Shown piece after piece: positions 1-38,588 of a DNA stretch of 38,588 nucleotides (positions are counted from its first letter, which is position 1; each line of letters starts with the position of its first letter). This stretch comes from Segetibacter sp. Its GTDB lineage: Bacteria > Bacteroidota > Bacteroidia > Chitinophagales > Chitinophagaceae. Below the pieces are notes generated by a model. It saw only the letters and a program-made list of their open reading frames with translations. It did no database searches and was not told the origin of the DNA. The translations under genes were made by a program, and so were the position numbers. The stretch is from positions 1-38,588 of the forward strand of contig JAOQAJ010000234.1 in NCBI GenBank assembly GCA_025963675.1. The letters are read 5' to 3'.

Positions 1-2446
1 CTTTATCAATTCCTTCAAATCTTCTCAAATACCATACATTTAACGGTTGGCCACTTATCAGGCGCTGTCCTCTTACGTCCGAAAATCCCTGTCCCCTTAA
101 CTCACCCGTTTCGTAAAATCCTTTTAACCCCTCCACGTTATTTTGAAGGAAGGATACATTACCCCCGACGTTCCAGTTGATGTCTTTACCCTGAACTACT
201 GCACCTGTCAACATTATTTCAACTCCTTTGTTTAAAACGTATCCGGGAAGATTAATCCAGATCTTGCCAGGAGGCGCTGGTTGAATAATATTCTGTTCGA
301 ACAGAACGTCTGTCGTTTTTTTATTAAAATAGTCAACAGAGCCGAATATTCTGTTTTTTAGAACGCTGAAATCGATCCCGAGATTGGTTGTAGTTGAAGT
401 TTCCCATTTCAAATCGGGGTTGCCATAGTTTACCTGCCGCGCAGCTCCACCTATTACATTGCTATTTTGCTCCAATATAATTCTATCTAAAGAAGCACCA
501 GAAGAAAACTCCTGGTTTCCGGTTTTACCCCAGCTTGCCCGTACTTTTAAATTGTTGATAAAAGAGTTCCCCTTTAAGAACTCTTCGCTTGATGCATTCC
601 ACGCTACACCTATTGACGGAAAATATCCGTATTTATTGTTCTCCCCAAAGCGTGTAGATCCGTCTGATCTAAATGTACCCGTAATCAAATACCTGTCCTT
701 AAAATTTATAATCGCTCTGGCGAAGAAAGATTGCAACTCAGTGGTGGGTGAAGCAAACGAGCCGATGCCACGACTGGTTTGTGTAGTGACCCCAATGTAA
801 TTATAATAGTTTAATCCAACGTTGGTAAAATCCTGTCCATTCATCGAATTACCTCTGGTTTCATAAGTCAAATACTCGTGGCCCGCCACCGCATTCAGAT
901 TAAGATTACTGGTAATCTGCTTATTGTAATTTAATGTATTAGTTACTTGCTGGTTCGTTTGCTCCTGGTTGCCAATGAAAGCAGCACCTCTGTTTACGAT
1001 ACCTTGCGCATTAAGCAATCTGTTAACCTGTCCTCGTCTTGTACCAACCTGCCTATTTACACTGTAAAGAAATTTGTATTCCAGATCTTTTGTTATTTTA
1101 TAAGACGGAGATATGCTCGCAATAACCGAATTTACCTTAGCATTATCATCGAAATAGCGCAACTGTGCAAGGGGATTAATGGTGGTGGCACCAAGTGCAG
1201 GATCAATCCATGCAGAGTCTGTACCTGGCTTTATTAAAGGATGAGTAGGGTTCCATTGTAAGGCTTGAGAGATTAAGTTACCTTCGAAGCCCACAAACTG
1301 TGAAATAGGAGCAATTTGCTCGTTGGTTTGGGTTACCAACACATTTATATCAAGCCCCAGCTTTTTACTTTCTAAAAATTTGAAGTTACTTGTGAGGTTC
1401 GCGGTGAACTTCTTCAAGTTAGAGGTTTTGATAATTCCTTGCTGATCAAGGTAGCCGGCCGAGATCCGGTAACGTCCGTTTTCTGTACCTCCTCCAACTG
1501 CGACACTATAGTTTTGAGTGATAGCCGAACGGGTAATGGCTTTAAAGGCATCTTCACTTTTTCCGAAATCGCCTCCTGTTTGACCATAATCTTTTAAAGT
1601 CTGCCTGTATTCGTCTGCGCTTAATACCTCGAGTTTCTTAAGCAAATTGCTGACACTAGTAGAAGCATTTACATCTACCTGCGGAGTTCCTGATTTGCCG
1701 CGTTTAGTACTTATGATTACTACCCCGTTTGCGCCCCTTGAACCATATATAGCAGTAGCAGACGCATCTTTCAAAATCTCGATACTGGCAATGTCACTAG
1801 GATTGATAAAATTTAATGGGTTACCTGCATCGCTTCCGAAAGCACCTGCTCCACTTCCACCGGGACGGGCAGAACCGCCGGATAAAGGAACACCATCAAC
1901 AACAAACAACGGTTGGTTGCCTGACCTTATAGAAGAAGCACCTCGAATTCTTACTGTAGTTGAGCCCCCGGGCTGACCTGTATTATTAATAACCAAAACA
2001 CCTGCAGCTTTACCCTGGATTAACTGGTCAGGGGATGTAAAAACTCCTTTATTAAAGTCCTTTTCTCTAACAGAAGCAACAGAGCCGGTAAGATCTTTTC
2101 TTCTTGCAGTACCATAACCGACAACAACCACATCACTCAGATTTTCTGTTGACGCTGTCATCGCAATTGATGCCGTTGATCCACTTATGCTGAAAGTTTG
2201 GTCCTGGTAGCCAATATAAGTGACTCTTAGTTGGTTTGAACCTGAAGGAACGGCGATGGAAAAGGTACCATCCGCTTTAGTTTTTGTACTGACTGATTTT
2301 CCGACGACTGATACTGTGGCGTCAGCAAGAGGAGAATTATCTTTGCCGTCTGTAACCTGCCCTGTAACTGTTCTGGATTGCCCAAAAGAGATTACCGACA
2401 CACATACCAGCATAATAAAGCATAGTAAGAGTTTAAATTCTTTCAT
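1..2446 (-). CDS. SusC/RagA-family TonB-linked outer membrane receptor, 3' end outside window
   Basis: Outer-membrane beta-barrel transporter of the SusC type, which with a SusD lipoprotein imports oligosaccharides or other large nutrients using TonB energy. Reading the complement from the ATG at 2446 gives an open frame of about 815 codons to the window edge. It starts with a signal peptide (MKEFKLLLCFIMLVCV...SFGQ) followed by a carboxypeptidase-like regulatory domain (VTGQVTDGKDNSPLADATV, IGYQDQ). Then comes the plug: a VVVGYGTARRKDLTGSV TonB-box region, RIRGASSIRSGNQPLFVVDGV and SIEILKDASATAIYGSRGANGV, all SusC hallmarks. Barrel strands follow (for example FRSDGSTRFGENNKYGYFPS). SusC proteins are usually about 1000 aa, so roughly the last 200 residues are missing. 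Any SusD partner would lie beyond position 1. Substrate cannot be told. Confidence 0.95.
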   Translation of the reverse strand, partial: MKEFKLLLCFIMLVCVSVISFGQSRTVTGQVTDGKDNSPLADATVSVVGKSVSTKTKADGTFSIAVPSGSNQLRVTYIGYQDQTFSISGSTASIAMTASTENLSDVVVVGYGTARRKDLTGSVASVREKDFNKGVFTSPDQLIQGKAAGVLVINNTGQPGGSTTVRIRGASSIRSGNQPLFVVDGVPLSGGSARPGGSGAGAFGSDAGNPLNFINPSDIASIEILKDASATAIYGSRGANGVVIISTKRGKSGTPQVDVNASTSVSNLLKKLEVLSADEYRQTLKDYGQTGGDFGKSEDAFKAITRSAITQNYSVAVGGGTENGRYRISAGYLDQQGIIKTSNLKKFTANLTSNFKFLESKKLGLDINVLVTQTNEQIAPISQFVGFEGNLISQALQWNPTHPLIKPGTDSAWIDPALGATTINPLAQLRYFDDNAKVNSVIASISPSYKITKDLEYKFLYSVNRQVGTRRGQVNRLLNAQGIVNRGAAFIGNQEQTNQQVTNTLNYNKQITSNLNLNAVAGHEYLTYETRGNSMNGQDFTNVGLNYYNYIGVTTQTSRGIGSFASPTTELQSFFARAIINFKDRYLITGTFRSDGSTRFGENNKYGYFPSIGVAWNASSEEFLKGNSFINNLKVRASWGKTGNQEFSSGASLDRIILEQNSNVIGGAARQVNYGNPDLKWETSTTTNLGIDFSVLKNRIFGSVDYFNKKTTDVLFEQNIIQPAPPGKIWINLPGYVLNKGVEIMLTGAVVQGKDINWNVGGNVSFLQNNVEGLKGFYETGELRGQGFSDVRGQRLISGQPLNVWYLRRFEGIDK

Positions 2447-2469
2447 ATAGCAGTTGAGTTTATTGTGTT

Positions 2470-2487
2470 AAAAGTACATATACTTTT
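2470..2487. promoter_or_regulatory. Inverted repeat upstream of the SusC-like gene
   Basis: AAAAGTA-CATA-TACTTTT is a perfect 7-bp inverted repeat whose edge is 24 bp upstream of the receptor start. It could be an operator or an AT-rich leader hairpin. On the minus strand it contains TACTTTTA, one mismatch from the TAnnTTTG box, but no -33 TTG at suitable spacing. Function is inferred from position only. Confidence 0.35.
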
Positions 2488-2737
2488 TTAATTATTGTTA
2501 GTATTTTTTAACTATTTTCTGTTATCCACGAATCGTGACAGACCTGTGGAAACTTTTGTTATTATATGATGGTAGCTTATTAAATAATCTTAAAAAAAAC
2601 TTAATAGAAGCTTGATGCTTAAAAGATTAGTTCTTCGAAATCTGCTATTTACCAGCAAAAGAAAATTTGTAACATTTGGCCTTTCGGTTGTTTTGATGCA
2701 TCTCCTATATTAAATGTTCTTGTCAAATTAATATTAC

Positions 2738-2860
2738 ATGGGTAGCACAATGGTTAGAGGTAAACAGCACATGTTTTACCACGCAGAACAACAAAAAACC
2801 AAAATACTATACGATAAGATTACGAGGAAATATGTCTTGGGGTTTGTTCTGGCTCAATAA
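2738..2860 (+). CDS. Possible 40-aa small protein
   Basis: An ATG at 2738 opens a 40-codon frame ending in TAA at 2858-2860. The product begins MGSTMVRGKQHMFYHAEQQ and is basic, with no signal peptide or membrane segment. No clear ribosome-binding site precedes it and I recognise no family. The frame may be chance; it is listed because it occupies the middle of an otherwise empty divergent region. Confidence 0.15.
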   Translation: MGSTMVRGKQHMFYHAEQQKTKILYDKITRKYVLGFVLAQ

Positions 2861-2934
2861 TTCTTATGCCACAACTATCGTTGCCGATTGTAAAAGTTGA
2901 AACTTCGAAAATAATAATTGTTATTTTTACAGTC

Positions 2935-2942
2935 TATTTTTG
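2935..2942 (+). promoter_or_regulatory. Candidate -7 promoter box for the TMEM220-ebo operon
   Basis: TATTTTTG fits the Bacteroidota -7 consensus TAnnTTTG and lies 40 bp before the TMEM220-like start, giving a plausible short leader. The nearest TTG upstream (2918-2920) leaves only 14 bp, shorter than the usual spacing of about 19-21, so the -33 element is weak or absent. Confidence 0.4.
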
Positions 2943-2982
2943 CACCAGGAATTATCCGAACACGATTGCTAAATAAATTCTT

Positions 2983-3363
2983 ATGTTCTTAAGTATTTTG
3001 AACGGCTTTTTTTGTGTGGCATTTGTATTATTTGCTTATGTAAATATGAACGATAGCGACTCCTGGCTTTGGGTGCCTATTTATATGGTTGCCGCTATTT
3101 GTTGCGGCCTTGCAGCTTTTCATCTGTATTATCCCATCGTCTATCTTATTGCAATTGCCTTTTACATGATCTATGCAATTAAACTTTTTTTCGCGAAAGA
3201 TGGGGTGCGGGACTGGATCATGAAATATAACAAGCCAAGTATTGTGGAAAGTATGCAGGCAACCAAACCCTATATTGAAAAGACAAGAGAATTTTTTGGG
3301 CTTATTATTATTAGCGCTGCTTTAGCTATCGACTATTTTGCCGTAAATAATCTTTATTCATGA
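2983..3363 (+). CDS. TMEM220-family small membrane protein, first gene of the ebo operon
   Basis: A 126-aa protein with about four hydrophobic segments (roughly residues 2-20, 29-46, 49-68 and 103-120). Two family motifs are visible: NMNDSDSWLWVPIYMVAA near the start and ATKPYIEKTREFFGLIII near the end, matching the eukaryotic and bacterial TMEM220 family. The biochemical role of that family is unknown to me. The TGA stop (3361-3363) is one base from the eboA ATG at 3365, so the two are almost certainly co-transcribed and probably translationally coupled. A paralogue with the same two motifs sits just past the other end of the cluster (10326-10712). The context suggests an inner-membrane role in the Ebo pathway, which is inference. 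Confidence 0.85.
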   Translation: MFLSILNGFFCVAFVLFAYVNMNDSDSWLWVPIYMVAAICCGLAAFHLYYPIVYLIAIAFYMIYAIKLFFAKDGVRDWIMKYNKPSIVESMQATKPYIEKTREFFGLIIISAALAIDYFAVNNLYS

Positions 3364-3364
3364 T

Positions 3365-4234
3365 ATGCAGCAAAGCAACCGAAATGTATTAGAAGGGATA
3401 ATCACTGATATCTTACAACATAATGTATTAGCGGAGATCAATGACTGGCTGCAGGAAAAGGCTACATTAATTCGTGAGGAAAAAAACGCTTCACACCTAA
3501 ACCTCACTTTTGCTGCAGTTCCAAGAAAAACCGGAAGGCAACAGGTTAAAGTAGTCACCGAAGAGCAGGAAAGACTAAAAGAAATTCATCCTCAATTTTC
3601 TCTTAATGATTGGACAATTGACCGTCTTTGTAGAGTTTGGATCTTACTGCAAGTAGATTCGTCGGATAAAGAAACTTATTTCAGGAAAGTAGAAAACCTG
3701 TTCAAGGCAGCGGAGATGAATGAATTGGTTGCGCTGTACTCTGCACTTATCGGTTTAGATTATATTGAAGACTGGCAAAACCAGTGTGCTGAAGGTATCC
3801 GTAGCAATATTGGTCTTGTTTTGGAAGCAATCATGTACAATAATCCATATCCTTACAAATATCTAAGTGAGCTGGCCTGGAACCAGTTGGTGATGAAAGC
3901 TTTTTTTACTGATAAAGATGTTCGCCGAATTATTGGATTAGACGAAAGAGCAAATAAAGAATTAGCGGCCATATTAATTGATTATGCTAATGAGCGTTGG
4001 GCGGCTCATCGCGTTGTAAATCCTCAGTTGTGGCGTTTGGTTACTAAATTTATTAATGCTGAAAACTTCGCCCACATAGAAAAAGCTTTTAATAGTGCTG
4101 ATCTTTCTGAAAAGAAAGCTGCTGCTCTTGCTTGTTTCTATAGTAACTATCAACCAGCAAAAAATTTGCTTGACAACGAGCCGGAATTAAAATCTGCTAT
4201 TAAAGAAAATAAACTGAACTGGAACACTTTGTAG
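3365..4234 (+). CDS. eboA: EboA-like protein
   Basis: A 289-aa soluble, helix-rich protein without signal peptide or recognisable catalytic motif. It is identified mainly by being the first gene of a collinear set that matches eboA-B-C-D-E-F, plus its general EboA-like character (HEAT-like helices, for example LNDWTIDRLCRVWILLQV and a C-terminal segment rich in Ala/Glu/Lys). EboA is a family named from the ebo operon shared by cyanobacteria, Bacteroidota, Pseudomonas and some algal plastids; its molecular function is unknown. It starts 1 bp after the upstream TMEM220-like stop and ends 32 bp before eboB. The start MQQSNRNVLEG is the first in-frame ATG after that stop. Confidence 0.85.
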   Translation: MQQSNRNVLEGIITDILQHNVLAEINDWLQEKATLIREEKNASHLNLTFAAVPRKTGRQQVKVVTEEQERLKEIHPQFSLNDWTIDRLCRVWILLQVDSSDKETYFRKVENLFKAAEMNELVALYSALIGLDYIEDWQNQCAEGIRSNIGLVLEAIMYNNPYPYKYLSELAWNQLVMKAFFTDKDVRRIIGLDERANKELAAILIDYANERWAAHRVVNPQLWRLVTKFINAENFAHIEKAFNSADLSEKKAAALACFYSNYQPAKNLLDNEPELKSAIKENKLNWNTL

Positions 4235-4266
4235 TTCCCATTATTAACTATTGATCATTTAGCCAT

Positions 4267-5253
4267 ATGTGTTGCAGCTCTTTTGACGGTGAAAAAACAA
4301 ATCCAACAGAAAGCCAGGCTACTGTTGATTTGCAAGGGATAAAAGGAATGCGGTTTTTTGATCCGCACGTTCACATGACTTCGCGTACAACCGATGATTA
4401 CCAGGCGATGTATGACGCTGGAGTCGTTGCACTCATCGAACCGGCATTCTGGCTGGGCCAGGCAAGAACAGGCATTGATAGTTTTCGCGATTACTATAGC
4501 AGCCTTATCGGTTGGGAAAGGTTCCGCTCCTCACAATTTGGCATAAAGCATTATTGTACTATCGGTTTAAATTCACGTGAAGCAAACAACGAGCGGCTTG
4601 CCGAACAGGTAATGGAAATACTGCCATTATTTATTTTAAAGGAAGGTGTTGTCGGCGTAGGTGAAATTGGTTTCGATGACCAGACTCCAGCCGAAGAAAA
4701 ATATTACCGGGCACAATTGGAACTGGCAAAAGAAGCTGGACTTCCCGTTCAAATTCATACACCACACCGCGACAAAAAAAGGGGCACGCGTCGCAGTATG
4801 GATATTGCGCTTGAACATGGTTTGAGCCCCGACATGGTAGTGGTTGACCACAATAATGAAGAAACCGTAAAAGAAGTTTTGGATCGAGGTTTTTGGGCAG
4901 CTTTTACCATTTACCCTTTTACCAAAATGGGCAATGAACGCATGGTCGATATTGTAAAGCAATACGGTACTGATCGCATCATGGTTAACTCCGCCGCCGA
5001 TTGGGGTATAAGCGATCCGCTTGCTGTGCCAAAGACTGCTGCTTTAATGAAGCTTCGCGGCATTAATACCGAAGATATCCATATGGTCACGTATCAAAAT
5101 GCCATCACCGCTTTTGGCAAAAGCGGCCAAATAAATGAAGAAGATTTCGTAACCATCAAAAACATAGATCAATCTGTGAAGTTCGAAGGCAATACGGTGC
5201 TGCGCGGTGGTCAGCAGCCTCGAATTGATAAGGCTTCTATTATCATCAGCTAA
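4267..5253 (+). CDS. eboB: EboB, TatD-like metal-dependent hydrolase
   Basis: A TIM-barrel amidohydrolase of the TatD type. Metal-binding residues are visible in order: H34 and H36 (FFDPHVHM), E133 (GEIGFD), H164 and H167 (QIHTPHRDK), H195 (VVDHNN) and D245 (NSAADWG), so the active site looks complete. Substrate is unknown; in the ebo pathway it may hydrolyse a precursor. Start choice is uncertain. The ATG at 4267 adds about 27 residues (MCCSSFDGEKTNPTES...) before the conserved domain. An ATG at 4348, giving MRFFDPHVHM, has a purine-rich CAAGGGAT about 9 bp upstream and would place the domain right at the N-terminus as in most TatD proteins. Followed by a hairpin and a dispersed repeat before eboC. 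Confidence 0.9.
   Translation: MCCSSFDGEKTNPTESQATVDLQGIKGMRFFDPHVHMTSRTTDDYQAMYDAGVVALIEPAFWLGQARTGIDSFRDYYSSLIGWERFRSSQFGIKHYCTIGLNSREANNERLAEQVMEILPLFILKEGVVGVGEIGFDDQTPAEEKYYRAQLELAKEAGLPVQIHTPHRDKKRGTRRSMDIALEHGLSPDMVVVDHNNEETVKEVLDRGFWAAFTIYPFTKMGNERMVDIVKQYGTDRIMVNSAADWGISDPLAVPKTAALMKLRGINTEDIHMVTYQNAITAFGKSGQINEEDFVTIKNIDQSVKFEGNTVLRGGQQPRIDKASIIIS
4348..4350 (+). promoter_or_regulatory. Alternative eboB start codon
   Basis: ATG 4348-4350 is preceded by CAAGGGAT at 4333-4340, one of the few Shine-Dalgarno-like stretches in the window, and begins the product directly at MRFFDPHVH. It may be the true start, with the 4267 ATG being upstream noise. Confidence 0.45.
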
Positions 5254-5254
5254 A

Positions 5255-5290
5255 CTGGTATTTAGAATGCCTTTTTAAATACCAGCTTTG
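5255..5290 (+). terminator. Terminator-like hairpin between eboB and eboC
   Basis: CTGGTATTTA (5255-5264) and TAAATACCAG (5276-5285) form a perfect 10-bp stem with an 11-nt loop, followed by CTTTGGTTTTTC. It begins 2 bp after the eboB stop. It resembles an intrinsic terminator but the T-tract is interrupted, so it may act as a partial terminator, an attenuator or an mRNA 3'-end stabiliser within the operon. Confidence 0.55.
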
Positions 5291-5304
5291 GTTTTTCATT
5301 GAAT

Positions 5305-5360
5305 CATCGTTGCGTCGCAATCACTTTATCTGCATCGCTTCGATTAGCTTTAGCCTTTAT
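5305..5360 (-). repeat. Dispersed intergenic repeat, copy A
   Basis: Core CATCGTTGCGTCGCA at 5305-5319, then ATCACTTTATCTGC and a distal GCCTTTAT at 5353-5360. The same core and distal GCCTTT block recur at five further intergenic sites in this window. Strand is an arbitrary convention: '-' means the core reads CATCGTTG on the plus strand. Confidence 0.7.
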
Positions 5361-5401
5361 TTGCAAGTAGCTTTCTTTATTTAAAACCGCCGAAAACAAT
5401 A

Positions 5402-6292
5402 GTGAAAAAAACAACCGGGTATCTTAGGCTGATGAGGCCAGCAAACATTGTTACTTCCGTTGCAGATATTTTGGCCGGTGTCGCTATTTCCGGGTATCTC
5501 ATTTTTAACTTAAATGCAATCCCAAACCTTTTTCCTGTTTTGCTTCTTTGCCTGTCAACCATAGGTCTATATGGCGGTGGTGTAGTTTTTAATGACGTTT
5601 TTGATGCTGACCTTGATATGGTTGAACGTCCCGAACGTCCCATTCCCAGCGGCCTTATTACTAAAACTGAAGCTACCAGGCTAGCGTCTCTCCTTATAGC
5701 ATTTGGAATTATTTGTGCATTTTTAGTCAATATAACTTCAGGCATCCTTGCTTTCTTCGTTGCCGCTGCAGCAATTGTTTACGACAGATTTGGAAAACAT
5801 CATTCATTTTTAGGTCCGTTAAATATGGGGTTATGTCGCGGCCTAAACCTGTTATTAGGAATAAGCATTTTGCCATTCGAAGTGCAGTATTGCTGGTTTC
5901 TTGCCGTTGTTCCCATAATATATATTGCTTCCATCACCATGATCAGCAGAGGTGAAGTGCATGGTGGAAGTAAAGCGACTTTGTATACTGCGTCGTTTCT
6001 GTATGCTATCGTAATCGTATCTATTCTTTACTTTTCTTTTGTAAAAGGCAACCAGTTATTCGCACTTATTTTCCTGGTACCTTTTGCCTGGATGATCTTC
6101 ACTCCTTTACTGGCAGCGATAAAAGAACCCGTCGGAAAAAATATTGGCAAAGCAGTGAAATCAGGGGTTTTAGCATTGATACTTATGAATGCAGCTTGGG
6201 CTGCGGCTTTTGGTGCTTGGTACATTGCCTTACTAATTGTTATTTTATTACCTATATCTTTAAAATTGGGACGACTTTTTGCAGTTACCTGA
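5402..6292 (+). CDS. eboC: EboC, UbiA-like prenyltransferase
   Basis: An integral-membrane protein of 296 aa with about eight or nine hydrophobic helices, of the UbiA prenyltransferase superfamily, which transfers a prenyl chain to an acceptor. The first Asp-rich motif is intact as NDVFDADLD (N64, D65, D68, D72), the diphosphate/Mg site. The usual second Asp-rich motif is not visible; the matching loop reads SRGEVHGG (about 182-189) with only one acidic residue. The start is GTG at 5402, since the next in-frame ATG (residue 11) would remove the conserved LRLMRPANI entry to helix 1. It is separated from eboB by 148 bp holding a hairpin and a repeat. Acceptor and prenyl donor are unknown. Confidence 0.92.
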   Translation: MKKTTGYLRLMRPANIVTSVADILAGVAISGYLIFNLNAIPNLFPVLLLCLSTIGLYGGGVVFNDVFDADLDMVERPERPIPSGLITKTEATRLASLLIAFGIICAFLVNITSGILAFFVAAAAIVYDRFGKHHSFLGPLNMGLCRGLNLLLGISILPFEVQYCWFLAVVPIIYIASITMISRGEVHGGSKATLYTASFLYAIVIVSILYFSFVKGNQLFALIFLVPFAWMIFTPLLAAIKEPVGKNIGKAVKSGVLALILMNAAWAAAFGAWYIALLIVILLPISLKLGRLFAVT

Positions 6293-6300
6293 TATATTTG
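6293..6300 (+). promoter_or_regulatory. Candidate internal -7 box before eboD
   Basis: TATATTTG matches TAnnTTTG and starts right after the eboC stop. No TTG is found at the expected 19-21 bp spacing (nearest leave 11 or 24 bp). If active it would transcribe eboD-E-F with a leader of about 85 nt that carries two hairpins. Confidence 0.3.
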
Positions 6301-6301
6301 C

Positions 6302-6318
6302 GCATTGAAAATCAATGC
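6302..6318. repeat. Small inverted repeat in eboC-eboD spacer
   Basis: GCATTGA-AAA-TCAATGC is a perfect 7-bp stem with a 3-nt loop. There is no T-tract, so it is not a terminator; it could be a leader hairpin or a protein-binding site. Confidence 0.4.
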
Positions 6319-6359
6319 TAACATCCTTTAGCAGAAAGAATTCGCTGAACATTAGAAAA

Positions 6360-6373
6360 GCCGGCAAACCGGC
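6360..6373. repeat. GC-rich hairpin just upstream of eboD
   Basis: GCCGG-CAAA-CCGGC makes a 5-bp all-GC stem with a tetraloop, ending 17 bp before the eboD ATG. It is the most GC-rich point of the spacer and close enough to affect translation initiation or RNA processing. Confidence 0.4.
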
Positions 6374-6390
6374 AGAGCATAATTTTTATC

Positions 6391-7557
6391 ATGTCTGATT
6401 ATTTGCAACAATCTTTTACAGTAAGCTTTGAATACCGGGTGCATTTTACCAGTGGCCTTTTCGATATAACCAATCCAGTATTAAATGATTTTTTTGTTCA
6501 TCGATTGGAAGAAGGTCTCGACCAAAAAATATTGTTTGTAATAGATGAAGGAGTTACCAAAACTCATCCGGATCTTGCAGATAAGATTAATGCTTACTTT
6601 GATCACTACACTACTGTTAAGCTTGCAGACCAGATCATCGTGCTGGCGGGCGGCGAACAAGCAAAAAACAATCCCTTTTTCGTTGAATATTTAATCAATG
6701 CAGTAAACGAGTACGGTATAGATCGCCATTCTTACTTAGCAGGAATCGGCGGCGGCTCAATGCTCGATCTTGCAGGATTCGCCGCTGCCGTTTCTCACCG
6801 TGGGGTAAAACACATTCGCATCCCTACAACTGTGTTATCTCAAAACGATTCTGGTATTGGCGTCAAGAATGGGGTTAATTTTAAAAACAAGAAAAACTTT
6901 ATTGGAACATTTTCCCCACCGGTCGCTGTTTTCAACGATGATCAGTTTTTAACAACACTCACTGATCGCGACTGGCGCTCCGGCATGTCTGAAGCCATCA
7001 AAGTTGCTTTGATAAAAGATGCTGCATTTTTCAATTGGCTTGAAGACAACTCGATCAGGCTGGCACAAAGAGATCTTTCTGCCATGAACTTTCTTATTAA
7101 GCGCTGCGCAGAACTTCATCTCGAACACATTCGTAGCGGTGATCCATTTGAGACCGGGTCTGCCCGACCATTAGACTTTGGTCATTGGAGCGCACATAAA
7201 CTTGAACAGCTTACAAACTTCGAAGTTTTACATGGTGAGGCTGTAGCAATGGGAATAGCATTAGATAGTGTTTATTCTGGCTTAAAGGGCGATTTGTCTG
7301 AAAGTGATGTAACAAGAATTCTAAACGTGCTACGAAATCTGGGTTTTGAATTGATGCATCCCTTAATGGATGTGCAGGAAGAAAATAGCCCTGTATTACA
7401 AGGTCTCAATGAGTTCAGGGAACACCTGGGGGGTCAGCTGACAATTACTTTACTTGCGGCAATTGGACAAGGATATGAAGTGCATGAAATGGACTGGCAT
7501 TTGCTAAAGTCAGCAGTAGAAAAATTAAAAAGCTTTGAATTGGAAACAGTGAAATAA
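6391..7557 (+). CDS. eboD: EboD, sugar-phosphate cyclase (3-dehydroquinate synthase-like)
   Basis: A 388-aa member of the DHQS/sedulose-type sugar-phosphate cyclase superfamily: NAD-dependent, metal-dependent cyclisation of a phosphorylated ketose. The NAD motif GIGGGSMLDLAG (about 118-129) is present, as are the three expected metal ligands E201 (MSEAIKVALIKD), H265 (LDFGHWSAHK) and H281 (VLHGEAVAMG). The metal loop reads LDFGH where true dehydroquinate synthases normally have LNFGH; from memory an Asp here is seen in C7-cyclitol synthases that use sedoheptulose 7-phosphate. The flanking cluster also argues against a shikimate role. The exact substrate cannot be read from sequence. Start ATG 6391 gives the normal family length. 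Confidence 0.92.
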   Translation: MSDYLQQSFTVSFEYRVHFTSGLFDITNPVLNDFFVHRLEEGLDQKILFVIDEGVTKTHPDLADKINAYFDHYTTVKLADQIIVLAGGEQAKNNPFFVEYLINAVNEYGIDRHSYLAGIGGGSMLDLAGFAAAVSHRGVKHIRIPTTVLSQNDSGIGVKNGVNFKNKKNFIGTFSPPVAVFNDDQFLTTLTDRDWRSGMSEAIKVALIKDAAFFNWLEDNSIRLAQRDLSAMNFLIKRCAELHLEHIRSGDPFETGSARPLDFGHWSAHKLEQLTNFEVLHGEAVAMGIALDSVYSGLKGDLSESDVTRILNVLRNLGFELMHPLMDVQEENSPVLQGLNEFREHLGGQLTITLLAAIGQGYEVHEMDWHLLKSAVEKLKSFELETVK

Positions 7558-7712
7558 GTGACAGCTATAGGTAAATTAGCTGCTAAAGTTTTCACTGCAA
7601 CTGACATCAATTGTCGCAACCAATTATACCACTAATTCTTTAGGTGTTATTTTTAAGGTTTTAAGACATATTTCCTGATTATAGAAATAACAGGTAAAAT
7701 TGCTTATCAGAT
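7558..7712. other. 155-bp eboD-eboE spacer
   Basis: The longest gap in the ebo cluster. It has only weak inverted repeats (for example CCTGATTA paired with TAACAGG near 7675-7693) and no TAnnTTTG box with a -33 partner. A leader, a weak promoter or simple drift are all possible. Confidence 0.3.
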
Positions 7713-8924
7713 ATGAAAACGGCTCACGGATACTTAACTTACTGTACAAACATCCACGCAGGCGAAGATTGGGACAACCATTTTGCTGCATTAAAACTGC
7801 ATTTCCCTAAGATCAAAAGTGCTTTGTCCCAGACCCAAAAAATGGGAATCGGGTTGCGACTGTCAAACGTTGCAAGTGAAGAGTTATCACAACGAGAACA
7901 ACTGCTCATTTTCAAACAATGGCTTTTAGAAAATAATGCTTACGTTTTTACCATGAATGGTTTCCCATTCGGAGGTTTTCATAACACAATTGTAAAGGAC
8001 CAGGTACATGCGCCCGACTGGACAACCACCGAAAGACTTGATTATACAAAACGGTTGTTCAATATACTTGCAGAATTACTTCCGGAAAATATAGATGGCG
8101 GCGTTTCCACCTCACCGTTAAGTTACCGGTATTGGTTTCCATCGGATGACTCGCTTGGCCTGGCTAAAGAAATATCAACAAATCACATTTTGGATGTAGC
8201 AGAACACCTCATTGACATTTTCAATTCTACAGGTAAAACCCTACATCTTGATATTGAACCGGAGCCCGACGGAATTTTAGAATCCGGGAAAGAATTTCTC
8301 GAATGGTATCAAAACTACCTGCTTAATGCAGGAGTTAAAAGGATTTCTTCAAAATATGCTGTTTCTCATGATCAGGCCGAAAAAATGATCAAGAAACATA
8401 TCTGTTTGTGTTACGACGTTTGTCATTTTGCTATAGGTTATGAACCACACGCGGAAGTAATCAAACAACTGGCGGCAGAAAGGATACAAGTTGGAAAAAT
8501 CCAGATAAGCGCTGCCTTAAAAGCGCCGATGACTGAAGACATAGACACAAGATCAAAGGTCAAAGAAGCCTTTGCCGGCTTTAATGAAACAACTTATCTG
8601 CACCAGGTTATTGCTCGTAAAAGTGAAGGAGGCTTTATCAGGTATCGTGATCTTCCTGAAGCATTAGCTGACGCTGAAAATCCTTTGGTTAACGAATGGC
8701 GTGCACATTTTCATGTACCTGTTTTTGAAAAAGATTTCGGTCTTCTGGAATCAACTCAAACAGATATCGCCGATGTTCTCGAAATTCAAAAAAACAATCC
8801 TTTTACGAATCATCTCGAAGTAGAAACGTATACTTGGGAAGTTCTATCTGAAACATTAAAACTACCAATTGATCAATCCATTATAAGAGAGTTGAACTGG
8901 GTGGCAAAACAACTGTCTACATAA
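7713..8924 (+). CDS. eboE: EboE, TIM-barrel sugar isomerase/epimerase-like protein
   Basis: A 403-aa protein of the xylose-isomerase-like TIM-barrel superfamily, recognised as EboE from the N-terminus HGYLTYCTNIHAGEDW and its place between the cyclase and the phosphatase-fold protein. Candidate metal-binding residues are E182 and E184 (HLDIEPEPDG), and D235 and H238 (CYDVCHFAIGYE). NCBI-style naming calls this a metabolite traffic protein; the reaction has not been defined to my knowledge. No signal peptide, so cytoplasmic. It ends 15 bp before eboF, indicating tight co-transcription with it. Confidence 0.9.
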   Translation: MKTAHGYLTYCTNIHAGEDWDNHFAALKLHFPKIKSALSQTQKMGIGLRLSNVASEELSQREQLLIFKQWLLENNAYVFTMNGFPFGGFHNTIVKDQVHAPDWTTTERLDYTKRLFNILAELLPENIDGGVSTSPLSYRYWFPSDDSLGLAKEISTNHILDVAEHLIDIFNSTGKTLHLDIEPEPDGILESGKEFLEWYQNYLLNAGVKRISSKYAVSHDQAEKMIKKHICLCYDVCHFAIGYEPHAEVIKQLAAERIQVGKIQISAALKAPMTEDIDTRSKVKEAFAGFNETTYLHQVIARKSEGGFIRYRDLPEALADAENPLVNEWRAHFHVPVFEKDFGLLESTQTDIADVLEIQKNNPFTNHLEVETYTWEVLSETLKLPIDQSIIRELNWVAKQLST

Positions 8925-8939
8925 GAATTTAGTAAGCAT

Positions 8940-10295
8940 ATGAATAAAACTGTCGTCATTGATATTGTAGGGCTATCGCAAAACCTGATAGGAGAATTTA
9001 CACCATTCATTAAAGAATATGTTTCAAGACAGAACCTGGCAACCATCGATCCTGTTTTGCCTGCGGTCACGACTTCAGTTCAATCAACTTATGTTACCGG
9101 TAAATGGCCGGCGGAACATGGCATTGTAGGAAATGGATGGTACGACCGTGAGGATTGCGAGGTCAAGTTCTGGAAGCAGTCTAATAAACTGGTTCACGCC
9201 GAAAAGATCTGGGAACGTGCAAAAAAGGAAGATCCGAATTTTACCTGTTCAACTATGTTTTGGTGGTACAATATGTACACAGCAGCCGAGTATTCTGTTA
9301 CACCACGGCCTAATTATCTGGCAGATGGCCGCAAAATGCCTGATTGCTATTCGCATCCGGCTGAATTAAGAGATGAATTGCAAGCTAAGCTCGGACAATT
9401 TCCATTATTCCAGTTTTGGGGACCGGGTGCTAACATAAAATCAACAGCATGGATTGCCGATGCATCAATGATGACTGATGATAAATATGATCCTACACTT
9501 ACCCTCATATACCTTCCTCATTTAGATTATTGCCTTCAAAAATTTGGACCTGATTTTTCAAAAGTGAATAAGGAATTGCAGGAAGTTGACCAGGTTGTAG
9601 AAAAGCTGGTAAAGTTTTATGAGAAGAAGGGCGCTTCAATTATTCTACTATCAGAATATGGAATTGCTCCTGTAAATAATCCTATTCATCTTAACCGTTT
9701 GTTTCGTGAAAACGGGCTTTTACAAATACGGGTTGAAAGAGGCCTTGAGTTATTAGATCCCGGCGCATCAAAGGCTTTTGTGGTAGCGGATCACCAGGTC
9801 GCTCATGTTTATATCAATGATACAACAGTTACGGAAAAAGTAAAAAAACTGCTCGAAAAGGTACCGGGAATAGCGTTAATGCTTGATCGGCAAGCACAGG
9901 CCGATTACCAGATTAATCATGAGAGAGCGGGGGAATTTGTTTTAATGGCAGACGAAAAAAGCTGGTTCACCTATTACTTCTGGCTTGATGATGCAAAAGC
10001 ACCAGACTATGCCCGGGTAGTTGATATACATAAAAAACCAGGCTATGATCCGGTAGAAATGTTTATGACTTCAAAAGCTCGGGCCGGATATAAATTGCTG
10101 CGAAAAAAAGCAGGATTCAGGTATGTAATGGATGTAATTCCGTTAGACGCTACACTAATAAAAGGCTCTCACGGAAACATAAAAACTTCCTCAGAGTTTC
10201 ATCCCGTATTAGTAACAAATAGTAAAGTGAGTGAAAATAATCGGGTTGTAGGAACAGATGTTTATGACATCATTTGGAAGCATTTGAAAAATTGA
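8940..10295 (+). CDS. eboF: EboF, alkaline-phosphatase/nucleotide-pyrophosphatase-fold protein
   Basis: A 451-aa protein of the type I phosphodiesterase/nucleotide pyrophosphatase superfamily. Seen: D8 (VVIDIVG, first metal ligand), a nucleophile-like Thr in LPAVTTSVQSTYVTGKWPAEHG (T44 or T45), and a C-terminal GSHGN His. But the central ligands differ from canonical enzymes. The D-x-x-x-H motif appears as LDYCLQ (D196 kept, His replaced by Q200), and the SDHG motif appears as SEYG (E239, Y240). Either the family has an altered metal centre or it binds rather than cleaves its ligand. No signal peptide is evident. It is the last gene of the cluster and converges on the second TMEM220-like gene 30 bp away. 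Confidence 0.9.
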   Translation: MNKTVVIDIVGLSQNLIGEFTPFIKEYVSRQNLATIDPVLPAVTTSVQSTYVTGKWPAEHGIVGNGWYDREDCEVKFWKQSNKLVHAEKIWERAKKEDPNFTCSTMFWWYNMYTAAEYSVTPRPNYLADGRKMPDCYSHPAELRDELQAKLGQFPLFQFWGPGANIKSTAWIADASMMTDDKYDPTLTLIYLPHLDYCLQKFGPDFSKVNKELQEVDQVVEKLVKFYEKKGASIILLSEYGIAPVNNPIHLNRLFRENGLLQIRVERGLELLDPGASKAFVVADHQVAHVYINDTTVTEKVKKLLEKVPGIALMLDRQAQADYQINHERAGEFVLMADEKSWFTYYFWLDDAKAPDYARVVDIHKKPGYDPVEMFMTSKARAGYKLLRKKAGFRYVMDVIPLDATLIKGSHGNIKTSSEFHPVLVTNSKVSENNRVVGTDVYDIIWKHLKN

Positions 10296-10325
10296 CACTT
10301 ATATGGACTAGGAAGATATTTGCTC

Positions 10326-10712
10326 TTACTTACTTGCAAGTTGGCTTCCTTTTTTTAACCATCTCATATTTATCAATAAAGCAATAATTACTATAAATAA
10401 TCCTCCGAACTCGCGCGTTTCTTCAATCCATGGTTTCGTGGCCTTCATCGTTTGAACCAGGTTTTCTGCATCGTGTTCTTTTGCCCAACTTAATACCCCT
10501 GTCTTATCAAAAAAAAGATATGCGGCGTAACCAACGTAAATAGTCAGCCCAACTATAAACAGAGGACGATAATATTTATTCTTAATTGAAAGAAAGCACA
10601 AAAAAGCCGCGTATAAATAGATAGGTATCCAGATATAAGGATCAGGATCGTTGTATTGAAGTGCTGCAAATCCTACGAATAGTATTATAAAAAGTACGTT
10701 TAAAACTTTCAT
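10326..10712 (-). CDS. TMEM220-family small membrane protein, second copy
   Basis: A 128-aa membrane protein with about four hydrophobic segments. It shares the two diagnostic stretches of the gene at 2983-3363: YNDPDPYIWIPIYLYAA here against MNDSDSWLWVPIYMVAA, and ATKPWIEETREFGGLFI against ATKPYIEKTREFFGLII. The two copies thus bracket the ebo cluster, the first co-directional at its head and this one convergent at its tail, 30 bp from the eboF stop. Divergence between the copies is high, so this is an old duplication or separate acquisition, not a recent tandem copy. Function unknown. Confidence 0.85.
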   Translation of the reverse strand: MKVLNVLFIILFVGFAALQYNDPDPYIWIPIYLYAAFLCFLSIKNKYYRPLFIVGLTIYVGYAAYLFFDKTGVLSWAKEHDAENLVQTMKATKPWIEETREFGGLFIVIIALLINMRWLKKGSQLASK

Positions 10713-10770
10713 ATGAACAACTTGTTAAGCTTGTTTTAATTCACAGTACCAGCATCTAAGGTAACAAATG

Positions 10771-10806
10771 AAAAAAGTATATTTCTCTATACAGAAATAT
10801 ACTTTT
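10771..10806 (-). terminator. Intrinsic terminator after the DUF1080 operon
   Basis: AAAAGTATATTTCT (10773-10786) and AGAAATATACTTTT (10793-10806) form a perfect 14-bp stem with a 6-nt loop. Read on the minus strand it lies 24 bp past the stop at 10830 and ends in a T-run, as expected for an intrinsic terminator, though the stem is AT-rich. Confidence 0.75.
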
Positions 10807-10829
10807 CAATGCATTTTTAGGTAATTCTC

Positions 10830-11609
10830 TTATAAAGGTCGTAACCAGATATTTCTATAACTTATTGGCTCGCTCTTATCACCGTGCGACTGCAGCTTGA
10901 TCGGAGCAGGACCATGTTTGCGATATGACGGCATGCCTATATATGGGGTGTCGCCTAACAGGGTAACATTATTTTGAACAAGAACCCCGTTGTGAATTAC
11001 GGTTACTCTTGCCAACGACTTCAACGTTCCATTATCATTCCACTTAGGTGCGGTCCAAACCACGTCATAAGTCTGCCACTCGCCCGGCTTGCGTGATGCA
11101 TTGGCTAAAGGAACCGCCTGTTTGTACATACTGCCCACCTGGCCGTTTACATAAGTTGTGTTTTTGAAATTATCGAGCACCTGCAATTCGTACCCACCTG
11201 GTCCCCAGGGAAGGGCTGCCAGAAAAATTCCGCTGTTACCGCGCGCTTGCCCCGAACCGGTAATGTTAGAAGGTATACGATATTCAATGTGCAATTGATA
11301 GTCGGTAAAAGAACTTCTGGTTTGAATATCTCCAATGCTTTTATTCACCGTCATTACATTATCGGCTAATGTCCATTTTGCTGCAGTAGAGTCTTTGCTG
11401 TTAATCCATTGGCTAAGGTTAGAGCCATCAAATAAAACGATTGCATCAGAAGGAGCATCACCGAAATGGGCACCCGGAGTTACTATTGGTGGAACTGGAG
11501 AGTAAAATTCAGTTTCTTCTGGTTTCATTCTTTCTTGAGAAAAAGCAAAAGATGAGATGCCGATTACTGCGGCGGCTGCTAATACAATCTTCTTCATTTT
11601 ATCTTTCAT
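10830..11609 (-). CDS. Secreted DUF1080 (3-keto-disaccharide hydrolase-like) protein
   Basis: A 259-aa protein of PF06439 (DUF1080), a concanavalin-like jelly-roll fold; family members have been linked to hydrolysis of 3-keto-glycosides. A signal peptide is clear (MKKIVLAAAAVIGISSFAFSQ); the internal ATG at residue 5 gives a cleaner signal peptide than the first ATG at 11609. Characteristic stretches are IVLFDGSNLSQWIN, NSGIFLAALPWGPGGYELQVLDN, GEWQTYDVVWTAP and the closing PIKLQSHGDKSEPISYRNIWLRPL. It is the last gene of a three-gene unit, 58 bp after the propeller/cytochrome gene, and is followed by a strong hairpin. Catalytic residues are not assigned. Confidence 0.9.
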   Translation of the reverse strand: MKDKMKKIVLAAAAVIGISSFAFSQERMKPEETEFYSPVPPIVTPGAHFGDAPSDAIVLFDGSNLSQWINSKDSTAAKWTLADNVMTVNKSIGDIQTRSSFTDYQLHIEYRIPSNITGSGQARGNSGIFLAALPWGPGGYELQVLDNFKNTTYVNGQVGSMYKQAVPLANASRKPGEWQTYDVVWTAPKWNDNGTLKSLARVTVIHNGVLVQNNVTLLGDTPYIGMPSYRKHGPAPIKLQSHGDKSEPISYRNIWLRPL

Positions 11610-11667
11610 TGATAATTTAAAAAATCAATTTATCGGTTTTTTATTTCAAACAGGGTATTGAACTTAT

Positions 11668-13710
11668 TTACTTTTTTTCCAAACCTTTTATATATTCTGC
11701 AATTTTTCTTGCATCTGCATTAGACACCTGCGGCATTGGTGGCATCGGCGTTGAATAATCAGGCCAGTTCTCAGGTTTTGGATTATGAATAAGGTTAATA
11801 ATTTGGGCGACGCTATATTTACGCTTCGCGACATCAACATAAGCAGGACCCACCTGGCGGGTATTCTGATTGTGACATGCAAGGCAGGTATTTTTTTGCA
11901 AGAGGTTTTTTACCTCTGCAAATGTTGGTGCCTTTGTTGTTGCAGCTTTCGATGTTGTTGGTTTTGCTCCGGCTTTTGGCTGAGTTGTTGGCTCCTCCCC
12001 TGTCGCAGGATTTGCTGCTGCACCTTTTGTGTTTTTAAACCTAACAGGAACTGCACTCTTAGAAGGTAATGCACTTCCTTTTGTTCCTTTGCCAGAGTTC
12101 TTAGTACTTAGTTGACTGATAGGAAGCTTAGTTCCTTCGGGAATATTATTTAGCGTATAGTAAGCCGTAGGATGTACTAAAGAGAAAAAATTTTCTTTGT
12201 CCTGAAGTCCGGCTAAAGTAATAGTATGGATGTAATTTTTTCGCAGGTTACTCACAACGATCCTCGCCTTCATACCATCGTCAGAAACCTTCACACCAGT
12301 GATCTGTCCCTTTTCGGTATTTACAGGAGGACTGCCATATACTGCATGATATTTATAAGTATAACTTTCTACCGAATAAGAAGCTATATCTTCTGCCGTC
12401 TTTCTATCTACTGGTTTAGTAAACTCAATTTCAAAACCATCAGGCATAGCCCTTACTGCCCTCATTTCAAATGGAACCGAATTGTTCCAGACCAAACGCT
12501 GAAGCCCTTCCGTAGCTTCACCAGCAGATCCCCAACCACGATTTGTTTCTCCAACAATCAATGAACCATCTTTTGCCCAGGCAAGCCTAACGATTCCAGA
12601 TTGAAAACCACTACGAAACGCCCATGATGCTCCCTGGTATTCTCCATTTATTTTTTCCAGAAAAACTCTGTCAAGCATACTTTGTCCCTGGTCTCCTACC
12701 AATAACTGACCAGCAAAAGGGCCAAAAGATCCCTCGGGTATTTTTACAATTTCAGAGTTAGAAATACCTAAAATACCGTGAGGTAGCCAAACTGCCGGTA
12801 ACTGTAATTCAGGAACAAATTGTTTCATATCCGACAATGTCATGAACTTTTCATTTACAATGTTGGGTGGCTTCACTGGCTGGCCTTCTTTATCTACATC
12901 AAGCCTTGGATTTATTTTAGCGAAAATTTGCTCTTGTTTAAGTTTTATAGGTGAATTTGGTAAATCGGTCCAAACCAAACCTGAAGGATGACCTAAAAAA
13001 GCTCCCCGTCGTATCGGCCTCAAACTACCCGATCCTACCCAATCACCCTGGTTGTCAGTATACCATAATTCTCCATCAATCATACTTATTCCGCAGGGCG
13101 AACGGAAACCTGTTGCCCAAGGTTCAAAGCTTCCATCTTCACGAATATTTAGCGCCCATCCTCTCCACGGCACAAAGCTTCTCGGATGCCACCAGTCGCC
13201 AGGAAAGCCAAGATTCAACGTAACAAAGAAAGAACCGTCAGGGGCCAGCTTCGGACCAAAACTATATTCATGATAATTACCTGAAACGGGCCACGCATAC
13301 ACTGTTTCATAAACATCCGCCTTACCATCCATGTCAGTATCTACTAACTTGGTTAATTCACCACGCTGAGCACAATAAAGCGCTCCATCTTTATATTCCA
13401 GTCCGAGGACTTCATGCATTCCTGTAGCAAATTTTCTAAAGTAAGGACGCTGGCTTGTCGGATTTTCCACGATAAACACATCTCCCCTCCTGGTAGTTAC
13501 CCCAACGTTGCCGTTGGGTAAAGTACACAGTCCGCCTACTTCAAGTATGACACCTTCCGGCGCAGGTACCCGCATTATTTTAAAATAGTCTTCCTCTTTT
13601 GCAGACTCTGCCTGCGAAAATCCTTCATGCCTGACAGCTGCTATAGCAATAGCCAATAGCAGAACAGGAAGTAACTTCTTTGGTTTAAAATTTTTTGCTG
13701 TATAAAACAT
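11668..13710 (-). CDS. Beta-propeller (PQQ-dehydrogenase-like) protein with C-terminal cytochrome c
   Basis: A 680-aa exported protein. In order: signal peptide (about 1-33), a six-bladed propeller of the glucose/sorbosone dehydrogenase type (about 45-400; VGGLCTLPNGNVGVTTRRGDVFIV, GYHEYSFGPKLAPDGSFFV-like strands), a small beta domain (about 415-520), a Pro/Thr/Lys-rich linker (about 535-595), and a class I cytochrome c. The heme site is C609-L-A-C612-H613 and a Met ligand is available in MPPMPQVSN. Likely a periplasmic redox protein passing electrons from an oxidised sugar to heme; the propeller may or may not bind PQQ. It lies 13 bp after one DUF1080 gene and 58 bp before another, supporting a joint oxidise-then-cleave pathway, which is inference. 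Confidence 0.88.
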   Translation of the reverse strand: MFYTAKNFKPKKLLPVLLLAIAIAAVRHEGFSQAESAKEEDYFKIMRVPAPEGVILEVGGLCTLPNGNVGVTTRRGDVFIVENPTSQRPYFRKFATGMHEVLGLEYKDGALYCAQRGELTKLVDTDMDGKADVYETVYAWPVSGNYHEYSFGPKLAPDGSFFVTLNLGFPGDWWHPRSFVPWRGWALNIREDGSFEPWATGFRSPCGISMIDGELWYTDNQGDWVGSGSLRPIRRGAFLGHPSGLVWTDLPNSPIKLKQEQIFAKINPRLDVDKEGQPVKPPNIVNEKFMTLSDMKQFVPELQLPAVWLPHGILGISNSEIVKIPEGSFGPFAGQLLVGDQGQSMLDRVFLEKINGEYQGASWAFRSGFQSGIVRLAWAKDGSLIVGETNRGWGSAGEATEGLQRLVWNNSVPFEMRAVRAMPDGFEIEFTKPVDRKTAEDIASYSVESYTYKYHAVYGSPPVNTEKGQITGVKVSDDGMKARIVVSNLRKNYIHTITLAGLQDKENFFSLVHPTAYYTLNNIPEGTKLPISQLSTKNSGKGTKGSALPSKSAVPVRFKNTKGAAANPATGEEPTTQPKAGAKPTTSKAATTKAPTFAEVKNLLQKNTCLACHNQNTRQVGPAYVDVAKRKYSVAQIINLIHNPKPENWPDYSTPMPPMPQVSNADARKIAEYIKGLEKK

Positions 13711-13723
13711 ATGTTCTATTAAT

Positions 13724-15574
13724 TTAGAAAAGGATAGAATAGGTTATTTTGCTTTGAATAGGAATAATAAGTTCTTTATGCCCATTGGAATCTCTTATCA
13801 CCGGTTTTGAGCCGCCTGTATTATCCAGGCGCAGGTAGTAAGATTTGTCGTTAACGAGGTAAAGCCCCTCAGACACCGTCTCAATTTTATCTGCTTCAGC
13901 TAACCGTATGAACAAATTTGCTACCGGACTTGCTACTGAAATTTCACGTTGCAGGCCCTGGTTGTTTTCCATTACCCGTGTTACATCATTTACCATCGTA
14001 TTATAAATCTGGTAACGGAAAGTAGGTCTGTCAGTCGCATCCAGTATGTAACCTTTAGAACGATAACCGGTACCTGCAGTATCTGCAGACCATGAGGCGG
14101 CGGATGCCCCTAATGTTTGAAGCGCCATTATCGGCTTACCAAATTTTAGTAAAGATCCTGAAGGTCTTGATGAGCCATCACCGCGCGAATGCCACATGGG
14201 TGTCGCATCTAAAAAACCCCCACGCCACGCCTGCACAATCATTCCTTTATCAAGATCAAATGTATAATGTAGTTGTTGGGGACTGCCTACATTAACTGCA
14301 TGTGTAACCCTTACTGTATCCACGTCCATAAAACTGCGAAGAATGGTGTTTACAGGTGCACTTATCAATATCGGATTAACAGGATCACCGGAAGCAACAT
14401 TTTGATCACTGATTATATATTCTCTAAAACCGGGGCCAGCAATCGCAAGGCCTAATGCAGGTTTTGCAAAATCGAAGATTTTCGAATACAACAGTTCAAA
14501 CGGCAAATCACCTGCTGGTAAAGTAACTCTACCTCTGCCTCTTTGCTGCCCAACATTTACTACAGTGTTATTATTAATGATCATCGATCCTTTACCACCT
14601 TGCAGACTTAAGTTGAAATTATAAGCTCCTGGTTCTTTTACACGAAGTGTACCTGTATAGCGAATGACAAATTCATTTTCAAGATTGCTTACATTGGATG
14701 ATAGTATAACAGAGGTTCCTTCCGCATCTGGTGGAAGTTTTTTATAATCCGGCGTTGTTTCAAACTTGCCTTTATAAACCGAATATTTCAGGTTTAGCAA
14801 TTCGGGTCTTGGCTTATCAAATGCGGTAACTTTAATATTTCTGAAAGCAACTGAACCATGATCTCCCTGTAGCCGCAAGGGGCCCATAGCTACTTCATCA
14901 CCGACCATTGCTCCTCTTGTAGGACCAGAAAGTTCTACGTTTTCCTGGATAGACACGCCATTTAATTCAACACGTAATATTTTAGCATTTTCAATCTTTG
15001 TACCAGTAGTATTAAAACGCGGCGCCTGAAAAGAGATTTTGATATGCTGCCATAAGCCAGGAGCACGGCTTGCATTTTGACGCGGGGCATGTCCTTCGTA
15101 GCCCTTTTGGCCTTCCGGCTTACCTTCATTCCAGCGCTCGTATATCCCTCCATTGTCACCTGCTTTTGGATTAACAACGCCCCAGCTGTCCAGCAATTGA
15201 ATTTCGTAACGACCTTGCATATAGATGCCCGAATTAGAACCAAGAGCCATCATATAGTCAAGCTCGAGGTCCATATCGCCATGCTGCATCTTTGAAACAA
15301 GATCCTGCCCTGTATTATTAAAATCAGTGATATTGACCAATACCCCTGTTCCTGTAGTTGTAGTTAAGATGGATTTCTGAGCAAGATCTCCTCTCACATC
15401 ACTTGCAACTCTCCAGGTAGAACCAGCACTTTGAAAATAAGAAAGATCAGTAAGCGGTACTGTTATTTGAGCATTGAGAAACTGAGAACCAAATGCACAG
15501 CCAATAGCCATAACAACACCGGCACAACTCAACTTTGGCTGCTTACTTCGAAAACGAAAAATTGAAAACTTCAT
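13724..15574 (-). CDS. Secreted DUF1080 protein with PA14-like and C-terminal unknown domain
   Basis: A 616-aa protein read from the ATG at 15574; a TTG three codons upstream also stays in frame but has no support. A signal peptide ends near SQFLNAQ. Residues about 45-255 form a DUF1080 jelly roll (NSGIYMQGRYEIQLLDSWG, LWQHIKISFQAPRF, GPLRLQGDHGSVAFRNIKV). Residues about 300-385 resemble a PA14-type module (VKEPGAYNFNLSLQGGKGSMI). The last about 200 residues carry HAVNVGSPQQLHYTFDLDKG and WRGGFLDATPMWHSRGDGSSRP, a stretch I recall from large secreted oxidoreductase-associated proteins of Bacteroidota and Planctomycetota. It is first in the operon. A substrate-binding or hydrolytic role on keto-sugars is plausible but not proven. 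Confidence 0.85.
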   Translation of the reverse strand: MKFSIFRFRSKQPKLSCAGVVMAIGCAFGSQFLNAQITVPLTDLSYFQSAGSTWRVASDVRGDLAQKSILTTTTGTGVLVNITDFNNTGQDLVSKMQHGDMDLELDYMMALGSNSGIYMQGRYEIQLLDSWGVVNPKAGDNGGIYERWNEGKPEGQKGYEGHAPRQNASRAPGLWQHIKISFQAPRFNTTGTKIENAKILRVELNGVSIQENVELSGPTRGAMVGDEVAMGPLRLQGDHGSVAFRNIKVTAFDKPRPELLNLKYSVYKGKFETTPDYKKLPPDAEGTSVILSSNVSNLENEFVIRYTGTLRVKEPGAYNFNLSLQGGKGSMIINNNTVVNVGQQRGRGRVTLPAGDLPFELLYSKIFDFAKPALGLAIAGPGFREYIISDQNVASGDPVNPILISAPVNTILRSFMDVDTVRVTHAVNVGSPQQLHYTFDLDKGMIVQAWRGGFLDATPMWHSRGDGSSRPSGSLLKFGKPIMALQTLGASAASWSADTAGTGYRSKGYILDATDRPTFRYQIYNTMVNDVTRVMENNQGLQREISVASPVANLFIRLAEADKIETVSEGLYLVNDKSYYLRLDNTGGSKPVIRDSNGHKELIIPIQSKITYSILF

Positions 15575-15639
15575 TTGTTTCAAATTAGTAGTATTTAAAA
15601 AAATATAATTATTCTGGTTATATGCTAAAGTAAATTTCT

Positions 15640-15647
15640 CAAAAATA
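15640..15647 (-). promoter_or_regulatory. Candidate -7 box for the DUF1080 operon
   Basis: On the minus strand this reads TATTTTTG, matching TAnnTTTG, and sits about 65 bp upstream of the first gene's ATG. No convincing -33 TTG was found at standard spacing. Confidence 0.3.
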
Positions 15648-16069
15648 GTTGTAATGAGTATTGGAATAAAAAGGCTTTGAAGTTATCGCTGCAAAAGAAT
15701 AATATTTCAAAAAGGAATTGTCAAATGTTCTTCATGTGGTTCTGCTTGCTGTTGACCACCGGTTGATGTCAGTGTTCACGAAGATGTTGAGTTGCAGCTT
15801 TGTTTGGAAGTATTCCCTCTTCTAAAGTTTATGTGAGGCGCGAAAGTTAAACCAAAATGTGAATGAAAGACAAGCATAACAAAAGGTTGATCAGTAATCG
15901 GCTAATTAAAAACGAAAGTTATTGATTAAGTAAATAGTAACCCTACTAATAATTATCTAAAATCGAAACTATTTTAACTAAAAAGGCGCTTATTCTTACC
16001 CGGCATGTTAAATAGATGCTTCAAAAATACAAATCCAAATAATTGCGTTTAATTCCTAATGTACGTTGA

Positions 16070-16105
16070 ACAATAAAAAAAAGTACAAGTGTGCGACGCA
16101 AGAGT
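16070..16105 (+). repeat. Dispersed intergenic repeat, copy D (degenerate)
   Basis: GTACAAGTGTGCGACGCAAGAGTGA at 16083-16107 (split here: GTACAAGTG then TGCGACGCA) carries the reverse complement of the core and the CACTTGTAC extension, but the outer bases differ from CATCG and the distal GCCTTT block is not seen. Confidence 0.5.
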
Positions 16106-16349
16106 GACGAACGGCGGGAAGCTGTTGGGACAAAAAACAATACCAATTTATAGGTACGATTTATACTTCATCAAACATGGGTGTCGATACTTCATTTACC
16201 ATTTGCCAATCAGTGTACAAGCGTTGCATAAAGTATGTGCGCAATCAACTAACATATTTACTACTTAAAGGTAGTTGGTTTTGAAAAGAATATATTATGT
16301 CCATCGCAACATAAACCAATAACTCATATCTTCATGCATACATAATTTT

Positions 16350-18644
16350 ATGAATCACTTTAGTGTCTCCGACATACTTTTAAAAAGTATTAATGCCTAT
16401 TGTATTCATGTAGACCTTGACTTGAATATTAAGGCAACTAATGACGATTCCTCAGATAGTAATTCTCAATCTTTTGAAACCGGAAACTGCATTTTGAATT
16501 ATTTTGATGAAAACACGAGGGAAAAATTTGCTCTCTCTTTTCAATCCCTTTTAAAAGAGAATCAGGGGGTAAAAGTATTGACCACACCAGTTAAAACAGA
16601 TGAGAAAATCAGTAATATTAAGTGGAGTATTTGTTTAATAAAAAACGAGGGAAATACGATTACGGGATATGAACTTCTTGGAGTTAAGGTAATGCCAACA
16701 GCAAAAGAATATACGGTAGGAACCAACGATGATGATAACATTGATAAAAAAGGAATAAAAGAAAAGGTTCTAAATAAAGATGAAAAACGGCTGCGGTTAA
16801 TATTGGCTCAATTGAAAAAAATTCTTGATTCCTCTGTTGACATGATTTGCACTATTGATGAAACCGGCCGGTTTACATATGTAAGTGCTGCATGTAAAGA
16901 AATTCTTGGATACAAACCAAAAGAACTAATTGGAAAAAATTACTCAGACTATGTTCATACCGATGACCTCGAACCTTCTAAAGCTATAACCAGTCAAATC
17001 TTAAATGGAATAGGGATAACTAATTTTGAAAATAGATTTTACAAAAAGGATGGGTCGGTTGCCCATCTAGTTTGGTCGTCGCGATGGGAAGATGCTGACA
17101 GGCGGTTTTATAGTATTGCAAGAGATGCCACCGAAAAAAAACTTAATGAAGACTCTTTAAAGGTTTCAGAAGAAAAGTACAGAATTCTCTTTTACAACCA
17201 CTCGATACCGAGTTGGATTTATGATGAAGAAACCTTAGAGTTTCTGGAAGTTAATGATGCAGCGATAACACACTACGGCTACAGCAGAGAAGAATTTCTA
17301 AGCCTTAACTTTAAGAATATACTTTCGGTCAGCGAAATGGACAAGTATGAGAACTTTAATAAAAATGAATCCTCTCATCAGCATAAAAGCGAGAAAAAAC
17401 TGTGGCTTCATAAAAAGAAAAGCGGCGAATTGTTTTATGCTGAAATATCATCGCATCCCATTAATTATTTAGGAAGAAAGGCGCAGCTGGTTTTATCAAT
17501 TGATCGGACTGAACAAACAATTGCAGAGCAGGAACTGAGAAGGAGTAACGAAAGATTTGTTTTTCTTAGCCAAACTACGTTTGATGCGATTTGGGACTGG
17601 GACTTACAAACAAATGAAACTACATGGAATGAAGGGGTAGTTACCATGTTTGCATTAAAAGACGCTTCAGAAGCAAAAAAACAAAATTGGTGGTCTCATC
17701 ACATTCACCCTGATGACAGAGAGAGAGTCGAAGCAAAAATAAAATATCATATAGAAAATAATATTGCAAGATGGGAAGACGAATACAGGATAAAGGCAGG
17801 CAATAATTATAAATACATAAATGACCGGGGTTATATTATCTGTAATGAAGATAACAAACCAGTGAGAATGATTGGGGCTATGCAGGACCTTACTGAAAGA
17901 AAAGCCCATGAGGACATGCTGCAAAACCTGAATACGTCACTGGAAAAAAGAGCTAAGGAACTGGCAGAGTCAAACGCTGAACTTGAACGATTTGCATATG
18001 TAGCCTCCCACGACTTGCAGGAACCTTTAAGAATGGTAACCAGCTTTCTTCAGTTACTTGAAAAAAGGTATAAAGACAAACTCGACCAAAAAGCTCATGA
18101 ATATATAGACTATGCCGTAGATGGCGCAGAACGAATGAAGCGACTAATTTTAGATCTGCTTGAATATTCAAGGGTAAATTCGAGCAAAGGCGAGGTTGAG
18201 AATGTAGATGTAAATGAGATAGTAAAAGACCTGATGCTCACCTACAAAAATTTTCTTTTAGAAACTGATGGAACAATAAATAGTAAACATCTTCCCGTTA
18301 TTAAAGGAAACAAAACACAAATACTGCAATTGTTTCAAAACATAATCGGGAACGCTTGTAAATATAAAAGCAGCTTGCCGCCGGTGATTGATATTTCTTG
18401 CGAAGAAGAAAAAACGTTCTATAAATTTTCAATAAAGGATAATGGCATCGGAATCGATCCACGTTTTTTTCATAAAATTTTTATTATATTTCAGAGACTG
18501 CACAATCGTGATGAATATACGGGAACAGGAATAGGATTGGCTATCTGTAAAAAGATTATTGACAAACATGGTGGAAAGATTTGGGTTACCTCTACTCCGG
18601 GCGAGGGAAGTACCTTTTATTTTACTTTGCCAAAATCCAAATAA
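16350..18644 (+). CDS. Multi-PAS sensor histidine kinase
   Basis: A 764-aa soluble kinase with no transmembrane segment, so it senses a cytoplasmic signal. A divergent N-terminal PAS-like region (about 1-120) is followed by three PAS domains at about 155-262 (VDMICTIDETGRFTYVSAACKEILGY), 275-390 and 400-515 (WDWDLQTNETTWNEG...IHPDDRERV). The HisKA domain has H554 in ASHDLQEPL, and the ATPase domain has N668 (IIGNACKYK), DNGIGID (697-703) and GTGIGLAI. This is the bacteriophytochrome-like kinase subgroup but has no chromophore GAF domain. It heads a four-gene cluster; the next gene, a single-domain regulator, starts 10 bp later. The absence of an output DNA-binding domain in the cluster suggests protein-level or relay output. 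Confidence 0.93.
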   Translation: MNHFSVSDILLKSINAYCIHVDLDLNIKATNDDSSDSNSQSFETGNCILNYFDENTREKFALSFQSLLKENQGVKVLTTPVKTDEKISNIKWSICLIKNEGNTITGYELLGVKVMPTAKEYTVGTNDDDNIDKKGIKEKVLNKDEKRLRLILAQLKKILDSSVDMICTIDETGRFTYVSAACKEILGYKPKELIGKNYSDYVHTDDLEPSKAITSQILNGIGITNFENRFYKKDGSVAHLVWSSRWEDADRRFYSIARDATEKKLNEDSLKVSEEKYRILFYNHSIPSWIYDEETLEFLEVNDAAITHYGYSREEFLSLNFKNILSVSEMDKYENFNKNESSHQHKSEKKLWLHKKKSGELFYAEISSHPINYLGRKAQLVLSIDRTEQTIAEQELRRSNERFVFLSQTTFDAIWDWDLQTNETTWNEGVVTMFALKDASEAKKQNWWSHHIHPDDRERVEAKIKYHIENNIARWEDEYRIKAGNNYKYINDRGYIICNEDNKPVRMIGAMQDLTERKAHEDMLQNLNTSLEKRAKELAESNAELERFAYVASHDLQEPLRMVTSFLQLLEKRYKDKLDQKAHEYIDYAVDGAERMKRLILDLLEYSRVNSSKGEVENVDVNEIVKDLMLTYKNFLLETDGTINSKHLPVIKGNKTQILQLFQNIIGNACKYKSSLPPVIDISCEEEKTFYKFSIKDNGIGIDPRFFHKIFIIFQRLHNRDEYTGTGIGLAICKKIIDKHGGKIWVTSTPGEGSTFYFTLPKSK

Positions 18645-18654
18645 CAATATAACT

Positions 18655-19086
18655 ATGAAAGACATTCACATTTTGCTGGTTGAAGACAATGAAGGAGACA
18701 TTGTCTTAACCAAGGAAGCATTATCAGATGCCAAGATTAAGAATAAGGTTTCAGTGGCTAAGGATGGCGAAGAAGCAATTCGGTTTGTAAACGCCGGAAT
18801 AAATGGAGATGAACACCTTCTCCCTGATCTTATACTACTTGATATTAATCTTCCAAAGGTTGATGGAAAAGAAGTTTTGCATTATATAAAAACCCATCCT
18901 TCATTGAAAAAGATACCGGTTGTCATGTTAACAACATCTTCATCTGAATTAGATGTAATTGATTCATATAACAACTATGCTAACTGTTTTATAACAAAGC
19001 CGGTAGACTTCAATAAGTTCTTTGAAGTAGTAAGGATGATCGAAGATTTCTGGATTACTATAGTTAAACTACCATCAAAAGATTAA
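18655..19086 (+). CDS. Single-domain response regulator (Rcp1-like)
   Basis: A 143-aa CheY-like receiver with no output domain. The ATG at 18655 is chosen because it gives MKDIHILLVEDNEGD, the standard first strand and acidic pocket (E10, D11); a longer frame from 18559 would overlap the end of the kinase. Phosphoacceptor is D63 (LILLDINLPKVDG), with the switch Thr in VVMLTTSSSE and the conserved Lys in FITKPVD. It resembles the cyanobacterial phytochrome regulator Rcp1 family, which usually pairs with PAS/phytochrome kinases like the neighbour upstream. It ends 1 bp before the next gene, so translation is probably coupled. Confidence 0.92.
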   Translation: MKDIHILLVEDNEGDIVLTKEALSDAKIKNKVSVAKDGEEAIRFVNAGINGDEHLLPDLILLDINLPKVDGKEVLHYIKTHPSLKKIPVVMLTTSSSELDVIDSYNNYANCFITKPVDFNKFFEVVRMIEDFWITIVKLPSKD

Positions 19087-19087
19087 G

Positions 19088-20923
19088 ATGAAAGAAGAAG
19101 CACTTCAAATACTTGTGATAGAAGATAATCCGGGAGACTTTTTTCTTGTAAATGAATATCTCGAAGAAGCATTTCCGGACGGAGTTATTTTTCAACGCGA
19201 TACATTAAAAGAAGGAATAGCACTTTTAGAAAAAGAAAATATTGATGTAATCCTACTCGATCTTACTTTGCCGGATGGCATGGGTATAAGTTCTTTTCAT
19301 AAGATCAATTCTAAATTTCCGAGGGTTCCTGTAATCATCCTGACTGGCCTGGGAGCAACCGAAATTGCACTTGAAAGTTTAAAGGTTGGCGCCCAAGACT
19401 TTATTGTAAAAGATGACAGCAATCCTGCTGTTTTAGCCAAAAGCATAAAATACGGAATTGAGCGAAGTAAGATTTACGAACACCTAAAGAAGTCTGAAGA
19501 ACAGTATAAGTTTTTGTTCAATAACAACCCCTTGCCAATGTTTGCATTCGACCTGGATGCACCTAGATTTATAATGGTTAATGAAGCAGCTATAGAACAT
19601 TACGGTTATAGTGAAGGGGAATTTCTAAAAATGACCATTGAAGATCTCGATGTAAAAGCAGAAAGTAAGAATGATAACGAAGACATCTATAAACCAACTT
19701 TTATAAACTGTAACACTACCATAGATTTACAACATCAGAAAAAGAGTGGGGAAATCGTTGATGTTGAAATGCGTACACATGAAATTATAATTGAAGGCAG
19801 ACATGCATGCCTGGCAGTGATTCATGATGTAACTGAAAGAAACAAGGCAAAAGAGCAATTGCGGGAAAGCGAACAAATGTTTCGAACTATCTCAGAAAAT
19901 TTTCCCAACGGTGCGGTGGCAATTTTAAATAAAGATTTCAACATTCTTTATATAGCAGGAAAGGAATTTCATATAAAAAATGTAGATGCCACCTATTTTG
20001 AAAATACCGATTACACCACTCATTTTCATTCACCGGTTAAAGAAAAAGTAAGAAATAGTCTTATGAAAGTCTTTGCAGGTCAGAACGTGGTCTTCGAGGC
20101 AAAGTATGAGGATTTAAGTTACATGATTAGTGCAGTGCCTCTGTATGAGACATCGGGCAGCATCAATAAGATTCTGATTGCATCTCAAAACATAACAGAG
20201 CAAAAAAGAAATGAGACCGAAAAAGAGCTGTTAATAGAGGAATTAACACAAAACAACAGTGATCTCAGGCAGTTCTCTTATATCACTTCACACAACCTGA
20301 GAGCGCCACTTTCAAATCTCCTTGGCATAATTAAATTGCTCGATACTACTTCCATTACTGACCCGATGACGACGTTATTGCTTCGAAACTTCGAAGAATG
20401 TACACTGCAGCTTAACGACACTGTTAATGACCTGATCAACGTACTTATTATTAAGAACAACGTTAACGCCAAAAAAGAAAAACTTGATATAAGAAAAATA
20501 TTTGAACGCGTTGTTCACTCTGTCCAAAATGTGATAGAACAAAACAATACAACTATAACAACTGATTTTGATCATGCCTATGAAGTACTGTTTAATCGTA
20601 GTTACCTTGAAAGCATTCTTTTAAATCTTGTAACCAATGCAGTCAAGTACAGTTCACCGAAAAGACCGCCTGAAATCAAATTAAAAACACAAAAAACTCC
20701 GGAAGGCATAATATTATCTTTTTCAGATAACGGCCTTGGTATTGACCTCGAAAGATATAAGGACCGTATCTTTGGCCTTTATCAGCGTTTTCATGATCAT
20801 GCGGACAGTAAGGGTTTGGGATTATATATTGTAAACTCGCAAATCCGCGTTATGGGAGGGGAAATAGATGTTGAAAGTGAGGTCGATAAAGGAACTACTT
20901 TCAACATCACCTTTAAAAACTAG
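19088..20923 (+). CDS. REC-PAS-PAS hybrid histidine kinase
   Basis: A 611-aa cytoplasmic protein with an N-terminal receiver (about 6-125; D58 in VILLDLTLPDG, Lys108 in DFIVKDD), two PAS domains (about 138-250 and 262-372), then a kinase core. The phosphorylated His is H402 in SHNLRAPLSN, a variant common in Bacteroidota kinases, and the ATPase domain shows NLVTNAVKYSS, DNGLGID and GLGLYIV. The arrangement means it can receive phosphate from the upstream kinase by relay and in turn act as a kinase for the regulator that follows 4 bp downstream. No membrane segment. Ligands of the PAS domains are unknown. Confidence 0.92.
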   Translation: MKEEALQILVIEDNPGDFFLVNEYLEEAFPDGVIFQRDTLKEGIALLEKENIDVILLDLTLPDGMGISSFHKINSKFPRVPVIILTGLGATEIALESLKVGAQDFIVKDDSNPAVLAKSIKYGIERSKIYEHLKKSEEQYKFLFNNNPLPMFAFDLDAPRFIMVNEAAIEHYGYSEGEFLKMTIEDLDVKAESKNDNEDIYKPTFINCNTTIDLQHQKKSGEIVDVEMRTHEIIIEGRHACLAVIHDVTERNKAKEQLRESEQMFRTISENFPNGAVAILNKDFNILYIAGKEFHIKNVDATYFENTDYTTHFHSPVKEKVRNSLMKVFAGQNVVFEAKYEDLSYMISAVPLYETSGSINKILIASQNITEQKRNETEKELLIEELTQNNSDLRQFSYITSHNLRAPLSNLLGIIKLLDTTSITDPMTTLLLRNFEECTLQLNDTVNDLINVLIIKNNVNAKKEKLDIRKIFERVVHSVQNVIEQNNTTITTDFDHAYEVLFNRSYLESILLNLVTNAVKYSSPKRPPEIKLKTQKTPEGIILSFSDNGLGIDLERYKDRIFGLYQRFHDHADSKGLGLYIVNSQIRVMGGEIDVESEVDKGTTFNITFKN

Positions 20924-20927
20924 TTGA

Positions 20928-21353
20928 ATGATAAATAAGGTTTTATGTATTGATGATGACCAGATCACTTTGGTATTGTGTGAGATGGTGATAAAAAAGG
21001 CAGGATTTGCAACTGAAGTCGTTACAGCAAAAAACGGCAGAGAAGGATTAGCATGGTTTTCGGCATATTTTTCTAAAAATAATAATATACCAAAGCAGGA
21101 AGCGCCGCAACTAATTCTCCTCGACCTGAATATGCCGGTGATGAATGGTTGGGATTTTCTTGAAGATTACCTGATGAAGTATTCTGACCGCCTCCCCGCA
21201 ACTAAAGTGGTAATCATTTCTTCCACCGTAAATCCCGAAGACTTTTCACGGGCAAATCGTTATGAGATCGTCATTGATTTTATAAATAAACCACTAACTA
21301 CCGAAGGACTTGAAGAGTTGATGGAGCATGAACAGTTGAAAGCATTCTTTTAA
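20928..21353 (+). CDS. Single-domain response regulator
   Basis: A 141-aa receiver without an output domain. Acidic pocket D9-D10-D11 (VLCIDDDQI), phosphoacceptor D66 (LILLDLNMPVMNGWDF), switch residue region VVIISSTVNPED, and conserved Lys in FINKPLT. It is the last gene of the two-component cluster, starting 4 bp after the hybrid kinase stop, and is followed by an intrinsic terminator. The WDFLEDY after the phosphosite is typical of the Bacteroidota group of stand-alone regulators. Targets are not evident. Confidence 0.92.
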   Translation: MINKVLCIDDDQITLVLCEMVIKKAGFATEVVTAKNGREGLAWFSAYFSKNNNIPKQEAPQLILLDLNMPVMNGWDFLEDYLMKYSDRLPATKVVIISSTVNPEDFSRANRYEIVIDFINKPLTTEGLEELMEHEQLKAFF

Positions 21354-21380
21354 AACCTACAATCACAAATAAAATATTTT

Positions 21381-21411
21381 CAAACCCTCAACTATGAGGG
21401 TTTGCTTTTTT
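21381..21411 (+). terminator. Intrinsic terminator of the two-component cluster
   Basis: CAAACCCTCA-ACTA-TGAGGGTTTG is a perfect 10-bp stem with a tetraloop (21381-21404), followed by CTTTTTT. It sits 27 bp after the last regulator's stop and is the clearest terminator in the window. Confidence 0.9.
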
Positions 21412-21437
21412 ACCTTCGTCTGCTTTAACTCATCGCT

Positions 21438-23111
21438 ATGGATAATTATGCAATTGCTGATAACTTCTCCCTGCTTTCTAAATTAATCGATATTCATGGA
21501 GATGATAGTTTTAAAGCAAAGTCTTATTCGGTTGCAGCTTATACTATTGAAAAACTTCCTGTCCAGCTATCGACATTGGAGGCTGAAAAAATATTTTCAA
21601 TTAAAGGAATTGGCCAGGCTACAGGTAAAAAAATTATAGAGCAATTACAAACAGGAAGGCTTTCTGTACTTGATGAATACATTTTAAAAACACCTGCAGG
21701 CATATTTGAACTGCTGAAGGTAAAAGGCCTGGGGCCCAAGAAGATCTCCACCATCTGGAAAGAACTGGGTATCGAAACGATGGGAGAACTGTTGTACGCT
21801 TGTGAAGAAAACCGGCTTTTGCTGTATAAAGGATTTGGAGCTAAAACACAGCAAAACATACAGGAGTCCATTGAATTCATTATGGCAAGTAAGGGCAGTT
21901 ACTTGTATAGCCAGATAGAAAATTATTCAGCTCAATTTACAGAACGATTGCAAAAAAGCTTTCCTGAAAACAAGTTTGAAATTACAGGAGACTTAAACAG
22001 GCATGCGGAAGTCATTCATAAACTTGAGTGGATAACAGATAGCGCGATAGATAAATTAGAAGCATTTTTTAAAGAACAGGAATATGAAACAAATATCACA
22101 GAAAATATCTTATGGGCAAAAGGGCCTGAAAATGTCTCATTAGAGTTTCATCATACCGCGCCAGGCAATTTTGTCGCCATAGCTTTTCAAAGAAATTGCA
22201 GTCCAGAATTCCTTACTGCCTGGAAAGAAAAGTACGGATGGAACGATGACATTATTTTTACAAAAGAGAACCTGGTTTTTGAAAAAAACGGTCTTCCTTT
22301 TATCCCACCTTTTTTACGGGAGACGGCAAATATTCTTGATCTCGCGTCAAAGAATGCTTTGCCTGAGGTTATTGAAACAAAAGATATTCGCGGCATTATT
22401 CACACCCATAGTGAGTGGAGTGATGGTGGGAATACGATAGCAGAAATGGCTGAAGGCGCCATTAAGAAAGGAATGCAATATCTTGTTATAAGTGATCACT
22501 CCCAATCGGCATATTACGCAAAAGGTCTTTATCCTGACCGCATAAAAGCACAGCATGTTTTGATAGATGAACTTAACGAAAAATACAAACCGTTCAAGAT
22601 CTTTAAAAGCATAGAGTCAGATATTTTAAATGATGGCAATCTTGATTATCCGGATAATATCCTCGCCTCGTTTGACCTTGTCATTACTTCGGTGCACTCA
22701 AACTTGAAGATGAGCGAAGAGAAGGCAATGGTAAGGCTTTTAAAGGCTATCTCAAATCCATATACCACCATATTAGGTCATATGACAGGGCGACTGTTGT
22801 TAAGCAGAAATGGTTACCCCGTAAATCATGACAAAATCATAGAAGCTTGTGCAGCGCACAACGTTGTTATAGAACTAAACGCACATTCACGGCGTCTTGA
22901 TATGGATTGGAGACATATACCAAAAGCACTTGAAAAAGGTGTACTGATTTCAATAGACCCGGATGCGCATGCCGTCGATGCTTTTAGTGATATCAGGTAT
23001 GGAGTTTTAGCTGCCCAAAAAGGTGGACTAACTGCAAAGAACAATCTTAGCAGTTTTACTTTGCCTGAATTTGAAGCTTTTCTTGAAAAGCAAAAAACGA
23101 AGAGAAATTAA
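21438..23111 (+). CDS. PolX-like protein: HhH plus PHP domain, polymerase site degraded
   Basis: A 557-aa protein with the layout of bacterial family X polymerase/3'-5' exonuclease PolX. N-terminal helix-hairpin-helix motifs are IKGIGQATGKKI (about 55-66) and VKGLGPKKIS (about 95-104). The palm position that should read GSxRRxxExxGDID reads GDLNRHAEVIHKLEW (184-198), so both catalytic Asp are replaced (K195, E197). The C-terminal PHP nuclease keeps its metal ligands: H322 and H324 (HTHSEWSDG), D353-H354 (ISDHS), E393, H420 (TSVHS), H448 (GHMTGR), D509 and H511 (DPDAH). It is therefore probably a nuclease or phosphoesterase in DNA repair without polymerase activity. It converges on an exonuclease III gene. 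Confidence 0.9.
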   Translation: MDNYAIADNFSLLSKLIDIHGDDSFKAKSYSVAAYTIEKLPVQLSTLEAEKIFSIKGIGQATGKKIIEQLQTGRLSVLDEYILKTPAGIFELLKVKGLGPKKISTIWKELGIETMGELLYACEENRLLLYKGFGAKTQQNIQESIEFIMASKGSYLYSQIENYSAQFTERLQKSFPENKFEITGDLNRHAEVIHKLEWITDSAIDKLEAFFKEQEYETNITENILWAKGPENVSLEFHHTAPGNFVAIAFQRNCSPEFLTAWKEKYGWNDDIIFTKENLVFEKNGLPFIPPFLRETANILDLASKNALPEVIETKDIRGIIHTHSEWSDGGNTIAEMAEGAIKKGMQYLVISDHSQSAYYAKGLYPDRIKAQHVLIDELNEKYKPFKIFKSIESDILNDGNLDYPDNILASFDLVITSVHSNLKMSEEKAMVRLLKAISNPYTTILGHMTGRLLLSRNGYPVNHDKIIEACAAHNVVIELNAHSRRLDMDWRHIPKALEKGVLISIDPDAHAVDAFSDIRYGVLAAQKGGLTAKNNLSSFTLPEFEAFLEKQKTKRN

Positions 23112-23153
23112 GATTTACTGGTTTTGACACCGGCTTTAGTGACTTCGATTAAT

Positions 23154-23200
23154 CATCGTTGCGTCGCATTTCGTTCATCTGCAAATCTTTCTTCCGCCTT
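23154..23200 (-). repeat. Dispersed intergenic repeat, copy B
   Basis: Core CATCGTTGCGTCGCA at 23154-23168, then TTTCGTTCATCTGC and GCCTTTC starting at 23197. It lies between the convergent PolX-like and exonuclease III genes. Confidence 0.7.
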
Positions 23201-23247
23201 TCTTACGTTTGATTTATTGGTTGTAAAAATTCATTTCCAACTGAAAT

Positions 23248-24024
23248 TCACTCATCAGCCAATTCAATCCATACCGGCCCATGATCACTGGTTTTTTCCC
23301 AGCCACGAACAAAACGATCGACGCCGCCTGCGATGAGCCGGCTATCAAGATGCGGACTTAGTAGAAAATGATCTATGCGTAAACCAGCATCGCGACCATA
23401 AGCATTACGGAAATAATCCCAAAAGGTATAAATCGTTTCGTCTGGATATAATTTTCGTATTGCATCTGTCCACCCCTGTGCAACAAGGTTATGAAAGGCA
23501 GCCCGAACTTCCGGTCTAAACAAAGCGTCGTCACCCCAGCGCTCCGGCTTGTACACATCCCGTTCGGTGGGCATCACGTTATAATCTCCTGCCAGCACAA
23601 CAGGAGTACCAGCCGCAAGCAGCTCTGCCGCATGTTCCGTTAATCTTTGAAACCAACCCAACTTGTAGTCAAACTTAGGACCGGGAGCAGGATTGCCATT
23701 TGGCAGATATAAGCAGCCCACAGTTATACCATTCACCATTGCTTCAATATATCTGCTATGACTATCTTCAATATCACCAGGCAACTCCCTTCTTATCTCT
23801 TCCGGCTTTGCGTTGCGTGCTAGTATTGCAACTCCGTTCCAGCTCTTTTGTCCATGCCAGATGGCATTATAACCAAGGTCTTTTATTGCTTGCTCCGGAA
23901 ATTTTTCCTGTGGTGCTTTTAATTCTTGCAGACAAACAACGTCGGGCGTGGTTTCTTCAAGCCATTTAAGTAACACCGGAAGACGCCCATTGATTCCATT
24001 AACATTGTAGGTTGCTATTTTCAT
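23248..24024 (-). CDS. xth: Exodeoxyribonuclease III (AP endonuclease)
   Basis: A 258-aa member of the EEP family. Exonuclease III cleaves DNA at abasic sites and trims 3' ends in base excision repair. Active-site signatures are in order: MKIATYNVNGINGR (N7), VVCLQELK (E34), YLPNGNP, LAGDYNV (D147, N149), GLRIDHFLLS and KTSDHGPV near the C-terminus (catalytic His). Length is normal and the start at 24024 places the first strand exactly. The gene is convergent with the PolX-like gene, so both are repair-related, but there is no sign they share an operon. Confidence 0.95.
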   Translation of the reverse strand: MKIATYNVNGINGRLPVLLKWLEETTPDVVCLQELKAPQEKFPEQAIKDLGYNAIWHGQKSWNGVAILARNAKPEEIRRELPGDIEDSHSRYIEAMVNGITVGCLYLPNGNPAPGPKFDYKLGWFQRLTEHAAELLAAGTPVVLAGDYNVMPTERDVYKPERWGDDALFRPEVRAAFHNLVAQGWTDAIRKLYPDETIYTFWDYFRNAYGRDAGLRIDHFLLSPHLDSRLIAGGVDRFVRGWEKTSDHGPVWIELADE

Positions 24025-24137
24025 TTTGTTAAGTACTTATTTTAAAGAAGCAATTTACAATAACAGTCTTATACGGAATTAGAATTAAGTGCAGCGTAAA
24101 TTAGCTGATCAAATCGCACTCAAAGGAAAACTTTTAA

Positions 24138-24866
24138 TCATACAGTTGTTGAAACGATTTGCTGGCTGTCTATGTCAATAATCAAAATGCCTTCATCTAC
24201 ATCGTTTAATTGTCCAACCAATAATCCTTTATCATTCCATATAGATGTTTTTCCTGCGCTCACAAAATTATCACTTGGTCCTATACTATTTGACATCAAA
24301 ACTGTCATCCCGTATTTTGAGGCAACATCCGGAAAATGCTTAAAAGCTTTTTCGACTCCTTCAGCTGATTTTGCAACACTCGCTATATAAATTTTCGCTC
24401 CATTTTTAAAACACTGCTCCGAATGTTCTTTCAGTAAAGATTCGTAACAAATAGCCGGAGCAACTTTAATATTATTGAACGTCAAATAAAGTTGTTCTGT
24501 ACCGTTGATGAAATAGGGCAACTCGTCTTTATGTAATTGTTGTTTTGAATAAATTTGCCTTGGTTCATCCGGTTGAAAAATGATCATGCTGATTAAGATC
24601 CCTGAGCCGGTTTTAGTCGGCATACCAACGCAGATTGTTATTTTGCTGTTATCACTAATTTGCTGCAAAGGATCGAAAATAGTATCCTGGTGATTTGTTG
24701 CCAGAACTTCTGCTAACCCCGGTTCGTAACCTGTTAATGAAAGTTCGGGGAAAACAATAAGCCCGGTGTTGTATGACACAGCCATGTTTATCAACCTTAT
24801 ATGGCTGTCAATATTCTTCCGGATATCTCCCCTGAACGGTCTTGTTTGAGCAACACAGATTTTCAT
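24138..24866 (-). CDS. Carbon-nitrogen hydrolase (nitrilase superfamily)
   Basis: A 242-aa cytoplasmic amidase-fold enzyme. The Glu-Lys-Cys triad is visible: E41 in VFPELSLTGY, K108 in YSKQQLHKDE and C140 in PAICYES. These enzymes hydrolyse amides, nitriles or carbamoyl groups; this sequence does not tell which. It is short compared with the usual 260-290 aa, mainly at the C-terminal end. Transcribed leftward, 113 bp upstream of exonuclease III on the same strand, so they may be one unit. Confidence 0.88.
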   Translation of the reverse strand: MKICVAQTRPFRGDIRKNIDSHIRLINMAVSYNTGLIVFPELSLTGYEPGLAEVLATNHQDTIFDPLQQISDNSKITICVGMPTKTGSGILISMIIFQPDEPRQIYSKQQLHKDELPYFINGTEQLYLTFNNIKVAPAICYESLLKEHSEQCFKNGAKIYIASVAKSAEGVEKAFKHFPDVASKYGMTVLMSNSIGPSDNFVSAGKTSIWNDKGLLVGQLNDVDEGILIIDIDSQQIVSTTV

Positions 24867-24937
24867 GATCGTCTTGTTATTTTAAACCCGGTTATTTGCT
24901 AAAATATCAAAGATCTGTATTATTAAAAGATCGGTAA

Positions 24938-24983
24938 AAAGGCGAATAGAAGATAAAAAGTACAAGTGAGTGACACAACGATG
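24938..24983 (+). repeat. Dispersed intergenic repeat, copy E
   Basis: AAAGTACAAGTGAGTGACAC then AACGATG, ending at 24983, is the reverse-oriented copy of the repeat (reverse complement begins CATCGTTGTGTCACT, then CACTTGTAC). The distal block AAGGC (24939-24943) also matches. It lies between the nitrilase and TPR genes. Confidence 0.65.
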
Positions 24984-25046
24984 AATCAAAAAAGTTACGA
25001 TGCTGATCAACAAAAAAGAGACACAAAAGTAAATGGTGTAAAAGCA

Positions 25047-25079
25047 AAAGAGGCAGTTGAAAAATCAACTACCTCTTTT
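25047..25079 (-). terminator. Bidirectional terminator after the TPR gene
   Basis: AAAAGAGGCAGTTGA and TCAACTACCTCTTTT pair over 15 bp with one mismatch and a short A-rich loop. On the minus strand it starts 20 bp past the TPR gene stop (25099) and runs into a T-rich tail. Confidence 0.75.
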
Positions 25080-25098
25080 AAAAATATAATTGCAAAAC

Positions 25099-26121
25099 TT
25101 AGAATGCAAACTTCTGCGATTTTAATTGAGCAAGATTTGGATCCATTTGGATTGCTTTCTCGCACAATTCAATTCCTTTGTTTTTATCACCTTTCTTTTG
25201 AAAAGCAACACCAGTCATATATAACGCACGACTGTTAGTAGGATCATTTTGATAAACTTTGTAATAAGTCTCAGCAGCTTCCTGGAACTTTTGAACTTTG
25301 TAATATGCCTGCGCTATTTGAAACAAAATTTCAGGATTACCCGGCTTGCTTTCCAAAACCTTGTTTAAGGTTTCTACGCCTTTTTTAAGATTGTTGTCTA
25401 AATAAGCTAATCCCAGGTTTTCGTAATAATCAAGGTCGGTCTTATATCCCTTTTCTGCTGCCTTCTCAAAATAAGTAACTGCTGTCTTCTCATCATTCAG
25501 TGTGTAATACAGCAACCCTAATTCATAAATCAGTGCGTTATTTTCAGGATCAAGTTCAAGTGTTTTATTATAAACCGCAATCGCTTCTTTGTAATTGCTT
25601 AATTCTATCAGAACCTTGCCCAAAAGCGTTACCACTTTTAAATCGCGATGGTCTTCGGCTAAAGCCTGGTTCAAATATGTTTGGGCCTGACCATAATTTT
25701 CCAACTCATAGTAGCTCTTGCCCATCATAAACCCCAAATCTTTACTGCTACCATTTTGAGCAAGCTTTTTCCCATACATAACAGCATCGTTCCAACGGCG
25801 AAGTTGAAAACTGAGTTCAGTCATTTTTTGAAGTGCAGTAGCGTGGTTGATGTTTACCTGAAGCACTTTTGCATATTGCTCAATGGCAGGAAAAAATTTC
25901 CTTTGCTCAACCAAATAGCTTCCATATTCTATGCGGATGTTAATGTCAGAGGGATTGAAGCTTACTGCCTTTTGAAAACTCTTATCTGCTTCCCAAACTT
26001 TACGTGCCAGGTTTAATTCAATTGCCTTTTTTACATAAAACGTAGCACTGTCGCCACTATTAAAACAAAATCCTGTGATAGAGTATCCAACAAATAAAGC
26101 GGCAATTGAAATTTTCTTCAT
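25099..26121 (-). CDS. Exported tetratricopeptide-repeat protein
   Basis: A 340-aa protein with a signal peptide (MKKISIAALFVGYSITGFCF) and about eight TPR units from residue 30 onward; examples are AVYNKTLELDPENNALIYELGLLYYTL-type and GIELCEKAIQMDPN repeats. TPRs scaffold protein-protein contacts, and exported ones in Bacteroidota usually act in the periplasm. It is the last gene of the leftward GlgB group, 76 bp after glgB. No enzymatic domain. Its partners are not inferable. Confidence 0.9.
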   Translation of the reverse strand: MKKISIAALFVGYSITGFCFNSGDSATFYVKKAIELNLARKVWEADKSFQKAVSFNPSDINIRIEYGSYLVEQRKFFPAIEQYAKVLQVNINHATALQKMTELSFQLRRWNDAVMYGKKLAQNGSSKDLGFMMGKSYYELENYGQAQTYLNQALAEDHRDLKVVTLLGKVLIELSNYKEAIAVYNKTLELDPENNALIYELGLLYYTLNDEKTAVTYFEKAAEKGYKTDLDYYENLGLAYLDNNLKKGVETLNKVLESKPGNPEILFQIAQAYYKVQKFQEAAETYYKVYQNDPTNSRALYMTGVAFQKKGDKNKGIELCEKAIQMDPNLAQLKSQKFAF

Positions 26122-26197
26122 ATCAGAAATACTTTGGAAATTCGGTTTAATATTGAAAGCAAGCCCCGAAATTTCCCAAAAAGAGACTTTTTTCCCC

Positions 26198-28222
26198 TTA
26201 TTTCAAAATAATTCCCGCTAATGGGGGTAGATTTAATCTAAGTTTAAGGCTTTCGTCTTCTTTGTTTATAATTTCAGCTCTTACTTTAGGATTATAAACG
26301 TCTCCTGTTCCATAATATTTCGTCGAATCACTGTTAAAAACCTCTCTCCAGTTTTTTTTGCCTTTTAAGGTTATCTCGAAGTCTAAATGGGGTTGTGGAA
26401 GCATATTCAAAATGACAATGATGTCGTCAGCAGCATTTAATCCCTTTCTTTTATATACGATAATGCATTCATTTCTATGATTTAAATCTATCCATTCAAA
26501 GCCGCCTGGTTCAAATTGTTTTTCGTGCAACGCGGGCTCTTTACTATATAAAACGTTCAAGTCTCTCACGCAGTGTTGCAACAAACGGTGTGGATTATGT
26601 GATAACAACTCCCACTGTAATTCGCCTTTATAGTCCCATTCATTTGTTTGACCAAACTCACTACCCATAAAAAGCAACTTTGCACCCGGATGCGTATACA
26701 TGTAAGTGTACAACAACCTCAGGTTGGCAAACTTCTGCCATTCATCGCCCGGCATTTTGTAGATCATAGGGCTCTTACCATGTACTACTTCATCATGACT
26801 TATGGGCAGCATAAAATTTTCGTCATAAAAATAAGCCATACTGAAAGTGATCTGGTTCTGGTGATGCGGACGGGCAAACTGATCGCGCTTAAAGTAATTT
26901 AAAGTGTCGTGCATCCATCCCATCATCCACTTCATTCCGAAGCCAATTCCGCCTGCAAAAGTTGGTCGCGAAATTCCTGGCCAATCAGTGGACTCTTCAG
27001 CAATCGTTTGAACATCGGGAAAATCACGGTAAATGGTTTCATTCATGTCTTTAATGAAAGCGATTGCCTCCAGGTTGCCGTTTCCGCCAAACTCGTTTGG
27101 TTCCCACTCGCCTTCTTTCCTGCTATAGTCGAGTCGCAGCATTGAGGATACGGCGTCGACTCTTATACCATCAATATGAAATTTTTCGAACCAAAACCTT
27201 GCGTTGCTGATCAGGAAAGATTTAACCTCTCCCCTTTTATAATTAAAAATGTATGAATTCCAGTCAGGATGAAAACCTTTACGCCTGTCTGCATACTCAT
27301 AAGTATGTGTACCATCGAACATGTACAAGCCATGCGCATCGTAAGGAAAGTGAGAAGGCACCCAATCTAAAATAACACCGATACCTGCATGATGAAAAGC
27401 ATCGACCATAGCAGCAAAGTCTTGTGGTGTACCGAAGCGGCTTGTGGGCGCAAAGTAACCGGTTCCCTGGTAACCCCAACTACCGTCAAAAGGATGCTCC
27501 ATTACCGGCATTAGTTCAACATGCGTAAACGCCATTTCTTTTACATAGGGGACAAGACGCTCAGTTATTTGAGCGTACGTATTGTAACTCTCTTCATCAT
27601 ATTTTGAAGGCCTCATCCAGCTTGCCAGGTGTACTTCATACACCGACCAGGCCGAAGTTAATGCATTGTGTTTAGCCCTCTGCTTCATCCACTTTCCATC
27701 GGTCCAGGCATAGTCTACATTTCTTGTAATAGAGGCGGTGAAGGGGCGCTTTTCCCAATAGTGAGCGTATGGGTCACCTTTGTCTAGCCGTGCACCGTTA
27801 AATCCATGGATGTGGTATTTGTAAGCCTCTCCCTCATCAACACCTGGAATGAAACCTTCCCATATTCCTGACTTATCAAGGCGAACAAAAAGCGGATGGG
27901 CCGTTTTATCCCAATTATTGAAATGTCCTATAACAGAAATATAAGTGGCATTAGGTGCCCAAACAGCAAAATAAGTTCCCTTCTTATTCAGTACTTCTAT
28001 TTGCTTGTTTCCAAATTTATTGTATGCAGAATAATGAGTTCCGTTTTGAAAGTTGGTGATATCATCTTCACCAAACAAAGAATAATTCCAGACAGGTTTT
28101 GTAGAATCAACAAAATGTAGTTCTTCATATTTACTAACAACTGATTGTTTTGTTTTGTCAACAGCAGTTGAAGAATCGGCGGCGGCCTTGTTGCTTGAAT
28201 CGTCAGTATTATTCACGGCCAT
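26198..28222 (-). CDS. glgB: 1,4-alpha-glucan branching enzyme
   Basis: A 674-aa GH13 enzyme that introduces alpha-1,6 branches into glycogen. Residues 1-40 are low-complexity, rich in Ser, Asp and Lys, which is unusual and probably disordered. A CBM48 domain covers about 80-165 (FAVWAPNATYISVIGHFNNW). The catalytic barrel shows D356 (GIRVDAVSSML, nucleophile), E409/E410 (IAEESTDWPG, acid/base), and H476-D477 (ISHDEVVHGK, transition-state stabiliser), plus the ELMPVMEHPFDGSWGYQ motif. The single CBM48 makes it a short-form branching enzyme. Neighbours are a ROK kinase and an aldolase, consistent with a sugar-storage locus; no glycogen synthase is in the window. Confidence 0.95.
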   Translation of the reverse strand: MAVNNTDDSSNKAAADSSTAVDKTKQSVVSKYEELHFVDSTKPVWNYSLFGEDDITNFQNGTHYSAYNKFGNKQIEVLNKKGTYFAVWAPNATYISVIGHFNNWDKTAHPLFVRLDKSGIWEGFIPGVDEGEAYKYHIHGFNGARLDKGDPYAHYWEKRPFTASITRNVDYAWTDGKWMKQRAKHNALTSAWSVYEVHLASWMRPSKYDEESYNTYAQITERLVPYVKEMAFTHVELMPVMEHPFDGSWGYQGTGYFAPTSRFGTPQDFAAMVDAFHHAGIGVILDWVPSHFPYDAHGLYMFDGTHTYEYADRRKGFHPDWNSYIFNYKRGEVKSFLISNARFWFEKFHIDGIRVDAVSSMLRLDYSRKEGEWEPNEFGGNGNLEAIAFIKDMNETIYRDFPDVQTIAEESTDWPGISRPTFAGGIGFGMKWMMGWMHDTLNYFKRDQFARPHHQNQITFSMAYFYDENFMLPISHDEVVHGKSPMIYKMPGDEWQKFANLRLLYTYMYTHPGAKLLFMGSEFGQTNEWDYKGELQWELLSHNPHRLLQHCVRDLNVLYSKEPALHEKQFEPGGFEWIDLNHRNECIIVYKRKGLNAADDIIVILNMLPQPHLDFEITLKGKKNWREVFNSDSTKYYGTGDVYNPKVRAEIINKEDESLKLRLNLPPLAGIILK

Positions 28223-28324
28223 ATATTTATTTTTTATAAAGATAAAGAAACACTTTTTTGAAGTATAGTTTGCAAAAAATTGATATTCTCATTTTATCCA
28301 GACAATTGCACTTTTACTATAAAC

Positions 28325-28361
28325 ATAAAGGACAAAAGATTATTCATCTTCTGTCCTTTAT
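28325..28361 (-). terminator. Terminator between ROK kinase and glgB
   Basis: ATAAAGGACAAAAGAT and ATCTTCTGTCCTTTAT form a 16-bp inverted repeat with one mismatch and a 5-nt loop, 32 bp past the ROK kinase stop on the minus strand. The T-tract is poor, so it may only partly stop transcription into glgB. Confidence 0.65.
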
Positions 28362-28393
28362 TATACATTCACCGATAATTCTTCTAACAAGAC

Positions 28394-29374
28394 TTAGCTC
28401 AGTCCATCTCTCTTTTCCCAAACCAACGCACTTGCTCCTAAAATAGCAGCATCCGCTTCTTTCAGCTCACTTAAAACAAGTTTTACTTTGTTTTGAAAAA
28501 TAGGCAGCACGTTTTTTTCCATGTGTTCTTTTGTAGGATCCATAATAAGACTGCCAGCTTTAATAACACCGCCGAATAAAATAATTGCTTCAGGTGAAGA
28601 AAACATTATAAAATTAGCAAGCGACTCTCCTAAGATCTGTCCGGTAAACCTGTACACTTCCTGTGCAATTTCATCGCCTTGTATCGCACATTCATATACA
28701 AGCTTCGAATCGATTTGTTCAAGGGGATAACTGCGGAGTAAAGTTGGTTTATCGCTTTGCTGCAGCATTTCCTTTGCAGTTACCACAATTCCCGTTGCAG
28801 ACGCATAAGTTTCTAAAGATCCATGAGCACCAGTGCCTTCATGTTTCCTTCCACCTGGTCTTATGATCGTATGGCCAAGTTCACCTGCAAAGCCATCATG
28901 TCCATAAATGAGCTGACCATTGGAAACGATCCCGCTACCAACTCCAGTACCGAGAGTAATCACTATAAAATCGCGCATGCCTCTGGCTGCCCCGTACATC
29001 ATTTCTCCAACTGCAGCCGCATTTGCATCATTCGTAAGCGAACATTGTAAATCAAACTTTTCTGATACCATTTTCGCTAAAGGAATAACGCCGCGCCAGG
29101 GTAAATTAGGAGCAAAGTCAATGGTACCTGTATAAACGTTTCCGTTAGGTGCACCAACTCCAATACCTTTAATATTTTCTATCCCGACAGCATTAATTGA
29201 AGGGCGCAGTTCATCATACAAATCGTTGACAAAATCGCTTACATTATCATACTCGTTGGTGCGAATATTACTTCCTCTATAAGAAATCTCACCACGATGA
29301 TTTACTAAACCATACTTCGTACCCGTTCCACCAATATCAATTCCGACAGCATATTGATCAACCGTATTCGGCAT
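28394..29374 (-). CDS. ROK-family sugar kinase lacking zinc-site cysteines
   Basis: A 326-aa ATP-dependent sugar kinase of the ROK family, probably acting on glucose. The ATG at 29374 is chosen (MPNTVDQYAVGIDIGGTGTK); an upstream TTG adds two residues without support. Phosphate-binding GIDIGGTGTK, catalytic D116 (LTNDANAA), ITLGTGVGSGIV and the metal His H168 (GELGHTII) are present. But the ROK signature CxCGxxGCxE reads ExTGxxGSxE (179-188), so the three zinc-binding Cys are E179, T181 and S186. The enzyme either folds without zinc or binds it otherwise. Upstream lies the aldolase (119 bp), downstream glgB, which suits a glucose or glycogen role. Confidence 0.9.
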   Translation of the reverse strand: MPNTVDQYAVGIDIGGTGTKYGLVNHRGEISYRGSNIRTNEYDNVSDFVNDLYDELRPSINAVGIENIKGIGVGAPNGNVYTGTIDFAPNLPWRGVIPLAKMVSEKFDLQCSLTNDANAAAVGEMMYGAARGMRDFIVITLGTGVGSGIVSNGQLIYGHDGFAGELGHTIIRPGGRKHEGTGAHGSLETYASATGIVVTAKEMLQQSDKPTLLRSYPLEQIDSKLVYECAIQGDEIAQEVYRFTGQILGESLANFIMFSSPEAIILFGGVIKAGSLIMDPTKEHMEKNVLPIFQNKVKLVLSELKEADAAILGASALVWEKRDGLS

Positions 29375-29407
29375 CAGCAAAAGTTTTAATTCTGAAAATA
29401 TTTAAAA

Positions 29408-29476
29408 AGTGTAAAGTTCGAAGTGTAAAGTTCGAAGTTTGTCAAAACCGAAACCCCAAACCCGAAACTTTACACT
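29408..29476. repeat. Tandem 14-bp repeat with inverted third copy
   Basis: AGTGTAAAGTTCGA occurs twice in tandem (29408-29421, 29422-29435), and the inverse AAACTTTACACT follows at 29465-29476. Copy 2 and the inverse can form an 11-bp stem. It lies in the leader between the aldolase and ROK kinase genes. Confidence 0.7.
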
Positions 29477-29493
29477 CAAAACTCCCAACTTCT

Positions 29494-30561
29494 TTACGCA
29501 TTCCTGTTAATGCAATTCAAATCGTCAAAAGCAACTTCAAGTCTCTTGATAAATGTTTCTTCACCTTTACGTAACCACACACGCGGATCGTAATATTTCT
29601 TATTCGGCTTATCCGCTCCCTCAGTATTACCCAACTGACCTTGCAAATAACCTTCATTCTTTTTGTAATTATTCAAAACACCTTCCCAAAAAGCCCATTG
29701 CATATCGGTATCGATATTCATCTTAATCGCACCATAACCGATCGCTTCACGGATCTGGTTTTGTGGTGAACCGCTTCCGCCGTGAAATACGAAGAATACA
29801 GGTTTCTCCTGTGTTCCATAATTTTCTTGTATGAACTGCTGGCTGTTCCTTAATATTTCCGGCCTTAGTTCCACGTTACCGGGACTGTAGACGCCGTGCA
29901 CATTACCAAATGCTGCAGCCACAGTAAATAAACTTCCCACTTTGCGAAGCTCTTCAAAAGCATGAGCAACTTCTCTTGGTTGGGTATACAATTTTTCATT
30001 TTCTACATCACTGTTGTCAACCCCGTCTTCTTCACCGCCTGTTACACCCAATTCAATTTCTATAGCCATTCCCAATGGTGCCATTCTTTTAAAAAACTGA
30101 ACACATATTTCAATGTTCTCTTCCAACGGCTCCTCCGACAAGTCAAGCATGTGAGAGCTAAACAGTGGCTGGCCTTTTTCTTTATGAAATTGTTCCCCTG
30201 CATCAATCAAACCGCTGATCCATGGAAGCCACTTTTTTGCCGCATGATCCGTATGAACTACCACAGGAACACCATAATATTTGGCAACATTGTGAACGTG
30301 CAACGCACCTGAAATAGCCCCGGCAATGTTCGCTTGCAGGTTGTCATTCGGCATTCCTTTACCGGCTATAAATTGCGCACCGCTATTTGAAAATTGAATA
30401 ATAACAGGAGAATTAACTTTAGCGGCCGTTTCCAGTGTAGCATTAATAGAATTTGTGCCGATGCAATTAACTGCTGGCAACGCAAATTCATTCTCCTTCG
30501 CATCTTTCAAAAGAGCTTCCAGTTCTTCACCGAAAACGACTCCGGCTTTGTACTTTTTCAT
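29494..30561 (-). CDS. fbaA: Class II fructose-bisphosphate aldolase
   Basis: A 355-aa zinc enzyme that reversibly splits fructose 1,6-bisphosphate into dihydroxyacetone phosphate and glyceraldehyde 3-phosphate in glycolysis. Signatures: ALPAVNCIGTNSINA at the N-terminus, VVHTDHAAKKW (D105 catalytic, H106 metal), IELGVTGGEEDGVDN, FGNVHGVYSPGNV (His zinc ligand), FVFHGGSGS (His zinc ligand, phosphate loop) and MNIDTDMQWAFW. The length and the loop with GGEEDG place it in the class IIA (FbaA) group. It is the first gene of the leftward run that includes the ROK kinase. Confidence 0.96.
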   Translation of the reverse strand: MKKYKAGVVFGEELEALLKDAKENEFALPAVNCIGTNSINATLETAAKVNSPVIIQFSNSGAQFIAGKGMPNDNLQANIAGAISGALHVHNVAKYYGVPVVVHTDHAAKKWLPWISGLIDAGEQFHKEKGQPLFSSHMLDLSEEPLEENIEICVQFFKRMAPLGMAIEIELGVTGGEEDGVDNSDVENEKLYTQPREVAHAFEELRKVGSLFTVAAAFGNVHGVYSPGNVELRPEILRNSQQFIQENYGTQEKPVFFVFHGGSGSPQNQIREAIGYGAIKMNIDTDMQWAFWEGVLNNYKKNEGYLQGQLGNTEGADKPNKKYYDPRVWLRKGEETFIKRLEVAFDDLNCINRNA

Positions 30562-30724
30562 TTTCAGAATTTTTAAAATTGGATTGCAAATTATGAATTA
30601 TCATTAACTAAGTTTATAAAAAAACTAAGGTTGGTCTCTCATTACTGGTTTTCTTGATATTTATAGTACTGTGTCAACCACTATTTTGCAGGAATATTGG
30701 CCAAACGTTAGAATTTTAATTTTG

Positions 30725-30773
30725 CATCGTTGCGTCGCACACTTGTACGGCAAACGATTTTTCAGCCTTTATT
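30725..30773 (-). repeat. Dispersed intergenic repeat, copy C
   Basis: Core CATCGTTGCGTCGCA at 30725-30739, then the extension CACTTGTAC (30740-30748 region) and TTCAGCCTTTATT beginning at 30761. This is the fullest copy and pairs with copy F in inverted orientation. Confidence 0.75.
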
Positions 30774-30888
30774 GACAGCTGTTTTATAGATACTCAGGCA
30801 GTTTATTTATTCTTATTACGGAAGCTTTTTCTTGTCTTTTTTGAAAAGCCTTTTGATTTAGTCTGTTTAATACATCAACAAATGCCTT

Positions 30889-30965
30889 TGCGTTGTGTCC
30901 TTGTAAGACTTTGTGTTCTTTGTGCTCCTCTTTTGAACACGAAGTACACAAAGGGACACGACGAA
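30889..30965. repeat. Imperfect palindrome inside the repeat-bounded block
   Basis: The left arm (30889-30928) contains GCGTTGTGTCC and TTTGTGTTCTTTGTGCTC; the right arm (30935-30965) contains GAACACGAAGTACACAAAG and GGACACGACGAA. They pair over about 30 bp, with a 7-nt insertion in the left arm. Such TTTGTG/CACAAAG palindromes are common non-coding repeats in Bacteroidota genomes. Confidence 0.65.
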
Positions 30966-30989
30966 ATACGCCTCCCTTACGTTGAGCAA

Positions 30990-31039
30990 TGGAAAAGCTG
31001 AATAAAGAAATAACAGTATAAGTGAGTGACACAACGATG
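30990..31039 (+). repeat. Dispersed intergenic repeat, copy F
   Basis: AGTGAGTGACACAACGATG at 31021-31039 is the reverse-oriented core in the TGACAC variant, preceded by AAAAGCTGAATAAAG (matching the distal TTCAGCCTTT block in reverse). It is inverted relative to copy C, 315 bp apart end to end. Confidence 0.65.
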
Positions 31040-31076
31040 TTGATGTAAGATATTAAGCCGGCCACATAAAATCTGA

Positions 31077-32090
31077 TCAGTACCAACTGGGGCTGTCAAT
31101 TAAAACGTTATGATCGCTGGCATAACAAACTGCATAATTAAAACCTTTTTGAAGACAAAATGCGCCGTATTGGCCCGCCTTGTTTATGGCTATAAAACCC
31201 ACCTGGTTTTCTTTTGCTTTTTTGGGATCCTTTTTTACAATTCGCTCAACTGCTTTTTTGCAAGCTTCCTGTGGTGACAATCCTTGCCTCATTAACTCAA
31301 CAACCAAGTGAGTTCCGCAAATCTTTATTACCTCTTCACCAAGTCCTGTGGCAGTGGCGGCACCGACCTCGTTATCAACAAAAAGACCAGCGCCGATGAT
31401 GGGAGAATCGCCTACCCTTCCCCGCATTTTAAAACCCATACCACTGGTGGTACAACTACCACTAAGATTTCCCGACGCATCTAACGCAACCATTCCTATC
31501 GTATCATGATTTAAGGTTCCATCTTCAAACCTTGTTGGGGCAAAAGGACCATGACCACTGTTTTCAATATTAATAACTGGTTTATAAGTAGACGTTTTCA
31601 GCCATTCCCTGTATTGCTTGTCAGCAGTGGGTGATAGCTTTTGCTCTTCCAGGGTAAAACCTTCGCTTACTGCGAACTTCTGTGCACCTTCTCCAACCAA
31701 TATCACATGCGGCGTTTTTTCCATCACCCTTCGCGCTACGGTTATCGGATGTTTTATACGTTCCAATGCAGCGACACAACCTGCATTTCCATTTTCATCC
31801 ATGATCGATGCATCGAGTGTTACCATTCCGTCACGATCAGGATTGGCTCCGAGACCAACACAGCAATTGATCGAATTTTCAGTAACCATTACTCCAGCCT
31901 CAACGGCATCAATTGCTTTGCCTTTTTTGCTTAATATTTGCCATGCCGCTTTATTTGCATCAATTCCCTCTTTCCATGTAGAAATGACTATGGGTTTGTT
32001 GCCCTTGCGAGCTGCCCCAAAAATATTTGAACTGACAAGCCCTGTGATTCCAAAAGTTGATAATTGAAGAAAACCTCGTCTTTTGATCAT
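31077..32090 (-). CDS. Tat-exported glycosylasparaginase-like Ntn hydrolase
   Basis: A 337-aa N-terminal-nucleophile hydrolase of the asparaginase-2/N4-(beta-N-acetylglucosaminyl)-L-asparaginase family, which cleaves Asn-linked GlcNAc or isoaspartyl/asparagine substrates. The N-terminus KRRGFLQLSTFG is a twin-arginine signal, implying folded export to the periplasm. The autocleavage site is H195-D196-T197 in GTLNHDTIGMVAL; T197 becomes the nucleophile. Supporting motifs are GANPDRDGMVTLDASIMD, SGSCTTSGMGFKMRGRVGDSPIIGAGLFVDNEVGAA and ATGLGEEV. The GMGFKMRGRVGDSP loop favours glycosylasparaginase over plain isoaspartyl peptidase. Could help degrade glycoproteins. Confidence 0.92.
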   Translation of the reverse strand: MIKRRGFLQLSTFGITGLVSSNIFGAARKGNKPIVISTWKEGIDANKAAWQILSKKGKAIDAVEAGVMVTENSINCCVGLGANPDRDGMVTLDASIMDENGNAGCVAALERIKHPITVARRVMEKTPHVILVGEGAQKFAVSEGFTLEEQKLSPTADKQYREWLKTSTYKPVINIENSGHGPFAPTRFEDGTLNHDTIGMVALDASGNLSGSCTTSGMGFKMRGRVGDSPIIGAGLFVDNEVGAATATGLGEEVIKICGTHLVVELMRQGLSPQEACKKAVERIVKKDPKKAKENQVGFIAINKAGQYGAFCLQKGFNYAVCYASDHNVLIDSPSWY

Positions 32091-32164
32091 TGCAAGTTTT
32101 TTAGGTTGAAAGACATTTTGCCGTTACTAAAATAAATATAAGGAGTTAAAAAGATCGAAGACTT

Positions 32165-32172
32165 TATCTTTG
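32165..32172 (+). promoter_or_regulatory. Candidate -7 box for the ankyrin gene
   Basis: TATCTTTG is a perfect TAnnTTTG match 31 bp before the ATG at 32204. No TTG at -33 spacing is seen. Confidence 0.5.
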
Positions 32173-32203
32173 CCCCCTGAATTTAACTACAAATAAAAGC
32201 CTG

Positions 32204-32701
32204 ATGCCTGTAGATCCAACTCAAATATTTGATGCATGTCGTACAAATGACAGGCAACTGGTTGAAAAGATTTATGAAGAAAATCCAGCGGCGATTCATG
32301 CAGCAGACATGAAAGGGTTTACACCATTAATACTGGCTGTGTATAATAACTCAGCGGATGTAGTTGATTTTCTTTTGGAAAAAGGAGCAAGTACAAGCGG
32401 TCAGGATGCAGCAGGCAACACTGCTTTGATGGGAGTATGCTTTAAAGGCTATACGGAACTTGCGAAGAAATTAGTTGAAGCCGGTGCAGACGTAAATGAA
32501 AGAAACTCTAACGGGGCAACTGCGCTAACATTCGCAGCAACCTTTGGCCATCTGCAAATAGCTGAAATATTGCTACAAAAAGGAGCCGATACTTTCGTGC
32601 AGGACTCAAGGGGCAAAACGCCGTTGGACCACGCAAGATTACAAGAGAACTGGCCCATGTATGATTTGATAGAGCAATACGCAAGTTCCTCAAAGCCCTA
32701 A
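32204..32701 (+). CDS. Ankyrin-repeat protein
   Basis: A 165-aa cytoplasmic protein made of about four ankyrin repeats (roughly 36-68, 69-101, 102-134, 135-165), with clear consensus such as GFTPLILAVYNNSADVVDFL, GNTALMGVCFKG and GATALTFAATFGH. Ankyrin repeats mediate protein binding; there is no other domain and no signal peptide. The stop codon TAA (32699-32701) overlaps the stop of the convergent giant membrane gene by 3 bases (32698-32700 on the other strand). Partner unknown. Confidence 0.92.
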   Translation: MPVDPTQIFDACRTNDRQLVEKIYEENPAAIHAADMKGFTPLILAVYNNSADVVDFLLEKGASTSGQDAAGNTALMGVCFKGYTELAKKLVEAGADVNERNSNGATALTFAATFGHLQIAEILLQKGADTFVQDSRGKTPLDHARLQENWPMYDLIEQYASSSKP

Positions 32702-35700
32702 CTTCCAGGTTTGCTACCGGATGTTGTAAACATACTCTTATCAAAAAGTCTTAAGATCACAGGCAGTAATGCAGCTAAAGAAGAAACGATTGTTATTAAT
32801 CTTTTTGATGCTTCTTCCTGCGAAATGAAAATAAACACGGCTACAACAATAAGAATTATATAAAAGACGGTTCTCATGATCGCCCACGAACCTTTACCTT
32901 CTTTACTTAAAATTCTTATCTCCTCCGAAGATGATTTTGTTATCAAAAAGTTTCGAAAACTTTTAGTCATTATAGAAAAATTATTATCTTCTTTTATCAA
33001 CAATCCTTTCTCAATTAACTGGTATAAAACGGTTACTTTTTTATAATTAGTAAATCCATCCAATGCAAAATCGTAGAGAGTGAATTTCTCAATATCACTA
33101 CATTCCTTCCAGATCTTCTCATACAAAGGAATTAGTGCTAAATGCATTTTTAATATGTCCTCTCCCCCGTTTTTATCTTCATCAAGAATTTCATTTTCCT
33201 TTTGCCGTAGCTCAGCAAAACTCGCGGGTGTATTATCAGGGTAAAGCTTTTTACACAAATCTTCAATCTTAATATAGGTGTACCTCAGCTTCAACCATGG
33301 TTTGTCCTCCTGCTTTGTATCACTTGATATCGTAGCAGCATCTTCGAAATAGCCAACGAGGAAAATACGCTTGGCAATAGAATAAATTGTCTTATAAAAA
33401 AGCAGGATAAATAACACTAAAGCCAGGATGATCAGGTAACCCCAATAGTCACTTGTGATGTCCTTAAAAATATAAAACTCCGGAATGCCGGCAGTGAGCA
33501 TTATTGACGACTTATCCCTGTAATCCGTCAGGTTCTTATAATAAAGAGCAAGGGAGTCATTTGTTCCTGAATCGAAATTTTCTTTCCATCCGTAGAAGTC
33601 TTTATGCGAAGGATTATCGTAAAACTCGTCATGATCCGGTGGCAAAAAAAGGAATTGGGTTATTGACTTATAAAAAGGTGAACTGTTGGATTCTGAGGAC
33701 TCTACATGCAAATTACTTTTAGTCAATTTATTGCTAAACAAATACAACCCTTTTTCATTATCAAATTTCAGTTGTTCTATAAATGTTCGACCTTCTGAGG
33801 GCACTTGCAAAATTTTTGTTTGCCATAGCTTACCATTAATTTCTGTGCGTCGCTGTTGTATTTTCTTAGCTAACTCAAGCTGAAAAGACTGGAAGTGTAA
33901 TTTCCGCTCTTCATGCAAAGCGTAACCGGTAAAAGTAATAGCCGGAATGATGCTGATAACTGTAACCGATAATAATAATGAAAGTATAAAATGCAATAAA
34001 TAGTTATGCTCACGTGGCTTTTCTCTGGTTGATTTAAACGGCAACCACTTCCACTTTTTCTTAAATTTTGTAAAGGCACCTCTTACTGATGCATAATTAG
34101 CAAGTGCTGCAATGCACATTGTAAAAGGTATCATTATTATTAAAATCCAGATGCTAATAAGTATTTGCCCATTGCTATCATACATTGAATTGTATAAAAA
34201 GCCGTTTTGAAGAATACCGAAAATCAAAACAGACAAACCATAGAGAATGAGGATGTTTTTTATTGTTGGAAGGAAATCGAGCAGCTCTCTTTTATTTAAA
34301 AACACAGGATGTGCTTCGCTGATCTTAACATAATCATCCTTAAATCTTTTAGCTTTTTTAATGATATAATAGCCGGTAACTGCAAACAGGGGCAACAACA
34401 AAGAGGTGTTCAACATGTACAGGTAATAATACCTCGGGGACAGAAATGAAGCAAAAAGAAAAACGATAAAAATGGACCAAAGCAAATGCACAGAGTTTTT
34501 AATGTAGTATTCTTTTTTCTCTCTCGAAGGTTTGAGCCAGTAGAGAACGCCGGGAATAAAAAACAACTTATACAATTTCTTATTCGCCAACATCAGGCAA
34601 TAAGAAAAAAGGGAAACAAATAATAGAACAATGCTTTCGCATACAAATACAAATGCCAATATGTGAATAATAAACAGGTACTCCCCTCTTTTATCGTAAT
34701 AAGTAACAAGGTAGTATGGCAATCCTTCCAATGGCTTCACCATCATTTTTACGGGTTGCTCATAAAGGTTGATTTCATTTATCAGTACACTGTCTTTATG
34801 ATTTACCGCCAGATGCAATGCATGGTCGTCCCCGGTTTCTTCAAATAGATTTTCCTGCAGGTTCCGGGCGGTGTCAGAATGGGATAAAATATCGCCTTTC
34901 TCGTTGATCAGACAATACGCAAAGCCTGGAGGTACAACGGTATTATACAGTGAATAAGGTTTGGTAGATATAGCCACCACGGCCGCTTTTTTGTTAGGAG
35001 CCACCTGAAGTGTACTTGCCAGCGCAATGTTTACTGTAAACTCACCAGTCAGTCGGGAGAGCGTAGGCAGAATTGCAAAAGTGTCGCTGGTATTTGGAAG
35101 TGAGTGGCCTCTTTTATAAAGAACGTCCCTAAAATATTGCCTGTCTCTTAATGCAAAGTAACCCGGCGGCCGGTTAATGAAATTCCAGGCAGCGATATCG
35201 TTACCTGAAGAATCCATCCAGTGAACATTTTCAACATTCTTATAAAACCTCGGATATAACAATAAGTTTTTCGCATCCCGGTCTTTGATTCGGGCAATAC
35301 TATCCCACCAATAATTTATCAAAGTATCTCTTCGACGCTTGGACGTATCGGGATTTTTCCCCAAAGTTTGTTCAACAAATGAACCTCTTTGTGCTGCTAT
35401 ATATGCTGCGGGATTATTAACAATAGCGTCGAAATCTTTTGTCTGTTTTATAGACTGTTTTATTTCGTTGTACAAATTACTTTTTATTGAATTCTGCATT
35501 GAGGTAAGAACGTCGTTACTAAATTTCTCAGGATACTGATACAACCAGATAGCAGAGGTAAATAGAGTTATAACAAAAGGGATAATGAAAATAGCTGCAA
35601 CAATTAAACGAACATCAGCGATCGTAATATTCTCTTGAGTGCTGAGTATAAATATTTTTAAAAATGGTAAAGCAAGCAATAGCAGCACAAGAATAAACCC

Positions 35701-36489
35701 AACTGTAAATAGGAAGTTGACCGGTATAGCCTGTGATTGCTGGCGGTATTTTGTTTGGGTAATTAAACCGGCTAGCAGGAATGTTTTACCTGCAACTGAT
35801 TTTATTTTAAAAGGAACTATGAACATCTTGTAATCTGTTCCTTCAATTTTTATGTCTGTAAGAGCAGATGTTACCACGTTTCTGTTGGCCAGCAAAGAGT
35901 CAGTATTAATGTTGGTAATATTAATACCCGCAGACCGGTACAAAATAGAATCAAACCTTTTTAGATTTTTATCTCCTTTTAAAGTATCAGGCTTTTGTTT
36001 TATCAGGATTATTGATTCAAATGTATTAGCGTGGATAGAAATAATAGGTTCTAGAATTTCACTGAAAGAACGGGCAGTAGAGCTGGAATCAGTCCCATTA
36101 GTAATTACGTATTTTATAGAGTCATCTTCTATTTTTTGAGAAATTCTTGATGCACTTATTCTTGAAACATCTCCTTTAAATGACGCCTTAAACATATTGT
36201 TTATGGTGGCACTATCTGCATTCCTGATTGCCTCAATCTTAACCGCACTGTCAGGATGTTGCTCACTCATAAACCTGTTGCCGAACGCGACACCGTAATT
36301 ATCTACCCTCTCGCTAAAGTTATTTATGATTTCACTTATTATCCTAAAGGTCCTGAGATTAAATTTCTCATGTTGTTGAGGTAGAAAAACCAGGTAATAC
36401 AACCCAACGAGTGCGACGGAAATACCGGCAAACAGAACAACAGTAATAATCTTACGAAACAGCGGAGAGTTCAGGCCTTTATCAGTCAT
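32698..36489 (-). CDS. Giant multi-pass membrane protein with dCache-like sensor and winged-helix-like C-terminal segment
   Basis: A 1263-aa protein I do not recognise as a named family. ATG 36489 is chosen; a TTG ten codons upstream stays in frame but weakens the start. Hydrophobic segments (about twelve) are near 12-36, 256-280, 294-318, 604-632, 666-686, 689-711, 742-763, 776-798, 833-856, 1016-1038, 1203-1223 and 1230-1247. The loop 320-600 looks like an extracytoplasmic dCache-type sensor (GYFALRDRQYFRDVLYKRG, FAYCLINEKGDILSHSD). Between TM 10 and 11, a cytoplasmic part (about 1050-1190) has IPLYEKIWKECSDIEKFTLYDFALDG followed by VLYQLIEKGLLIKEDN and MTKSFRNFLITK, resembling the winged-helix tail seen in STAND-type ATPases, though no P-loop is present. 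Possibly a signal-transducing membrane receptor. Overlaps the ankyrin gene by its stop codon. Confidence 0.8.
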   Translation of the reverse strand: MTDKGLNSPLFRKIITVVLFAGISVALVGLYYLVFLPQQHEKFNLRTFRIISEIINNFSERVDNYGVAFGNRFMSEQHPDSAVKIEAIRNADSATINNMFKASFKGDVSRISASRISQKIEDDSIKYVITNGTDSSSTARSFSEILEPIISIHANTFESIILIKQKPDTLKGDKNLKRFDSILYRSAGINITNINTDSLLANRNVVTSALTDIKIEGTDYKMFIVPFKIKSVAGKTFLLAGLITQTKYRQQSQAIPVNFLFTVGFILVLLLLALPFLKIFILSTQENITIADVRLIVAAIFIIPFVITLFTSAIWLYQYPEKFSNDVLTSMQNSIKSNLYNEIKQSIKQTKDFDAIVNNPAAYIAAQRGSFVEQTLGKNPDTSKRRRDTLINYWWDSIARIKDRDAKNLLLYPRFYKNVENVHWMDSSGNDIAAWNFINRPPGYFALRDRQYFRDVLYKRGHSLPNTSDTFAILPTLSRLTGEFTVNIALASTLQVAPNKKAAVVAISTKPYSLYNTVVPPGFAYCLINEKGDILSHSDTARNLQENLFEETGDDHALHLAVNHKDSVLINEINLYEQPVKMMVKPLEGLPYYLVTYYDKRGEYLFIIHILAFVFVCESIVLLFVSLFSYCLMLANKKLYKLFFIPGVLYWLKPSREKKEYYIKNSVHLLWSIFIVFLFASFLSPRYYYLYMLNTSLLLPLFAVTGYYIIKKAKRFKDDYVKISEAHPVFLNKRELLDFLPTIKNILILYGLSVLIFGILQNGFLYNSMYDSNGQILISIWILIIMIPFTMCIAALANYASVRGAFTKFKKKWKWLPFKSTREKPREHNYLLHFILSLLLSVTVISIIPAITFTGYALHEERKLHFQSFQLELAKKIQQRRTEINGKLWQTKILQVPSEGRTFIEQLKFDNEKGLYLFSNKLTKSNLHVESSESNSSPFYKSITQFLFLPPDHDEFYDNPSHKDFYGWKENFDSGTNDSLALYYKNLTDYRDKSSIMLTAGIPEFYIFKDITSDYWGYLIILALVLFILLFYKTIYSIAKRIFLVGYFEDAATISSDTKQEDKPWLKLRYTYIKIEDLCKKLYPDNTPASFAELRQKENEILDEDKNGGEDILKMHLALIPLYEKIWKECSDIEKFTLYDFALDGFTNYKKVTVLYQLIEKGLLIKEDNNFSIMTKSFRNFLITKSSSEEIRILSKEGKGSWAIMRTVFYIILIVVAVFIFISQEEASKRLITIVSSLAALLPVILRLFDKSMFTTSGSKPGS

Positions 36490-36636
36490 AACGTAACTTG
36501 CATTTATTGTGCTGTTCAAGCCGGTTTAAAAGTAGAAGTATTAAACTGCAAATACAAGTGGCTACTTTTTTTTAATTGTTGATGCGGTGTTGGTTGTAAG
36601 ACGTTTTATTAATGCAGTTCTTATTATTTTTATCGG

Positions 36637-37953
36637 ATGGCCATACCAACGAAGAAACTGAAGACCATACAACTTGCTGCTATCATTTTTCTCACTGTTT
36701 CAGGTGGACCATACGGCTTGGAGCCTTTGTTGACTTATGCCGGAAGCAATGCTTCCATATTGCTCTTGCTGCTAACACCATTGTTGTGGGATATTCCATC
36801 AATCATAACGGTACTTGAGTTAAATAGTATGATGCCGGTCACAGGCGGTTATTATCAATGGGTCAAAAGAGGCCTGGGATTACGGTGGGCGTTTTATGAA
36901 GGCTGGTGGACATGGATTTACACCTTTGTCGATCTGGCTATTTATCCTGTTCTTTTTGTTGAATACGCGTCGTTCTTTTTCCCCCAGATAGAAGCCTACA
37001 AAATTCCGGTTTGCCTTATTATGATTTGGTCTTCTGCCGCCTTAAATATCAGAGGTATTGTACCGGTCGGAAAAACTTCTATTTTTTTAGGTATTGTTGT
37101 TTTGGTGCCTTTCGTGGTACTTTTTGTTGTTGCACTAATAAAGTATTCTGGTCAAATCTCCATTCCTGCTCAAACACTAAAAGGTCATTCATTTTCTTCA
37201 ACCGGCCTCGCTTTATACACCATCATGTGGAATTTCATTGGGTGGGATAACACAACCACTTATGCGGAAGAAGTTGACAAACCTGCCAGGTCATACCTGG
37301 CTTCAATTATAACAGCCTTCTTCATCGTTCTTATGATTTATATGATAGCTGTGTTGATTGCTATTCAATCAGGAATAAGTGCAGAGGTTTTAAATGATAA
37401 TGGATTTCCTGCACTTGGAACTTTAGTGGGAGGTCATTGGCTTGGAGCCATGATTGCAGTTGGTGGAATGGCAAGTGCTCTGGGATTATACTCAGCAGTA
37501 TTGTTGTCAGTATCAAGGGTGCCGCAGGTTATGGCAAAAGACAAATTACTCCCTAAAAAACTCACTTTGCTTCATCCAAAGTTCAACTCACCTTATGTCT
37601 CCATTCTCGCCTGTTCAGTTGCTGTGAGCTTTATGATTCTGTGGACTTTCGGAGAGCTGTTAATCATCGATGTGACTGTCTACGGAGCTGCCCTGTTTTT
37701 AGAATATATCACCCTTATCAGGCTGCGCATTATTGCACCTGGTGAAAAACGGCCTTTTAAAATTCCTTTAAATGTGGTTGGTCTTAGCTTAATGATTTTG
37801 CTGCCATTAGCTGTTTATGCAATTGCGTTAACTGCAGCTTTTACAAGTGAAGGCTCCACAATTACCCCGGTTCTTTTTGCGGTCGCCACACTCTTGACTG
37901 CTGAAGTCGTCTGGAGATTCATCACCGCCCGAAATAAAAAATTGTTAGAGTAA
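36637..37953 (+). CDS. APC-family amino acid/polyamine permease
   Basis: A 438-aa inner-membrane transporter with about 12 hydrophobic segments, of the amino acid-polyamine-organocation superfamily. Helix 1 shows the unwound substrate-binding motif (ISVSGGPYGLEPLL-like: FLTVSGGPYGLEPLLTYAG), and helix 6 has MWNFIGWDNTTTYAEEVDKPARS, typical of APC permeases for amino acids or polyamines. The GWDNTTTYAEEV stretch resembles the plant and bacterial PUT/polyamine subgroup. It is divergent from the giant membrane gene (148 bp) and converges on msrA with a 6-bp gap. The substrate cannot be assigned. Confidence 0.92.
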   Translation: MAIPTKKLKTIQLAAIIFLTVSGGPYGLEPLLTYAGSNASILLLLLTPLLWDIPSIITVLELNSMMPVTGGYYQWVKRGLGLRWAFYEGWWTWIYTFVDLAIYPVLFVEYASFFFPQIEAYKIPVCLIMIWSSAALNIRGIVPVGKTSIFLGIVVLVPFVVLFVVALIKYSGQISIPAQTLKGHSFSSTGLALYTIMWNFIGWDNTTTYAEEVDKPARSYLASIITAFFIVLMIYMIAVLIAIQSGISAEVLNDNGFPALGTLVGGHWLGAMIAVGGMASALGLYSAVLLSVSRVPQVMAKDKLLPKKLTLLHPKFNSPYVSILACSVAVSFMILWTFGELLIIDVTVYGAALFLEYITLIRLRIIAPGEKRPFKIPLNVVGLSLMILLPLAVYAIALTAAFTSEGSTITPVLFAVATLLTAEVVWRFITARNKKLLE

Positions 37954-37959
37954 ATCAAA

Positions 37960-38588
37960 TTAAAAAACACGTTCTGGTTTGATCATTTCAGGAAACTGTT
38001 TCTGAACTTTTTTAACCTCAGGAATGCTAAAGCCCAAAACATAACCACCATACGGATGTTTGTCAATATAATCCTGGTGATAGTCTTCAGCCATCCAGAA
38101 TTTTGTAAATGGCATTAATTGAACTGTAATTGGCTTACTGTATTTCCCCGATTTTTTCATTGATCCCAAATAATCCTCAGCCAGTTTTTTTTCATTGTCG
38201 TTTCTGTAAAACAGAATTGACCGGTACTGCGGGCCACGATCAGGTCCCTGCCCATTCACCTGGGTTGGATCCTGGCCGAAGAAGTAAATTTTTAATAAGT
38301 CGGCGTATGAAACAACCGCAGGGTCATAATAAACATTTACTGTTTCTGCATGTGCCGAAGCTCCTTCTCCACTTCGCTCATAAGTCGGCTTTTCAATAGT
38401 TCCACCTGCATAACCTGCCACCGCTTCTTTCACGCCTTTTACGCTTTCAAAAAGTGCTTCTTCGTGCCAGAAACATCCTGCAGCAAATGTTGCCTGGCTA
38501 TATTTAGAGAGTTCTTTTGCAGACAATTTTCGTTCAGTAATCTTTTTAGCCTTTTGCGCACACGATGTGAAAGTAATTACCAACAACA
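37960..38588 (-). CDS. msrA: Peptide methionine-(S)-S-oxide reductase, 5' end outside window
   Basis: Reduces methionine-S-sulfoxide in proteins. The catalytic GCFWHEEALF motif is near residue 37 (Cys nucleophile), with GYAGGTIEKPTYE, HAETVNVYYDP, FFGQDPTQVNGQGPDRGPQYRS and the C-terminal EDYHQDYI characteristic of MsrA. A short hydrophobic stretch ending TFTSCAQ at the visible start suggests a lipoprotein signal and periplasmic location. The frame continues to the window edge; the first in-window M is a TTG, so the true ATG is probably just beyond 38588. It converges on the APC permease with only 6 bp between stops. Confidence 0.93.
   Translation of the reverse strand, partial: LLVITFTSCAQKAKKITERKLSAKELSKYSQATFAAGCFWHEEALFESVKGVKEAVAGYAGGTIEKPTYERSGEGASAHAETVNVYYDPAVVSYADLLKIYFFGQDPTQVNGQGPDRGPQYRSILFYRNDNEKKLAEDYLGSMKKSGKYSKPITVQLMPFTKFWMAEDYHQDYIDKHPYGGYVLGFSIPEVKKVQKQFPEMIKPERVF

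Follow-up and report, generated by a model that had tools for sequence, protein, structure and literature searches.

The DNA analysed here (the window) is a 38,588-nt stretch from Segetibacter sp. that contains an intact eboABCDEF cluster, in the order A to F and on a single strand, flanked by two genes for TMEM220-like proteins (Table 1; coordinates are those of the ORFs). EboA, EboC and EboE are identified by curated models, and the genes for EboB, EboD and EboF lie in the same unit; thus, the complete ebo set proposed in an earlier, sequence-only reading of this DNA is backed by Pfam and NCBIfam matches.

Table 1. Features of the ebo locus and its borders in the window.
Feature	Position	Strand	Assignment and evidence
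TAnnTTTG, candidate -7 promoter element	2935..2942	+	5' of head TMEM220; pattern match only
head TMEM220	2983..3363	+	H-type subfamily; PF15071 90.4 bits; four predicted helices; proposed seventh ebo operon gene
eboA	3365..4234	+	NCBIfam EboA domain 172.5 bits (cut-off 50)
eboB	4267..5253	+	TatD-like metallo-hydrolase; Pfam TatD_DNase 66.6 bits
eboC	5402..6292	+	UbiA-like membrane prenyltransferase; NCBIfam prenyl_rel_EboC 411.7 bits (cut-off 250)
eboD	6391..7557	+	sugar phosphate cyclase, 3-dehydroquinate synthase-like; Pfam DHQ_synthase and DHQS_C; NF004852 564.7 bits
eboE	7713..8924	+	TIM barrel metabolite traffic protein; NCBIfam TIM_EboE 492 bits (cut-off 250)
eboF	8940..10295	+	type I phosphodiesterase/pyrophosphatase-like; Pfam Phosphodiest 218.7 bits
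tail TMEM220	10326..10712	-	C-type, general Chitinophagaceae subfamily; PF15071 81.3 bits; convergent to eboF
terminator-like 15-bp hairpin and T run	10772..10807	-	between 3-keto-disaccharide hydrolase gene and tail TMEM220

The ebo cluster and its flanking genes

Genes of the ebo set are known from more than one bacterial phylum, several of which carry them, and from the plastids of some algae. The eboABCDEF cluster has been described from eustigmatophyte plastids and bacteria, with the single-strand ABCDEF order considered ancestral in Bacteroidetes (PMC5133447), and it is implicated in the export of the scytonemin precursor in Nostoc (PMC6282210); EboC corresponds to prenyltransferase Ubi-297 (PMC9235831). 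The window shares with the published clusters all six genes, their order and their location on one strand, an arrangement that we found in 71 of 80 named ebo loci, several of the exceptions being cut by contig ends. It differs from them by a seventh gene, TMEM220, whose stop codon lies 1 bp before the ATG of eboA, while the second TMEM220 gene converges on eboF with 30 bp between both stop codons. Both genes, already noticed in the sequence-only reading, match PF15071.

Some individual assignments deserve comment. The longer NCBIfam model EboA_family scores 226.9 bits on the window EboA, below its cut-off of 320, and a profile search with EboA against the PDB retrieved no relative up to E 1; likewise, EboE has no match in Pfam. 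The eboC gene would start with GTG, with an alternative ATG possible at 5432, and its product carries an Asp-rich motif, NDVFDADLD. The candidate element upstream of the head TMEM220 fits TAnnTTTG, which we take to be the Bacteroidota -7 promoter consensus, and a pattern scan located no TTG at 17–23 bp spacing from it. At the other end, the hairpin has a fold of -20.6 kcal/mol (z -2.99; 2 of 200 shuffles equally good; segment 10740–10830, minus strand). We also considered an operon that starts from the neighbouring 3-keto-disaccharide hydrolase gene and ends with the tail TMEM220, which is less likely because this terminator-like hairpin separates them.

TMEM220 genes in the neighbourhood of ebo

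In a survey of Bacteroidota genomes, whose related sequences make the counts non-independent events, TMEM220 was found within ca. 10 kb of ebo in 38 of 80 named loci. Adjacency clearly exceeds chance, because only ca. 0.3 such loci are expected, assuming 6-Mb genomes, about one TMEM220 copy and 21-kb windows. The survey suggested by the sequence-only reading thus revealed a strong enrichment, for which TMEM220 was placed at the head and co-directional in 30 loci, at the head and divergent in three (H-type, see below) and divergent in five Chitinophaga loci (C-type). A weak match in another locus (L140, E 4e-4) was excluded, the sole TMEM220 of that genome being far from ebo in a genome-wide Pfam search, and a wider tally of 51/105 was set aside as biased, because 20 of its 105 loci had been picked for holding TMEM220 or ebo. 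With our domain caller, TMEM220 was the commonest non-ebo family in the 80 loci (37, followed by a family with 14), and around TMEM220 in 20 EboE-negative genomes (called in 19) no other family appeared in more than three loci.

The placement of TMEM220 varies considerably, including head co-directional, head divergent, tail co-directional, convergent tail and internal positions. Tail co-directional genes occur in L196 (overlapping), L258 (20-bp gap) and L259, and in L193 the gene sits between eboF and an inverted eboCBA. A genome that was EboE-negative at first sight (G769) carries TMEM220-eboABCD at a contig edge. Taking the first ATG as the start, the gap between TMEM220 and eboA is at most 40 bp in 21 of the 30 co-directional loci, and 89–312 bp in the other nine. 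Judging from this spacing and from the 1-bp gap in the window, the head TMEM220 looks co-transcribed with eboA, a point on which the sequence-only reading depends.

Whole-genome searches indicated that the association extends beyond adjacency. TMEM220 was present elsewhere in 39 of the 42 genomes from the remaining named loci, and hence in 77 of 80 genomes. In the phylum sample, we detected it in 18 of 24 genomes with EboE and in 22 of the 272 EboE-negative ones; the latter number includes G085, whose match, below the cut-off, was tallied and left untyped. Counted by genus, the values were 13/16 versus 14/124. Figures were 22/23 versus 57/275 in the order sample and, for genomes with and without ebo, 73/84 versus 25/167 in a drawn sample of Sphingobacteriaceae, where TMEM220 was upstream of and co-directional with ebo in 59 of the 84. 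These same counts discard the idea that TMEM220 is exclusive to ebo genomes, as many EboE-negative genomes have one.

A neutral explanation would be that the TMEM220-ebo block was built once and then inherited or transferred as a unit, with TMEM220 remaining outside the pathway. Most head-type loci do trace to a single clade of TMEM220 and to a single portion of the ebo tree, the H-type clusters falling in one 46-row part of the EboBCDEF tree, and genus-level synteny accounts for part of the counts, as in a genus (g15) where TMEM220 lies 26–35 kb from eboE in five genomes. Nevertheless, gene order outside the seven genes differs among genera while TMEM220 is kept, other TMEM220 lineages adjoin ebo in other arrangements, and co-occurrence persists without 10-kb linkage in the 39 of 42 genomes mentioned above, so that we deem mere hitch-hiking improbable.

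Conversely, 11 of the 84 Sphingobacteriaceae ebo genomes, ten of them from one genus, lack TMEM220 (G777 is only 68% complete), as do six of the 24 EboE genomes of the phylum sample; ebo can therefore manage without TMEM220. No TMEM220 was found within 9 kb of four plasmid ebo loci (Aureibacter, Deinococcus, Salipiger and Mycetohabitans), of which one belongs to Bacteroidota and three to two other phyla, or in 72,556 plasmids searched by tblastn with the window head protein alone, a single-sequence search of limited reach.

These data bear on a broader proposal, in which every Ebo system would have TMEM220 as its missing membrane component, or exporter, with head and tail copies both serving. 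Adjacency, co-occurrence and the role of ebo in precursor export in Nostoc (PMC6282210) would fit it. Against it stand the genomes and plasmid loci just described, the plastid cluster, described as containing six genes (PMC5133447), and the type of the tail TMEM220, which is not specific to ebo in our tree, making this proposal highly improbable. In particular, the "missing membrane component" of the sequence-only reading goes too far because ten genomes of a Sphingobacterium-like genus (g16) possess ebo with 3-ketoglycoside-type genes in the slot, and no TMEM220.

TMEM220 is not mentioned in the main text of PMC5133447, which leaves extra genes inserted in ebo clusters unanalysed, nor in those of PMC6282210 and PMC9235831, and our literature search found no paper joining TMEM220 with ebo or with an operon. 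Among the matches listed, the TMEM220 literature consists, by title, of human or animal studies.

Two subfamilies of TMEM220

Four membrane-spanning segments are generally taken as defining TMEM220. Both window proteins have ca. 126 amino acids, exceed the PF15071 gathering cut-off (27 bits) and show four hydropathy maxima above 1.5 each, in the head protein at 1–17, 29–45, 52–68 and 105–121; positive-inside counts predict opposite topologies for the two. A search of the PDB with the TMEM220 profile gave just two matches, at E 0.28, that we took as chance. No TMEM220 other than these two was found in the source genome, which is 88% complete. They are only 39% identical and group in different supported clades, which rules out a recent duplication as their origin.

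The H-type clade, including the head copy, comprises 28 rows (support 100/99), every one from an ebo genome, whereas the C-type clade of the tail copy comprises 19 rows (support 95/92) and mixes ebo and EboE-negative genomes; genes up to ca. 15 kb from eboE were labelled in the trees as linked. H-type proteins display the motif N-x-N-D (N in 75/75 rows) instead of the Q-x-N-D of the other types (Q in 162/162 rows, some genes being counted twice in these figures). By clade, motif and presence in an ebo genome, the head copy is H-type, and its genomic partner is ebo; the tail copy, with Q-Y-N-D-P-D and in the C-type clade, is not.

None of 74 typed TMEM220 proteins from EboE-negative genomes of the phylum and order samples was H-type. 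Nevertheless, the subfamily is not strictly limited to ebo genomes, because an H-type gene with no ebo gene nearby is retained in G649 and G665, both EboE-negative. G769, mentioned above, was a third exception in appearance only, given the eboABCD genes next to its TMEM220. In another genome (G464) the H-type gene and ebo are on separate contigs, and in G134 (family f5) TMEM220 is retained at the site where relatives carry ebo. In all, the synteny of H-type TMEM220 with ebo extends over many genera, and the subfamily is nearly restricted to ebo genomes.

On the basis of their sequences, the head and tail paralogues are not equivalent and belong to separate subfamilies. It is doubtful that the tail TMEM220 is part of ebo, as the sequence-only reading had assumed: its clade is mixed, and a tail copy exists in two of four Segetibacter-like loci (the window and L062, and not in L114 or G495).

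Among 33 head-type loci, TMEM220 distances track those of the Ebo proteins less closely (r 0.36–0.62) than Ebo proteins track one another (r 0.72–0.89), which counts against a seventh ebo gene. The residual distance correlation of the head TMEM220 is highest with EboC, at a weak 0.31 in favour of that reading, and negative with EboA (-0.28), which again counts against it.

Sugar-oxidation neighbours and a proposed role for the head TMEM220

Other genes recur in these regions. In particular, 3-ketoglycoside pathway genes flank the tail TMEM220 of the window, and elsewhere, in some genomes, they are neighbours of ebo. Besides the 3-keto-disaccharide hydrolase/DUF1080 family, this pathway includes other genes. 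The DUF1080 family is treated in PMC9007349. Unlike eboABCDEF, these genes are outside the published ebo set and belong to many-copy families, with 18 hydrolase matches in the source genome.

It could thus be argued that TMEM220 and ebo are linked indirectly, through a clustered theme of periplasmic sugar oxidation, TMEM220 being a partner of sugar oxidoreductases and not of Ebo. A gene resembling a ThuA-GSDH fusion frequently lies 3'-convergent to C-type TMEM220, also in EboE-negative genomes (tblastn; Pfam for two examples), and in four loci (L239, L252, L253 and L233) TMEM220 is next to a gene for a xylose isomerase-like TIM barrel protein. Hydrolase genes appear in 19 of the 80 named ebo loci, in Olivibacter (L108) in the order hydrolase, TMEM220, eboA-F; for counted genomes, 16 of 50 loci have one versus 2.7 expected, in five genera versus 1.2 expected. 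Moreover, in the TMEM220-less ebo loci of g16 (10/10 of those retrieved) and G719, eboA is preceded by three co-directional genes that we read as a TIM barrel protein, a GFO/IDH/MocA oxidoreductase and a 3-keto-disaccharide hydrolase. However, none of the 15 counted loci of Pedobacter and Mucilaginibacter, much of the head-type set, has a hydrolase within ca. 10 kb, the 16 hydrolase-bearing loci are mostly from Chitinophaga (11), and hydrolase families are common, with 8 to 33 copies per genome. We thus regard the indirect link as rather unlikely. A variant that would join both themes sees Ebo in Bacteroidota as a membrane pathway linked to the oxidation of sugars in the periplasm. Its product would be a prenylated lipid or redox cofactor of cyclitol type, which TMEM220 would hold or flip for periplasmic ThuA/GSDH/cytochrome c and 3-ketoglycoside enzymes; we give this variant little credence. 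If true, it would explain the recurrent meetings of TMEM220, ebo and ThuA/GSDH/3-ketoglycoside genes in varied arrangements, and would be the first metabolic context for ebo outside scytonemin.

Because the H-type subfamily is nearly confined to ebo genomes, the reading that we prefer for the head TMEM220 is that of a seventh ebo gene. We consider it probable that TMEM220-eboABCDEF is a seven-gene operon, with a head TMEM220 dedicated to ebo, which perhaps acts at the membrane step of EboC, and a tail copy not tied to ebo. Of the membrane partnership advanced for TMEM220 in general, the enrichment in several arrangements favours the part concerning the head gene and not the tail copy; a direct role in the Ebo pathway is putative. 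In this seven-gene operon, the head TMEM220 would be a four-helix inner-membrane protein working at the same membrane step as prenyltransferase EboC, where it might, for example, keep EboC together with the soluble enzymes of the pathway or pass the prenylated product to the other face of the membrane. With four helices, the conserved polar residues of the protein, N-D-x-D following helix 1 as well as K-D-G and E-x-x-R-E preceding helix 4, would share one side of the membrane, as might be expected if they bind a polar head group.

An almost cluster-specific membrane protein encoded by a seventh gene would allow a direct genetic test of ebo in soil bacteria that are amenable to genetics, Pedobacter among them. 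It would also provide a bacterial genetic context for TMEM220, whose human member is reported to reside in the Golgi, its knockdown disturbing the Golgi and glycoprotein secretion (PMC6979480).

TMEM220 genes at ebo loci

The window holds a complete ebo set with a TMEM220 gene (Pfam PF15071) at its head and a second one convergent to its tail, as the sequence-only reading had described (table below). EboC and EboE are backed by curated models, and EboA matched a domain model, with the longer family model below its cut-off. A search of the rest of the window's genome, which is 88% complete, found no third TMEM220 gene. The nearest relatives of this ebo locus, among the best 80 of 566 confirmed loci, are Segetibacter loci, and L062 shows 82% identity to the window over five concatenated Ebo proteins; the source of the window is thus probably a Segetibacter-like member of the Chitinophagaceae.

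Features of the window and of three further ebo loci
Locus	Feature	Position	Strand	Remarks
Window	head TMEM220	2983-3363	+	stop 1 bp before eboA
Window	eboA to eboF	3365-10295	+	six frames, all open
Window	tail TMEM220	10326-10712	-	convergent to eboF, 30 bp between
Window	three genes past tail TMEM220	10830-15583	-	one, 3-keto-disaccharide hydrolase; two, 680-aa protein with cytochrome c domain; three, 3-keto-disaccharide hydrolase with weak PA14 match
L060 (Salipiger plasmid)	PQQ-dependent dehydrogenase gene, after the ebo cluster and one small gene	14672-16819		
L058 (Aureibacter)	hypothetical protein (ca. 590-680 aa) and ferritin-like protein	2046-5106		just before ebo
L061 (Mycetohabitans)	hypothetical protein (ca. 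590-680 aa) and ferritin-like protein	3879-6961		just before ebo

The survey proposed in that reading, for TMEM220 genes beside Bacteroidota ebo loci, revealed a clear enrichment: they occur at 38 of 80 named loci (leaving out a weak match in L140), against a chance expectation of about 0.3 with genomes assumed to be of 6 Mb. Public genomes were scanned with an EboE alignment, and these loci, the best 80 of the 566 confirmed, are biased toward near relatives of the window. In 30 of the 38, TMEM220 immediately precedes eboA and is co-directional with it; in the other 8 it also precedes eboA but is divergent. It is the commonest non-ebo family at the 80 loci (37 by the caller used for this count; the next two, 14 each). 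Whole-genome searches of the remaining 42 genomes, with positive controls detected in 7/7 cases, located TMEM220 elsewhere in 39, and did not find it in those of L070 (G777, 68% complete), L077 and L111, all metagenome-assembled. One of the 42 loci, L069, is really head-linked on a partner contig (L254).

Samples drawn without regard to ebo agree with this enrichment. TMEM220 was present in 18/24 genomes with EboE vs 22/272 others in a phylum sample (296 genomes; one of the 22 below cut-off), in 22/23 vs 57/275 in an order sample (298 genomes), and in 73/84 vs 25/167 in the family of G080, probably Sphingobacteriaceae (251 genomes). The family name was deduced from members in which the TMEM220 coordinates match those in named Pedobacter, Daejeonella, Olivibacter and Sphingobacterium genomes. 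Counted by genus, the first two samples gave 13/16 vs 14/124 (p = 1e-8) and 8/9 vs 36/131 (p = 4e-4), p values that are guides only, given slight overlap between the samples and relatedness among the genomes. In the family of G080, TMEM220 is upstream and co-directional in 59 of the 84 ebo genomes, as deduced from distance and strand, with part of these loci read.

Two TMEM220 subfamilies

Trees were built with 122 TMEM220 proteins and, more carefully, with 73. Both place the head and tail copies of the window in different clades. In the tree of 73, the clade of the head copy has 28 rows (support 100/99), every one from an ebo genome, whereas that of the tail copy has 19 rows (95/92), drawn from ebo and EboE-negative genomes alike. 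The motif N-x-N-D appears in 75/75 head-type rows and Q-x-N-D in 162/162 rows of other types, and the residue after N-D is proline in 148 of the latter vs one of the former, some genes being entered twice in these counts. Typing with two profiles in the phylum and order samples identified the head type in seven genomes (G000, G080, G138, G464, G475, G495 and G499), all with EboE, and in none of 74 EboE-negative TMEM220s (33 + 41; G085 left out).

In the family sample, twenty of the 25 EboE-negative genomes with TMEM220 carry another type, three carry the head type (G649, G665 and G769), and two (G793 and G811) have a broken gene scoring higher as other type. G769 was rejected as an ebo-free carrier, its TMEM220-eboABCD genes lying at a contig edge; there are thus two real exceptions, G649 and G665. 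The broken genes (loci L376 and L377, genus g26, EboE-negative) contain stop codons. In a tree of EboBCDEF, the 35 head-type rows fall, with full support, inside one part of 46 rows; they comprise 30 named loci and the window, all co-directional, three divergent loci, and G475, with its head-type copy ca. 9 kb downstream.

Linkage forms and sugar genes

TMEM220 is linked to ebo as a co-directional head, a divergent head (Chitinophaga, Agriterribacter), a co-directional tail (G130, G234 and G182, with overlapping ends in the last), a convergent tail or, in G348, between eboF and an inverted eboCBA. Outside the seven genes, order differs from genus to genus, and no other family near TMEM220 recurs in more than three loci among 20 EboE-negative genomes. 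The chromosomal site common to G182, G130 and G234 retains TMEM220 and lacks ebo in G134, indicating that TMEM220 can persist alone. This site, in family f5, is seen without eboABCDEF in L246 and with it in L196, L258 and L259, TMEM220 being retained in 4/4. In genus g15 (L177-L186), a conserved block places TMEM220 26-35 kb from eboE in the five genomes fetched.

Within the family of G080, TMEM220 was not found in 11 of 84 ebo genomes, ten from one genus (g16), that of Sphingobacterium lumbrici as judged from matching coordinates, plus the 68%-complete G777. In all ten g16 loci (L362-L371), as in G719 (L374; another genus, with TMEM220 elsewhere), eboA is preceded by three co-directional genes, of near-constant lengths in g16; their sequences were inspected in four of the ten and in G719. 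By Pfam, the trio of L363 encodes a xylose isomerase-like TIM barrel, a GFO/IDH/MocA oxidoreductase and a 3-keto-disaccharide hydrolase, and a profile identified the hydrolase in all ten and in G719.

Hydrolase genes of this type occur at 19/80 named ebo loci. Among 50 loci with genomes counted they were found in 16, 11 of them from Chitinophaga, where 2.7 were expected; by genus, scored positive if at least half its loci carry one, 5 were observed vs 1.2 expected (p = 0.007). The general Chitinophagaceae TMEM220 type, to which the tail gene belongs, is frequently 3' to 3' with a ThuA-GSDH fusion-like gene, with EboE present or absent (L115, L120, L128, L148, L157, L161, L162, L165, L191, L249 and L253), and the tail TMEM220 of the window likewise adjoins such sugar genes, with a terminator-like hairpin between them. 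This association is weaker than that of TMEM220 with ebo, and we consider it a lead. Aureibacter and Mycetohabitans, which both have such a hypothetical and ferritin-like pair before ebo, belong to different phyla; the Aureibacter hypothetical protein had no Pfam match.

A possible role for TMEM220 in the Ebo pathway

Neither the ebo cluster nor the TMEM220 family is new. A term search did not find TMEM220 in the main texts of the ebo papers PMC5133447, PMC6282210 and PMC9235831, nor did the searched literature (few subscription journals, no bioRxiv preprints) contain a paper mentioning TMEM220 alongside an operon. Within this scope, both the head-type operon of seven genes and the TMEM220 subfamily dedicated to ebo thus appear to be new.

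In PMC6282210, the product of Ebo is suggested to be a prenylated, perhaps cyclitol-based lipid aiding export, EboC being assigned to the membrane and EboA a possible organising role; PMC9235831 describes the in vitro farnesylation of 8-hydroxyquinoline-2-carboxylic acid by Ubi-297, an EboC homologue. Distance comparisons over 33 loci slightly favour EboC as partner of TMEM220 (residual correlation 0.31), although this support is weak, because TMEM220 tracks Ebo proteins less well than these track one another and shows a residual correlation of -0.28 with EboA. The four hydrophobic segments of the head TMEM220 would put its conserved polar loops, one with N-D-x-D and the other spanning K-D-G to E-x-x-R-E, on the same membrane face, which could be either one, as positive charges point opposite ways in head and tail. 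In the simplest mechanism, this small membrane protein would associate with EboC and either bind the prenylated product or hand it on.
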